Of a stretch of DNA of 36,903 nt, positions 1 to 36,903 are shown piece by piece (position 1 is the stretch's first letter; each line of letters starts with the position of its first letter). The DNA is taken from assembly GCA_020850535.1 (NCBI GenBank), contig JADZEM010000044.1, forward strand, positions 1 to 36,903. The letters are read 5' to 3'. This stretch comes from Chloroflexota bacterium. GTDB lineage: Bacteria; Chloroflexota; UBA6077; JACCZL01. Below the pieces are notes generated by a model that saw only the letters and a program-made list of their open reading frames with translations, was not told where the DNA came from and searched no databases. Both the position numbers and the translations under genes were made by a program.

Positions 1-2
1 CC

Positions 3-128
<126 letters not shown>

Positions 129-139
129 GTTCGCAAGCA

Positions 140-175
140 GGGGACCGAGACGTCCGTCTCGGTCCCCTTCCTTGT
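140..175 (+). terminator. Rho-independent-type terminator after tuf
   Basis: A perfect 13-bp stem pairs 140-152 (GGGGACCGAGACG) with 155-167 (CGTCTCGGTCCCC) and is followed by TTCCTTGT. It starts 11 bases after the tuf stop. The run after the stem is only moderately T-rich, so termination may be partial and some readthrough into the S10 cluster is possible. Confidence 0.8.
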
Positions 176-203
176 GGGCGCACGAGACTGAGGAAGCAAC
201 GCG

Positions 204-512
204 ATGGCGAAGCAGCGGATCCGCATCCGTCTGAAGGCGTTCGATCACAAAATCCTGGACCAGTCGGCCTCGCAGATCGTCGAGACGGCCGAGCGGACGG
301 GCGCCCAGGTGGCGGGGCCGGTGCCGCTGCCAACTCGCATCGAGAAGTTCACGGTGATTCGGTCGCCGTTCATCGATAAGGACTCGCGCGAGCAGTTCGA
401 GATGCGGACCCACAAGCGTCTGATCGACGTGCTGGAGCCGACCTCTCGGACGGTCGATGCGCTGATGCGCTTGAACGTGCCAGCGGGCGTGGACATCGAG
501 ATCAAGCTGTAG
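204..512 (+). CDS. rpsJ: 30S ribosomal protein S10
   Basis: This is a 102-aa protein of normal length for S10, a 30S head protein that also acts as NusE in antitermination. It contains the family core [16 protein letters not shown], a central GPVPLPTR segment, and the [16 protein letters not shown] motif of the second helix. The ATG at 204 follows a GAGGAAG ribosome-binding site. It is the first gene after the tuf terminator, so a promoter for the S10 cluster should lie around 168-195; I see no clear consensus there. Confidence 0.98.
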
Positions 513-540
513 TCGAGCGGGCAGCCACCTCTCGGCAGGC

Positions 541-571
541 GGCGGGACTCCCCAAGCGGCGGGGAGACGCC
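541..571 (+). promoter_or_regulatory. Hairpin in the rpsJ-rplC spacer
   Basis: GGCG...CTCCCC (541-553) can pair with GGGGAG..CGCC (561-571) around an AAGCGGC loop, inside the 94-base gap between rpsJ and rplC. No T tract follows. It could affect rplC translation or mRNA processing, but it may also be a chance structure in GC-rich sequence. Confidence 0.3.
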
Positions 572-606
572 CTCCGTGAGCTGACGTGGCCGGAAGCGGG
601 TGAACC

Positions 607-1242
607 GTGATTCAAGGGATTCTGGGGCGAAAGCTGGGCATGACCCGGCTGTTCGACGCAACCGGGGTGGCCACGGCGACGACCATCGTCGAGGCTGGGC
701 CCTGTTTCGTCACGCAGATCAAGACGCTCGACCGGGATGGCTACGAGGCGGTCCAGCTCGGGTTCGATCAGGTGCGTGACAAGACGCTCAACAGCCCGGA
801 GCGCGGGCATCTGAAGGCGAGTGGTGCGCCATCCGTGCGGGCGCTGCGCGAGGTTCCAGTGGAGGACCTGAGCAGCGTGGCACTGGGGGACCGCATCGAC
901 GTCGGGATGCTGCGGCAGGGCGAGCGCGTGGACGTCGTGGGGACGTCCAAGGGTAAGGGCTTCGCGGGTGTCATGAAGCGACACGATTTCCGTGGCGGCC
1001 CCAAGACGCATGGTCAGTCTGACCGCTGGCGAGCGCCTGGCTCGATCGGCTCGGGCACCACGCCCGGGCGGGTCATGAAGGGCATGCGGATGGCTGGCCA
1101 CATGGGCGACGAGCGCGTGACCGTCCAGAACCTGGAGATCGTGCGTATCGACCCTGAGCGCAACCTGATCGCCATTCGCGGGGCCATCCCTGGCCCGCGC
1201 GGCGGCTTGATCATGATCAAGAAGCGCGGGGTGGAGCTGTGA
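607..1242 (+). CDS. rplC: 50S ribosomal protein L3
   Basis: L3 (211 aa) binds 23S rRNA near the peptidyl-transferase centre and helps nucleate 50S assembly. The N-terminus [16 protein letters not shown], the [11 protein letters not shown] segment at about residue 117, and the [18 protein letters not shown] loop at about residues 142-160 are characteristic. A GTG start at 607 is chosen because it gives the standard N-terminus; its upstream purine stretch (GGAAGCGGG) is only a moderate binding site. The stop overlaps the rplD start by 4 bases. Confidence 0.97.
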
Positions 1243-1928
1243 CCTCAGTAGACGTCAAGAACGTGCGCGGCGAGGTCGTCGGCTCTTTCGACCTGGACGA
1301 CCGCGTCTTCGGCATCGAGCCGAACAAGGCCGTAGTGCACCAGGCGGTGGTGGCGCAGCTTGCGAACCAGCGCAAGGGCACGCACGACACGAAGACCCGT
1401 GGCGAGGTCCGGGGCGGCACGCACAAGATGTGGCGCCAGAAAGGCACCGGCCGCGCCCGCCAGGGCGACCGTCGCGCTCCCCACTGGACCGGCGGTGGCG
1501 TGGTCTTCGGCCCGCACCCGCGCTCGTACCACAAGGATTTCCCGCGCAAGATGCGGCGGCTGGCGATGCGCTCGGCGCTCTCGGCCCGGGTGGCCGAGTC
1601 CGCGCTGACGGTGCTCGACGATCTGGCCCTGCCGGCGGCGAAGACCCGCGAGGTGGCTGGCGTCCTCTCGGCGCTCGGGCTGCAGCGCGGCGCGCTGATC
1701 GTGCTGCCAGAGGCCGACGAGTCCGTGACACGGGCGTCCCGCAACCTGCCGGATGTGCGGGCGGTCACGCCGGGCTCGCTCAACCTGCTGGACGTGCTCA
1801 AGTACAAGCACGTCCTCCTCACGCGGTCCGCTGCCGAGGCGCTGACGGAGCAACTGCTCCGGACGATCGGCCGGGGCGGTGCGGTTGCGGCGAGCGCCGA
1901 GCAGGACGCGGCGGCGGACGAGGAGTAA
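1239..1928 (+). CDS. rplD: 50S ribosomal protein L4
   Basis: L4 (229 aa) is an early assembly protein of the large subunit whose extended loop lines the exit tunnel. The loop is recognisable in KMWRQKGTGRARQGDRRAPH and the following GGGVVFGP motif. The GTG start overlaps the rplC stop (GTGA), implying translational coupling. The C-terminus carries a short acidic and alanine-rich tail (EQDAAADEE) beyond the usual end. In E. coli L4 autoregulates the S10 operon; nothing here shows whether that holds in this organism. Confidence 0.97.
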   Translation: MTSVDVKNVRGEVVGSFDLDDRVFGIEPNKAVVHQAVVAQLANQRKGTHDTKTRGEVRGGTHKMWRQKGTGRARQGDRRAPHWTGGGVVFGPHPRSYHKDFPRKMRRLAMRSALSARVAESALTVLDDLALPAAKTREVAGVLSALGLQRGALIVLPEADESVTRASRNLPDVRAVTPGSLNLLDVLKYKHVLLTRSAAEALTEQLLRTIGRGGAVAASAEQDAAADEE

Positions 1929-1931
1929 GCC

Positions 1932-2228
1932 ATGAGCATGAGTCTCACCCCCCACCAGATCCTCGTTCGGCCCATCGTGACGGAAAAGAACACGGCGCTG
2001 AACGAAGTCGGCAAGTACTGCTTCGAGGTCGCGCCGACCTCGAACAAGATCGAGATCAAGAGGGCCGTGGAAGAGGTGTTCAGCGTTGAGGTCGTCAGCG
2101 TGAACATCATCAAGGTGCCTGGGAAGATCCGCCGGATGGGCCGGCACTCGGGCATGACCCGGACCTGGAAGAAAGCCATCGTGACGCTGGTCCCTGGTCA
2201 GCAGATCGAGCTGTTCCAGACGGTGTAG
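1932..2228 (+). CDS. rplW: 50S ribosomal protein L23
   Basis: L23 (98 aa) sits at the tunnel exit and docks trigger factor and SRP. The protein shows the family opening [12 protein letters not shown], the central [19 protein letters not shown] stretch, and the [12 protein letters not shown] strand. It begins 3 bases after the rplD stop, with the GAGGAGTAAG at the end of rplD acting as the binding site, so it is closely coupled to its neighbour. Confidence 0.97.
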
Positions 2229-2247
2229 GGCGAGAGAGGGACAGGCA

Positions 2248-3078
2248 ATGCCACTGAAGCAATACCGCCCGACATCACCTGGCCGGCGAGGCATGAGTGT
2301 CTCGACGTTCGAGGAGTTGACGAAGGGCAAGAAGCCGGAGCGCTCGCTCCTGGAGCCGCTCAAGAAGTCCGGCGGTCGCAACAACCTCGGGCGCATCTCG
2401 GTGCGGCACCGTGGCGGCGGCCACAAGCGGATGTACCGGATCATCGACTGGAAGCGCGACAAGCTCGGCGTGCCGGCCCGTGTCGTCTCCATCGAGTACG
2501 ATCCGAACCGGACGGCCCGCATCGCGCTGCTCCAGTACGCGGACGGCGAGAAGCGGTACATCCTGGCGCCGGTCGGTCTGAAGGAGGGTGCGCGGGTCAG
2601 CTCCGGCCCCGAGGCTGAGCTCTCGGCGGGGAACACGCTGGCCCTGCGGGACATCCCGACGGGTACCGTGATCCACAACATCGAGCTGAAGCCCGGCCGC
2701 GGCGGTCAGCTGGCCCGTGGGGCCGGCGCCTCGGCGCAGCTGATGGCGAAGGAAGGCGACTGGGCCCAGGTCCGGCTGCCGAGCGGCGAGGTGCGCCGGG
2801 TGCTGGTGGTCTGCATGGCGACCATCGGGCAGGTCGGCAACCCCGAGCACGCGACTCTCAGCCTCGGCAAGGCCGGACGCAGTCGGTGGCTGGGCATCCG
2901 GCCGACGGTTCGCGGATCAGTCATGAACCCGCGCGATCATCCCCACGGCGGCGGCGAGGGCAAGGCCCCGGTCGGCGGACAGCCGAAGACGAAGTGGGGC
3001 AAGCTCGCCTTCGGAAAGAAGACCCGCCGCAACAAGGATACGGACCGCTTCATCGTTCGCAAGCGCGGGAGCAAGTAG
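2248..3078 (+). CDS. rplB: 50S ribosomal protein L2
   Basis: L2 (276 aa) is a core 23S-binding protein required for peptidyl transfer and subunit association. The N-terminal [15 protein letters not shown], the [20 protein letters not shown] segment at about residues 50-70, and the C-terminal [18 protein letters not shown] with its conserved histidine cluster are all present. The ATG follows a GAGAGAGGGA binding site. Length and domain order are standard. Confidence 0.98.
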
Positions 3079-3081
3079 CCG

Positions 3082-3366
3082 ATGAGCCGCTCTACAAAGA
3101 AGGGGCCATATATTGACCCCAAGCTCTTCAAGAAGATCGATGGCCTGAACCGGCGCAACGCGAAGGAAGTGATCCGGACCTGGGCGCGGGACTCGTCGAT
3201 CTTTCCGGAGATGGTCGGGCACACGCTGGCGGTCCACGATGGCCGGCGGCACGTGCCGATCTACGTCACCGAGAACATGGTTGGGCACAAGCTCGGAGAG
3301 TTCGCGCCGACCCGGACCTTCCGCGGTCACACGGCGCGCGGCGAGAAGTCGAGCGGAGCGCGCTGA
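3082..3366 (+). CDS. rpsS: 30S ribosomal protein S19
   Basis: S19 (94 aa) forms a head complex with S13 and contacts the A-site tRNA. Recognised by [18 protein letters not shown] at the N-terminus, and by [19 protein letters not shown] and [20 protein letters not shown] further on. The gene begins 3 bases after rplB. It is followed by an inverted heptad-repeat element rather than the usual direct junction with rplV. Confidence 0.98.
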
Positions 3367-3372
3367 ACGAGT

Positions 3373-3456
3373 GGTCAGTCATCAGTGGTCAGTCATCAGC
3401 GGGTGATGCACTCGCGCCGCCGCACTGACAACTGACTACTGACGACTGATGACTGG
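3373..3456. repeat. Inverted heptad-repeat element, copy 1
   Basis: The spacer between rpsS and rplV is built from 7-base units. The left arm (3375-3399) reads TCAGTCA, TCAGTGG, TCAGTCA, TCAG. The right arm (3425-3455) reads CTGACAA, CTGACTA, CTGACGA, CTGATGA, CTG, the complementary series. The arms can fold into a long imperfect hairpin around a 25-base GC-rich loop. The right arm runs directly into the GGAGG of the rplV ribosome-binding site, so folding could affect rplV translation. A related copy lies at 7859-7941. Confidence 0.85.
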
Positions 3457-3463
3457 AGGAAGT

Positions 3464-3811
3464 ATGGCGGGGGTCGAAGTCCGAGCGGTCGCCCGAAATA
3501 TCAGGATGTCGCCGCAGAAGGTGCGGCGCGTATTGGATACTGTCCGAGGGAAGCGCGTCGGCGAGGCGCTGTCGATCCTGCGGTTCCTGCCTCACAAGGC
3601 GACGGAGCCGGTCGGGAAGCTGATTCAGTCGGCCTCCGCCAACGCCGAGAACAACTTCAACCTCGATCCCGACGAGCTGGTCGTCCTGCGGATCTACGCG
3701 GACGAGGCCCGGACGCTCAAGCGGTATCGCCCGCGTGCGCGTGGCCGTGCCAACCAGATCTTGAAGCGGTCCAGCCACGTGACGGTGGTCGTGAGCGAGC
3801 GGGAGGCGTAA
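3464..3811 (+). CDS. rplV: 50S ribosomal protein L22
   Basis: L22 (115 aa) lines the exit tunnel with L4. Core motifs are [20 protein letters not shown] at the N-terminus, RFLPHKA, and the beta-hairpin tip [20 protein letters not shown] near the C-terminus. The ATG at 3464 is preferred over one at 3449, because it follows GGAGGAAGT at ideal spacing and because the earlier codon lies inside the repeat. Its stop overlaps the rpsC start by one base (TAATG). Confidence 0.97.
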
Positions 3812-4659
3812 TGGGTCAGAAAGTCCACCCGATCGGGTTCCGACTCGGCGTCAACGTCGGCAACCGCCACGTCAAGGAGTGGCAGGGTCGCTGGTACGCC
3901 GACAAGGATTACACGAAGTTTCTCCACGAGGACCTGAAGGTCCGCCAGCTCATCATGGGCCGGCTGTCCGAGGCAGGCGTCTCGCGCGTGGACATCGAGC
4001 GGTCGGCGAATCAGATGACGGTCACGATCCACGCGGCGAAGCCGGGGATCGTGATCGGCAAGAGCGGCGTCAAAGTTGAGGAGCTGCGGCGCAGCCTGGA
4101 GACGATGACCGGCAAGCGTGTCCGCGTCACCATCCAGGAGATCCGCCAGCCGGAGCTTGACGCCTACCTGGTGGCCCGCAGCGTGGCCGACCAGCTGGAG
4201 CGGCGCGTCGCGTTCCGCCGAGCGATGAAGCAGGCCGTTGGCCGGGCGATGCGCTTCGGGGCGAAGGGCGTCCGGATCCAGGTGGCCGGCCGGCTCGGCG
4301 GCGCTGAGATGTCCCGGCGTGAGTGGGAGCGTGAGGGCCGCGTGCCGCTGCACACCCTGCGCGCCGACATCGACTTCGGCCAGGCCGAGGCGCGCACGAC
4401 GTTCGGCGTCATCGGCGTGAAGGTCTGGATCTACCGTGGCGACATCGCCTCGACCGCCCGCGTTGGCGGCGAGGGCTTCGCGGCGGCGGCGACGCGTGGC
4501 CGCAGCGGCCCGGCCCCACGGCCGGCGGCGGCTGCCGCCCCGGCAGTGCCTGTTGCGCCAGCCGCGCCGGCTGCTCCGGCCGCGCCGGCTGCTCCGGCCG
4601 CGCCTGCCGCGCCCGCTGAGGCTGCTCCGGACGCCGCGCCGAGCAGCGAGGAGTCCTGA
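3811..4659 (+). CDS. rpsC: 30S ribosomal protein S3 with long Ala/Pro tail
   Basis: S3 forms part of the mRNA entry site and helicase. The N-terminal [13 protein letters not shown], the KH domain with [15 protein letters not shown] at about residues 79-93, and the C-terminal [11 protein letters not shown] motif at about residues 203-213 are all typical. The protein is 282 aa, against about 220-235 for most homologues. The extra roughly 65 residues are a low-complexity Ala/Pro tail with tandem APA repeats ending in acidic residues (SSEES). The tail is encoded by repeated GC-rich triplets and could vary in length between strains. Confidence 0.97.
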
Positions 4660-4662
4660 CAG

Positions 4663-5094
4663 ATGCTGCAACCGAAGCGCGTCAAGCATCGCAAGATGCA
4701 TCGCGGCCACCGGCGCGGCATGGCGCTGGTCGGCAACGAGGTTTCGTTTGGTGAGTTCGGCATCCAGGCCCTGGAGCCGGGCTGGATCACCGCTCGGCAG
4801 ATCGAGGCCGCTCGCCGCACCATCACCCACCACCTCAAGCGCGGTGGGAAGGTGTTTATCCGGATCTTCCCCGACAAGTCGGTGACGGCCAAGCCGGCTG
4901 AGACCCGCATGGGCAGCGGTAAGGGCGCGCCAGACCACTGGGTGGCCGTGGTGCGCCCTGGCCGCGTGATGTTCGAGATCGCCGGCGTCCGCCAGGAGCT
5001 GGCGAAGGAAGCCCTGCGGCTGGCAGGCCACAAGCTGCCCGTCGGCACCAAGTTCGTTGTGAAGGAGGAGGTCGGCATTGGCGAAGGCGTCTGA
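4663..5094 (+). CDS. rplP: 50S ribosomal protein L16
   Basis: L16 (143 aa) organises the A-site side of the large subunit. The opening [19 protein letters not shown], the [24 protein letters not shown] segment, and the central [24 protein letters not shown] loop are diagnostic. The start is 3 bases after rpsC, and its end overlaps the TTG start of rpmC by 17 bases, as is common at this junction. Confidence 0.97.
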
Positions 5095-5284
5095 GCTCCG
5101 AGATCTGACTCAGGACCAGTTGGACGACCGCCTCCGCGAGCTCCGCGAGGAGTTGTTCAACCTCCGATTCCAGTACGCCACGAGGCAGCTCACGAACACC
5201 GCGCGGATCCGCGAGGTTCGGCGTGACATCGCCCGTGTGCTCACCCTCCAGCGGCAAGACGCGCTGGTCGGGGGCGGGGAGTAA
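5078..5284 (+). CDS. rpmC: 50S ribosomal protein L29
   Basis: L29 (68 aa) is a small two-helix protein near the tunnel exit. It contains [31 protein letters not shown] and [13 protein letters not shown], matching the family throughout. The TTG start at 5078 lies inside the end of rplP and follows a strong GGAGGAGG site, which explains efficient initiation at a weak start codon. Confidence 0.96.
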
Positions 5285-5289
5285 CGGTC

Positions 5290-5631
5290 ATGGCCGAGCT
5301 GCGACCTCATGAGCTGCGGCGGCGGACCAAGCAGGGCCGCGTCGTCAGCAACAAGATGGAGAAGACGGTCGTCGTCGCCGTCGAGTCGATGCGGAAGCAT
5401 CGGCTCTACGGCCGCAACGTCCGCCGGACCACCAAGTTCAAGGCCCACGACGAAGGGAACCGGTGCCAGATCGGCGATATCGTGATCATCGCCGAGTCTC
5501 GCCCGATCTCCAAGGACAAGCGGTGGACCGTGCGCGAGATCGTCAAGGAGACGATCGGCCCGGGTCTCGAAGTCCTGGCTGAGGAGCCGGAGGTCGCCCA
5601 GGCGACCGGCGCCGAGGAGGACGAGTCGTGA
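5290..5631 (+). CDS. rpsQ: 30S ribosomal protein S17 with acidic tail
   Basis: S17 is a primary 16S-binding protein with an OB fold. The core is clear: [19 protein letters not shown], the [20 protein letters not shown] segment, and [19 protein letters not shown]. At 113 aa it is about 25 residues longer than usual because of an acidic C-terminal tail ([16 protein letters not shown]). Its stop overlaps the GTG start of rplN by 4 bases (GTGA), implying coupling. Confidence 0.97.
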
Positions 5632-5999
5632 TCTACCCACAGACTCGCCTCCGGGTGGCGGACAACACCGGCGCCCGCGAGATCATGTGCATCCAGGTGC
5701 TGGCTGGCGGCAACAAGATCTACGCCGACGTGGGCGACATCATCGTCGCGTCGGTGAAGACGGCCCAGCCGGGCGGCGCGGTGAAGAAGGGCGACGTGGT
5801 CAAGGCGGTCGTGGTGCGAACGGCCAAGGAGTACGGCCGGCCGGACGGCTCGCACATCCGCTTCGACGACAACGCCGCCGTGATCCTCACGACGGACGCC
5901 AGCAACCCGCGCGGCACGCGCATCTTCGGCCCTGTTGCCCGCGAGCTGCGCGAGCGCAACTTCATGAAGATCATCTCGCTCGCGCCCGAGGTGCTCTAG
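5628..5999 (+). CDS. rplN: 50S ribosomal protein L14
   Basis: L14 (123 aa) forms part of the intersubunit bridge. It shows [20 protein letters not shown] at the N-terminus, [13 protein letters not shown] in the middle, and [20 protein letters not shown] near the end. The GTG start is chosen because the protein begins exactly there in homologues and because it overlaps the rpsQ stop. Confidence 0.98.
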
Positions 6000-6071
6000 C
6001 AGCGCGGACGGCGCGTGCGACCGACGTGCCCGGGCGGGTGTCTCGGCCAGGTCGGCCGACGAGGAGACCCT

Positions 6072-6398
6072 ATGGCAAACATCAAGCTCAAGCTGAAGCG
6101 CGGCGACACCGTCGAGGTGATCGCCGGCAAGAATAAAGGGAAGCGCGGGACGATCCGCGAGGTCCGCCCGGACAGCCAGCGCGTCATCGTGTCAGACGTG
6201 AACATCGTCAAGCGGCACATGAAGGCCGGCCGCCAGGGCCGGCAGCAGGCCGGGATCGTCGAGATCGAAGCGCCGATCCACATCTCGAACGTGGCGCTCG
6301 TCGATCCGAAGACCGACAAGCCGACGCGCGTTGGCATCCGGACCCTGCCAGACGGCACGCGGGTCCGCTTTGCCAAGCGGTCCGGCGAGCAGATCTGA
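6072..6398 (+). CDS. rplX: 50S ribosomal protein L24
   Basis: L24 (108 aa) is an assembly-initiating protein with a KOW domain. The KOW motif is visible in LKRGDTVEVIAGKNKGKRG at about residues 6-25, followed by VNIVKRHMKA and a GIVEIEAPIHISNVALVDP strand. The ATG at 6072 has a GGAGA site just upstream and gives the usual MANIKLKLKRGD start; an earlier in-frame GTG at 6015 would add a non-conserved leader. Confidence 0.97.
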   Translation: MANIKLKLKRGDTVEVIAGKNKGKRGTIREVRPDSQRVIVSDVNIVKRHMKAGRQGRQQAGIVEIEAPIHISNVALVDPKTDKPTRVGIRTLPDGTRVRFAKRSGEQI

Positions 6399-6414
6399 GG
6401 TAGGGTAGGCAGGG

Positions 6415-7011
6415 ATGGCTCAGAACAAGAAGCAAGCAGAGGACGGCGCGGCTCCCGCCGAGCGCGTCGTGCCGCGCCTGAAGACCCGCTACCTCGAAGA
6501 GGTGCGGCCGGCGCTCGTCAACGAGATGAGCTACGCGAACATCATGCAGGCGCCGCGCCTTGAGAAGATCGTCGTCAACATCGGTATCGGCGAGGCGATC
6601 TCGAACAGCAAGGCGCTCGACGCCGCCACCGGCGACCTTCAGGCGATCACCGGCCAGAAGCCGATCACCAAGAAGGCCAAGAAGTCCATCGCGCAGTTCC
6701 GCCTGCGCGAGGGCATGACCGTGGGCATCATGGTCACGCTGCGCGGCGACCGCATGTACGAATTCATGGACCGGCTCTGCAACGCCGCGCTGCCCCGCCT
6801 GCGCGACTTCCAGGGCGTGCCCACGAAGTCGTTCGACGGGCGCGGCAACTACTCGATGGGGCTCCGGGAGCAGCTGGTGTTCCCCGAGATCGACTACGAC
6901 AAGATCGACAAGCTGCGCGGCCTCGAGATCACGGTGGTGACCACCGCCCGCACCGATCAGGAAGGCCGGCGGCTGCTCGAGCTGATGGGCGTACCGTTCG
7001 CCAAGTCATAG
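6415..7011 (+). CDS. rplE: 50S ribosomal protein L5
   Basis: L5 (198 aa) binds 5S rRNA and contacts the P-site tRNA. The core begins near residue 21 with [15 protein letters not shown] and contains [36 protein letters not shown], and the C-terminal [21 protein letters not shown] segment. A polar 20-residue N-terminal extension makes it slightly longer than typical L5 (about 180 aa). The gene is followed by an unusually long, hairpin-rich gap before rpsN. Confidence 0.97.
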
Positions 7012-7244
7012 CCCCCTTCTGACGAAACTGGCGGCTCGTGGCGGAAGAACGCTTCCCCACGGAGCCGCTGAATCATTCATAATCAAGGGTTCGTCCCGTT
7101 CGGGACGGACTCGAACAGATATCCAACCCGTCTCGACACGAACGGCCATCACGACCGGGCGCGCTGCAGGCCAATGCAGCGTCTGGCCCGGCCTGGCCCG
7201 GTCCAGACCAACCGCCCGAAGATTCGGGTAGGGGAGAGCGATAG
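7012..7244 (+). promoter_or_regulatory. Hairpin-rich rplE-rpsN intercistronic region
   Basis: This 233-base gap has no plausible gene but carries a chain of inverted repeats. An 18-base pair of arms (7030-7047 with 7052-7069, one bulge on each side) closes an AACG loop. CGTCCCG/CGGGACG (7092-7098 with 7101-7107) sits within a GTTCG/CGAAC outer stem. CGCTGCA/TGCAGCG pairs 7162-7168 with 7175-7181. GTCTGGCCCGG/CCGGTCCAGAC pairs 7181-7191 with 7198-7208 (one mismatch). CCCGAA/TTCGGG pairs 7215-7220 with 7223-7228, just before the rpsN ribosome-binding site. The density suggests a structured leader, attenuator or mRNA processing site. Function is inferred only. Confidence 0.55.
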
Positions 7245-7442
7245 ATGGCGAAAGTCTCGATGATCGTCAAGACGAAGCGCCCGAGCGCCTTCAACACGGC
7301 GCATCCGGTGCGGGTTCGCAACCGCTGCGAGCGGTGCGGCCGGCCTCGGGCCTTCATGCGGAAGTTCGGTCTCTGCCGCATCTGCTTCCGCAAGCTCGCC
7401 CTCGAAGGCCAGATCCCTGGCGTCACGAAGTCCAGCTGGTAG
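7245..7442 (+). CDS. rpsN: 30S ribosomal protein S14, zinc-binding type
   Basis: S14 (65 aa) is the short, zinc-binding version found in many Gram-positive and related bacteria. Four cysteines (C28, C31, C44, C47) form two CxxC pairs in [20 protein letters not shown] and ICFRKLA. The C-terminal [11 protein letters not shown] is standard. The ATG follows a GGGGAGAG site. Its upstream region is the structured gap described separately, so it could be expressed differently from the genes before it. Confidence 0.97.
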
Positions 7443-7454
7443 GAGGGCGCTGCC

Positions 7455-7850
7455 ATGATGACTGATCCTATCGCCGATATGCTTACGCGCATTCGGAACG
7501 GTCTCCAGTCCCGCCATGCGGCCGTGGAGATGCCCGCGTCCAAGCTGAAGTCGGCCATTGCCGAGGTGCTCAAGGACGAGGGGTACATCAAGGGCTACTC
7601 GCAGTCCGGCGAGGGGCCGAGCAAGACCCTGAAGGTCGAGCTGCGGTACGTCGGCAAGAACGAGCCGGTGCTCTCCGGCCTCAAGCGCATCAGCAAGCCC
7701 GGCTTGCGGGTGTACGCCGGGGCGGAGGAGCTGCCGCGCGTCTTCGGCGGCCTTGGCACGGCCATCATCTCGACCTCGCGCGGCGTGATGAGCGGCGCGC
7801 AGGCGCGCAAGATGCGCGTCGGCGGCGAAGTGATCTGCCACGTCTGGTAA
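7455..7850 (+). CDS. rpsH: 30S ribosomal protein S8
   Basis: S8 (131 aa, or 130 if the second ATG at 7458 is used) binds the central domain of 16S rRNA. It has [19 protein letters not shown] at the N-terminus, a central [14 protein letters not shown], and the C-terminal [19 protein letters not shown] motif. AGGAGGG at 7441-7447 serves either of two adjacent ATGs; homologues usually begin at the MTDPIADML methionine (7458). The stop is followed at once by the second heptad-repeat element. Confidence 0.97.
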
Positions 7851-7858
7851 GTGAGCCG

Positions 7859-7941
7859 TCAGTGGTCAGTTTTCAGTCATCAGGAGCCGAGGCGCAGCGT
7901 GAAGCGCGCCTCTGACCACTGAGAACTGAGGACTGAGAACT
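7859..7941. repeat. Inverted heptad-repeat element, copy 2
   Basis: The rpsH-rplF spacer is again made of 7-base units. The left arm (7859-7886) reads TCAGTGG, TCAGTTT, TCAGTCA, TCAGGAG. The right arm (7912-7941) reads CTGACCA, CTGAGAA, CTGAGGA, CTGAGAA, CT. The 25-base loop is GC-rich. As in copy 1, the right arm ends directly against the GGAGG that serves the next gene (rplF). Shared unit, orientation, size and placement show that the two elements belong to one family. Confidence 0.85.
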
Positions 7942-7952
7942 CGGAGGAAGCA

Positions 7953-8504
7953 ATGTCTCGTATTGGACGTATGCCGATTCCACTGCCGGCCAACGTCAAG
8001 GTCGAAGTGGACGAGAACAACAACGTCGTCGTCGAGGCGGGTGGCAAGCGCCTGGAGCGCACCATCACGCCGGGCATGAAGCTGGTGCAGGAGGATGGCA
8101 CGCTGCGCGTCGAGCGGCCGTCTGAGTCGCGCGAGCACCGCTCGCTGCACGGCCTGACCAGGACGCTGGTCGCCAACATGGTGACGGGCGTGACGACGGG
8201 CTTCACGCGGCGGCTGGAGATCAACGGCGTCGGATACCGCGCGATGAAGGCTGGGGACATGATCATGTTCCAGGTCGGCTACTCGCATCCGGTCGGCTTC
8301 ATCGCCCCGGAAGGGATCACGCTGACTGTTGAGGGCAACAACCGCGTCGTGGTGACGGGCGCGGACAAGGAGCTGGTCGGCGAGACGGCTGCCCGCATTC
8401 GCCGGATTCGGCCCCCCGAGCCGTACAAGGGCAAGGGGATCAAGTACGCCGAAGAGGTCATCCGCCGGAAGGCCGGTAAGGCCGGCGCCAAGGGCAAGAA
8501 GTAG
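7953..8504 (+). CDS. rplF: 50S ribosomal protein L6
   Basis: L6 (183 aa) lies by the sarcin-ricin loop at the factor-binding site. Its two homologous domains are visible: [16 protein letters not shown] and [19 protein letters not shown] in the first, and [20 protein letters not shown] then [19 protein letters not shown] in the second. The C-terminus ends in a lysine-rich KAGAKGKK. The ATG follows a strong GGAGGAAG site abutting the heptad repeat. Confidence 0.98.
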
Positions 8505-8512
8505 GAGCAGCC

Positions 8513-8878
8513 GTGTTCAAGCGACCAGATTCCCGTGGGTTGCGCCTGAAGCGGCACCGCCGCATTCGGCGCATCCTGAGCGGCACCACCCAGCGCCCGC
8601 GGCTGGCGGTGTACCGCTCGCTCGCACACATCTACGGGCAGATCATCGACGACGTCGCCGGTTCGACGCTGGTGGCGGCCTCCGACGTGGAGGCCGCGCT
8701 CAGGAACGGCGACGGCGGCTCGAAGAGCGATCGCGCGAAGCAGGTCGGCCAGCTGTTGGCCGAGCGCGCCAAGGAGAAGGGCATCACGACGGTCGTGTTC
8801 GACCGTGGCGGCTTCCTCTATCACGGGCGCGTGAAGGCACTGGCGGACGGGGCTCGCGAGGGCGGCCTCGAGTTCTGA
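8513..8878 (+). CDS. rplR: 50S ribosomal protein L18
   Basis: L18 (121 aa) binds 5S rRNA with L5. It shows [20 protein letters not shown] at the N-terminus, [17 protein letters not shown], and the C-terminal [20 protein letters not shown] and AREGGLEF. The GTG start 8 bases after rplF gives the usual N-terminal length, with GTAGGAGC as the likely binding site. Confidence 0.97.
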
Positions 8879-8900
8879 GGCCCGTCAGTGGGGCCGTACG

Positions 8901-8918
8901 GGCTCACCAGGGTGAGCC
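8901..8918 (+). promoter_or_regulatory. Perfect palindrome in the rplR-rpsE spacer
   Basis: GGCTCACC and GGTGAGCC form perfect 8-base arms around AG. The hairpin lies 19 bases before the rpsE start, just upstream of its GGAGAG binding site. No T tract follows, so a role in mRNA stability or translation is more likely than termination, if it has a role. Confidence 0.35.
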
Positions 8919-8936
8919 TGCGACGCAGGAGAGACA

Positions 8937-9473
8937 ATGCCAAGAATTGACCCCACAGGGCTGAACCTCGAAGAGCGGGTCGTCAAGATCAACCGCGTGG
9001 CGAAGGTGGTCAAGGGCGGTCGGCGCTTCAGCTTCAGCGCGCTGGTCGTCGTTGGCGACGGCAACGGCGTGGTCGGCGTGGGCCTCGGCAAGGCGAACGA
9101 GGTGCCGGATGCCATCCGCAAGGGCGCCGAGATCGCCAAGAAGCACCTGGTGCGAGTGCCGCTGGAAGGCACGACGATCCCGCACCCGATTCTGCAGGAC
9201 TTCGGCGCGGCCAAGGTGATGATGCGCCCGGCCGCCCCTGGCGCTGGTGTGATCGCTGGCGGCTCGGTGCGGGCCGTCGTCGAGCTGGCCGGCGTCCGCG
9301 ACATCCTGACCAAGTCGCTCGGGAGCCGCAACCCGGTCAACCTGGTGCAGGCGGCCCTCGAAGCGCTCAAGAACCTCCGGGAGCCGGAGGAGGTGGCGCG
9401 GGTGCGCGGCAAGGATGTCAGCCAGCTGCTGCCGCAGCGACGAAGGAGCGCAGCAGATGCCGTCCCAGTCTAG
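8937..9473 (+). CDS. rpsE: 30S ribosomal protein S5
   Basis: S5 (178 aa) contributes to the decoding centre and the mRNA entry helicase. The double-stranded RNA binding part is seen in [20 protein letters not shown] and [18 protein letters not shown], and the C-terminal domain in [36 protein letters not shown] and ALEAL. The last 17 bases overlap the start of rpmD. Confidence 0.98.
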
Positions 9474-9669
9474 TCTGAAAATCACGCTCATCAAGAGCCC
9501 GATCGGCCAGAAGCAGCGTCAGAAGGACACTGCCCGCGCCCTCGGTCTCCGCAAGATGCACCAGACCGTCATCCGCCCCGACAACCCGCAGATGCGCGGC
9601 ATGGTGTTCGCCATCCAGCATCTGGTGCGCGTCGAGGAGGTCGATGGGCCGGCCGGGGGAGACGAGTAG
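9457..9669 (+). CDS. rpmD: 50S ribosomal protein L30
   Basis: L30 (70 aa) is a small protein at the large-subunit surface. It has [20 protein letters not shown] at the N-terminus followed by [20 protein letters not shown] and a final HLVRVEEV strand. The ATG at 9457 is inside the end of rpsE and is preceded by GAAGGAG at suitable spacing; an earlier in-frame start at 9415 would give a non-conserved leader. The TAG stop is immediately followed by the rplO ATG. Confidence 0.96.
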
Positions 9670-10134
9670 ATGAAGCTGCACGAGCTGGCGCCCCCGCCGG
9701 GCGCCCATCGCCGCCGCCGACGTGTCGGTCGCGGTCTCGGCTCCGGCCGGGGCACGACGGCCGGCGCAGGCCAGAAGGGCCAGAAGGCCCGGGCTGGCGG
9801 CGGCGTTCCTCCGTATTTCGAGGGTGGCCAGCTGCCGCTGGTCAAGAAGCTGCCGTATCGGCGGGGCTTCCGCAGCCTGAACCGCGTCGAGTACAAGGCC
9901 GTCAACCTGCAGGATCTCGCCAGCTTCGCGGCTGGGTCCACCGTGGACGCGGCGGCGCTGGTCGCCGGGGGCGTCCTCAAGAACACCCGCGAGCGCATCA
10001 AGATCCTCGGGACGGGCGAGCTCGACCGCGCGCTGACCGTGAAGGCCCACCGTTTCTCTGCATCCGCCCGCCAGAAGATCGAGGCGGCTGGGGGAGCCTG
10101 CCATGCCCTCGAGCATGCTTCAGGCGCTGACTAA
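9670..10134 (+). CDS. rplO: 50S ribosomal protein L15
   Basis: L15 (154 aa) binds 23S rRNA in the middle of the large subunit. The basic N-terminus (HRRRRRVGRGLGSGRGTTAG), the GQKARAGGGVPPYFEGGQLP segment, and the C-terminal KAHRFSASARQKIEAAGG are typical. The gene starts with no gap after rpmD, and its last 32 bases overlap secY in another frame. The extreme C-terminus after EAAGG is not conserved. Confidence 0.97.
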   Translation: MKLHELAPPPGAHRRRRRVGRGLGSGRGTTAGAGQKGQKARAGGGVPPYFEGGQLPLVKKLPYRRGFRSLNRVEYKAVNLQDLASFAAGSTVDAAALVAGGVLKNTRERIKILGTGELDRALTVKAHRFSASARQKIEAAGGACHALEHASGAD

Positions 10135-11410
10135 CGCCTTCCGGATTCCGGATCTCCGCCAGAAGCTCCTGTTCACGCTGGGGCTTCTGGTCGTTTTCCG
10201 GTTTATCGCGCACGTCCCGATGCCGGGCGTGAATCTGGCTGCCCTGGATCGGCTGTTCGAGGAGAACCAGTTCATCGGGTTCCTCGATCTGTTCTCGGGT
10301 GGTGCGCTGGCCAGCTTCTCGATTGCCGCGATGGGCGTGTACCCGTACATCACGGCGTCGATCATCATGCAGCTGCTGGTGCCGGTGATCCCCCGCCTGA
10401 CCGAGATCTCGAAAGAGGGCGAGTCCGGGCGGAACAAGATCAACCAGATGACGCACTGGCTGACGGTGCCGCTGGCGCTGGCGCAGGCGTACGGCACGCC
10501 GCAGCTGCTGAACGCGTCCTCGCGCGAGCCGATCATCACGAACTTCGGCTTCGGGGTCAACCCGCTGGGCACGCTCTCGATCATGATCACGATGACGGCG
10601 GGAACGCTGTTGCTGATCTGGGTCGGCGAGCTGATCTCGCAGTACGGGGTTGGCAACGGCATCTCGATGATCATCTTCGGCGGCATCGTGGCGCGGCTGC
10701 CGTCCCAGATCGGGCAGGCGCTGGCGACGGACACCGCGCTGATCTCGGTCCTGATCTTCGCGGTCCTGGCCTGTATCACCATCGCGGCCATCGTCTACAT
10801 CTACGAGGGCCAGCGGCGGATTCCGGTCCAGGTCGCCAAGCGCATTCGCGGCTCGCGGATGGTGGGCGGCCAGACCACGCACATTCCGTTGAAAGTGAAT
10901 TCGGCGGGCATGATCCCGCTGATCTTCGCGCAGTCGATTCTGATCTTCCCTGGAACCGTCTCCGGCTACTTCCTCGGCGCTGAGAACGAGTGGGTGCGGT
11001 GGGTGGCTGAGGGGGTGCACAACTTCTTCAACCTCCAGGGCAGTTGGGGCTACTGGATCATCTACTTCTGGCTGGTGGTGGCGTTCACGTTCTTCTACAC
11101 GCTGGTGATCTTCCAGCAGCAGAACATCGCCGAAAACCTCCAAAAGCAGGGTGGGTTCATCCCGGGCATTCGGCCAGGACGGCCGACCGCGGAGTACCTG
11201 TACCGTGTATTGATGCGTATCACGCTGATCGGGGCGCTGTTCCTGGGCGTGATCGCGGTGCTGCCATTCCTGGTGCGAACAGTCACGGGCGTGCAGACGC
11301 TGTCGCTGGAGGCGACGGCGATGCTGATCGTGGTGGGCGTCGGGCTGGACACGATGCGCCAGCTTGAGTCTCAGCTCCTGATGCGGCACTACAAGGGCTT
11401 TATTCGCTAG
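10103..11410 (+). CDS. secY: Protein translocase channel subunit SecY
   Basis: SecY (435 aa) forms the protein-conducting channel in the cytoplasmic membrane with SecE and SecG. The N-terminal IPDLRQKLLFTLGLLVVFRF, the plug region IGFLDLFSGGALASFSIAAM with GVYPYITASIIMQLL, and the cytoplasmic loop KRIRGSRMVGGQTTHIPLKV are characteristic, and about ten hydrophobic segments are visible. The start codon lies within rplO (32-base overlap), preceded by a GGGGGAG site, which implies coupling to L15. Confidence 0.98.
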   Translation: MPSSMLQALTNAFRIPDLRQKLLFTLGLLVVFRFIAHVPMPGVNLAALDRLFEENQFIGFLDLFSGGALASFSIAAMGVYPYITASIIMQLLVPVIPRLTEISKEGESGRNKINQMTHWLTVPLALAQAYGTPQLLNASSREPIITNFGFGVNPLGTLSIMITMTAGTLLLIWVGELISQYGVGNGISMIIFGGIVARLPSQIGQALATDTALISVLIFAVLACITIAAIVYIYEGQRRIPVQVAKRIRGSRMVGGQTTHIPLKVNSAGMIPLIFAQSILIFPGTVSGYFLGAENEWVRWVAEGVHNFFNLQGSWGYWIIYFWLVVAFTFFYTLVIFQQQNIAENLQKQGGFIPGIRPGRPTAEYLYRVLMRITLIGALFLGVIAVLPFLVRTVTGVQTLSLEATAMLIVVGVGLDTMRQLESQLLMRHYKGFIR

Positions 11411-11518
11411 CGTGCGATGATGCACGCGCCACGGGAGGACGGCATGGCAGCCGCCCAACTTCAGGCGTCGACGATGACGCGGGCGTCTACGAGTATGTGC
11501 AAAGAACGGGGCGAGTGT

Positions 11519-12178
11519 GTGAGCGTCGTATTGATGGGGCCGCCCGGAGCGGGGAAGGGGACGCAGGCTGGGACTGTTGCGCGTCTCGTGAACGCCGCGC
11601 ATGTTGCCAGTGGCGACATGTTCCGGGAGATCATCAAGACCGACACGGAGCAGGCTCGTCTGATCAAGTCCTATATGGACCATGGGGAGCTGGTGCCAGA
11701 CTCGCTCACCCTGGACATGGTGATGGCGCGGCTGGATCAGGATGACGCGAGCAACGGCTTCATCCTCGATGGCTTTCCGCGCACCGTCACGCAGGCGCGG
11801 GCGCTCGAGGCCCGGCTGGCGGCGACGAACCGGCGGATCGATTGCGTCATCAATCTGGCCGTCCCTCGGGACGTGTTGTTGGCGCGCCTGTCTGGGCGGT
11901 GGCTCTGCCGGAAGTGCCACTCCAGCTACCACCTGCTGTTCAGCCCGCCGAAGGTCCAGGGCGTCTGCGACCGGTGTGGCGGCGAGCTGTATCAGCGGAC
12001 TGACGACACCCTGGAGACGGCGCGGCGGCGACTCGAAGTCTACGAGTACGCCACGCAGCCGGTGTTGCAATACTACCGGAACCGCGGCCTGCTGGTGGAC
12101 GTGCGGGGAGATCAGTCGGTCGAGGAGGTCACGGACGCGCTGCGTGAGGCAGTTCTCACGAAGCGTGAGACATTGTGA
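11519..12178 (+). CDS. adk: Adenylate kinase, zinc-lid type
   Basis: Adenylate kinase interconverts ATP+AMP and 2 ADP. The P-loop GPPGAGKGTQ is at residues 7-16, the AMP-binding SGDMFREI at about 31-38, and the GFILDGFPRT motif at about 80-89. The LID contains two CxxC pairs (C130/C133 and C150/C153), the zinc-binding form common in Gram-positives and relatives. A GTG at 11519 is chosen because it places the P-loop at the usual distance from the N-terminus (219 aa). An upstream in-frame ATG at 11417 would add 34 unconserved residues. The usual map gene does not follow. Confidence 0.95.
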   Translation: MSVVLMGPPGAGKGTQAGTVARLVNAAHVASGDMFREIIKTDTEQARLIKSYMDHGELVPDSLTLDMVMARLDQDDASNGFILDGFPRTVTQARALEARLAATNRRIDCVINLAVPRDVLLARLSGRWLCRKCHSSYHLLFSPPKVQGVCDRCGGELYQRTDDTLETARRRLEVYEYATQPVLQYYRNRGLLVDVRGDQSVEEVTDALREAVLTKRETL

Positions 12179-12232
12179 TATACTTGCCTGTTGGTGCGCC
12201 CACCGTGGTTCATGATGCCTCGGAGGGCGCGC

Positions 12233-12451
12233 GTGCCTGGCGCTGAAGCCTCCGATGTCGACGGCACGGTGGTCGAGGCGCTCCCGAATGCTCGGTTCCG
12301 CATTGAACTGAGCGATGGGAGCCAGGTGGTTGCCCATGTGTCGGCGGGGCTGCGCCTGGGTGCGGGGCGGATCATTCCGGGAGACCGGGTCCGCGTTGCC
12401 CTCTCGCAGTATGACCGCTCACGCGGACGGATCACGCATCGCGCGCGGTGA
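12233..12451 (+). CDS. infA: Translation initiation factor IF-1
   Basis: IF-1 binds the ribosomal A site during initiation. The OB-fold sequence DGTVVEALPNARFRIELSDG, then VVAHVSAGLR, PGDRVRVALSQYD and RGRITHR matches the family. The GTG at 12233 gives exactly 72 residues, the standard length, and has GGAGGG 5 bases upstream. Earlier in-frame ATGs (12212, 12215) would add an arginine-rich leader absent from homologues. The gene follows adk directly, without map. Confidence 0.93.
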   Translation: MPGAEASDVDGTVVEALPNARFRIELSDGSQVVAHVSAGLRLGAGRIIPGDRVRVALSQYDRSRGRITHRAR

Positions 12452-12621
12452 CGAGGTTTCGCTGGGGCGACGCATCGGGCAGGGGCGAGGGCGGCGCGGC
12501 TGCCCCAGGTCGAGACTGGCAGGACGTAGACAGGCTTCAAAGACGGCAGCGCCGACAGGCAGGATGGCCCCCGAGGTCTTCAGGCAGCGCGGCAGCTCAG
12601 CACAGCAGGATGTGAAGGGTC

Positions 12622-12735
12622 ATGAAGGTACGAGCGTCTATCAAGCCCCGCTGCGAGCGGTGCAAGATCATCCGCCGGAAGGGCGTGGTCCTGATCATCT
12701 GCAACAACCCCAAGCACAAGATGAAGCAGGGCTAA
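12622..12735 (+). CDS. rpmJ: 50S ribosomal protein L36, zinc form
   Basis: This is a 37-aa protein beginning [15 protein letters not shown] and ending [12 protein letters not shown]11, C14, C27 and H32 form the zinc-binding CxxC...C...H set of the C+ type of L36. The position between infA and rpsM is the standard one, and the ATG has a GAAGGG binding site. The 170 bases between infA and this gene show no other feature I can support. Confidence 0.96.
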
Positions 12736-12828
12736 GGTGAGGCTGGGCGCGGCGGCCTGCGCGGCGCCGGCCCACACCGCGGTTTCAGCGTAGACACAAC
12801 GGGTCAGGAAAGGCACGGAGGACAGAGC

Positions 12829-13212
12829 ATGGCGCGTATCGCCGGTGTCGATATTCCTCGTGACCGCCGCGTGGTCGCTTCGCTTCCGGTGATCTACGGG
12901 ATCGGGCCGACGACCGCCGAGCGGATCCTCAACAAGGCGAACATCAGCCACGACAAGCGGGTGCGGGATCTCTCCGAAGAGGAAGTGAACCGCCTGCGCG
13001 AGATCATCGACCGCGAGTACGTGGTGGAGGGCGACCTCCGCCGCGAGGTCAACCTGAACATCAAGCGGCTGATGGAGATCGGCTGCTACCGTGGCCTCCG
13101 CCACCGGCGCAACCTGCCGGTGCGCGGCCAGCGCACGCGGACGAACGCGCGGATGCGGAAGGGGCCTCGCCGGACGGTGGCTGGCCGCCGCAAGGCATCG
13201 GCGAAGAAGTAG
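12829..13212 (+). CDS. rpsM: 30S ribosomal protein S13
   Basis: S13 (127 aa) contacts the P-site tRNA and pairs with S19. It has [20 protein letters not shown] at the N-terminus, [13 protein letters not shown], and the basic C-terminal [20 protein letters not shown] followed by [12 protein letters not shown]. The ATG has a GGAGGACAG site. A 144-base gap follows, containing only a small palindrome (TACGAC/GTCGTA, 13321-13334) just before the rpsK binding site. Confidence 0.98.
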
Positions 13213-13356
13213 GACCGAGACCGGGCAGCTGCCTGCGGCCGCCACGGGCCAGTTCTGGCTCGTGGCGCTCGTGCTGTCAGTGCGGCGCGACGAACGACGT
13301 CGGCGCCCGGCCCATCCCCGTACGACCCGTCGTAGGAATCATTCAGGAGGCCTCGA

Positions 13357-13755
13357 GTGGCGGAGCGAAGGCGTGGCCCGGCCCGGGCCCGGCGGCGTGA
13401 GCGCAAGAATGTGCCGGCCGGCCGCGCATACATCCAGTCCAGTTTCAACAATACGCTGGTGACGATCACCGACCCGCAGGGCAACGCGCTGTGCTGGTCC
13501 AGCTCCGGCGCGGCCGGCTTCAAGGGCTCGCGCAAGAGCACGCCGTACGCGGCCGGCCTGGCGGCCGATTCTGCCGCGCGCAAGGCGATGGAGCACGGCA
13601 TGCGCCAGGTGGACGTCTTCGTCCGTGGCCCCGGCTCGGGGCGCGAGGCGGCCATCCGCTCGTTGCAGGCGGCCGGTCTCTCGATCAGCTCGATCGTGGA
13701 TCACACCCCGATCCCGCACAACGGCTGCCGCCCGCCGAAGAAGCGGCGCGTCTAG
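13357..13755 (+). CDS. rpsK: 30S ribosomal protein S11
   Basis: S11 (132 aa) lines the mRNA exit channel on the platform. The sequence includes [40 protein letters not shown], and the end [25 protein letters not shown], all diagnostic. The GTG start is preceded by AGGAGG (13345-13350). Normally rpsD follows; here only a degenerate remnant does. Confidence 0.98.
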
Positions 13756-13756
13756 G

Positions 13757-13943
13757 CTTTCCCGGTTGCTGGTCGGGCTGGCCGGCGACCATCAAGATCA
13801 GGGCTGAATCTCGCAGCACGTCAGCCCAACACCTGTGTGTGTCCAGCGGCACGTGCGAGCGTGGCCCACACTGGAGCAACGGCTCCCTACAGACCTCAGT
13901 CCTGATCTACGAGCAGCTGGTCGTCGATCGCTATTCGCGCTAA
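13757..13943 (+). pseudogene. rpsD: Decayed C-terminal fragment of ribosomal protein S4
   Basis: No intact S4 gene is present in the slot between rpsK and rpoA, but the 187 bases after the rpsK stop encode S4-like pieces. In frame from 13769 reads LVGLAGD. After one extra base (13790), the frame starting at 13791 reads IKIRAESRSTSAQ. Together these resemble the S4 segment with pattern LV..GD.I.VR..SR. The same frame continues through GPHW at the distance where S4 has its conserved PW, and ends at 13911-13943 with EQLVVDRYSR and a stop, close to the usual S4 end EQLIVEFYSR. About 14 internal residues and all of the N-terminal two-thirds are missing. A working rpsD must lie elsewhere. The identification rests on short motifs read by eye. 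Confidence 0.6.
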
Positions 13944-14028
13944 CGGACCACTCGGCCTGGCAGCACGGCGCGCGGAACCGTCCCGCGCCCGCGCCGCGCC
14001 GCCGCCCGTCCGGGAGGAGGCCCACACC

Positions 14029-15051
14029 TTGTCAGAAACTATCGTCGCGAAAGTCGACGCCCTTCACACGTCCGAGGACTTTGGCCGCTTCCAGGTTGAG
14101 CCGCTGGAGCGTGGCTACGGCCTGACGCTCGGCAACGCGCTTCGCCGCGTCCTGCTCTCCTCGCTCGCTGGCGCTGCCGTCACCCAGGTGAAGGTGGACG
14201 GCATCTACCATGAGTTCGCGACCCTCCCCGGCGTCAAGGAGGACACGACGGAGCTGATCCTCAACCTGAAGCAGCTCCGCTTGAAGTCGTACACGGATCA
14301 GCCGACGCAGTTGCGCCTGATCGCCTCCGGCCCGGGCATCGTCACTGCCAGCGACCTGATCTATCCGAGCGAGATCGAGATCGTCAACCCCGAGCTGTAT
14401 CTCGCGAGCCTGGACAGCGCCGATGCTCGCCTGGAGATGGAGCTGACCGTCGAGAAGGGCAAGGGCTTCCGCTCCTCTGACGGCCGCGAGCCGCCGTCCC
14501 TCGGCGTGATCCCCGTCGACGCGATCTTCTCGCCGATCCGGCGGGTCAACTACCGCGTCGAGAACACCCGGGTGGGCGAGCGGACGGATCTCGACAGCCT
14601 GATCATCGAGATCCAGACGGACGGCACGATCTCCCCGATGGATGCGCTGGTGCAGGCGGCGACGCTGCTGATCGATCAGTTCAGCGTCTTCACGGACCTG
14701 CAGGCGCCCCAGCGGCGGGCTGACCGGGGCACGCTGGCGACGGGCTCGATCCCCAGCCACATCCTCGATATGCCCATCGAGCAGCTGGATCTCTCGCAGC
14801 GGACCTACAACTGCCTCAAGCGGTCCCAGATCACCAAGGTGGGGCAGGTCATGCAGATGAGCGAGGACGAGCTGCTCTCGCTCAGGAACTTCGGGCAGAA
14901 GTCGCTGGAAGAGCTGCGCGAGCGGCTGCGACAGCACGGCCTGCTCACCGAGGATGCCGAGAGTGAAGGCGCGACCGCCACGGTTGTCGGCGACCGCGAT
15001 GGAACTGATGACCTCGTGTTCGACATGTCGGACGACGAGGACGACGAGTAG
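14029..15051 (+). CDS. rpoA: RNA polymerase alpha subunit
   Basis: The alpha subunit (340 aa) nucleates RNA polymerase assembly and contacts promoters and activators. The N-terminal domain has GRFQVEPLERGYGLTLGNAL RRVLLSS at about residues 19-45 and the KGRG-like KGKGFRSSDG at about 143-152. The C-terminal domain has IEQLDLSQRTYNCLKRSQI and LRNFGQKSLEELRERL. The TTG start at 14029 has GGGAGGAGG upstream and gives the usual N-terminus. A short acidic tail (DDEDDE) ends the protein. Confidence 0.97.
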   Translation: MSETIVAKVDALHTSEDFGRFQVEPLERGYGLTLGNALRRVLLSSLAGAAVTQVKVDGIYHEFATLPGVKEDTTELILNLKQLRLKSYTDQPTQLRLIASGPGIVTASDLIYPSEIEIVNPELYLASLDSADARLEMELTVEKGKGFRSSDGREPPSLGVIPVDAIFSPIRRVNYRVENTRVGERTDLDSLIIEIQTDGTISPMDALVQAATLLIDQFSVFTDLQAPQRRADRGTLATGSIPSHILDMPIEQLDLSQRTYNCLKRSQITKVGQVMQMSEDELLSLRNFGQKSLEELRERLRQHGLLTEDAESEGATATVVGDRDGTDDLVFDMSDDEDDE

Positions 15052-15063
15052 AGCGGAGGAGTC

Positions 15064-15417
15064 GTGCGTCACAACATGGGCGGCCGGAAGCTGAACCGGC
15101 CGACGGATCATCGCCTCGCGCTGATCCGCAACCAGATCACCGATCTTCTTCGCTACGAGAAGGTCCGGACCACCGAGGCCAAGGCGCGCGAGCTGCGCCG
15201 CGAGGCCGAGAAGGTCATCACCCTCGCCAAGACCAACGACGTGCACCATCGGCGGCTGGCGCTGACGAAGGTGTACGACCCGCGCGTCGTCACCAAGCTG
15301 TTCGACGAGCTTGGCCCGCGCTTCGCAGACCGGCCCGGCGGCTACACCCGGCTCATCAAGCTGATGCCCCGCAAGGGTGACGGCGCGGCGATGGCCCAGG
15401 TGGAGCTCGTTCTCTAG
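15064..15417 (+). CDS. rplQ: 50S ribosomal protein L17
   Basis: L17 (117 aa) lies near the tunnel exit. It has RHNMGGRKLNRPTDHRLALI at the N-terminus, LLRYEKVRTTEAKARELRRE, and the C-terminal GGYTRLIKLMPRKGDGAAMA. The GTG start has a GCGGAGGAG site 3-4 bases upstream. It follows rpoA closely, as in most bacteria. Confidence 0.98.
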   Translation: MRHNMGGRKLNRPTDHRLALIRNQITDLLRYEKVRTTEAKARELRREAEKVITLAKTNDVHHRRLALTKVYDPRVVTKLFDELGPRFADRPGGYTRLIKLMPRKGDGAAMAQVELVL

Positions 15418-15427
15418 CCTGGCGCTG

Positions 15428-16315
15428 GTGGACGCCGACGGCGCGGCGACGCGCACGCTGCGGCTCGACCTGGCCTACGAGGGTACACACTATCACGGGT
15501 TCGGACGACAGCCGAACCGACGGACCGTGCAGGAGGTGCTAGAAGAGGCGCTCGCCCGATCGCTGGGGGAGCAGGTGCGGGTGACACCGGCCGGCAGGAC
15601 CGACGCCGGTGTCCACGCGGATGGCCAGGTCGTCAGCTTCACGACGCGGGGTCGCCTCGCGCCGCCAGAGCTGCTCCGAGCCGTCAACGCGTACCTTCCC
15701 CACGACGTGCTCGTGCATGGCGCGGCCACGATGCCGCCCACGTTCGACGCACGCAGGTCGGCCCTTCGCCGCCACTACCGCTACCTCATCTGGCGTCGGC
15801 GACTGCCCCACCTCTGGTGGCGGCGGTGGGCCTGGCACCAGACGGACCGTCTCGATCTCGCGGCCATGCAGGCCGCCGCGGATCGGCTGGTTGGCACGAG
15901 CGACTTCGGCAGCTTTGCGGGACACCGCTCCCAGGATCCAGCCGGGCGCACGACGACCAGGACGGTGGAGCGGGCACAGTGGTGGCAGGACGGCAGCCTG
16001 ATCGGGTTCGAGATCACGGCGAACGCCTTCCTGCGGCACATGGTTCGGGGGATGGTCGGGACGCTGGTCGAGGTGGGCCGAGGCCGCCTCGACCCTGCAC
16101 AATTCAGCGCGATTGTGCAGGCGGGAGATCGGCGGCAGGCCGGCCCGAACGCCCCGCCGCACGGACTCACGCTGGTCAGGGTAGACTATCCCGCGCAGTT
16201 TGAAGCAGCCGTAGACGAATCAGCAGCGCAAGAACCGTACAGTGGGTTTCCCGGGCGAGCATGGTGCCCCGGAAGCCCGGGCAACCACATCGGGCCGATC
16301 CTCCATCCCTGCTGA
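15428..16315 (+). CDS. truA: tRNA pseudouridine38-40 synthase TruA
   Basis: TruA isomerises uridines 38-40 in the anticodon stem of tRNAs. The catalytic aspartate is D59 in AGRTDAGVHADGQV. The N-terminal LDLAYEGTHYHGFGRQPNRR TVQ, a central FDARRSALRRHYRYLIW, and the later NAFLRHMVRGMVGTLVEVG RGR are typical. A GTG at 15428, 11 bases after the rplQ stop, gives the usual N-terminus; an in-frame GTG at 15377 lies within rplQ. The last 45 or so residues after VRVDYP are not conserved in the family and may be a genuine extension. The placement rplQ-truA-rplM-rpsI is common. Confidence 0.93.
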   Translation: MDADGAATRTLRLDLAYEGTHYHGFGRQPNRRTVQEVLEEALARSLGEQVRVTPAGRTDAGVHADGQVVSFTTRGRLAPPELLRAVNAYLPHDVLVHGAATMPPTFDARRSALRRHYRYLIWRRRLPHLWWRRWAWHQTDRLDLAAMQAAADRLVGTSDFGSFAGHRSQDPAGRTTTRTVERAQWWQDGSLIGFEITANAFLRHMVRGMVGTLVEVGRGRLDPAQFSAIVQAGDRRQAGPNAPPHGLTLVRVDYPAQFEAAVDESAAQEPYSGFPGRAWCPGSPGNHIGPILHPC

Positions 16316-16375
16316 CGGCAGCGGGGATGTGACCGGCGGCAGACGCGCGACTGGCGTGTCATGAGGAGAGACAGG

Positions 16376-16825
16376 ATGCAGAAGACATTCTCGCCGAAGG
16401 GGAAGGAGATCACGCGCAACTGGCACGTGATCGACGCCTCCGGCGTGCCGCTCGGGCGGCTGGCGTCCCAGGTCGCGCAGCTGCTGCGGGGCAAGCACAA
16501 GCCAACGTTCGCCCCGCACCTGGACAGCGGCGATCATGTGGTCGTCTTGAACGCCACCAACGTCGTGTTGACGGGCGCGAAGATCGATCAGAAGACGTAC
16601 TACCGCCACTCTGGCTATCCGGGCGGCTTCCGGGCCACCTCGGTGCGTTCGGAGCTGTCGAAGCGGCCGGAGCGTGTCATCGAGCGGGCCGTGCGCGGCA
16701 TGGTGCCGAAGACGGCGCTCGGGAAGCAGCAGCTGGGGCATCTGCACGTCTACGCGGGCAACACGCATCCGCATCAGGGTCAGGTCGCCCAGGCCGCGAC
16801 CGGGGCTGAGGAGGCCACATCGTGA
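16376..16825 (+). CDS. rplM: 50S ribosomal protein L13
   Basis: L13 (149 aa) is an early assembly protein of the large subunit. It has [20 protein letters not shown] at the N-terminus, [38 protein letters not shown], and the C-terminal [24 protein letters not shown] 16376 with AGGAGAG upstream is preferred over an ATG at 16361 that overlaps that site. Its stop overlaps the GTG start of rpsI by 4 bases. Confidence 0.97.
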
Positions 16826-17229
16826 GGGATCGGAGCGCCGGTCGGAACCAGTTTACGGCGGTTGGCCGGCGGAAGACGGCCATCGCCAAGGTGCTGCTGC
16901 AGCCCGGGGCTGGCAACGTCATCATCGACGGCAAGCCGCTGGAGGAGCGCTTCCCACGCCCGCTGCACCAGTTCCACATCACGCTGCCGCTCCGCCTGAC
17001 CAACACCATTGGTGCGTACAACGTGCTGGTGAAGGTGATGGGCGGCGGGGACACCGGGCAGGCGGGCGCCATCGTCCATGCGACGGCGCGCGCGCTGGTC
17101 AAGGCCGACGAGTCCCTGAAGCCGGCTCTGCGTGGCGCTGGTCTGCTGACCCGCGACCCGCGCATGAAGGAGCGGAAGAAGTACGGCCTCAAGCGGGCCC
17201 GCAAGGCGCCGCAGTACACCAAGCGGTAA
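16822..17229 (+). CDS. rpsI: 30S ribosomal protein S9
   Basis: S9 (135 aa) reaches the P site with its C-terminal tail. It has [20 protein letters not shown] at the N-terminus, [20 protein letters not shown] in the centre, and the end [24 protein letters not shown], whose terminal lysine-arginine contacts tRNA in the family. The GTG start overlaps the rplM stop (GTGA). It is the last gene of the ribosomal cluster and is followed by a strong terminator hairpin. Confidence 0.98.
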
Positions 17230-17270
17230 CGGCGTCTGCGCGGACTCCCGCGCGCCAGTCAGCACCAGAG

Positions 17271-17305
17271 GGGCCGAGCGACACACGCTCGGCCCTTCGT
17301 CGTCC
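17271..17305 (+). terminator. Terminator of the ribosomal cluster
   Basis: A perfect 10-bp stem pairs GGGCCGAGCG (17271-17280) with CGCTCGGCCC (17286-17295) around ACACA, followed by TTCGTCGT. It lies 41 bases after the rpsI stop. The T run is short, as is common in very GC-rich genomes. Confidence 0.8.
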
Positions 17306-17352
17306 CCGCCGCCAGCGACAAGAGATGATCTATGACGGACACCGGTACGATT

Positions 17353-17549
17353 GCATGTGCGTTGGTGTTCCCAGAACGCGGCAAGACGCTCAGACGGGGG
17401 TTGAAACCCCCGCCTACCGTCACACCGTCGCTGCGCGACGGACGCCGAGAACGGTTGGGACTGGTGAACCAGGAGCGTCGCGCAGCGACTGCAGGATGGT
17501 AGGCGGGGCTTTCAAGCCCCGACGTGGCTGCACGACGAGACCAGCATGC
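17353..17549. repeat. 197-bp palindromic MITE-like element, copy 1
   Basis: This 197-base element is colinear and without gaps when compared with 36707-36903. It runs from GCATGTGCGTTGGTGTTCCC to GACCAGCATGC; GATTGCATG at the left edge and CATGCAATC at the right edge are inverted. Inside, two half-elements face each other. The left has GGGGGTTGAAACCCCC, GCCTACCGTC and GTCGCTGCGCGAC; the right has GTCGCGCAGCGAC, GGTAGGC and GGGGCTTTCAAGCCCC. Each half holds two short hairpins, and the halves can pair with each other. No transposase is encoded, so any mobility would be in trans. It occupies most of the gap between rpsI and the next gene. Confidence 0.8.
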
Positions 17550-17585
17550 AATCCCTCTGGCTGACTGGTGAGCGAGAGGTGTCCC

Positions 17586-17786
17586 GTGGTCCGGGCGCAC
17601 GAAATCCAGAAGCTGCGAGAAGCACACGGTTTGGCCTCCATGGAGGAGGACGGTGCTCACCGCGAGCATGTTCGCGAGACGATGGCCTGGCTCATGAAAC
17701 GGCACCAGAAGTCCCGCGACTATCTCACTGCGTATGATCGTGGCGAGGTCGAGCCGCCGGCCAAGGCACAGCGCGTCACTGAGTAG
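17586..17786 (+). CDS. Small hypothetical protein
   Basis: This is a short ORF of 66 aa from a GTG at 17586 with GAGAGG 7 bases upstream; a GTG at 17568 would give 72 aa. The protein is polar and probably helical, with VRAHEIQKLREAHG, DGAHREHVRETMAWLMKRHQ and KSRDYLTAYDRGEVEPPAKA. I recognise no family. Supporting points are the binding site and a charge pattern typical of small soluble proteins. Against it, the ORF is short and sits beside a repeat. Confidence 0.45.
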   Translation: MVRAHEIQKLREAHGLASMEEDGAHREHVRETMAWLMKRHQKSRDYLTAYDRGEVEPPAKAQRVTE

Positions 17787-17962
17787 CGCTCGTGGCCGGT
17801 GATTCGCCTGGTTGGCGTTACCCACTGGTAGACCATGTCATCATCGCGGATCTCTTGCGCCCGTGGCTCCTGCCCATCAGTTGACGTAGCAGACGCTCTC
17901 CGGTCGGCGTCCGCAAAGTCGTGTATCCTCTCCGCCAAAACCTCGACCGTGGAGGGGACGCA

Positions 17963-19723
17963 ATGTCCCAGCGTCCTGGCCGACTTTCCCGCCGTTCGTT
18001 CGTCCGACTCTCGATGCTCGCGAGCGCTGGCCTCGTCGGCGGATTGGCGGCTGCCTGCCAGTCAGCCCCGGCCGCTGCGCCGACCGCCAAGCCCGCCGAG
18101 GCTCCAAAGCCGACGGCCGCCGCCAGCCCCCCCGCCGCGGCTCCGGCGGCGGCAAGCCCCGCGACTGCCGCCAGTCCGGCCCCAGGAGCGAGTCCGGCTG
18201 CCAGCCCGGGCGCGAGTCCCGCTGCCGCAGCCGCGCCGGCTCCCGCAGCGCCGGCCGCCGCTGCCGCCAAGCCGGCCGCGAAGGATCCTGTCGGCACGCT
18301 GACCATCGCGCAGGGCGTGGATGCCGAGAGCCTCGATCCGTACGTGACCACCAGCTCGGCGTCCAAGGGCATGCTCTGGACCGTGTTTGACCGCTTGGTC
18401 TACCGCGACCTGGACCTCAAGATCCAGCCGGGCCTGGCGCTGAGCTGGTCCGTCGTCAACGACACGACCTGGGAGCTGAAGCTGCGGACCGGCGTCCAGT
18501 TCCACAACGGCGAGCCGTTCGACGCGGCAGCCGTCAAACACAGCTTCGCGCGGTACGTCGATCCCTCGATCAAGAACGGGTACGCCACGCTGCTGAAGCC
18601 CGTCACCGAGGTCGAGGTGGTGGATCCGGCCACCGTGCGCGTCAAGACCAACGAGCCGTTCGCCGAGCTGATCGAGGTGCTGGCGAGCTACGTCGAGATG
18701 GTCCCGCCGAAAGCCTCGGCGGACGCCGCCGAGTTCGCCAAGAAGCCGGTTGGCACGGGGCCGTACGCGTTCGTCTCGTGGACGCCGAACGACAAGTTCG
18801 TGGTGGAGGCGGCCGGCCAGCACTGGAGCGGCGAGCCGCGCATGAAGCAGGTGACGTTCCGGCCGATCCCGGACGGCACGGCCCGCATCAACGAGCTGCG
18901 CGCCGGCGGCACCGACATCATCACCAACGTCTCGCCGCTGCTGCTGAACGCCGTCCAGAACCAGCCGAATATCGAGATCCAGCGGGCGACGGCCATCGGC
19001 TCGATCATCCTGATCCCGAGCTTCCTGACGACGGACGTCTTCAAGAAGAAGGAAGTCCGGCAGGCGTTAAACTACGCCATCGACAAGGAAGAGCTGATCC
19101 GCGTCGTGCTGCGCGGCGAGGCCGTGCCGATGAGCAGCCCGGCCCCGAAAGGCGTCTCGGGCGGGTTCGTCGACTCCCTGAAGCCGTACCCGTACGACCC
19201 GGAGAAGGCGAAGTCGCTGCTGAAGGACGCCGGTTTCCCGGACGGCTTCACCGTCAACTTCAAAGCGCCGAACGGCCGTTACCTGCAGGACAAGCAGATC
19301 GCCGAGGCCATCGCCGGGCAGTTGGCGAAGGTCGGCATCAAGGCCGAGCTTGAGACCATCGAGTGGGGCACGTACGTCCAGGGGATCGTCGGGCGGAAGT
19401 ACGAGCTGTTCCTGCTGAGCCAGGGTGGCGTGCAGATCGGCCCGGCAGCCCAGACGAACTGGAGCAGCAAGATCAAGGGCATCGCCTGGCAGGGCTACGA
19501 GAACCCGAAGGTCGATGAGCTGATCGAGCGGGCCGCCAAGACGATGGATGCCGACGCTCGCCGGGGCGTCTACGAGGACATGTCGAAGACCGTCTGGGAC
19601 GACTGCCCGTGGATCTTCCTCTACCATCAGCAGGACATCTACGGCGTCCGCGACAAGGTCAAGGGGTTCAAGCCGACCTCTGAGGGCTCGGTTCGGCTCG
19701 AAAAGACCGAAGTGGCTGGCTGA
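17963..19723 (+). CDS. ABC transporter substrate-binding lipoprotein, family 5
   Basis: This is a 586-aa extracytoplasmic solute-binding protein of the oligopeptide/nickel (SBP_bac_5) family. The signal region carries a twin-arginine motif (SRRSFVRLS, residues 9-17) and a lipobox ending LAAAC with C32, so it is probably a Tat-exported lipoprotein. An Ala/Pro/Ser linker follows to about residue 110. The binding domain begins GTLTIAQGVDAESLDPYVT and includes WELKLRTGVQFHNGEPFDAA and RQALNYAIDKEEL. ATG 17963 has a GGAGGGG site; an earlier in-frame start at 17921 would put the signal out of place. No permease or ATPase genes adjoin it, which is odd for an ABC system. Two bases separate it from the amidohydrolase. 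Confidence 0.9.
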   Translation: MSQRPGRLSRRSFVRLSMLASAGLVGGLAAACQSAPAAAPTAKPAEAPKPTAAASPPAAAPAAASPATAASPAPGASPAASPGASPAAAAAPAPAAPAAAAAKPAAKDPVGTLTIAQGVDAESLDPYVTTSSASKGMLWTVFDRLVYRDLDLKIQPGLALSWSVVNDTTWELKLRTGVQFHNGEPFDAAAVKHSFARYVDPSIKNGYATLLKPVTEVEVVDPATVRVKTNEPFAELIEVLASYVEMVPPKASADAAEFAKKPVGTGPYAFVSWTPNDKFVVEAAGQHWSGEPRMKQVTFRPIPDGTARINELRAGGTDIITNVSPLLLNAVQNQPNIEIQRATAIGSIILIPSFLTTDVFKKKEVRQALNYAIDKEELIRVVLRGEAVPMSSPAPKGVSGGFVDSLKPYPYDPEKAKSLLKDAGFPDGFTVNFKAPNGRYLQDKQIAEAIAGQLAKVGIKAELETIEWGTYVQGIVGRKYELFLLSQGGVQIGPAAQTNWSSKIKGIAWQGYENPKVDELIERAAKTMDADARRGVYEDMSKTVWDDCPWIFLYHQQDIYGVRDKVKGFKPTSEGSVRLEKTEVAG

Positions 19724-19725
19724 TC

Positions 19726-20943
19726 ATGCCTGCGACACTGCTGACGAACTGCAACGTCATCCCCTGCGACGGCCGCCCGCCCATCGAGGGCGGCGCGGTG
19801 ATGGTCGAGGGGAGCACCATCCGCGCCGTGGACCGTCGCGATGCGCTGGAGCCGCTGCTCCGCGACCTCGGGGACGTCACGACTATCGACCTGGGCGGTC
19901 GCTGGCTGATGCCAGGCCTGATGGACATGCACGTCCACCTGGCGCTGGCCCTGCCCGGGCCGACCCGCCTGCTGGCGAAGCTCGAAACGGATATGGAGCT
20001 GTTCGTTCGGGCGTACAAGAACGCGCTCGACGCGCTCTACGCCGGCGTGACCTACATTCGGAGCGTCGGCGGGCCGCGCAACGTCGATTTCGCGATCAAG
20101 CGGGCCGTCAACAGCGGGCAGCTGGTCGGGCCGAGGATCGCCAGCTCCGGGCAGGCCGTCATCATCACCGGCGGGCACGGCCACAGCTCCGAGGGGTGCA
20201 TCGAGGCGGACGGCGCAGACGGCTTCCGGGCCGCGACACGCGCCCAGCTCCGGGAGGGCGCCGACCTGATCAAGCTGTGCATCACCGGCGGCATCGCCGG
20301 GGAGCACGAGCAGATCCGCGATCCGCAGGCCACGTTCGCCGAGATGCAGGCTGCGGCCGAGGCGGCTCACAACGCCGGCAAGCGGATCACGGCGCACGCT
20401 GGCTCGCCGGTCGCGATCTCGCAGGGGATCGAGGCCGGGCTGGACTGCATCGAGCACGGCTACTTCCTGGACGACCCGACCATTGAGCTGATGGTGAAGC
20501 GCGGCACCTACCTTGTGCCGACCCTCTCGGTGAGCCGCTGCCCGGAGTACATGCGCGAGCGTGACTGCCCCGAGTGGATGATCGAGAAGTCGCTGCGGGC
20601 CGGCGAGGACCACCTGCGGGCGTTCCAGGACGCGCTGGCGGCGGGCGTCAGGATCGCGATGGGCACCGACATGTTGCCGACCGACCGGTATCTCGGGACG
20701 CTGGCGGTGTACCGCGAGATCGAGTGGATGGTGCAGGGCGGCATGTCGCCCGAGCAGGCGCTCGTCTCGTCCACGCTGACGGCGGCCGAGCTGTGCGACG
20801 TGGGCGACACGTTGGGGTCGGTGACGCCCGGCAAGCTCGCGGACCTCATCGCGATGCCGGCCAGCCCGCTGACCGACATCAAGAACCTGCGCGGCGTCGA
20901 TACCGTGATGAAGGACGGCGTGCTCGTGCGGGGGTCGGCCTAG
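19726..20943 (+). CDS. Metal-dependent amidohydrolase (HutI/prolidase-like)
   Basis: This is a 405-aa member of the amidohydrolase superfamily, in the imidazolonepropionase / Xaa-Pro dipeptidase-like group (COG1228 type). The first metal motif is H69-V-H71 in MPGLMDMHVHL. Later conserved elements are LIKLCITGGIAGEHEQ (bridging lysine), ITAHAGSPVAI, LDCIEHGYF, and the catalytic aspartate in MGTDML. The C-terminal beta-domain ends GVDTVMKDGVLVRG. It starts 2 bases after the substrate-binding protein stop, so the pair is very likely cotranscribed and the enzyme may hydrolyse the imported ligand (inference). The exact substrate cannot be told from sequence. Confidence 0.88.
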   Translation: MPATLLTNCNVIPCDGRPPIEGGAVMVEGSTIRAVDRRDALEPLLRDLGDVTTIDLGGRWLMPGLMDMHVHLALALPGPTRLLAKLETDMELFVRAYKNALDALYAGVTYIRSVGGPRNVDFAIKRAVNSGQLVGPRIASSGQAVIITGGHGHSSEGCIEADGADGFRAATRAQLREGADLIKLCITGGIAGEHEQIRDPQATFAEMQAAAEAAHNAGKRITAHAGSPVAISQGIEAGLDCIEHGYFLDDPTIELMVKRGTYLVPTLSVSRCPEYMRERDCPEWMIEKSLRAGEDHLRAFQDALAAGVRIAMGTDMLPTDRYLGTLAVYREIEWMVQGGMSPEQALVSSTLTAAELCDVGDTLGSVTPGKLADLIAMPASPLTDIKNLRGVDTVMKDGVLVRGSA

Positions 20944-20963
20944 GCCGACCCGAACGTACTCCC

Positions 20964-22301
20964 ATGGCTGATCGACAGGGGATAGCCTCGCAGACGACCA
21001 CGGGTGCGGCAGCCGTCGACGCCCGCCGCCCCGGCATCGTCGAGCGCGTCTCGCCGGTGCTGTTCTACGGCTGGATCGTCGTCGTTATCGGCTTCATCTG
21101 CCAGATCTACACGAGCCTCTCGATTCAGGGCCTGTCCACGTACATCGTGCCGCTGAATCGAGATCTCGGGTGGAGCGCCACGGCGACGGCGGCCGGCCGC
21201 TCGTTCCAGCAGGTGGACACGTTTCTCGGTCCCGTGAACGGCTGGCTGGTCGATAAGTTCGGGCCGCACAAGCTGATGAGCGTCGGCGTGGTGATCTATG
21301 TCGCGTCGTTCGTGCTGTTCAGCCAGGTCACTGAGTTGTGGCACTTCTACGTCGCCTGCATCCTGATGGCGCTCGGGAACAGCTTCGTGGGGCTGCTGGT
21401 GGTGAGCTTCAGCCTCAACCGCTGGTTCAGACGGAAGCGCAGCACGGCCATCGGGCTGGCGGTGGTCGGGTTCGCCGCTTCGGCCGCGATCTTCATTCCG
21501 CTGGTGGTCTGGGCGCAGGCAGAGTACGGCTGGCGCGAGGCGGCCTTCTGGACGGCGGTGGTGATGGCCGTCCTGGGCGTGCCCATCGTCCTGCTGATGC
21601 GCGACGCTCCCGAGCCGTTCGGCCTGCTGCCGGACGGCGAGAAGCCGACGACCGGCGAGCCCGCGCGCGCGGGTCAACAGCGCGGCGGCGGCCTCGTCAA
21701 CTTCACGCTGCGTGAGTCGCTGCGGACGCGGACCTTCTGGCTGATCGCCGTGGCCTCGGCGCTGGCGATGCTGGTGCAGTCGGCCATCGTCGTGCACCAG
21801 TTCCCGTACTTCGAGCAGGTGCTGGACCGTGAGACCGCCGCGCTGATCCTCTCGGTGATGAACATCTTCAACATCGGGGGACGCATCATCGGCGGGATGC
21901 TCGGCGACCGGCTCCAGATCAACAAGCTGATGGCGCTGAACATGGTGGCGTCGTCGCTGTCGCTGTACCTGCTGGCGTTCGGCGTGACGCTGACGCCGTT
22001 CCTGATCTACGGCGCCGTGTTCGGCTTCTGCTGGGGCGTCAGGGCGGCGGTCAGCAACTCGATCCTGGGGGACTACTTCGGGCGGGCGGCGTTCGGGCGC
22101 ATCGCCGGGCTGAACCAGACGCTCGGGTCGCCGGGGTCGGTCGTGTCGCCGTTGCTGGTCGGCATCGCGGTGGACCGGCTCGGCGGCTTCGAGATCCCGT
22201 TCCTGATCCTGGCGACGATCTCCCTGTGCGGCTCGGCGCTGTACTTCGTGGCGGTCCGGCCGCCAACGCCGAGGGCGGCGTCGGCCAGCACGCCGGCGTG
22301 A
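20964..22301 (+). CDS. MFS transporter
   Basis: This is a 445-aa major facilitator protein with about twelve hydrophobic segments. The FYGWIVVVIGFICQIY opening and the loop motif GWLVDKFGPHKLM after the second segment, echoed in the second half by GGMLGDRLQINKLM, resemble the monocarboxylate/oxalate-formate antiporter-like branch. A central hydrophilic loop around DGEKPTTGEPARAGQQRGGG separates the halves. It follows the amidohydrolase by 20 bases on the same strand. It may import a substrate or export a product of that enzyme; the ligand is unknown. Confidence 0.88.
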   Translation: MADRQGIASQTTTGAAAVDARRPGIVERVSPVLFYGWIVVVIGFICQIYTSLSIQGLSTYIVPLNRDLGWSATATAAGRSFQQVDTFLGPVNGWLVDKFGPHKLMSVGVVIYVASFVLFSQVTELWHFYVACILMALGNSFVGLLVVSFSLNRWFRRKRSTAIGLAVVGFAASAAIFIPLVVWAQAEYGWREAAFWTAVVMAVLGVPIVLLMRDAPEPFGLLPDGEKPTTGEPARAGQQRGGGLVNFTLRESLRTRTFWLIAVASALAMLVQSAIVVHQFPYFEQVLDRETAALILSVMNIFNIGGRIIGGMLGDRLQINKLMALNMVASSLSLYLLAFGVTLTPFLIYGAVFGFCWGVRAAVSNSILGDYFGRAAFGRIAGLNQTLGSPGSVVSPLLVGIAVDRLGGFEIPFLILATISLCGSALYFVAVRPPTPRAASASTPA

Positions 22302-22311
22302 CGGCGGCCAG

Positions 22312-22369
22312 CACCTGCTTGACGCATCCGCTGGCCGCTGCGCCTGCTTGACGCCCAGGCTGGCCGCTG
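22312..22369 (+). repeat. Two 29-base imperfect tandem repeats
   Basis: Units at 22312-22340 and 22341-22369 match at 24 of 29 positions. Both contain CCTGCTTGACGC and GCTGGCCGCTG. They lie in the 132-base gap between the MFS gene and the agmatinase-like gene. No further copies are present in the gap, and no function is evident. Confidence 0.6.
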
Positions 22370-22433
22370 CCATCATCCGATCCACTCGCCGTCCCCAGCC
22401 GGCGGGCCACGTCTGCACGAGGGAGATCGCCTG

Positions 22434-23414
22434 ATGTATCGCCCGACCAGCGGTCTCGAATCGCCGCGCTTTGTCGGCATCCGCACGTTCATGCGCCTGC
22501 CGCACGTCACGGACGTCAGCCAGTGCGACGCCTTCGTCGTCGGCGTGCCGTTCGACACCGGCGCGACGTTCCGCGTCGGCGCGCGGTTCGCCCCGGAGGC
22601 GATTCGTTCCATCTCGGTGATGCTGCGCCCGTACCACCCACACCACCGCTTCGACATCTGCGACCGTATCTCCGTCGCGGACGCCGGCGACCTGACCGTG
22701 GCGCCGGGCTTTGCCGAGCACAGCCTGCGGCGGATCGCCGACCAGCTCGTGCGGATGCTGGAGCAGTCACACGGCGGCGTCCCGATTGTGCTCGGCGGCG
22801 ATCACACCGTCGTGCTGCCGGAGCTGCGGGCGCAAGCGCAGTACCGACAGAAGCCGGTTGCAGTCGTCCATTTCGACTCGCATCCGGACACCTGGGATGA
22901 GTACTGGGGCGAGCGGTACACCCATGGCACGATGTACCGCCGCGCCATCGAAGAGGGCCTGATCGACACGGCCCACTCGATCCAGGTCGGCCTGCACGGG
23001 ACGCTGTTCGATCCTGATGACTGGGACCAGACCCGCACGCTCGGCTTCGACGTGCTGACGCTGCGCGACACGCTGGAGATCGGGATGCCGGCGACGGTGC
23101 GCCGCATCCGCGAGCGGGTGGGGGATGCGCCGGTCGTGCTCTCGCTCGACATCGACGTGCTGGACCCGGCCTTCGCGCCCGGGACGGGCACACCGGAGGT
23201 CGGCGGGTACACCACGATTCAGATGCAGGATCTGCTGCGGGGGCTGGCCGGCCTGAACTTCGTGGGGTTTGACGTGGTCGAGGTGCTGCCCCAGTACGAC
23301 GGCCCGGGCCAGATCACCGCGCTGCTGGCCGCCAACCTGTGCTGGGAGTTCCTGGCGCTGACGGCGCTTCGGCCTGGGGCTGGCACGCTTGACGTCGGGG
23401 GTTCCGGCTCGTAG
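22434..23414 (+). CDS. Agmatinase / ureohydrolase family protein
   Basis: This is a 326-aa member of the arginase-agmatinase family, which releases urea from a guanidino compound using a two-manganese centre. The metal ligands are visible: H124 in GGDHTV, D148/H150/D152 in HFDSHPDTWDE, and D239/D241 in LSLDIDVLDPAFAPGTGTPE. The substrate could be agmatine, guanidinobutyrate, guanidine or a related compound. Arginase itself is less likely given the HFDSHPDTWDEYWG sequence after the metal residues. The ATG has GAGGGAGA upstream. It may belong to the preceding transporter-hydrolase group, although the 132-base gap leaves room for its own promoter. Confidence 0.88.
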   Translation: MYRPTSGLESPRFVGIRTFMRLPHVTDVSQCDAFVVGVPFDTGATFRVGARFAPEAIRSISVMLRPYHPHHRFDICDRISVADAGDLTVAPGFAEHSLRRIADQLVRMLEQSHGGVPIVLGGDHTVVLPELRAQAQYRQKPVAVVHFDSHPDTWDEYWGERYTHGTMYRRAIEEGLIDTAHSIQVGLHGTLFDPDDWDQTRTLGFDVLTLRDTLEIGMPATVRRIRERVGDAPVVLSLDIDVLDPAFAPGTGTPEVGGYTTIQMQDLLRGLAGLNFVGFDVVEVLPQYDGPGQITALLAANLCWEFLALTALRPGAGTLDVGGSGS

Positions 23415-23497
23415 GCTTCCTGCGCGCGCCAGGCGCACCGGGAGCCGTCATCGCCCAGCGTACGCATCTCGAAGAAGGTGGAGCTGCCCACGGCCGG

Positions 23498-25486
23498 TTG
23501 GGCGCTCTGAAGTCGGACGCCAGCGGGTCGGGCGCGCCGCGGGCGGGCTGGGACACCTGGACGGCTGAGCTGACCCCGATCCTGCTGACGATCGGGCTGA
23601 TCTGGGCCAAGCTCGCCTACGCCAGCGCCTTCGTCCGCAGTGAGTGGTGGTCGAACACGGCCACCATCGCGCAGTGGATGCGCCCGAGCCACAACTTGCT
23701 GGAGGTGGTGTCGGCGTACCCGCAGATCGCCAGCGGCACCCTGGCCTGCCTGCTGCTGGCCTGTGCCCCCCTGCTGCTGCTGCCGCGCCGCTGGCGGCTG
23801 CTGGCGCTGATCGCGCTCAACGTCGGGCTGACGGTGCTGGCGGTGGCCGATCTGCTGCACACGCGGTTCTACGGCGACGTCCTTTCGACGGGCAGTTTCA
23901 CCACGCCGAGGATGGTCAAGGACATCCTGCCGAGCATCCTCGACATCGCCAGGACGCTCGACCCGATCTTCGGGATCGATCTCGCGCTGGCGCTCATCAT
24001 CGTGCCGGCCCACCTCTGGCAGACCCGCCGCCTCGCCGGCCTCCCGATGCCGGTGCGCTCACGGATGGGGGCCGGCTTCCTGGCGCTCGGGCTGGCCGTC
24101 GTGTCGCCAACGCTGGCCACCCGCTGGCAGCAGGGCGACGCCCTGTTCTCGCCGGCCAGCCCGCGCATCGAGGCGGCGGCGGTGGTCGGCCTGTTGCCCT
24201 ACCACGTGCTGGAGATCGTCGCGCCGCGCGCCAGCGTTGGCGGGCCGCCAGCGGCCCAGGTGGAGCGTGTCCGCCGCTACCTCGCCGACGAGCGCGGGCG
24301 GCGGGGGCCACAGTCGCCGCTGTTCGGGGCGGCGCGCGGCGCGAACGTCATCCTGATCAGCGCGGAGTCGCTCCAGGCGTTCCCCATCGGGCTGGAGGTC
24401 AACGGCCAGCCGATCATGCCGCGCCTGGCGGCGCTCGCCCGCGAGAGCCTGACGTTTCCCAACTACCACGAGCAAACGTACCTGGGGACCACCTCGGATG
24501 CACAGTTCGGGGTGCTCCAGGGGCTGCACCCGCGGCCGGTCGGCTTCGTAGCGATGGACTACGCCCAGAACCACTTTCGGGCCCTGCCGCGCGTCCTGGC
24601 CGATCAGGGGTACGAGACGTTCGCCGCCGTGGCCGCCAGTAGCGACTTCTGGAACGCCGACCGGCTGAACCCCGCCTACGGGTTCCAGCACGCCTACTAC
24701 GAGGACGCGTTTCAGCTCACCGAGTACATCCAGGCGTGGCTTGCGGACGATGCCTTCTTCGGGCAGATGGTCCCGCGCCTCGCCAACCGCGAGCACCCGT
24801 ACCTGGCGTACCTCCAGTCGTCGTCGAACCACCACCCGTATGAGCTGGCGGCCCAGTACCGTTTGCTGGATCTTGGACCGCTCGACGGCACGCTGCTGGG
24901 CGACTATCTCCAGTCGGCGCACGTCTTCGATCAGTCGCTCGGGCGGTTTCTGGAGCAGCTACGAGCGGACGGCGTGCTGGATCAGACGGTCTTCGTGCTG
25001 TACGGCGATCACCAGGGCTTCCTGGGCGATCCGCCAGCGCTTGGGCAACTGGTGGGGCGGCCGGCCTGGAACGAGTACGACCGCTTCTGGGTCCGCAAGC
25101 GCACGCCGCTGGTCGTGCGGCTGCCGCACGGCGCGCACGCCGGCGAGCGTGCCGTGGTCGGCGGGCACCTGGATGTGGCCCCGACCATCCTGAGCCTGCT
25201 CGGCGTGAGCGTGGACGAGGGCGACTACGGGATGATGCTCGGGCGGGATCTGACGGCTGAGCGGCCCTCGCTGACCGTGTTCCGCGACGGCAGTTTTGCC
25301 GACGACCGGTACTACTGGGTGCAGCGGTTCGGGGCGGACGCCAGCGCGGGCTGCTACGAGATCGCGACCGGCGCTTCAGTGGACTGCGCCCTGCTGGAGC
25401 CGCGGCGGCAGGCGGCCCGCGAGCGGCTGGAGATCTCCGACCTGATCGTCCAGGGAGACCTGATCCCGGCGCTGCGGACACGGTGA
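23498..25486 (+). CDS. LtaS-like membrane sulfatase / phosphoglycerol transferase
   Basis: This is a 662-aa protein with an N-terminal membrane domain of several hydrophobic segments (about residues 25-240) and an extracellular alkaline-phosphatase-superfamily domain. The catalytic part starts NVILISAESLQAFPI (metal ligand E290). Its nucleophile motif is GTTSDAQF (probable T332), as in lipoteichoic acid synthases (TSD motif). Later metal motifs include VLYGDHQGFLGD. Family members transfer glycerol-phosphate or other phosphate-linked groups to envelope polymers or lipids; the substrate here is unknown. A TTG start at 23498 is the best I can see, with no strong binding site, so the N-terminus is uncertain. 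Confidence 0.85.
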   Translation: MGALKSDASGSGAPRAGWDTWTAELTPILLTIGLIWAKLAYASAFVRSEWWSNTATIAQWMRPSHNLLEVVSAYPQIASGTLACLLLACAPLLLLPRRWRLLALIALNVGLTVLAVADLLHTRFYGDVLSTGSFTTPRMVKDILPSILDIARTLDPIFGIDLALALIIVPAHLWQTRRLAGLPMPVRSRMGAGFLALGLAVVSPTLATRWQQGDALFSPASPRIEAAAVVGLLPYHVLEIVAPRASVGGPPAAQVERVRRYLADERGRRGPQSPLFGAARGANVILISAESLQAFPIGLEVNGQPIMPRLAALARESLTFPNYHEQTYLGTTSDAQFGVLQGLHPRPVGFVAMDYAQNHFRALPRVLADQGYETFAAVAASSDFWNADRLNPAYGFQHAYYEDAFQLTEYIQAWLADDAFFGQMVPRLANREHPYLAYLQSSSNHHPYELAAQYRLLDLGPLDGTLLGDYLQSAHVFDQSLGRFLEQLRADGVLDQTVFVLYGDHQGFLGDPPALGQLVGRPAWNEYDRFWVRKRTPLVVRLPHGAHAGERAVVGGHLDVAPTILSLLGVSVDEGDYGMMLGRDLTAERPSLTVFRDGSFADDRYYWVQRFGADASAGCYEIATGASVDCALLEPRRQAARERLEISDLIVQGDLIPALRTR

Positions 25487-25594
25487 ACGCGGCTGCACCA
25501 CATTCGATTGACTCCCCTCCCCGCACGTGTTCGTGGACAGATGGTTTCAACAGCGCACTGGGTGCAGACCCGTGGGAATGTGTGCCACGTCCCC

Positions 25595-25699
25595 TGTCAT
25601 CCGGAGCTTGCGAAGGATCTCACCCGCTGATGTTCAACTGTCGCGTCAGTGGGTGAGATCCTTCACTTCACTCGCAAGCTCGTTCCGTTCAGGATGACA
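25595..25699. repeat. Long imperfect palindrome in the 431-bp intergenic gap
   Basis: The gap 25487-25917 has no credible gene. It contains a 105-base palindrome. The left arm (25595-25630) has TGTCATCCGGAGCTTGCGAA then GGATCTCACCCGCTGA; the right arm (25646-25699) has TCAGTGGGTGAGATCC then CGCAAGCTCGTTCC and AGGATGACA. The right arm is 18 bases longer, so the hairpin has an internal asymmetric loop. The GTCATCC...GAAGGATCTCA style is typical of dispersed intergenic repeats in several GC-rich phyla. Only one copy lies in this window. The rest of the gap shows no clear promoter. Confidence 0.65.
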
Positions 25700-25917
25700 T
25701 GAATGCTGGCGCGCGGTCCGGTTCGGCAACTGCATCAACCGCTGAGCGCACCGCGCTCCCCGCGGGAAGACACCCATCCTACAATCCTCACAGTCGTGGA
25801 TCCTGGCGCGCTGTCTGATTCATCATGAATCTCGATGGCTCGTATAGTCGCTATCGGGTTGATGGATGCCGTACCGGGGGCCACACTTGCAGATGTCGCA
25901 TTGACGGATCGAGCAGC

Positions 25918-27534
25918 ATGACTGACGTACCGCGCGCACCCCACCGGCTCGCCCTGGTCAACGGGCGCGTCTACACCCAGGACGCCCGCCGTCCCCTCGT
26001 GCAGGCGCTCGCGAGCGTCGGGAATCGGATCGTGGCGGCCGGCAGCAGCGCCGACGCCCTCGCCGCGGCCGGCCCCGAGGCCGAGGTCGTCGATCTGGGC
26101 GGGCGGGCCGTCGTGCCGGGGTTCGTCGATGCCCACTTTCACTTTCTGGGGTACAGCTTCGACCGCCAGCGCGTCCCGCTGGATCGGGCGGCATCCATCG
26201 AGGCCGTCCGCCAGCTCGTCGCGCCCATCGCCGCGCAGACGAGCGATCCTGACGCCTGGATCATCGGGCGCGGCTGGGACCGTAACCTCTGGCCCGGCGC
26301 GCGCTTCCCGACGCGCCACGACCTTGACGGCGTGACCAACGGCCGTCCGACTATGCTGCTGAGCCGGGACGTTCACAGCGTCTGGGCGAACACGCGCGCC
26401 CTGGAGCTGGCCGGCATCACGCGGGACACGCCCGATCCGCCGGGCGGGCGCATCGAGCGGGAGGCCGATGGCAGCCCCAGCGGGGTGCTGCTGGAGGCGG
26501 CCGGCGAGCGCGTCCGCGCCCTGGCCGACCGCCCGTCACCCGAGCAGGAGGTCGTGGCGGCGCGGGCCGCCCAGGAGGCACTGCTGCGTGTCGGCGTCAC
26601 GGGGCTCTGCAACTTCGAGGGCGTCGAGGCCGTTCGCGCCCTCCAGACGCTCGAAGATGCCGGCGAGCTGCGGTTGCGAGTCGCGGCCGGCATCACCAGG
26701 GGCGGCCTTCGGGCTGCTGCCGAGGCCGGCTTGCGGACGGGCTTCGGCGGGGACCGGCTGCGAATCGGGCTGCTCAAACTGTTCGCGGACGGGGCGCTCG
26801 GGTCGGGTACGGCGGCCATGCTCGCGCCGTACGACGACGGCGGCCCGGAGGATACCGGCATCCCGACCATCGACCTGGACGAGCTGGCCGGGCTGATGCG
26901 CGAGGCCCGCGCGGCCGGCATCGGCGTGGCGACGCACGCCATCGGGGATGCCGCTGTGCGGCTGGTCCTCGACGCCGCCGAACGGGTCCGCGCCGACGCT
27001 CACCCGGCCGCGCGGAGCCAGATCCTCCGCGTCGAGCACGCCCAGATCGTCGCCCCCGAAGACATCGGCCGCTTCGCGCAGCTGGACGTGGTCGCCTCGA
27101 TGCAGCCGATCCACGCCACGTCGGATATGCACGTGGCGGATCGTCGTTGGGGCGACCGCTGCCGGGGAGCGTATGCGTGGCGCTCGCTGCTGGACAGCGG
27201 CGCGCGCGTCGCCTTCGGCACGGATTGCCCCGTCGAGCCGCCCGAGCCGCTCAAGAGTATCCATGCTGCCGTGACTCGCCAGCGTCCAGGTGGCGAGCCG
27301 CCCGGCGGCTGGCGTCCCGAGCAGCGGGTGAGCCTCGCCGAGGCGATCTACGCCTACACGGCCGGCAGCGCCGCCGCCCTCGGGTGGGGCAGCCGGCTGG
27401 GCAGGCTGATGCCGGGGATGCTGGCCGATGCCGTGGTGCTGACCGCCGACCCGTACGCCGCCGACCTCGCCACCCTTGCCGAGATCGCCGTCAGCCTGAC
27501 GGTGTTCGACGGGCGCGTGGCCTACCAGTCCTGA
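25918..27534 (+). CDS. Amidohydrolase 3 (YtcJ-like)
   Basis: This is a 538-aa amidohydrolase of the YtcJ / N-substituted formamide deformylase type. The metal motif HFHF is in VVPGFVDAHFHFLGYSFDRQ. Further family signatures are GRGWDRNLWPGARFPTRHDL, LKLFADGALGSGTAAM, VATHAIGDAAVRLVLDA, RVEHAQIVAPEDIGRFAQL and FGTDCPVEPPEPLKSIH. The ATG at 25918 begins the conserved domain; an earlier in-frame ATG at 25825 would add 31 unconserved residues. A 12-base gap separates it from the PLP enzyme downstream, suggesting one transcript. The natural substrate of this family is mostly unknown. Confidence 0.88.
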   Translation: MTDVPRAPHRLALVNGRVYTQDARRPLVQALASVGNRIVAAGSSADALAAAGPEAEVVDLGGRAVVPGFVDAHFHFLGYSFDRQRVPLDRAASIEAVRQLVAPIAAQTSDPDAWIIGRGWDRNLWPGARFPTRHDLDGVTNGRPTMLLSRDVHSVWANTRALELAGITRDTPDPPGGRIEREADGSPSGVLLEAAGERVRALADRPSPEQEVVAARAAQEALLRVGVTGLCNFEGVEAVRALQTLEDAGELRLRVAAGITRGGLRAAAEAGLRTGFGGDRLRIGLLKLFADGALGSGTAAMLAPYDDGGPEDTGIPTIDLDELAGLMREARAAGIGVATHAIGDAAVRLVLDAAERVRADAHPAARSQILRVEHAQIVAPEDIGRFAQLDVVASMQPIHATSDMHVADRRWGDRCRGAYAWRSLLDSGARVAFGTDCPVEPPEPLKSIHAAVTRQRPGGEPPGGWRPEQRVSLAEAIYAYTAGSAAALGWGSRLGRLMPGMLADAVVLTADPYAADLATLAEIAVSLTVFDGRVAYQS

Positions 27535-27546
27535 GGAGCTGTCCCG

Positions 27547-28827
27547 ATGACCGACACGACGAACGGCCACGCCCCGCACGCCGACGACGACGCCGACCGC
27601 CCCTGGAGCTTTGACACGCTGGCAGCCCATGCTGGCGAGAGCCACAGCACCGACGACGACGGCCCCTCCTGGCGGCCGACCGCCGGTGCGATCCACAACG
27701 CGTCCGGCTTCTTCATGCCGAGCCTGAACTCCCTGGACGAGGTCTTCGCCGGCTCGCGCGAGGGCTACTTCTACACCCGCGATGGCAACCCGACGGTCCG
27801 CTCGTTTGAGGAGGCCGTGGCGGCGCTGGAGTCTGCTCCGATGGTCGGGGCGTTCGGCTCGGGGATGGCCGCCATCTACGGCGCGCTGCTGGCGGCCGAG
27901 ATCCGCCCCGGCGACCATATCGTCGCCACCCAGGACATGTACGGGCTGACCCGTGTGCTGCTGACCGGCCACCTGGCCGACTTCGGCGTGCGGACCACGT
28001 TCGTGGACATGACCGACCTGGGGGCCGTCGAGGCCGCCCTCTCCGAAGGCGCGAAGGTCGTCTACCTGGAGACGATCTCCAACCCGCTGGTCAAGGTGCT
28101 CGACCTGAAGGCGCTGGTGGCCCTGGCGAAGCGGTACGGCGCGAAGACCATCGTGGACAACACGTTCGCCTCGCCGTACCTGCTGCGGCCTATCGAGCAG
28201 GGCGCCGATCTGGTGGTGCACAGCGCCACGAAGTACATCGGGGGGCATGGCGACGTGACGGGCGGCACCGTGGCCGCCGCCGACGAGACGACCGGCAAGA
28301 GGGTGCGGTACCAGGCCAAGCTGCTCGGGGCGGTCCTCGGCCCTAACGAGGCGTGGCTGGCCCATCGCGGCCTCAAGACGCTCTCGTTGCGGATGGCCCG
28401 CCAGTGCGACAACGCCCTGGCCGTGGCGGAGTGGCTGGCCGCGCAGCCAGGCGTTGAGCGAGTCTACTACCCTGGTCTGCCCGCGCATCCGCAGCACGCC
28501 CTGGCGAACGGTATGTTGGGCGGACGCTTCGGCGCGATGCTGGCCTTCGACCTGAAGGACGGCGACCGGCCGCGCGTCGGGCGGTTCATGGATGCCCTGC
28601 AACTGGTTGCTCCCGCCCCGACCCTGGGGGACATCCGCACGCTGACCTTGTACCCCGTCGTGGCCTCGCACCGGGGCCTGACGCCCGAGGAGCGGCGCGC
28701 CGTGGGCATCGGGGATGGGCTGGTGCGGCTGTCCGTCGGCATCGAGGAGCCGGCCGACATCTGCGCCGACCTCCAGCGCGGCCTGCGGGCGGCGTCCGCC
28801 AGCCCGGTCCCGAGTACGACGATGTAG
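27547..28827 (+). CDS. Cys/Met metabolism PLP-dependent enzyme
   Basis: This is a 426-aa fold-type I PLP enzyme of the cystathionine gamma-lyase / methionine gamma-lyase / O-acetylhomoserine sulfhydrylase family. Catalytic landmarks are Y76 and R78 in FYTRDGNPT, the SGM phosphate loop at 105-107, Y132, D204 in TIVDNTFASP, and the PLP lysine K229 in HSATKYIGGHGDVTGG. The C-terminal domain ends with VRLSVGIEEPADICADL, which is typical. Distinguishing lyase from sulfhydrylase activity needs more than sequence. An acidic 20-residue N-terminal extension precedes the family core. It probably shares a transcript with the amidohydrolase. Confidence 0.9.
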   Translation: MTDTTNGHAPHADDDADRPWSFDTLAAHAGESHSTDDDGPSWRPTAGAIHNASGFFMPSLNSLDEVFAGSREGYFYTRDGNPTVRSFEEAVAALESAPMVGAFGSGMAAIYGALLAAEIRPGDHIVATQDMYGLTRVLLTGHLADFGVRTTFVDMTDLGAVEAALSEGAKVVYLETISNPLVKVLDLKALVALAKRYGAKTIVDNTFASPYLLRPIEQGADLVVHSATKYIGGHGDVTGGTVAAADETTGKRVRYQAKLLGAVLGPNEAWLAHRGLKTLSLRMARQCDNALAVAEWLAAQPGVERVYYPGLPAHPQHALANGMLGGRFGAMLAFDLKDGDRPRVGRFMDALQLVAPAPTLGDIRTLTLYPVVASHRGLTPEERRAVGIGDGLVRLSVGIEEPADICADLQRGLRAASASPVPSTTM

Positions 28828-28833
28828 TACTCG
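28811..28833 (+). terminator. Hairpin spanning the PLP-enzyme stop codon
   Basis: CGAGTAC (28811-28817) and GTACTCG (28827-28833) form a perfect 7-base stem around GACGATGTA, overlapping the stop codon at 28825-28827. A second weak pair, GATGGAT/ATCCATC, lies just downstream. There is no T tract. This could be a weak end-of-transcript structure. Confidence 0.3.
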
Positions 28834-28957
28834 CCCACGATGGATCTGATGGGGTCATCCATCAGCCCGAGTGAAGCGATGAAGGAGCGAAGTCGGCGAG
28901 GTCGAGCCGGGGCAGCGGCGGCTCGCAGAAGCCGTGTCTTGCTCGTGCTCAGTATGT

Positions 28958-28977
28958 AGTTTAGCCCGTGCTAAACT
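28958..28977. promoter_or_regulatory. 20-bp palindromic operator candidate
   Basis: AGTTTAGC and GCTAAACT form perfect 8-base arms around CCGT. The site is AT-richer than its surroundings and stands 86 bases before the methyltransferase start, a placement and symmetry expected of a dimeric repressor operator. No regulator gene is adjacent, and I cannot assign a family. A hairpin role in RNA is also possible. Confidence 0.4.
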
Positions 28978-29062
28978 CATGGGCATGGCTGCGCGCTGGC
29001 TGGCTGCGAGGGCGTATCCTCGCCGGCCTGCGTGCGCCCCAACTCGACCGTGAGGCACAGGC

Positions 29063-29848
29063 ATGGTTCAGGTGACCGAGACGCGGACCGTTGACTGGGC
29101 AGACTGGCTCAGCCGCTGGGACGCCCAGCAGGCGTTGCACATGGACGGCCGCGAGGAGCGCTTCGAGGCGCAGCTCCAGGCAGTAGACGCGACCGTTGGC
29201 GGCGAGATCGTCGCCCTGGACATCGCCTGCGGTCCGGGCGCGATCAGCCAGCGGCTGCTGACCCGGTTCCCGAAGGCCCAGGCCTTCGCCGTGGATCTCG
29301 ACCCGCTGCTGCTGGAGATCGGGCGTGGGGCGCTCGGCACGTTCGACGGACGCCTGACCTGGGTCCACGACGACCTGAACGATCCCGCCTGGGCCGAGCG
29401 GCTGTCCACGCAGCTCGCGGGCCGCAAGCTCGACGCCGTCCTCAGCAGCACCGCCCTGCACTGGGTCTCGCCAGGCACGCTGGCGCGGGTCTACCGTGAG
29501 CTGGGCCAGTTGGTGCGGCCGGGCGGCGTCTTCCTCAACGCCGATCACCTGGCGTTCGCGCCGGACCGTCCCACCATCCGAGAGATGGCGATGGGGCTCC
29601 GCCAGCGCCGCCGCGAATCCACGCCGGCCGGCGCTGAGGACTGGGAGCGCTGGTGGCAGGCCATCGAGGCCGATCCGGCCCTCACCGCGCTCTACCAGGA
29701 ACGCCAGCGGCTGTTTGGCTGGCGCGACCGCGTCTGGGCGAACGCTGGACTCGCGTTCCAGATCGGGGCGCTCAAGGATGCCGGCTTCCGCGAGGTGGAC
29801 ACCATCTGGCAGAAGCTCGACAACCGCGTGCTGATGGCCGTCCGCTAG
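29063..29848 (+). CDS. Class I SAM-dependent methyltransferase
   Basis: This is a 261-aa Rossmann-fold methyltransferase. Motif I is ALDIACGPGAISQRLL (residues 51-66), followed by the acidic end of strand 2 in AFAVDLDPLLLEIGR and the later LSSTALHWVSP and LVRPGGVFLNAD motifs. The substrate is unknown; the HW segment after strand 4 resembles small-molecule methyltransferases of the trans-aconitate/UbiE-like group. The ATG follows GAGGCACAGGC. The palindrome at 28958-28977 lies upstream, so it may have its own regulated promoter. It is convergent with the dehydratase gene. Confidence 0.85.
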   Translation: MVQVTETRTVDWADWLSRWDAQQALHMDGREERFEAQLQAVDATVGGEIVALDIACGPGAISQRLLTRFPKAQAFAVDLDPLLLEIGRGALGTFDGRLTWVHDDLNDPAWAERLSTQLAGRKLDAVLSSTALHWVSPGTLARVYRELGQLVRPGGVFLNADHLAFAPDRPTIREMAMGLRQRRRESTPAGAEDWERWWQAIEADPALTALYQERQRLFGWRDRVWANAGLAFQIGALKDAGFREVDTIWQKLDNRVLMAVR

Positions 29849-29851
29849 GCT

Positions 29852-29906
29852 CCTCGTCCTCCGCCCCCTCTCTCGCTGTGCGCGGGAGAGGGGGTGAAGG
29901 ACGAGG
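29852..29906. terminator. Bidirectional terminator between convergent genes
   Basis: Two 25-base arms (29852-29876 and 29882-29906) pair at 22 of 25 positions around TGTGC. They begin CCTCGTCCTC and end GGACGAGG, with CCCCCTCTC/GAGAGGGGG in the middle. The structure sits between the methyltransferase (+) and the dehydratase (-) and can serve both strands. Confidence 0.75.
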
Positions 29907-29928
29907 ATTCGGCCCAGCATCGACCGGG

Positions 29929-31092
29929 TCAGTTGTCGATCTGGTTCTTCTCCAGGTACTCGACGTTCAGCTTCACGCCGAGGCCCGGCGTCTCGGGGAT
30001 CACCACGGCGTCGCCGTCGATGGTGAGTGGCTCCTCGAGGAAGACGTTGTAGAAATCGAGCTTCACGCGCCGCGCTTCGATGCGGTAGAAGTTCGGCGTC
30101 GTGATCGAGACCTGCGCGCCGGCCATCAGGTTAACCGGGCCGCTGGCGTCGTGCGGCGAGATCGGGATGTAGAACGTCTCGGCCAGCGTTGCGATCTTCT
30201 TCAGCTCCGAGATGCCGCCCGTCCAGGTCACGTCCGGCATGATGTAGTCGGTCAGGTGCCGGTTCAGCAGCGGCAGGAACTCGAAGCGCGTGTAGAGGCG
30301 CTCGCCCACACAGATGCGCGTCGGCACCTGATTGCGGACCGTCTCCAGCGCGTCGTAGCTCTCGGGCGGGCACGGCTCCTCGAACCAGGTGATGTCGTAC
30401 GGCGCCAGCCGGTTCGCGAGGCGAATCGAGGTGGGCACGTCGTAGAGGGCATGCGCGTCGATCAAGACCTGGATGTCCGGCCCGACAGCCTCACGAATCC
30501 CCTCGATCATCTTGACGCCGAGATTCTCGACGTGCCGCTCGATCTGGCCGTTGATGTAGGTGCCGTTCGGGACGCCGCCGGCCGCCGAGAACGGGTCGGT
30601 CTTGATCGCCTTCGACCCGTTCGCGACCTCGCCCACGGCGCTCTCGACCATCTCCTGAACGGTCCGCTTGTAGGCAAAGTGGGTGTACATCGGCACGTTC
30701 GGGCGAACCTTGCCGCCGAGCAGCTGGTAGATCGGGACGCCAAGCGCCTGGGCCTTGATGTCCCAGCAGGCGATGTCTACGCCGCTGATCATGGCCGTCA
30801 CGGCCCCACGCGTGCCGAGGTAGGTGTACGCTCGGAACACCTTGTGCCAGAGCTTCTCGACCTCGCGCGGGTCGTCGCCGACCAGCAGATCGTTCAGCTC
30901 GCGGAGCGCGGCGGCGATGGTCCGGTTGGCGATGGGGCCAGGATAGGTGGTGATCTCGCCCCAGCCGGTCAGCCCCTCGTCGGTCTCGACCTGGACGAAC
31001 ACGTAGCTGAGCCTGCCGCCACGGTCCTGCCGACCGCCGGCCTCCTCGGGCGGCCCGGCGACGATCCACGGCCGGACACGAGTGATCTTCAT
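29929..31092 (-). CDS. Mandelate racemase / muconate lactonizing family sugar-acid dehydratase
   Basis: This is a 387-aa enolase-superfamily protein. Probable metal ligands are D212 in VLIDAHALYD, the glutamates of TWFEEPCPP (238-239), and E264 in CVGERLYTR. H214, next to the first ligand, and the D287 / H314 dyad (IMPDVTWTGG, ISPHDASGP) are the likely acid/base residues. This pattern suits galactonate, mannonate or a related acid-sugar dehydratase better than a racemase. The ATG at 31092 has GGGAGG upstream on the minus strand; a longer in-frame start at 31212 is not supported. It is the first of two minus-strand genes here. Confidence 0.88.
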   Translation of the reverse strand: MKITRVRPWIVAGPPEEAGGRQDRGGRLSYVFVQVETDEGLTGWGEITTYPGPIANRTIAAALRELNDLLVGDDPREVEKLWHKVFRAYTYLGTRGAVTAMISGVDIACWDIKAQALGVPIYQLLGGKVRPNVPMYTHFAYKRTVQEMVESAVGEVANGSKAIKTDPFSAAGGVPNGTYINGQIERHVENLGVKMIEGIREAVGPDIQVLIDAHALYDVPTSIRLANRLAPYDITWFEEPCPPESYDALETVRNQVPTRICVGERLYTRFEFLPLLNRHLTDYIMPDVTWTGGISELKKIATLAETFYIPISPHDASGPVNLMAGAQVSITTPNFYRIEARRVKLDFYNVFLEEPLTIDGDAVVIPETPGLGVKLNVEYLEKNQIDN

Positions 31093-31221
31093 TGGATGCC
31101 TCCCTCGCCGTTGTGACGCGGCGCACCGGCATCGTAGCCGAAAGCGGCGGGGCGGTTCTGCCCCGGACCGACGCATACCGAGCGGCCGGTGCACTGATGA
31201 CCGTTCAGCCAACCGTCTCGG

Positions 31222-31521
31222 TCAGCCGGCTGTCTCGGTCCGCTGCGCCTTGGCGGCCAGCCACAACTGGAGCATCCGCATCGCGGCCGTACTGGCCACG
31301 CCGCTCGGCATGCGGATCAGCCGGCGCAGCTTCGCCTCGAACTGGGCCTCGTCCACGTTCCACCGCGTGACCATCGCGGCCAGCGCCACCAGCCTCGCCT
31401 GATCGGGGTTGTCGTCCCAGCTCCAGCCGTCCCCGGCCGCCTGCCGGCGCTCGTCATGCTCGCGCAGAATACGCGCGGCAAGGTCGTGCGGCGTCAGGAT
31501 CGGAACGTCGGATCGTGCCAA
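31222..31521 (-). CDS. 99-aa protein of unknown function
   Basis: This is a small soluble protein beginning ARSDVPILTPHDLAARILRE. It contains DGWSWDDNPDQARLVALAAM and a helical, basic C-terminal half with FEAKLRRLIRMPSG and MRMLQLWLAAKAQ. I do not recognise the family. The TTG start at 31521 has GGAG upstream. The reading frame stays open further upstream, but that part is low-complexity and overlaps the glycosyltransferase. It lies about 130 bases upstream of the dehydratase on the same strand and might share its transcript. Confidence 0.55.
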   Translation of the reverse strand: MARSDVPILTPHDLAARILREHDERRQAAGDGWSWDDNPDQARLVALAAMVTRWNVDEAQFEAKLRRLIRMPSGVASTAAMRMLQLWLAAKAQRTETAG

Positions 31522-31699
31522 TGCGATCTCCGTGTCTCTTCCAGGCGAGCCTACCACATTCTGCCTGCCAGAACGCCCGGCGCGCTCGTCTGGCGCGTCG
31601 CGCCCGAGCTGCGATGGCGAGGATGGCGTCACTGGCAGGGTGACCAGTAGTATCAGGCTCGTTCGATCAGCCCTTGATTCGCCCTGGCATACGGCAGGT

Positions 31700-33229
31700 G
31701 TGGTCGTGGTCCGATGGTCCCTCCTGGCCCGGTCGACAGTGTATTCGCCGCGCGCCCCGAACGCCGCCCGAGCCGGTGCGCTGCCCGCCGCACGCGACCG
31801 AGTGCAGGCCGCCTTCCTGCGAGAGGTGGCGCTTCTGGTCGTCATTGTCGGGGTGGCGCTGGCGATCCGCGCCACGGCAATGCAGCGGGGCCTCGGCTTC
31901 GACGAGCTGTTCACGGCGCTCAACTTTGTGGGGGCCGAGTCAGCGTGGAAGACGGCCTCGACCTCGATCAACTTTAACAACCACGTTGGCTACTCGCTGC
32001 TCGCCCGCCTGAGCGAGCAGACACTCGGGCGGGCAGAGTGGGCGCTGCGGCTCCCGGCGTTGCTGCTCGGCCTTGCCACGCTGCCGGCGCTCTGGTGGTA
32101 CGCCCGACCCCTCGTCGGGCCGAGGCTGGCCCTGGCGGCAACGCTGGCGCTGGCCCTTGCGCCGGAGCACATTCGCTGGAGCACGACCGCTCGTGGGTAC
32201 ACCGCGCTGCTGCTCGGGGCCGTCCTGACCAGCGGCCTGCTCTTCCGACTGGTGCTGCGTCCATCTGCCCGCACCGCGCTGGTCTACTTTGGCGTGACCG
32301 TGCTGGCCGTGTACTGCCACCTCTACATGGTGGCGGTCTCAGTCGTCCAGGGGTTGCTGCTGGTGACATGGCTGCTGGTCTACCGGCGTGAGCGCGCGCG
32401 CTGGCCGGGCGCCCTGGTGGGTCTGGGGACGCTGATCGGTGCTGCTGGCCTGACGCTGCTGCTGTACCTGCCGATCCTCATCTCGCTGGTCACCGAGGCG
32501 CGCCATTCTGGGCGCGGCACGCTGAACCTCTGGTTCGCGTGGTACACCGCCGTCGAGTTGTTGAGCCTCCCCACGGCTGGGCTGCTCGTGGCGGTGCTGG
32601 CCCTGGCCGGGCTGGGCCTCATGGTGATCGGCCGGGGCCGGCGGCCGCTCGGCGCGTGGGCCGCCGGCTACGCCGCCGCGTTGATCGGGCTGCCGCTCCT
32701 GGCCGCGACTCTCGCCCGGCCGGCCGACCTCTATCCGCGCTTCTTCATCTTCAGCGTGCCGATCCTGTTGGTGGCCATTGGCGTCGGCCTGCGCTGCGCG
32801 GCTGCGTGGCTTGCTGGACGCCTGCCGTCGGCGATGCAGCCCCTCGCCTGGGCGCCGGCCGTCGCCTGTCTGCTGCTGGTCGGCATCAACTGGTATGCGC
32901 TCTACCCGGCCGCCATGACCGACGAGGGGTTCCGAGCCGCGATAGTGGCTCAGCGGTCGGCCGTCGCTGGCGCGTCGGCTCCCTGTGCGTTCGGCGCTGG
33001 CGCGGAGCTGTTCCAGTGGTACAGCCATGAGCCGTTGGTCATCCCGAAGACGGTGGACGAGCTGCGCCGGGCGTACCGAGGGCGGGGAGCGCCGGTCTGC
33101 ATCTACCGCCCGGTCAGCTGGGAGGGGCGCGGCGCTGCCGAGATTCGGGAGTACCTCACGGCTCGCAGCACGGTCACCCGGTACGGCGAGATCCTGCTGT
33201 TCCGAGCGCGGCCGGGCGCGAATCCGTAG
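31700..33229 (+). CDS. GT39-like membrane glycosyltransferase
   Basis: This is an integral membrane protein of about 509 aa with roughly ten or more hydrophobic segments. The GT-C acidic motif is GLGFDELFTALNFVG (D68/E69 with a GTG start at 31700). It is followed by NHVGYSLLARLSEQTLGRAE and WALRLPALLLGLATL, as in PMT/ArnT-related family 39 enzymes, which use polyprenyl-phosphate sugars. A soluble C-terminal portion contains CAFGAGAELFQWYSHEP. The start is uncertain: GTGs at 31700 and 31706 are both possible, and the frame is open further upstream. The gene ends 12 bases from a convergent gene. Confidence 0.82.
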   Translation: MVVVRWSLLARSTVYSPRAPNAARAGALPAARDRVQAAFLREVALLVVIVGVALAIRATAMQRGLGFDELFTALNFVGAESAWKTASTSINFNNHVGYSLLARLSEQTLGRAEWALRLPALLLGLATLPALWWYARPLVGPRLALAATLALALAPEHIRWSTTARGYTALLLGAVLTSGLLFRLVLRPSARTALVYFGVTVLAVYCHLYMVAVSVVQGLLLVTWLLVYRRERARWPGALVGLGTLIGAAGLTLLLYLPILISLVTEARHSGRGTLNLWFAWYTAVELLSLPTAGLLVAVLALAGLGLMVIGRGRRPLGAWAAGYAAALIGLPLLAATLARPADLYPRFFIFSVPILLVAIGVGLRCAAAWLAGRLPSAMQPLAWAPAVACLLLVGINWYALYPAAMTDEGFRAAIVAQRSAVAGASAPCAFGAGAELFQWYSHEPLVIPKTVDELRRAYRGRGAPVCIYRPVSWEGRGAAEIREYLTARSTVTRYGEILLFRARPGANP

Positions 33230-33241
33230 CCCGGTGTCACG

Positions 33242-33850
33242 CTACTGGCCGTCCTCGATCTGGCTGTCCAGCTCGTCCAGCAGCTGCTGCGCGACGCCGC
33301 GCTCGGGGTCGAAGCGGGCCGCCTGGTCGTAGCGGGTGCGTGCGCCGTCGACGTCGCCCTCGGCCAGCAGCCGGCGCGCATCCTCCAGGTACGAGACGTA
33401 CAGCTTGTCGAGCACCATCGGGTTGCCGGGGTAGCGAGCGTCCAACTCCTCGAACCACTGGATCACGAGCGGCCAGTCCTTGCCCCAGGCCTGATTGATC
33501 TTATCGACGTAACTCCAGACGGCCCAGTCCTCACGTGCGCCCTCCGGCACCATCGGCGGGACGATGGGCGGGCGGCGCGGAGCGCTCTCGGCCGCGTAGG
33601 CTGCCACGCCCAGTGTTGGCGTGCCATACAGCCCCAGGATGACCAGCCCGAGCATCAGGCTGGCCGCGAGCAGAGTCGTCGCGGCAGCGCTGATGCCGTA
33701 CCACATGGCCGCCCGCGGCAGGGCTGCCGCGTCTGGACGCGTTGCGTGCACGGCGACGCTGCCGGCCTCAGCGGGCGTGGCGGCGTCTGCGGCTGGCGGC
33801 GTCTGCGAGGGGGCTGGCATGTGCGGTGCTGGCGTGTGGGGTGCGGACAT
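33242..33850 (-). CDS. Membrane-anchored TPR-like protein
   Basis: This is a 202-aa protein with a Pro/Ala-rich N-terminal stretch (residues 1-45), one hydrophobic segment at about 52-74, and a soluble C-terminal part. The latter has the look of tetratricopeptide helices: WPLVIQWFEELDARYPGNPM, then LDKLYVSYLEDARRLLAEGD and VDGARTRYDQAARFDPERG. Such domains mediate protein contacts; the partner is unknown. The ATG at 33850 has GGGAG upstream; an ATG at 33907 would add 19 residues. It is divergent from the CoA-transferase gene. Confidence 0.7.
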   Translation of the reverse strand: MSAPHTPAPHMPAPSQTPPAADAATPAEAGSVAVHATRPDAAALPRAAMWYGISAAATTLLAASLMLGLVILGLYGTPTLGVAAYAAESAPRRPPIVPPMVPEGAREDWAVWSYVDKINQAWGKDWPLVIQWFEELDARYPGNPMVLDKLYVSYLEDARRLLAEGDVDGARTRYDQAARFDPERGVAQQLLDELDSQIEDGQ

Positions 33851-33936
33851 CCTGAGCGCTCCCTGCTTCGGCGCGATGGTATCATGCGCCGCGTTGGGAG
33901 CACCCATGTTGCTGCACGCGCCGGTGGGACCAGGGC

Positions 33937-33974
33937 GTCGGGGCCTCTCAGGTCAGTCGGGGCCTCTCAGGTCA
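33937..33974 (+). repeat. 19-bp perfect tandem duplication upstream of the CoA-transferase
   Basis: GTCGGGGCCTCTCAGGTCA occurs twice without spacing, at 33937-33955 and 33956-33974. It lies 48 bases before the CoA-transferase start in the 171-base divergent region. Two adjacent regulator sites are possible, but a recent slippage duplication is equally likely. Confidence 0.7.
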
Positions 33975-34021
33975 ATGGGTGAGGTCTGGTTGCCGCCGCG
34001 CAGGACGCCCGAGGGGCTGAC

Positions 34022-35287
34022 GTGACGCTGCCAGACTCCGCCCCGGAAACCCGAAACCGGAATCCCGGCGCCCCGCCACTCGCCGGCGTACGCGTCCTCG
34101 AACTGGGCCACATCATCGCCGGGCCGAGCGGCGGCCTGCTGCTGGCCGATCTCGGGGCTGACGTGATCAAGGTCGAGGAGCCGACGGCCGGCGATCAGGC
34201 GCGCGGCATGCCCAACCACGGCAGCGCCTTCTACGCCCTCAACCGCGACAAGCGCAGCATCGCCGTCGATCTCAAGCGGGAGGCCGGCCGGGCGATCTTC
34301 GGGCGGCTCGTCGCCCAGGCTGATGTCGTCCTCGACAACTACGCGCCAGGCGTCCTCGACCGCCTCGGCATCGGCTACGCCTGGGGTTCCGGCATCAATC
34401 CCCGCGTGATCTACTGCTCGATCAAGGGTTTCCTGCCCGGCCCGAGCGGCGACCGCCCCCTGCTGGACGAGCTGGCCCAGATGATGGGCAGCATGGCCTA
34501 CATGACCGGCCCGCTCGGAACGCCGCTGCGGGCTGGCCCCTCTGTCATCGACATCGGCGCGGCCACCTACGGCGTCCTGGCGACCGTCGCCGCCCTCTAT
34601 GACCGTGAGCGGACGGGTCACGGCCAGCAGATCCACGTCGGCCTCTTCGAGACGACCGTCTTCCTGTCAGCCCAGCACGTCGCGCAGGCCGCCGTGACCG
34701 GGGTGTCGCCCGTGCCGATGCCCTCCAGGGGAATGGGCTCACGGCTCGGCTGGGGCGTCTATCAGTTGTTCACCACCGCTGATGAGCGCCAGGTCTTCAT
34801 CGCCATCACCAGCAACGCCCACTGGCAGCGCTTCTGCACCGCGCTGGAGCTGTTCGACCTCCGCGACGATCCTGACCTGGACACCAACCCGAAGCGCTGC
34901 CTGCACCGCCCGCGCGTCATCCCGCGCATCGCGGCCGTCGTCGGGACACTCACCTCGGCTGAGCTGGTCGGGCGGCTGGAGGCGGCGCGGGTGCCGTACT
35001 CGCCCGTCAACTCGCCGCTCGACGTGCTGGACGACCCGCACCTGCAAGCCTCGGGGATCCTCCACGACGTCCGCACGGAGGACGGTCGCACGCTCAGGCT
35101 GCCGGGCCTGCCAGTCGTCAGCGACGGCTTCCAGCCCGAGCCGCGCCACGATCCGCCGGCCATCGGCCAGCAGACCCGCGAGATCCTCGCCGAGCTGGGC
35201 TATCCTGATGCAGAGATCGTGCGCCTGCTTGAGGCGGGCGTCGTCCGCGCGGACGGCCCGATGCTCACCACCAGGAGTGACCCCTGA
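34022..35287 (+). CDS. Class III CoA-transferase (CaiB/BaiF)
   Basis: This is a 421-aa family III CoA-transferase, which moves CoA between carboxylic acids. The N-terminus has the family signature LAGVRVLELGHIIAGPSGGL LLADLGADVIKVE. The NRDKRSIAVDLK motif is at about residues 74-85, and the probable catalytic aspartate is D149 in RPLLDELAQMMGSMAYMTG. The GTG start at 34022 has GAGGGG upstream. Its stop overlaps the ATG of the lyase gene by one base (TGATG), so the two are almost certainly translated together. Substrates of this pair may be citramalate/citramalyl-CoA or another branched hydroxyacyl-CoA (inference). Confidence 0.9.
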   Translation: MTLPDSAPETRNRNPGAPPLAGVRVLELGHIIAGPSGGLLLADLGADVIKVEEPTAGDQARGMPNHGSAFYALNRDKRSIAVDLKREAGRAIFGRLVAQADVVLDNYAPGVLDRLGIGYAWGSGINPRVIYCSIKGFLPGPSGDRPLLDELAQMMGSMAYMTGPLGTPLRAGPSVIDIGAATYGVLATVAALYDRERTGHGQQIHVGLFETTVFLSAQHVAQAAVTGVSPVPMPSRGMGSRLGWGVYQLFTTADERQVFIAITSNAHWQRFCTALELFDLRDDPDLDTNPKRCLHRPRVIPRIAAVVGTLTSAELVGRLEAARVPYSPVNSPLDVLDDPHLQASGILHDVRTEDGRTLRLPGLPVVSDGFQPEPRHDPPAIGQQTREILAELGYPDAEIVRLLEAGVVRADGPMLTTRSDP

Positions 35288-36258
35288 TGAGCCAGATGCC
35301 CGCCACCGTCTCCATCCACGAGGTCGGCCCGCGTGAGGGCTTCCAGTTCGAGAAGGGGCCGATCCCCACCGACCGCAAAATCGAGCTGATCGACGCCCTC
35401 TCCGAGACGGGCCTGACCCGCATCCAGGTCACCTCGTTCGTCAGCCCGAAGTGGGTGCCCCAGATGGCCGATGCCGAGGAGATCACGGCCCGGTTCAGGC
35501 GCGTGCCCGGCGTGGCGTACGATGCCCTTGCCCTCAACGACCGGGGTATCGAGCGGGCGGCGGCCAGCGGCGTCTACACCTTCGAGGGCAACCTCAGCCT
35601 GATCGCCACCGACGTTTTCAGCCAGAAGAACACCAACAAGACGATTGCCGAGACGATTGCCGCCCTCCCAGGCCGCATCGCCATGTTCGAGACGTTCGAC
35701 ATTCCGGTCCGAGCGGTGTCGATCATGGCGGCGTTCGGCTGCAACTACGCTGGAGATGTCGCCCTGCCCGACCTCCTGCGGCTGGTCCAGGTTGGCGTGG
35801 ACGTGGCCGCCGAGCACGGGTACGGCATCGACTCGATCCGCCTCGCGGACACGATGGGCTGGGCCAACCCGCTCCAGATGAAGCGCACCATCGCTGCTTG
35901 CCAGGATCGCTTCCCGGCCGCCGAGGTCTCCCTCCACCTCCACGACACCCGTGGCACGGCCATGGCCAATGCGTTCGCCGCGCTGGAGCTTGGCGTCCGC
36001 GATTTCGATGCCTCGGTTGGCGGGTTGGGCGGCTGCCCGTTCGCGAAGCACAAGGGCTCGGCCGGCAACATCGTGACCGAGGATCTGGTGTTCATGTGCG
36101 AGGAGATGGGCATCTCGACGGGCGTTGACCTGGACCGGCTGATCGCCTGTGCGGCCCTCGCCGAGGAGGTCGTCGGGCACCCGCTGCCGGGCAAGCTGCT
36201 GCGCGGCGGCAGCCTGCGCCCGGTCCGCGAGGCCGTCCGCGCCGCCGCCACTGCCTGA
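35287..36258 (+). CDS. HMG-CoA lyase-like enzyme
   Basis: This is a 323-aa TIM-barrel lyase of the HMGL / DRE-TIM family, which cleaves 3-hydroxyacyl-CoA thioesters such as HMG-CoA or citramalyl-CoA. The N-terminal motif reads EVGPREGFQ (residues 12-20), where classic HMG-CoA lyase has a GPRDGLQ-type sequence, so the metal-binding Asp is replaced by Glu17. H217 and H219 in LHLHDTRGTAMANA and C250 in VGGLGGCPFAKHKGSAGN are the other active-site elements. It overlaps the upstream CoA-transferase by one base. Together they form a plausible acid-activation and cleavage module. Confidence 0.88.
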   Translation: MSQMPATVSIHEVGPREGFQFEKGPIPTDRKIELIDALSETGLTRIQVTSFVSPKWVPQMADAEEITARFRRVPGVAYDALALNDRGIERAAASGVYTFEGNLSLIATDVFSQKNTNKTIAETIAALPGRIAMFETFDIPVRAVSIMAAFGCNYAGDVALPDLLRLVQVGVDVAAEHGYGIDSIRLADTMGWANPLQMKRTIAACQDRFPAAEVSLHLHDTRGTAMANAFAALELGVRDFDASVGGLGGCPFAKHKGSAGNIVTEDLVFMCEEMGISTGVDLDRLIACAALAEEVVGHPLPGKLLRGGSLRPVREAVRAAATA

Positions 36259-36299
36259 CCGTCGCCAGCGCTTGCCCGCCGCCTGGACCGTCCCCACGG

Positions 36300-36641
36300 T
36301 CAACGCGTGGAGCTCGTCTCGCCGATGGAGGTCACGTCGCCCCGCCGGGCGATGGGAATGGCCGTGAGCAGGGCCGGTACGAGCGGTGGGAGCTCGGTCA
36401 GGCGATTCGATCGCGCACGCAGCACCATGACCGCAATGTCGAACGTGACCAGCTGATCCTTCGCCTGCTCGAGAAACGATATGACCTGTTCTCGTGACAC
36501 CGACGGGAATCCTTCAATGAATTCGTCGATAGTGTCGCCTGCCTCAAGGTAGTCAAGCAGCGTCTGGACAGGGACTCGTGTTCCCGTAAAGACGGGCGTC
36601 CCCCCCATAACCTCTGGGTCGCACGAGAAAGGTGATTCCAT
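36300..36641 (-). CDS. DUF433 antitoxin-like protein fused to a toxin-like tail
   Basis: The first 65 or so residues of this 113-aa ORF match DUF433, the antitoxin partner of PIN-like toxins: CDPEVMGGTPVFTGTRVPVQ, LLDYLEAGDTIDEFIEGFP and SREQVISFLEQA. Such proteins normally end here. Instead the frame continues into FDIAVMVLRARSNRLTELPP LVPALLTAIPIARRGDV, which resembles the C-terminus of the PIN-like (DUF5615-type) toxin usually encoded just downstream. The simplest reading is a deletion that removed the toxin's catalytic N-terminus and joined the two frames. ATG 36641 is preferred; an in-frame ATG at 36716 lies within the repeat element and adds non-conserved residues. Confidence 0.7.
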   Translation of the reverse strand: MESPFSCDPEVMGGTPVFTGTRVPVQTLLDYLEAGDTIDEFIEGFPSVSREQVISFLEQAKDQLVTFDIAVMVLRARSNRLTELPPLVPALLTAIPIARRGDVTSIGETSSTR

Positions 36642-36706
36642 CTGCAAAGGTCCATCCCAGCGTGGCCGGTCATCTCCACGATACCGTAGCCCCTGGCAGG
36701 GCGATG

Positions 36707-36903
36707 GCATGTTCATTGGTGTCCCCGAAGCATCATGGAACGGGCGGTCGGGGACTGAAGTCCCCGCCTACCGTCACGCCGTCGCTGCGCGACGGCCGTG
36801 GGGAACGGCAGGCACTGGTGCGACTGGCGCGTCGCGCAGCGACGGCAGGAGTGTAGGCGGGGCTTTCAAGCCCCGACGCGGCGGCACGACGACATCAACA
36901 TGC
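36707..36903. repeat. 197-bp palindromic MITE-like element, copy 2
   Basis: This copy is colinear with 17353-17549 over its full 197 bases. It runs from GCATGTTCATTGGTGTCCCC to CATCAACATGC at the window edge, so sequence beyond is unseen. Shared blocks are CCCCGCCTACCGTCAC, CCGTCGCTGCGCGACGG, GCGTCGCGCAGCGAC and GTAGGCGGGGCTTTCAAGCC; other positions differ, often by changes that keep the hairpins (for example GGGGACTGAAGTCCCC against GGGGGTTGAAACCCCC). It abuts the 5' side of the DUF433 chimera, so that gene's promoter may lie inside the element. Confidence 0.8.

Follow-up and report, generated by a model that had tools for sequence, protein, structure and literature searches.

A probable scar of ribosomal protein S4 replacement between rpsK and rpoA in a Chloroflexota genome

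Ribosomal protein S4 is a primary binder of 16S rRNA and is often taken as a vertically inherited marker; its gene is rpsD. A route by which one form of S4 replaces another has been described as path B, in which a C- (IV) S4 gene is transferred and the C+ gene of the alpha operon is then lost; Methylobacillus flagellatus and Finegoldia magna are the examples given, and zinc saving was suggested as the benefit of the C- form (Chen, Roberts and Luthey-Schulten 2009, PMC3087516). Deletion of rpsD from the operon cluster is also stated for Bacillaceae and Thermoactinomycetaceae in an excerpt of PMC8046335.

The stretch of DNA analysed here (the window, 36,903 nucleotides of a Chloroflexota bacterium) carries the rpsK-rpoA junction in which rpsD is expected. 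An earlier note, made from the letters of the window alone, had reported the S4 gene missing at this site, and this was borne out: rpsK ends at 13755, rpoA starts at 14029, and the 273 nt between them (13756-14028) hold no rpsD. The note had also proposed a comparison with related genomes, and an intact rpsD directly follows rpsK in all 28 other genomes of the same class; the nearest relatives compared belong to the same family, with no genus mate in the set. Wherever cysteines were counted (18 of 18 same-class genomes), the S4 of the slot has four or five of them and is of the C+ (zinc-binding) type. Both borders of the slot are ordinary open reading frames, with 76-87% identity between rpsK and its same-order or same-family counterparts and up to 80% between rpoA and that of the same family (tblastn). 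The slot is divided as follows.

13357-13755, plus strand: rpsK (ribosomal protein S11), open reading frame, upstream border of the slot.
13756-13795, plus strand: probable ancestral rpsK-rpsD spacer with a hairpin (GGTTGCTGGTCG/GCCGGCGACC).
13796-13898, plus strand: segment of unexplained origin that holds the words IKIRAESR and GPHW, with S4 similarity at chance level.
13795-13908, no strand: imperfect 13-bp inverted repeat (AGATCAGGGCTGA / TCAGTCCTGATCT), 12 of 13 positions paired, bounding 88 nt.
13899-13943, plus strand: remnant of the 3' end of a C+ rpsD, VLIYEQLVVDRYSR-stop, identified by nhmmer and a C-terminal matrix, with strong similarity from 13909.
13944-14028, plus strand: former rpsD-rpoA spacer of 85 nt with the rpoA ribosome-binding site GGGAGGAGGC.
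14029-15051, plus strand: rpoA, open reading frame with a TTG start, downstream border of the slot.

The two outer parts of the gap resemble spacers. Hairpins also fold in the rpsK-rpsD spacers of four other genomes (G001, G002, G006 and G008), without sequence similarity to 13756-13795; the spacer of G006 (L039) contains a very long, near-perfect hairpin (GTGGTCAGTGGCCAGTGGCCAGTGGTCAGT...) with a fold of -74 kcal/mol. At the other end, the rpsD-rpoA spacer measures 24-146 nt in ten relatives and 92 and 146 nt in the two same-family genomes, both of which likewise carry CGGGAGGAGGC before rpoA. Since both the lengths and the ribosome-binding site fit these same-family genomes, the 85 nt between the remnant's stop codon and rpoA were taken as the former rpsD-rpoA spacer. 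Compared with its shuffles, the gap RNA has a slightly better fold (z=-1.6), and an Rfam search of 12200-15100 found no S4 leader or alpha-operon RNA, with one match far below the cut-off. Further copies of the gap in the same genome were limited to G+C-rich matches of 20-35 bases.

S4 similarity above background was found in the tail of the slot alone. With a DNA profile built from the rpsD genes of 17 relatives, nhmmer aligned 13901-13942 to profile positions 585-626 of 627 (E=8.1e-5), the best match to this profile in the whole window. On a matrix of 15 columns, made from the last 14 residues plus the stop of 30 slot S4s, 13899-13943 reached 28.9 bits, while the next best score in the window was 3.8 and the background maximum was 10.4 bits when about 378 kb of the same genome was scanned in all six frames (755,090 positions). 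The nearest tail is that of the same-family genome G002, with 33 of 42 bases identical, as against 27 of 42 at the best alignment with the end of the S4 gene found elsewhere in the same genome; two to three residues that hardly vary among relatives are changed (N to Y, E to D, F/Y to R). The S4 protein profile aligns the last 15 residues only, ending upstream at residue 194, so that 35-45 nt of about 630, i.e. the last 12-15 codons and the stop, are recognisable and about 93-95% of rpsD is gone or beyond recognition. Pairwise DNA alignment of single rpsD genes with the gap was at best equalled or exceeded by 1-3 of 200 shuffles, too weak a signal, and profile methods were needed. In Pfam and NCBIfam the 50-aa gap translation matched no family, the tail being too short for both. 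Judged by the DNA profile and the matrix score, 13899-13943 is a true rpsD 3' end.

The assembly (96.3% complete, 227 contigs) was searched with the Pfam profile and with a C+ protein as query, and the sole S4 gene found lies outside the alpha operon on another contig, at C204:4353-4973. It is complete and encodes 207 aa that match TIGR01017 over residues 3-206 with 201.9 bits (cut-off 177.2) and contain no cysteine, which makes the protein a C- form; it is nearest to the C- copy of G007, a member of the same order, at 63-65% identity. A purine-rich ribosome-binding site (GGAGGCAGGAGAGGAAAGAGG-ATG) lies upstream of the gene, and the stop codon of the gene is followed by a G+C-rich inverted repeat (hairpin) and a T-run, read directly from the sequence; a simple terminator scan omits this hairpin, whose loop exceeds the length the scan allows. 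No C+ S4 was found anywhere in the assembly by profile or protein searches, with a small chance that one lies on sequence missing from it. The earlier note had supposed that a second rpsD copy elsewhere took over. An S4 gene elsewhere is indeed the only one found, and it appears that the C204 gene now supplies S4 in place of the operon copy; it is of the Cys-free form, not an ordinary second copy. Its product would presumably work in the ribosome.

That C204 might be contamination was considered and is disfavoured by a repeat: positions 1-164 of the contig (L049, G000:C204) are an interspersed palindromic repeat of about 160 bp (GGGGACTGAAGTCCCCGCCTAC ...) that five other contigs of the assembly (C13, C148, C152, C176 and C211) also carry, with identities of 87-98%, and C204 was assigned to the genome because of it. 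Members of this repeat family often occur in pairs some 200 bp apart, and at contig ends; none was seen in relatives among the matches listed.

Both forms of S4, C+ in the slot and C- elsewhere, occur together in G007 and in two further members of the class, G017 and G018. The C- form is thus scattered, with 3 of the 28 other class members having both. In the tree, the C204 S4 groups with the C- S4s of G007, Thermomicrobiales SJ531, G017 and G018, apart from the C+ S4s of the slot, with support of 99/96 for the group of C204 S4, G007 and SJ531. Although the C- S4s are grouped, transfer and old co-inheritance with many losses give no separable signal in this tree, and the fetched flanks of the C- genes share no neighbours save S4 itself and one weak match. 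Among 300 other genomes of the phylum, at least four more have rpsK adjoining rpoA and a C- S4 elsewhere, namely G168, G142, G043 and G052 (loci L126, L130, L132 and L131, respectively); this list is not exhaustive, as empty slots were followed up only in genomes with high-scoring C- genes. In G052 the S4 occurs as two pieces at contig ends. The gaps of these four genomes (100-149 nt) are unrelated spacers in which no S4 tail was found. The operon S4 gene has apparently been lost several separate times in Chloroflexota. A different arrangement was seen in another Chloroflexota genome, G175, where a Cys-free S4 lies within the alpha-operon slot (L128, 859-1476) and the genome yields one further S4 match. 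Because L36 (12622-12735) and S14 (7245-7442) of the window retain zinc-type cysteines, nothing indicates that ribosomal proteins have moved to zinc-free forms in general.

The slot is very probably a scar left when one S4 fully replaced another: the C+ rpsD of the operon was lost and a standalone C- S4 elsewhere took over. In the ancestor, an ordinary C+ rpsD of the zinc-binding type would have occupied the site between rpsK and rpoA; the lineage would then have gained the standalone zinc-free C- gene now on C204, and the operon copy would have become dispensable once that gene supplied S4. A deletion, perhaps accompanied by a small insertion, would have removed the operon copy except for its last 12-15 codons and stop, with the spacer and the rpoA ribosome-binding site left behind. 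This reading brings together the empty slot, the 3' remnant, the sole complete C- S4, the relatives with both genes and the relatives with C+ only. That the operon copy was destroyed in place, with its tail left behind, is supported by these data; that the gain of C- S4 came before the loss of C+, and that the remnant is now without function, is what we infer. The best account of these events is path B: the genomes with both forms would be its expected middle stage, the window being the end stage with a scar.

The earlier note had seen a frameshifted, partly deleted rpsD in mid-decay, with several recognisable pieces. Its last piece, EQLVVDRYSR-stop, is the genuine end of the gene described above, and the proposed pieces LVGLAGD, IKIRAESR and GPHW do stand in S4 order. 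However, when 13756-13898 was aligned to the S4 profile with frameshifts allowed, it scored 15.0, a value reached by 8 of 100 shuffles (mean 13.2) and 17 of 100 random genome fragments (mean 13.8), so these three pieces are at chance level and the frameshift by one extra base, which depended on them, falls with them. A contiguous gene that had decayed little would also extend the profile match upstream, and the match stops at residue 194. With so few of the gene's nucleotides recognisable, the estimate that the first two-thirds had been deleted and one third kept does not hold, and the slot represents a finished loss that left a small scar, not an intermediate stage of decay; the mid-decay version is very improbable. 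A further, unlikely reading is that 13795-13908 was a small mobile insertion which broke rpsD after the C- S4 had been gained; the slot would then record both this insertion and the deletion that finished the gene. The right arm of the inverted repeat ends where clear rpsD similarity starts (about 13909), and repeats as good as this one turned up in 2 shuffles and 7 genome fragments out of 200 each. No second copy of the repeat, or of 13796-13898, was found in the genome, and as a mark of insertion the repeat is suggestive only.

The tail itself could be a chance likeness in an ordinary spacer, as the slots of G168, G142, G052 and G043, with their unrelated spacers free of S4 similarity, might lead one to expect. 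This is barely conceivable in view of the 28.9 bits scored against a background maximum of 10.4: an equal match was not seen at random sites, and the tail lies on the right strand and in the right place, ends in a stop codon and leaves an rpoA-proximal spacer of the expected length. The fragmentation of the draft into 227 contigs would favour an assembly error, with an intact rpsD still in the cell. Yet the junction, with about 100 nt of new sequence between rpsK and the rpsD 3' end, is more than a direct fusion of the two; the complete alternative S4 and the failure to find a C+ S4 in the assembly also speak against such an error, which we regard as highly improbable. It is very improbable, too, that the tail is functional, for example by being translated into a short peptide or by acting as an RNA element between rpsK and rpoA. 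Its sequence is less decayed than that around it, an in-frame GTG lies at about 13838, and the fold of the gap is slightly better than that of shuffles. Against this, the fold is unremarkable and without an Rfam match, no start has a ribosome-binding site upstream, the tail has changed at two to three nearly invariant positions, and it is absent from the other empty slots.

The replacement of the operon gene by the C- S4 of C204 fits a route already described, and a readable scar of such a replacement is uncommon. No published report of an rpsD remnant was found in the open-licence literature, nor any mention of remnants or pseudogenes by a word search of the main text of PMC3087516. The scar is direct sequence proof that a C+ gene once stood in the operon and gives the inferred 'gain then loss' route a physical trace. 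At least five Chloroflexota genomes are added to the known cases. The exchange is a caution against the blind use of S4 in concatenated marker trees, and a genome with S4 outside the alpha operon offers a natural test of the balance of that operon; it may also affect zinc economy and, as the earlier note suggested, S4 autoregulation of the operon. As in path B, a C+ lineage has a sole S4 that is Cys-free and outside the alpha operon, with relatives that have both forms; unlike in path B, the 3' tail of the deleted gene is still readable in the slot (PMC3087516). The absence of rpsD between rpsK and rpoA is likewise shared with Bacillaceae and Thermoactinomycetaceae, for which the excerpt of PMC8046335 reports no remnant, and lineage and event are separate. 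The empty slots of G168, G142, G052 and G043 have the same layout, with rpsK followed by rpoA and a C- S4 elsewhere; unlike them, the slot of the window retains a remnant of the gene it lost.

Follow-up and report, generated by a model that had tools for sequence, protein, structure and literature searches.

The window analyzed here is a stretch of 36,903 nucleotides that forms one entire contig (C44) of a 7.65-Mb Chloroflexota genome assembled in 227 contigs. It contains two similar palindromic elements, which raises the question of what kind of repeat they represent and by what means it was moved. A first-pass annotation had placed two 197-bp copies at 17353-17549 and 36707-36903 and suggested either an undescribed MITE or a REP-type family moved by a transposase elsewhere in the genome. 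The positions and colinearity of the copies, which lie 19,354 bp apart, were confirmed, as was their gap-free alignment (82% identity over 164 nt), and their folding energies of -109.4 and -118.2 kcal/mol correspond to z-scores of -6.85 and -6.88 relative to shuffled sequences, with 0 of 200 shuffles as stable. The 197-bp length had to be revised, because the contig stops inside copy 2. The true element is 217 bp, extending 10 bp beyond the left edge originally placed and 10 bp beyond the right edge of copy 1. Copy 1 (17343..17559, plus strand) is therefore a full 217-bp element, recognized from a pair of terminal inverted repeats (TIRs) 217 bp apart with no more than 3 mismatches per end and from its end-to-end alignment with 18 other full copies, while copy 2 (36697..36903, plus strand), likewise placed by alignment, retains 207 of the 217 bp and has lost its right TIR at the contig end. 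The GATTGCATG...CATGCAATC edges previously proposed as TIRs do contain TIR sequence, but only the inner part of a 15-bp TIR, CAGGGCGATTGCATG. By TIR search and alignment, the left TIR of copy 1 (CGGTACGATTGCATG; 17343..17357, plus strand) has 3 mismatches to this sequence, its right TIR (17545..17559, minus strand) is decayed, and the left TIR of copy 2 (CAGGGCGATGGCATG; 36697..36711, plus strand) has a single mismatch. The ends of copy 1 are decayed and a target duplication is lacking, as the flanks differ at 10 of 10 positions. The right flank of copy 2 falls beyond the contig end, and a search of the rest of the assembly for the expected end plus duplication pattern returned nothing. It should be noted that copy 1 directly follows an rpsI-like ORF, downstream of what we take by eye to be a long series of ribosomal-protein-like ORFs together with secY-, adk-, rpoA-, and truA-like ORFs (204-17229). 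Copy 2 overlaps a 138-aa ORF on the minus strand (36300-36716) that presumably encodes a DUF433-type small protein; the start of the longest ORF falls within the left TIR of this copy, and the real start is probably further in.

The annotation would have been refuted had these been the only two copies in the genome, but there are hundreds. A pattern for the core of the outer arms matched 696 times (350 forward and 346 reverse), corresponding to ~350 elements, while the reversed pattern gave 0 and 0 matches. An initial whole-genome listing, in which 40 of 488 candidates were scored, had yielded at least 110 element matches. The exact 15-bp TIR occurs 337 times (187 + 150), again with none for the reversed-pattern control. 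Even these numbers are probably a lower bound: an element lies within 400 bp of 30 of 67 contig starts, compared with 18 of 1140 random inner stretches, and because contig starts are so rich in it, the assembly seems to break at the element. Beyond this genome, the outer-arm pattern was found in none of the 60 relatives among the 61 genomes searched, which included the host itself, and the exact TIR was found only twice among the 60, in both cases in the genome G001 and at the two ends of a single ISAs1 element. In a wider scan of contigs, a set that may omit records very near this genome, 17 stretches from unrelated taxa carried one or two matches each, which we read as probable chance occurrences. 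A scan of viral contigs, which may have the same omission, returned one stretch that appeared unrelated by eye, and no Rfam family matched the window at gathering thresholds. Given these numbers, an ordinary segmental duplication or an assembly artefact within the window is hardly credible, even though two colinear copies in one window, one of them stopping exactly at a contig end, would look much like one. The copies have fixed ends and unrelated flanks, all 65 full-length copies examined are distinct, and segmental duplication is ruled out by the copy number together with the exact 10-bp target duplications described below.

To define the element, we used a sample of TIR pairs drawn from 141 loci (2,163,152 bases), which is partly biased, as its first 20 loci and some later ones were picked for known hits and the rest are mostly contig starts. 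In this sample, 62 TIR pairs give a modal element length of 217/218 bp, which together with the 15-bp TIRs places the element within the usual MITE dimensions (~70-300 bp with TIRs of ~15-30 bp). The target duplications that the annotation had proposed to look for were present: 24 of 75 monomers away from edges are flanked by an exact 10-bp duplication, rising to 28 of 75 when one mismatch is allowed, and in the remaining 47 a recognizable duplication was lost or never present. The signal is specific to both length and position, as lengths of 5-14 other than 10 yielded no exact duplications in the same 75 monomers except for one at 11, and at most 1 exact duplication remained when the right end was slid by 1-5 bp. 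Pairing the left and right flanks of different elements gave 34 exact matches in 15,000 draws, partly from dimers with recurring spacers. One of the flanked copies splits a phosphonoacetate hydrolase gene (L089:16542-17933), the two halves of which match TIGR02335 separately (best stretches 1-114 and 211-407 of 408). This is a rare event, since the copies are almost exclusively intergenic; after joining the flanks, this gene was the sole coding-like case among 43 duplication-flanked sites, compared with 1152 of 2000 random sites. Shorter forms of 86-108 bp also occur (L089:15303-15388, L096:11324-11410, L028:102-209, L098:12608-12715, and others), and 4 of 17 short forms retain an exact 10-bp duplication. 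Among them are 7 TIR pairs 108 bp apart, and those inspected by eye have only one hairpin left, which is what a deletion running from one arm to the other would produce, so the short forms probably arose by internal deletion. TIR-like ends were also found 2-5 kb apart, which are possible larger elements. The MITE has no transposase gene of its own, as 217 bp is too short for one and there are only 2 PF13808 loci genome-wide for ~350 elements. From the copy number, TIRs, exact target duplications, and the insertion sequences with matching ends described next, we conclude that the suggestion of an undescribed MITE was correct. Elements of this kind are known, but the family is new and its cargo unusual, and no prior description of an ISAs1-ended MITE was found in the open-access literature searched, as judged mainly from titles and the beginnings of abstracts.

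Which transposase moved the MITE is indicated by its ends. Insertion sequences of the ISAs1 family are described as having inverted repeats of 14-22 bp starting with CAGGG and a 10-bp direct repeat (PMC11946415, as excerpted), and a published member, ISArsp11, is listed with the inverted repeat CAGGGCTGATGCAAAGTCG and a 10-bp direct repeat (PMC6305408, as excerpted). The MITE has both features, with the 15 bp of CAGGGCGATTGCATG falling within this size range and starting with the same CAGGG. The annotation's proposal of a transposase elsewhere in the genome holds insofar as ISAs1 transposase sequences are present, but these are only broken relics, at C136 and C187, the ends of which match the MITE TIR at 13 of 15 positions. 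A third, lone ISAs1-type end was seen by eye near L072:11712. A transposase gene with truly matching ends was found instead in G001, which belongs to the same family but another genus. At both ends of its 1,256-bp ISAs1 copy (L120:1418-2673), 15 of 15 positions agree with the MITE TIR, and the translated protein of 406 aa aligns with NF033564 along the entire profile. This copy has no target duplication, and its reading frame overruns the right end, which suggests that it is damaged. Another ISAs1 copy, in G004 (L121:1390-2634), is flanked by an exact 10-bp target duplication like those of the MITE. These NF033564-type insertion sequences are otherwise unlike the MITE, being 1.2-1.3 kb in length with a transposase gene and an unrelated interior; since no match is visible beyond the 15-bp end, the MITE did not arise from these copies by simple deletion. 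No intact ISAs1 transposase was found in the host genome beside the two broken copies, though one could be missing from the assembly, which is 96.3% complete and breaks at repeats. An ISAs1-family DDE transposase would have acted in trans on the 15-bp ends with a 10-bp target stagger, and this mover is probably dead or lost, or else unassembled.

The interior of the MITE consists of two outer GTAG-tagged REP-like hairpins placed symmetrically around two inner hairpins. In copy 1, the left outer hairpin and its GTAGGC tag, which reads inward, occupy 17396..17417 on the minus strand (by arm match and stem pairing), and the right outer hairpin with its tag occupies 17499..17520 on the plus strand (by arm match). 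Between them, the left inner hairpin GTCGCTGCGCGAC (17427..17439, plus strand) and right inner hairpin GTCGCGCAGCGAC (17477..17489, plus strand), placed by their offsets, show conservation of 0.998 and 0.983, respectively, in 65 elements. In copy 2, the outer hairpins with their tags lie at 36750..36771 (minus strand) and 36853..36874 (plus strand) by arm match, while the inner hairpins at 36781..36793 and 36831..36843 (both plus strand) follow from the gap-free alignment to copy 1. With the elements turned to a canonical orientation, most left outer hairpins are of the ACT/AGT or GTT/AAC type, with copy 2 belonging to the former subfamily and copy 1 to the latter, and nearly all right ones are CTT/AAG.

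This cargo brings up the second suggestion of the annotation, a REP-type family, here in the form of a REP/BIME family whose GTAG-tagged palindromes a RAYT (Y1) transposase would mobilize as single-stranded DNA. GTAG REPs, according to the available text (PMC3733652), carry a GTAG tag and a stem of 6-9 bp with a TY loop, fall into subfamilies with complementary stems, are paired tail to tail at distances of 20-100 bp, and are mostly intergenic. The outer arms here combine a GTAG tag with a 7-bp stem and a TC loop; they too form subfamilies with complementary stems and are arranged tail to tail. Thus, a short tagged stem-loop of this type, complete with complementary variants of the stem, is present, but neither free units nor a RAYT were found. 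PF01797 (Y1) had 0 matches in the host genome, while 5 of 14 control genomes were positive. The same source does report some REP hosts without RAYT. The hairpins occur only inside the ISAs1-ended element: a TIR accompanies 272 of 276 arms on the outer side, with 2 of the other four at edges and 2 without a TIR, and GTAG hairpins outside the elements are no more common per tag than the control (69 of 10,476 compared with 167 of 26,828 for GATG). Moreover, the ends and 10-bp duplications are of the DDE type. We therefore regard a REP/RAYT origin as highly improbable; it was rejected on the absence of PF01797 matches and the near-absence of free arms.

The annotation had also pointed to compensatory differences between the two copies. 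This hairpin pair was confirmed, and the unit of change is each small hairpin, as opposed to the large palindrome. Of 79 cores, collected from the first 1.27 Mb with a pattern that itself covers some hairpin positions, 73 have full pairing in both local stems, whereas 4 have a fully paired arm-to-arm palindrome. Likewise, in a 20-row alignment hand-chosen from the sample, to which both window copies belong, covariation is seen in the local hairpins (score 0.092, with 0 of 500 shuffles as high), while that of the long-range structure (0.018) was equaled or exceeded by 119 of 500 shuffles. Selection on the large arm-to-arm palindrome accordingly finds no support.

What maintains the small hairpins after insertion is a separate matter. 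In 65 full-length elements located by their ends alone (median identity 0.848), private mutations affect 7 of 58 hairpin sites, compared with 18 of 30 TIR sites, 8 of 12 tag sites, and 45 of 117 other sites. The hairpins differ from the TIRs at p = 0.00015 and from the other sites at p = 0.0018 (binomial, assuming independent sites and copies, which the dimers slightly violate), and an earlier subset of 48 elements gave the same direction. The tag recurs as a word just as often as the hairpins do and yet decays, which speaks against an artefact of read correction. Furthermore, when arms are anchored outside the hairpin, 258 of 270 have perfect stems. This slow decay, the perfect stems, and the near-restriction to intergenic sites would all be compatible with selection on each inserted copy, acting for instance on RNA stability, on termination, or on a DNA site bound by a protein, in a family co-opted by the host. 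There is, however, no preference for gene orientation: 56 classed monomers (20 more lie at edges) comprise 35 tandem, 12 divergent, and 9 convergent cases, in about the proportions of the element-free intergenic length (191,938 : 65,333 : 67,698), according to a home-made gene finder. A terminator role was rejected by the same comparison, as there is no excess between convergent genes, a result that is indicative only. In addition, the GTAGGC tag next to the hairpin decays freely, and the loops look mutational in character, since two of the same 270 arms have both loop bases inverted and, two length-variant arms apart, none has a single loop-base change. Template switching (PMC8794818) predicts perfect stems as well as whole-loop inversions, while selection predicts perfect stems only. 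Thus, of the earlier proposal of selection on structure or folding-dependent mobility, the former is possible, though we consider it somewhat unlikely as the keeper of the hairpins, and the latter finds no support here, while template-switch correction explains the hairpins at least as well as selection does. Template switching during replication would most likely keep the short palindromes self-complementary, thereby protecting or correcting the hairpins after insertion.

The MITE also occurs as head-to-tail dimers. For 39 of 49 neighboring element pairs, the spacer is 10 bp, with one spacer sequence occurring 15 times and another 8 times, and an exact 10-bp duplication surrounds the whole dimer in 10 of 16 dimers. 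A dimer would form by insertion beside an existing copy, such that its spacer is apparently the fossil target duplication of the founding insertion, and the recurring spacers and outer duplications indicate that dimers are then recognized at their outer ends and travel as a single unit. Taking the evidence together, we consider it very likely that the family is a non-autonomous DNA transposon spread in trans by an ISAs1-family DDE transposase, with a hairpin cargo that is protected or corrected after insertion and dimers that move as a unit. More tentatively, a REP-like hairpin pair may have been captured between ISAs1 ends and multiplied to ~350 copies, with the hairpins outlasting the ends via the palindrome correction of replication; the genome might then record template-switch repair, or genome-wide selection, in hundreds of replicates.

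Of the most similar systems known, QMITE2 of Coxiella burnetii (PMC5896051) is a precedent for a MITE carrying a GTAG REP, and it resembles the family here in its length of 150-190 bp, TIRs, and direct repeats of 7-11 nt. It differs in its copy number (~50), its sequence, and its REP, which is a target of IS1111, and the accessible portion of that report mentions no link to ISAs1. The Chunjie MITE of Geobacter uraniireducens, as described in the accessible portion of the review PMC10969869, is likewise comparable in having 235 bp, TIRs, direct repeats, a mostly intergenic location, and size variants, but has 38 full and 57 partial copies and a different sequence. What is unusual here is that ISAs1 ends, hundreds of copies, and a REP-like cargo are combined with hairpins slower to decay than the ends.

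These results tie a high-copy MITE to ISAs1 ends and suggest that GTAG-tagged REP-like hairpins may multiply via a DDE transposase without a RAYT, which bears upon how REP-like repeats spread. The fossil duplication inside the dimers provides a marker by which composite transposition can be traced. Finally, the hundreds of diverged copies make it possible to test whether mutation alone can give rise to compensatory hairpin changes, which are usually taken as proof of selection on RNA.
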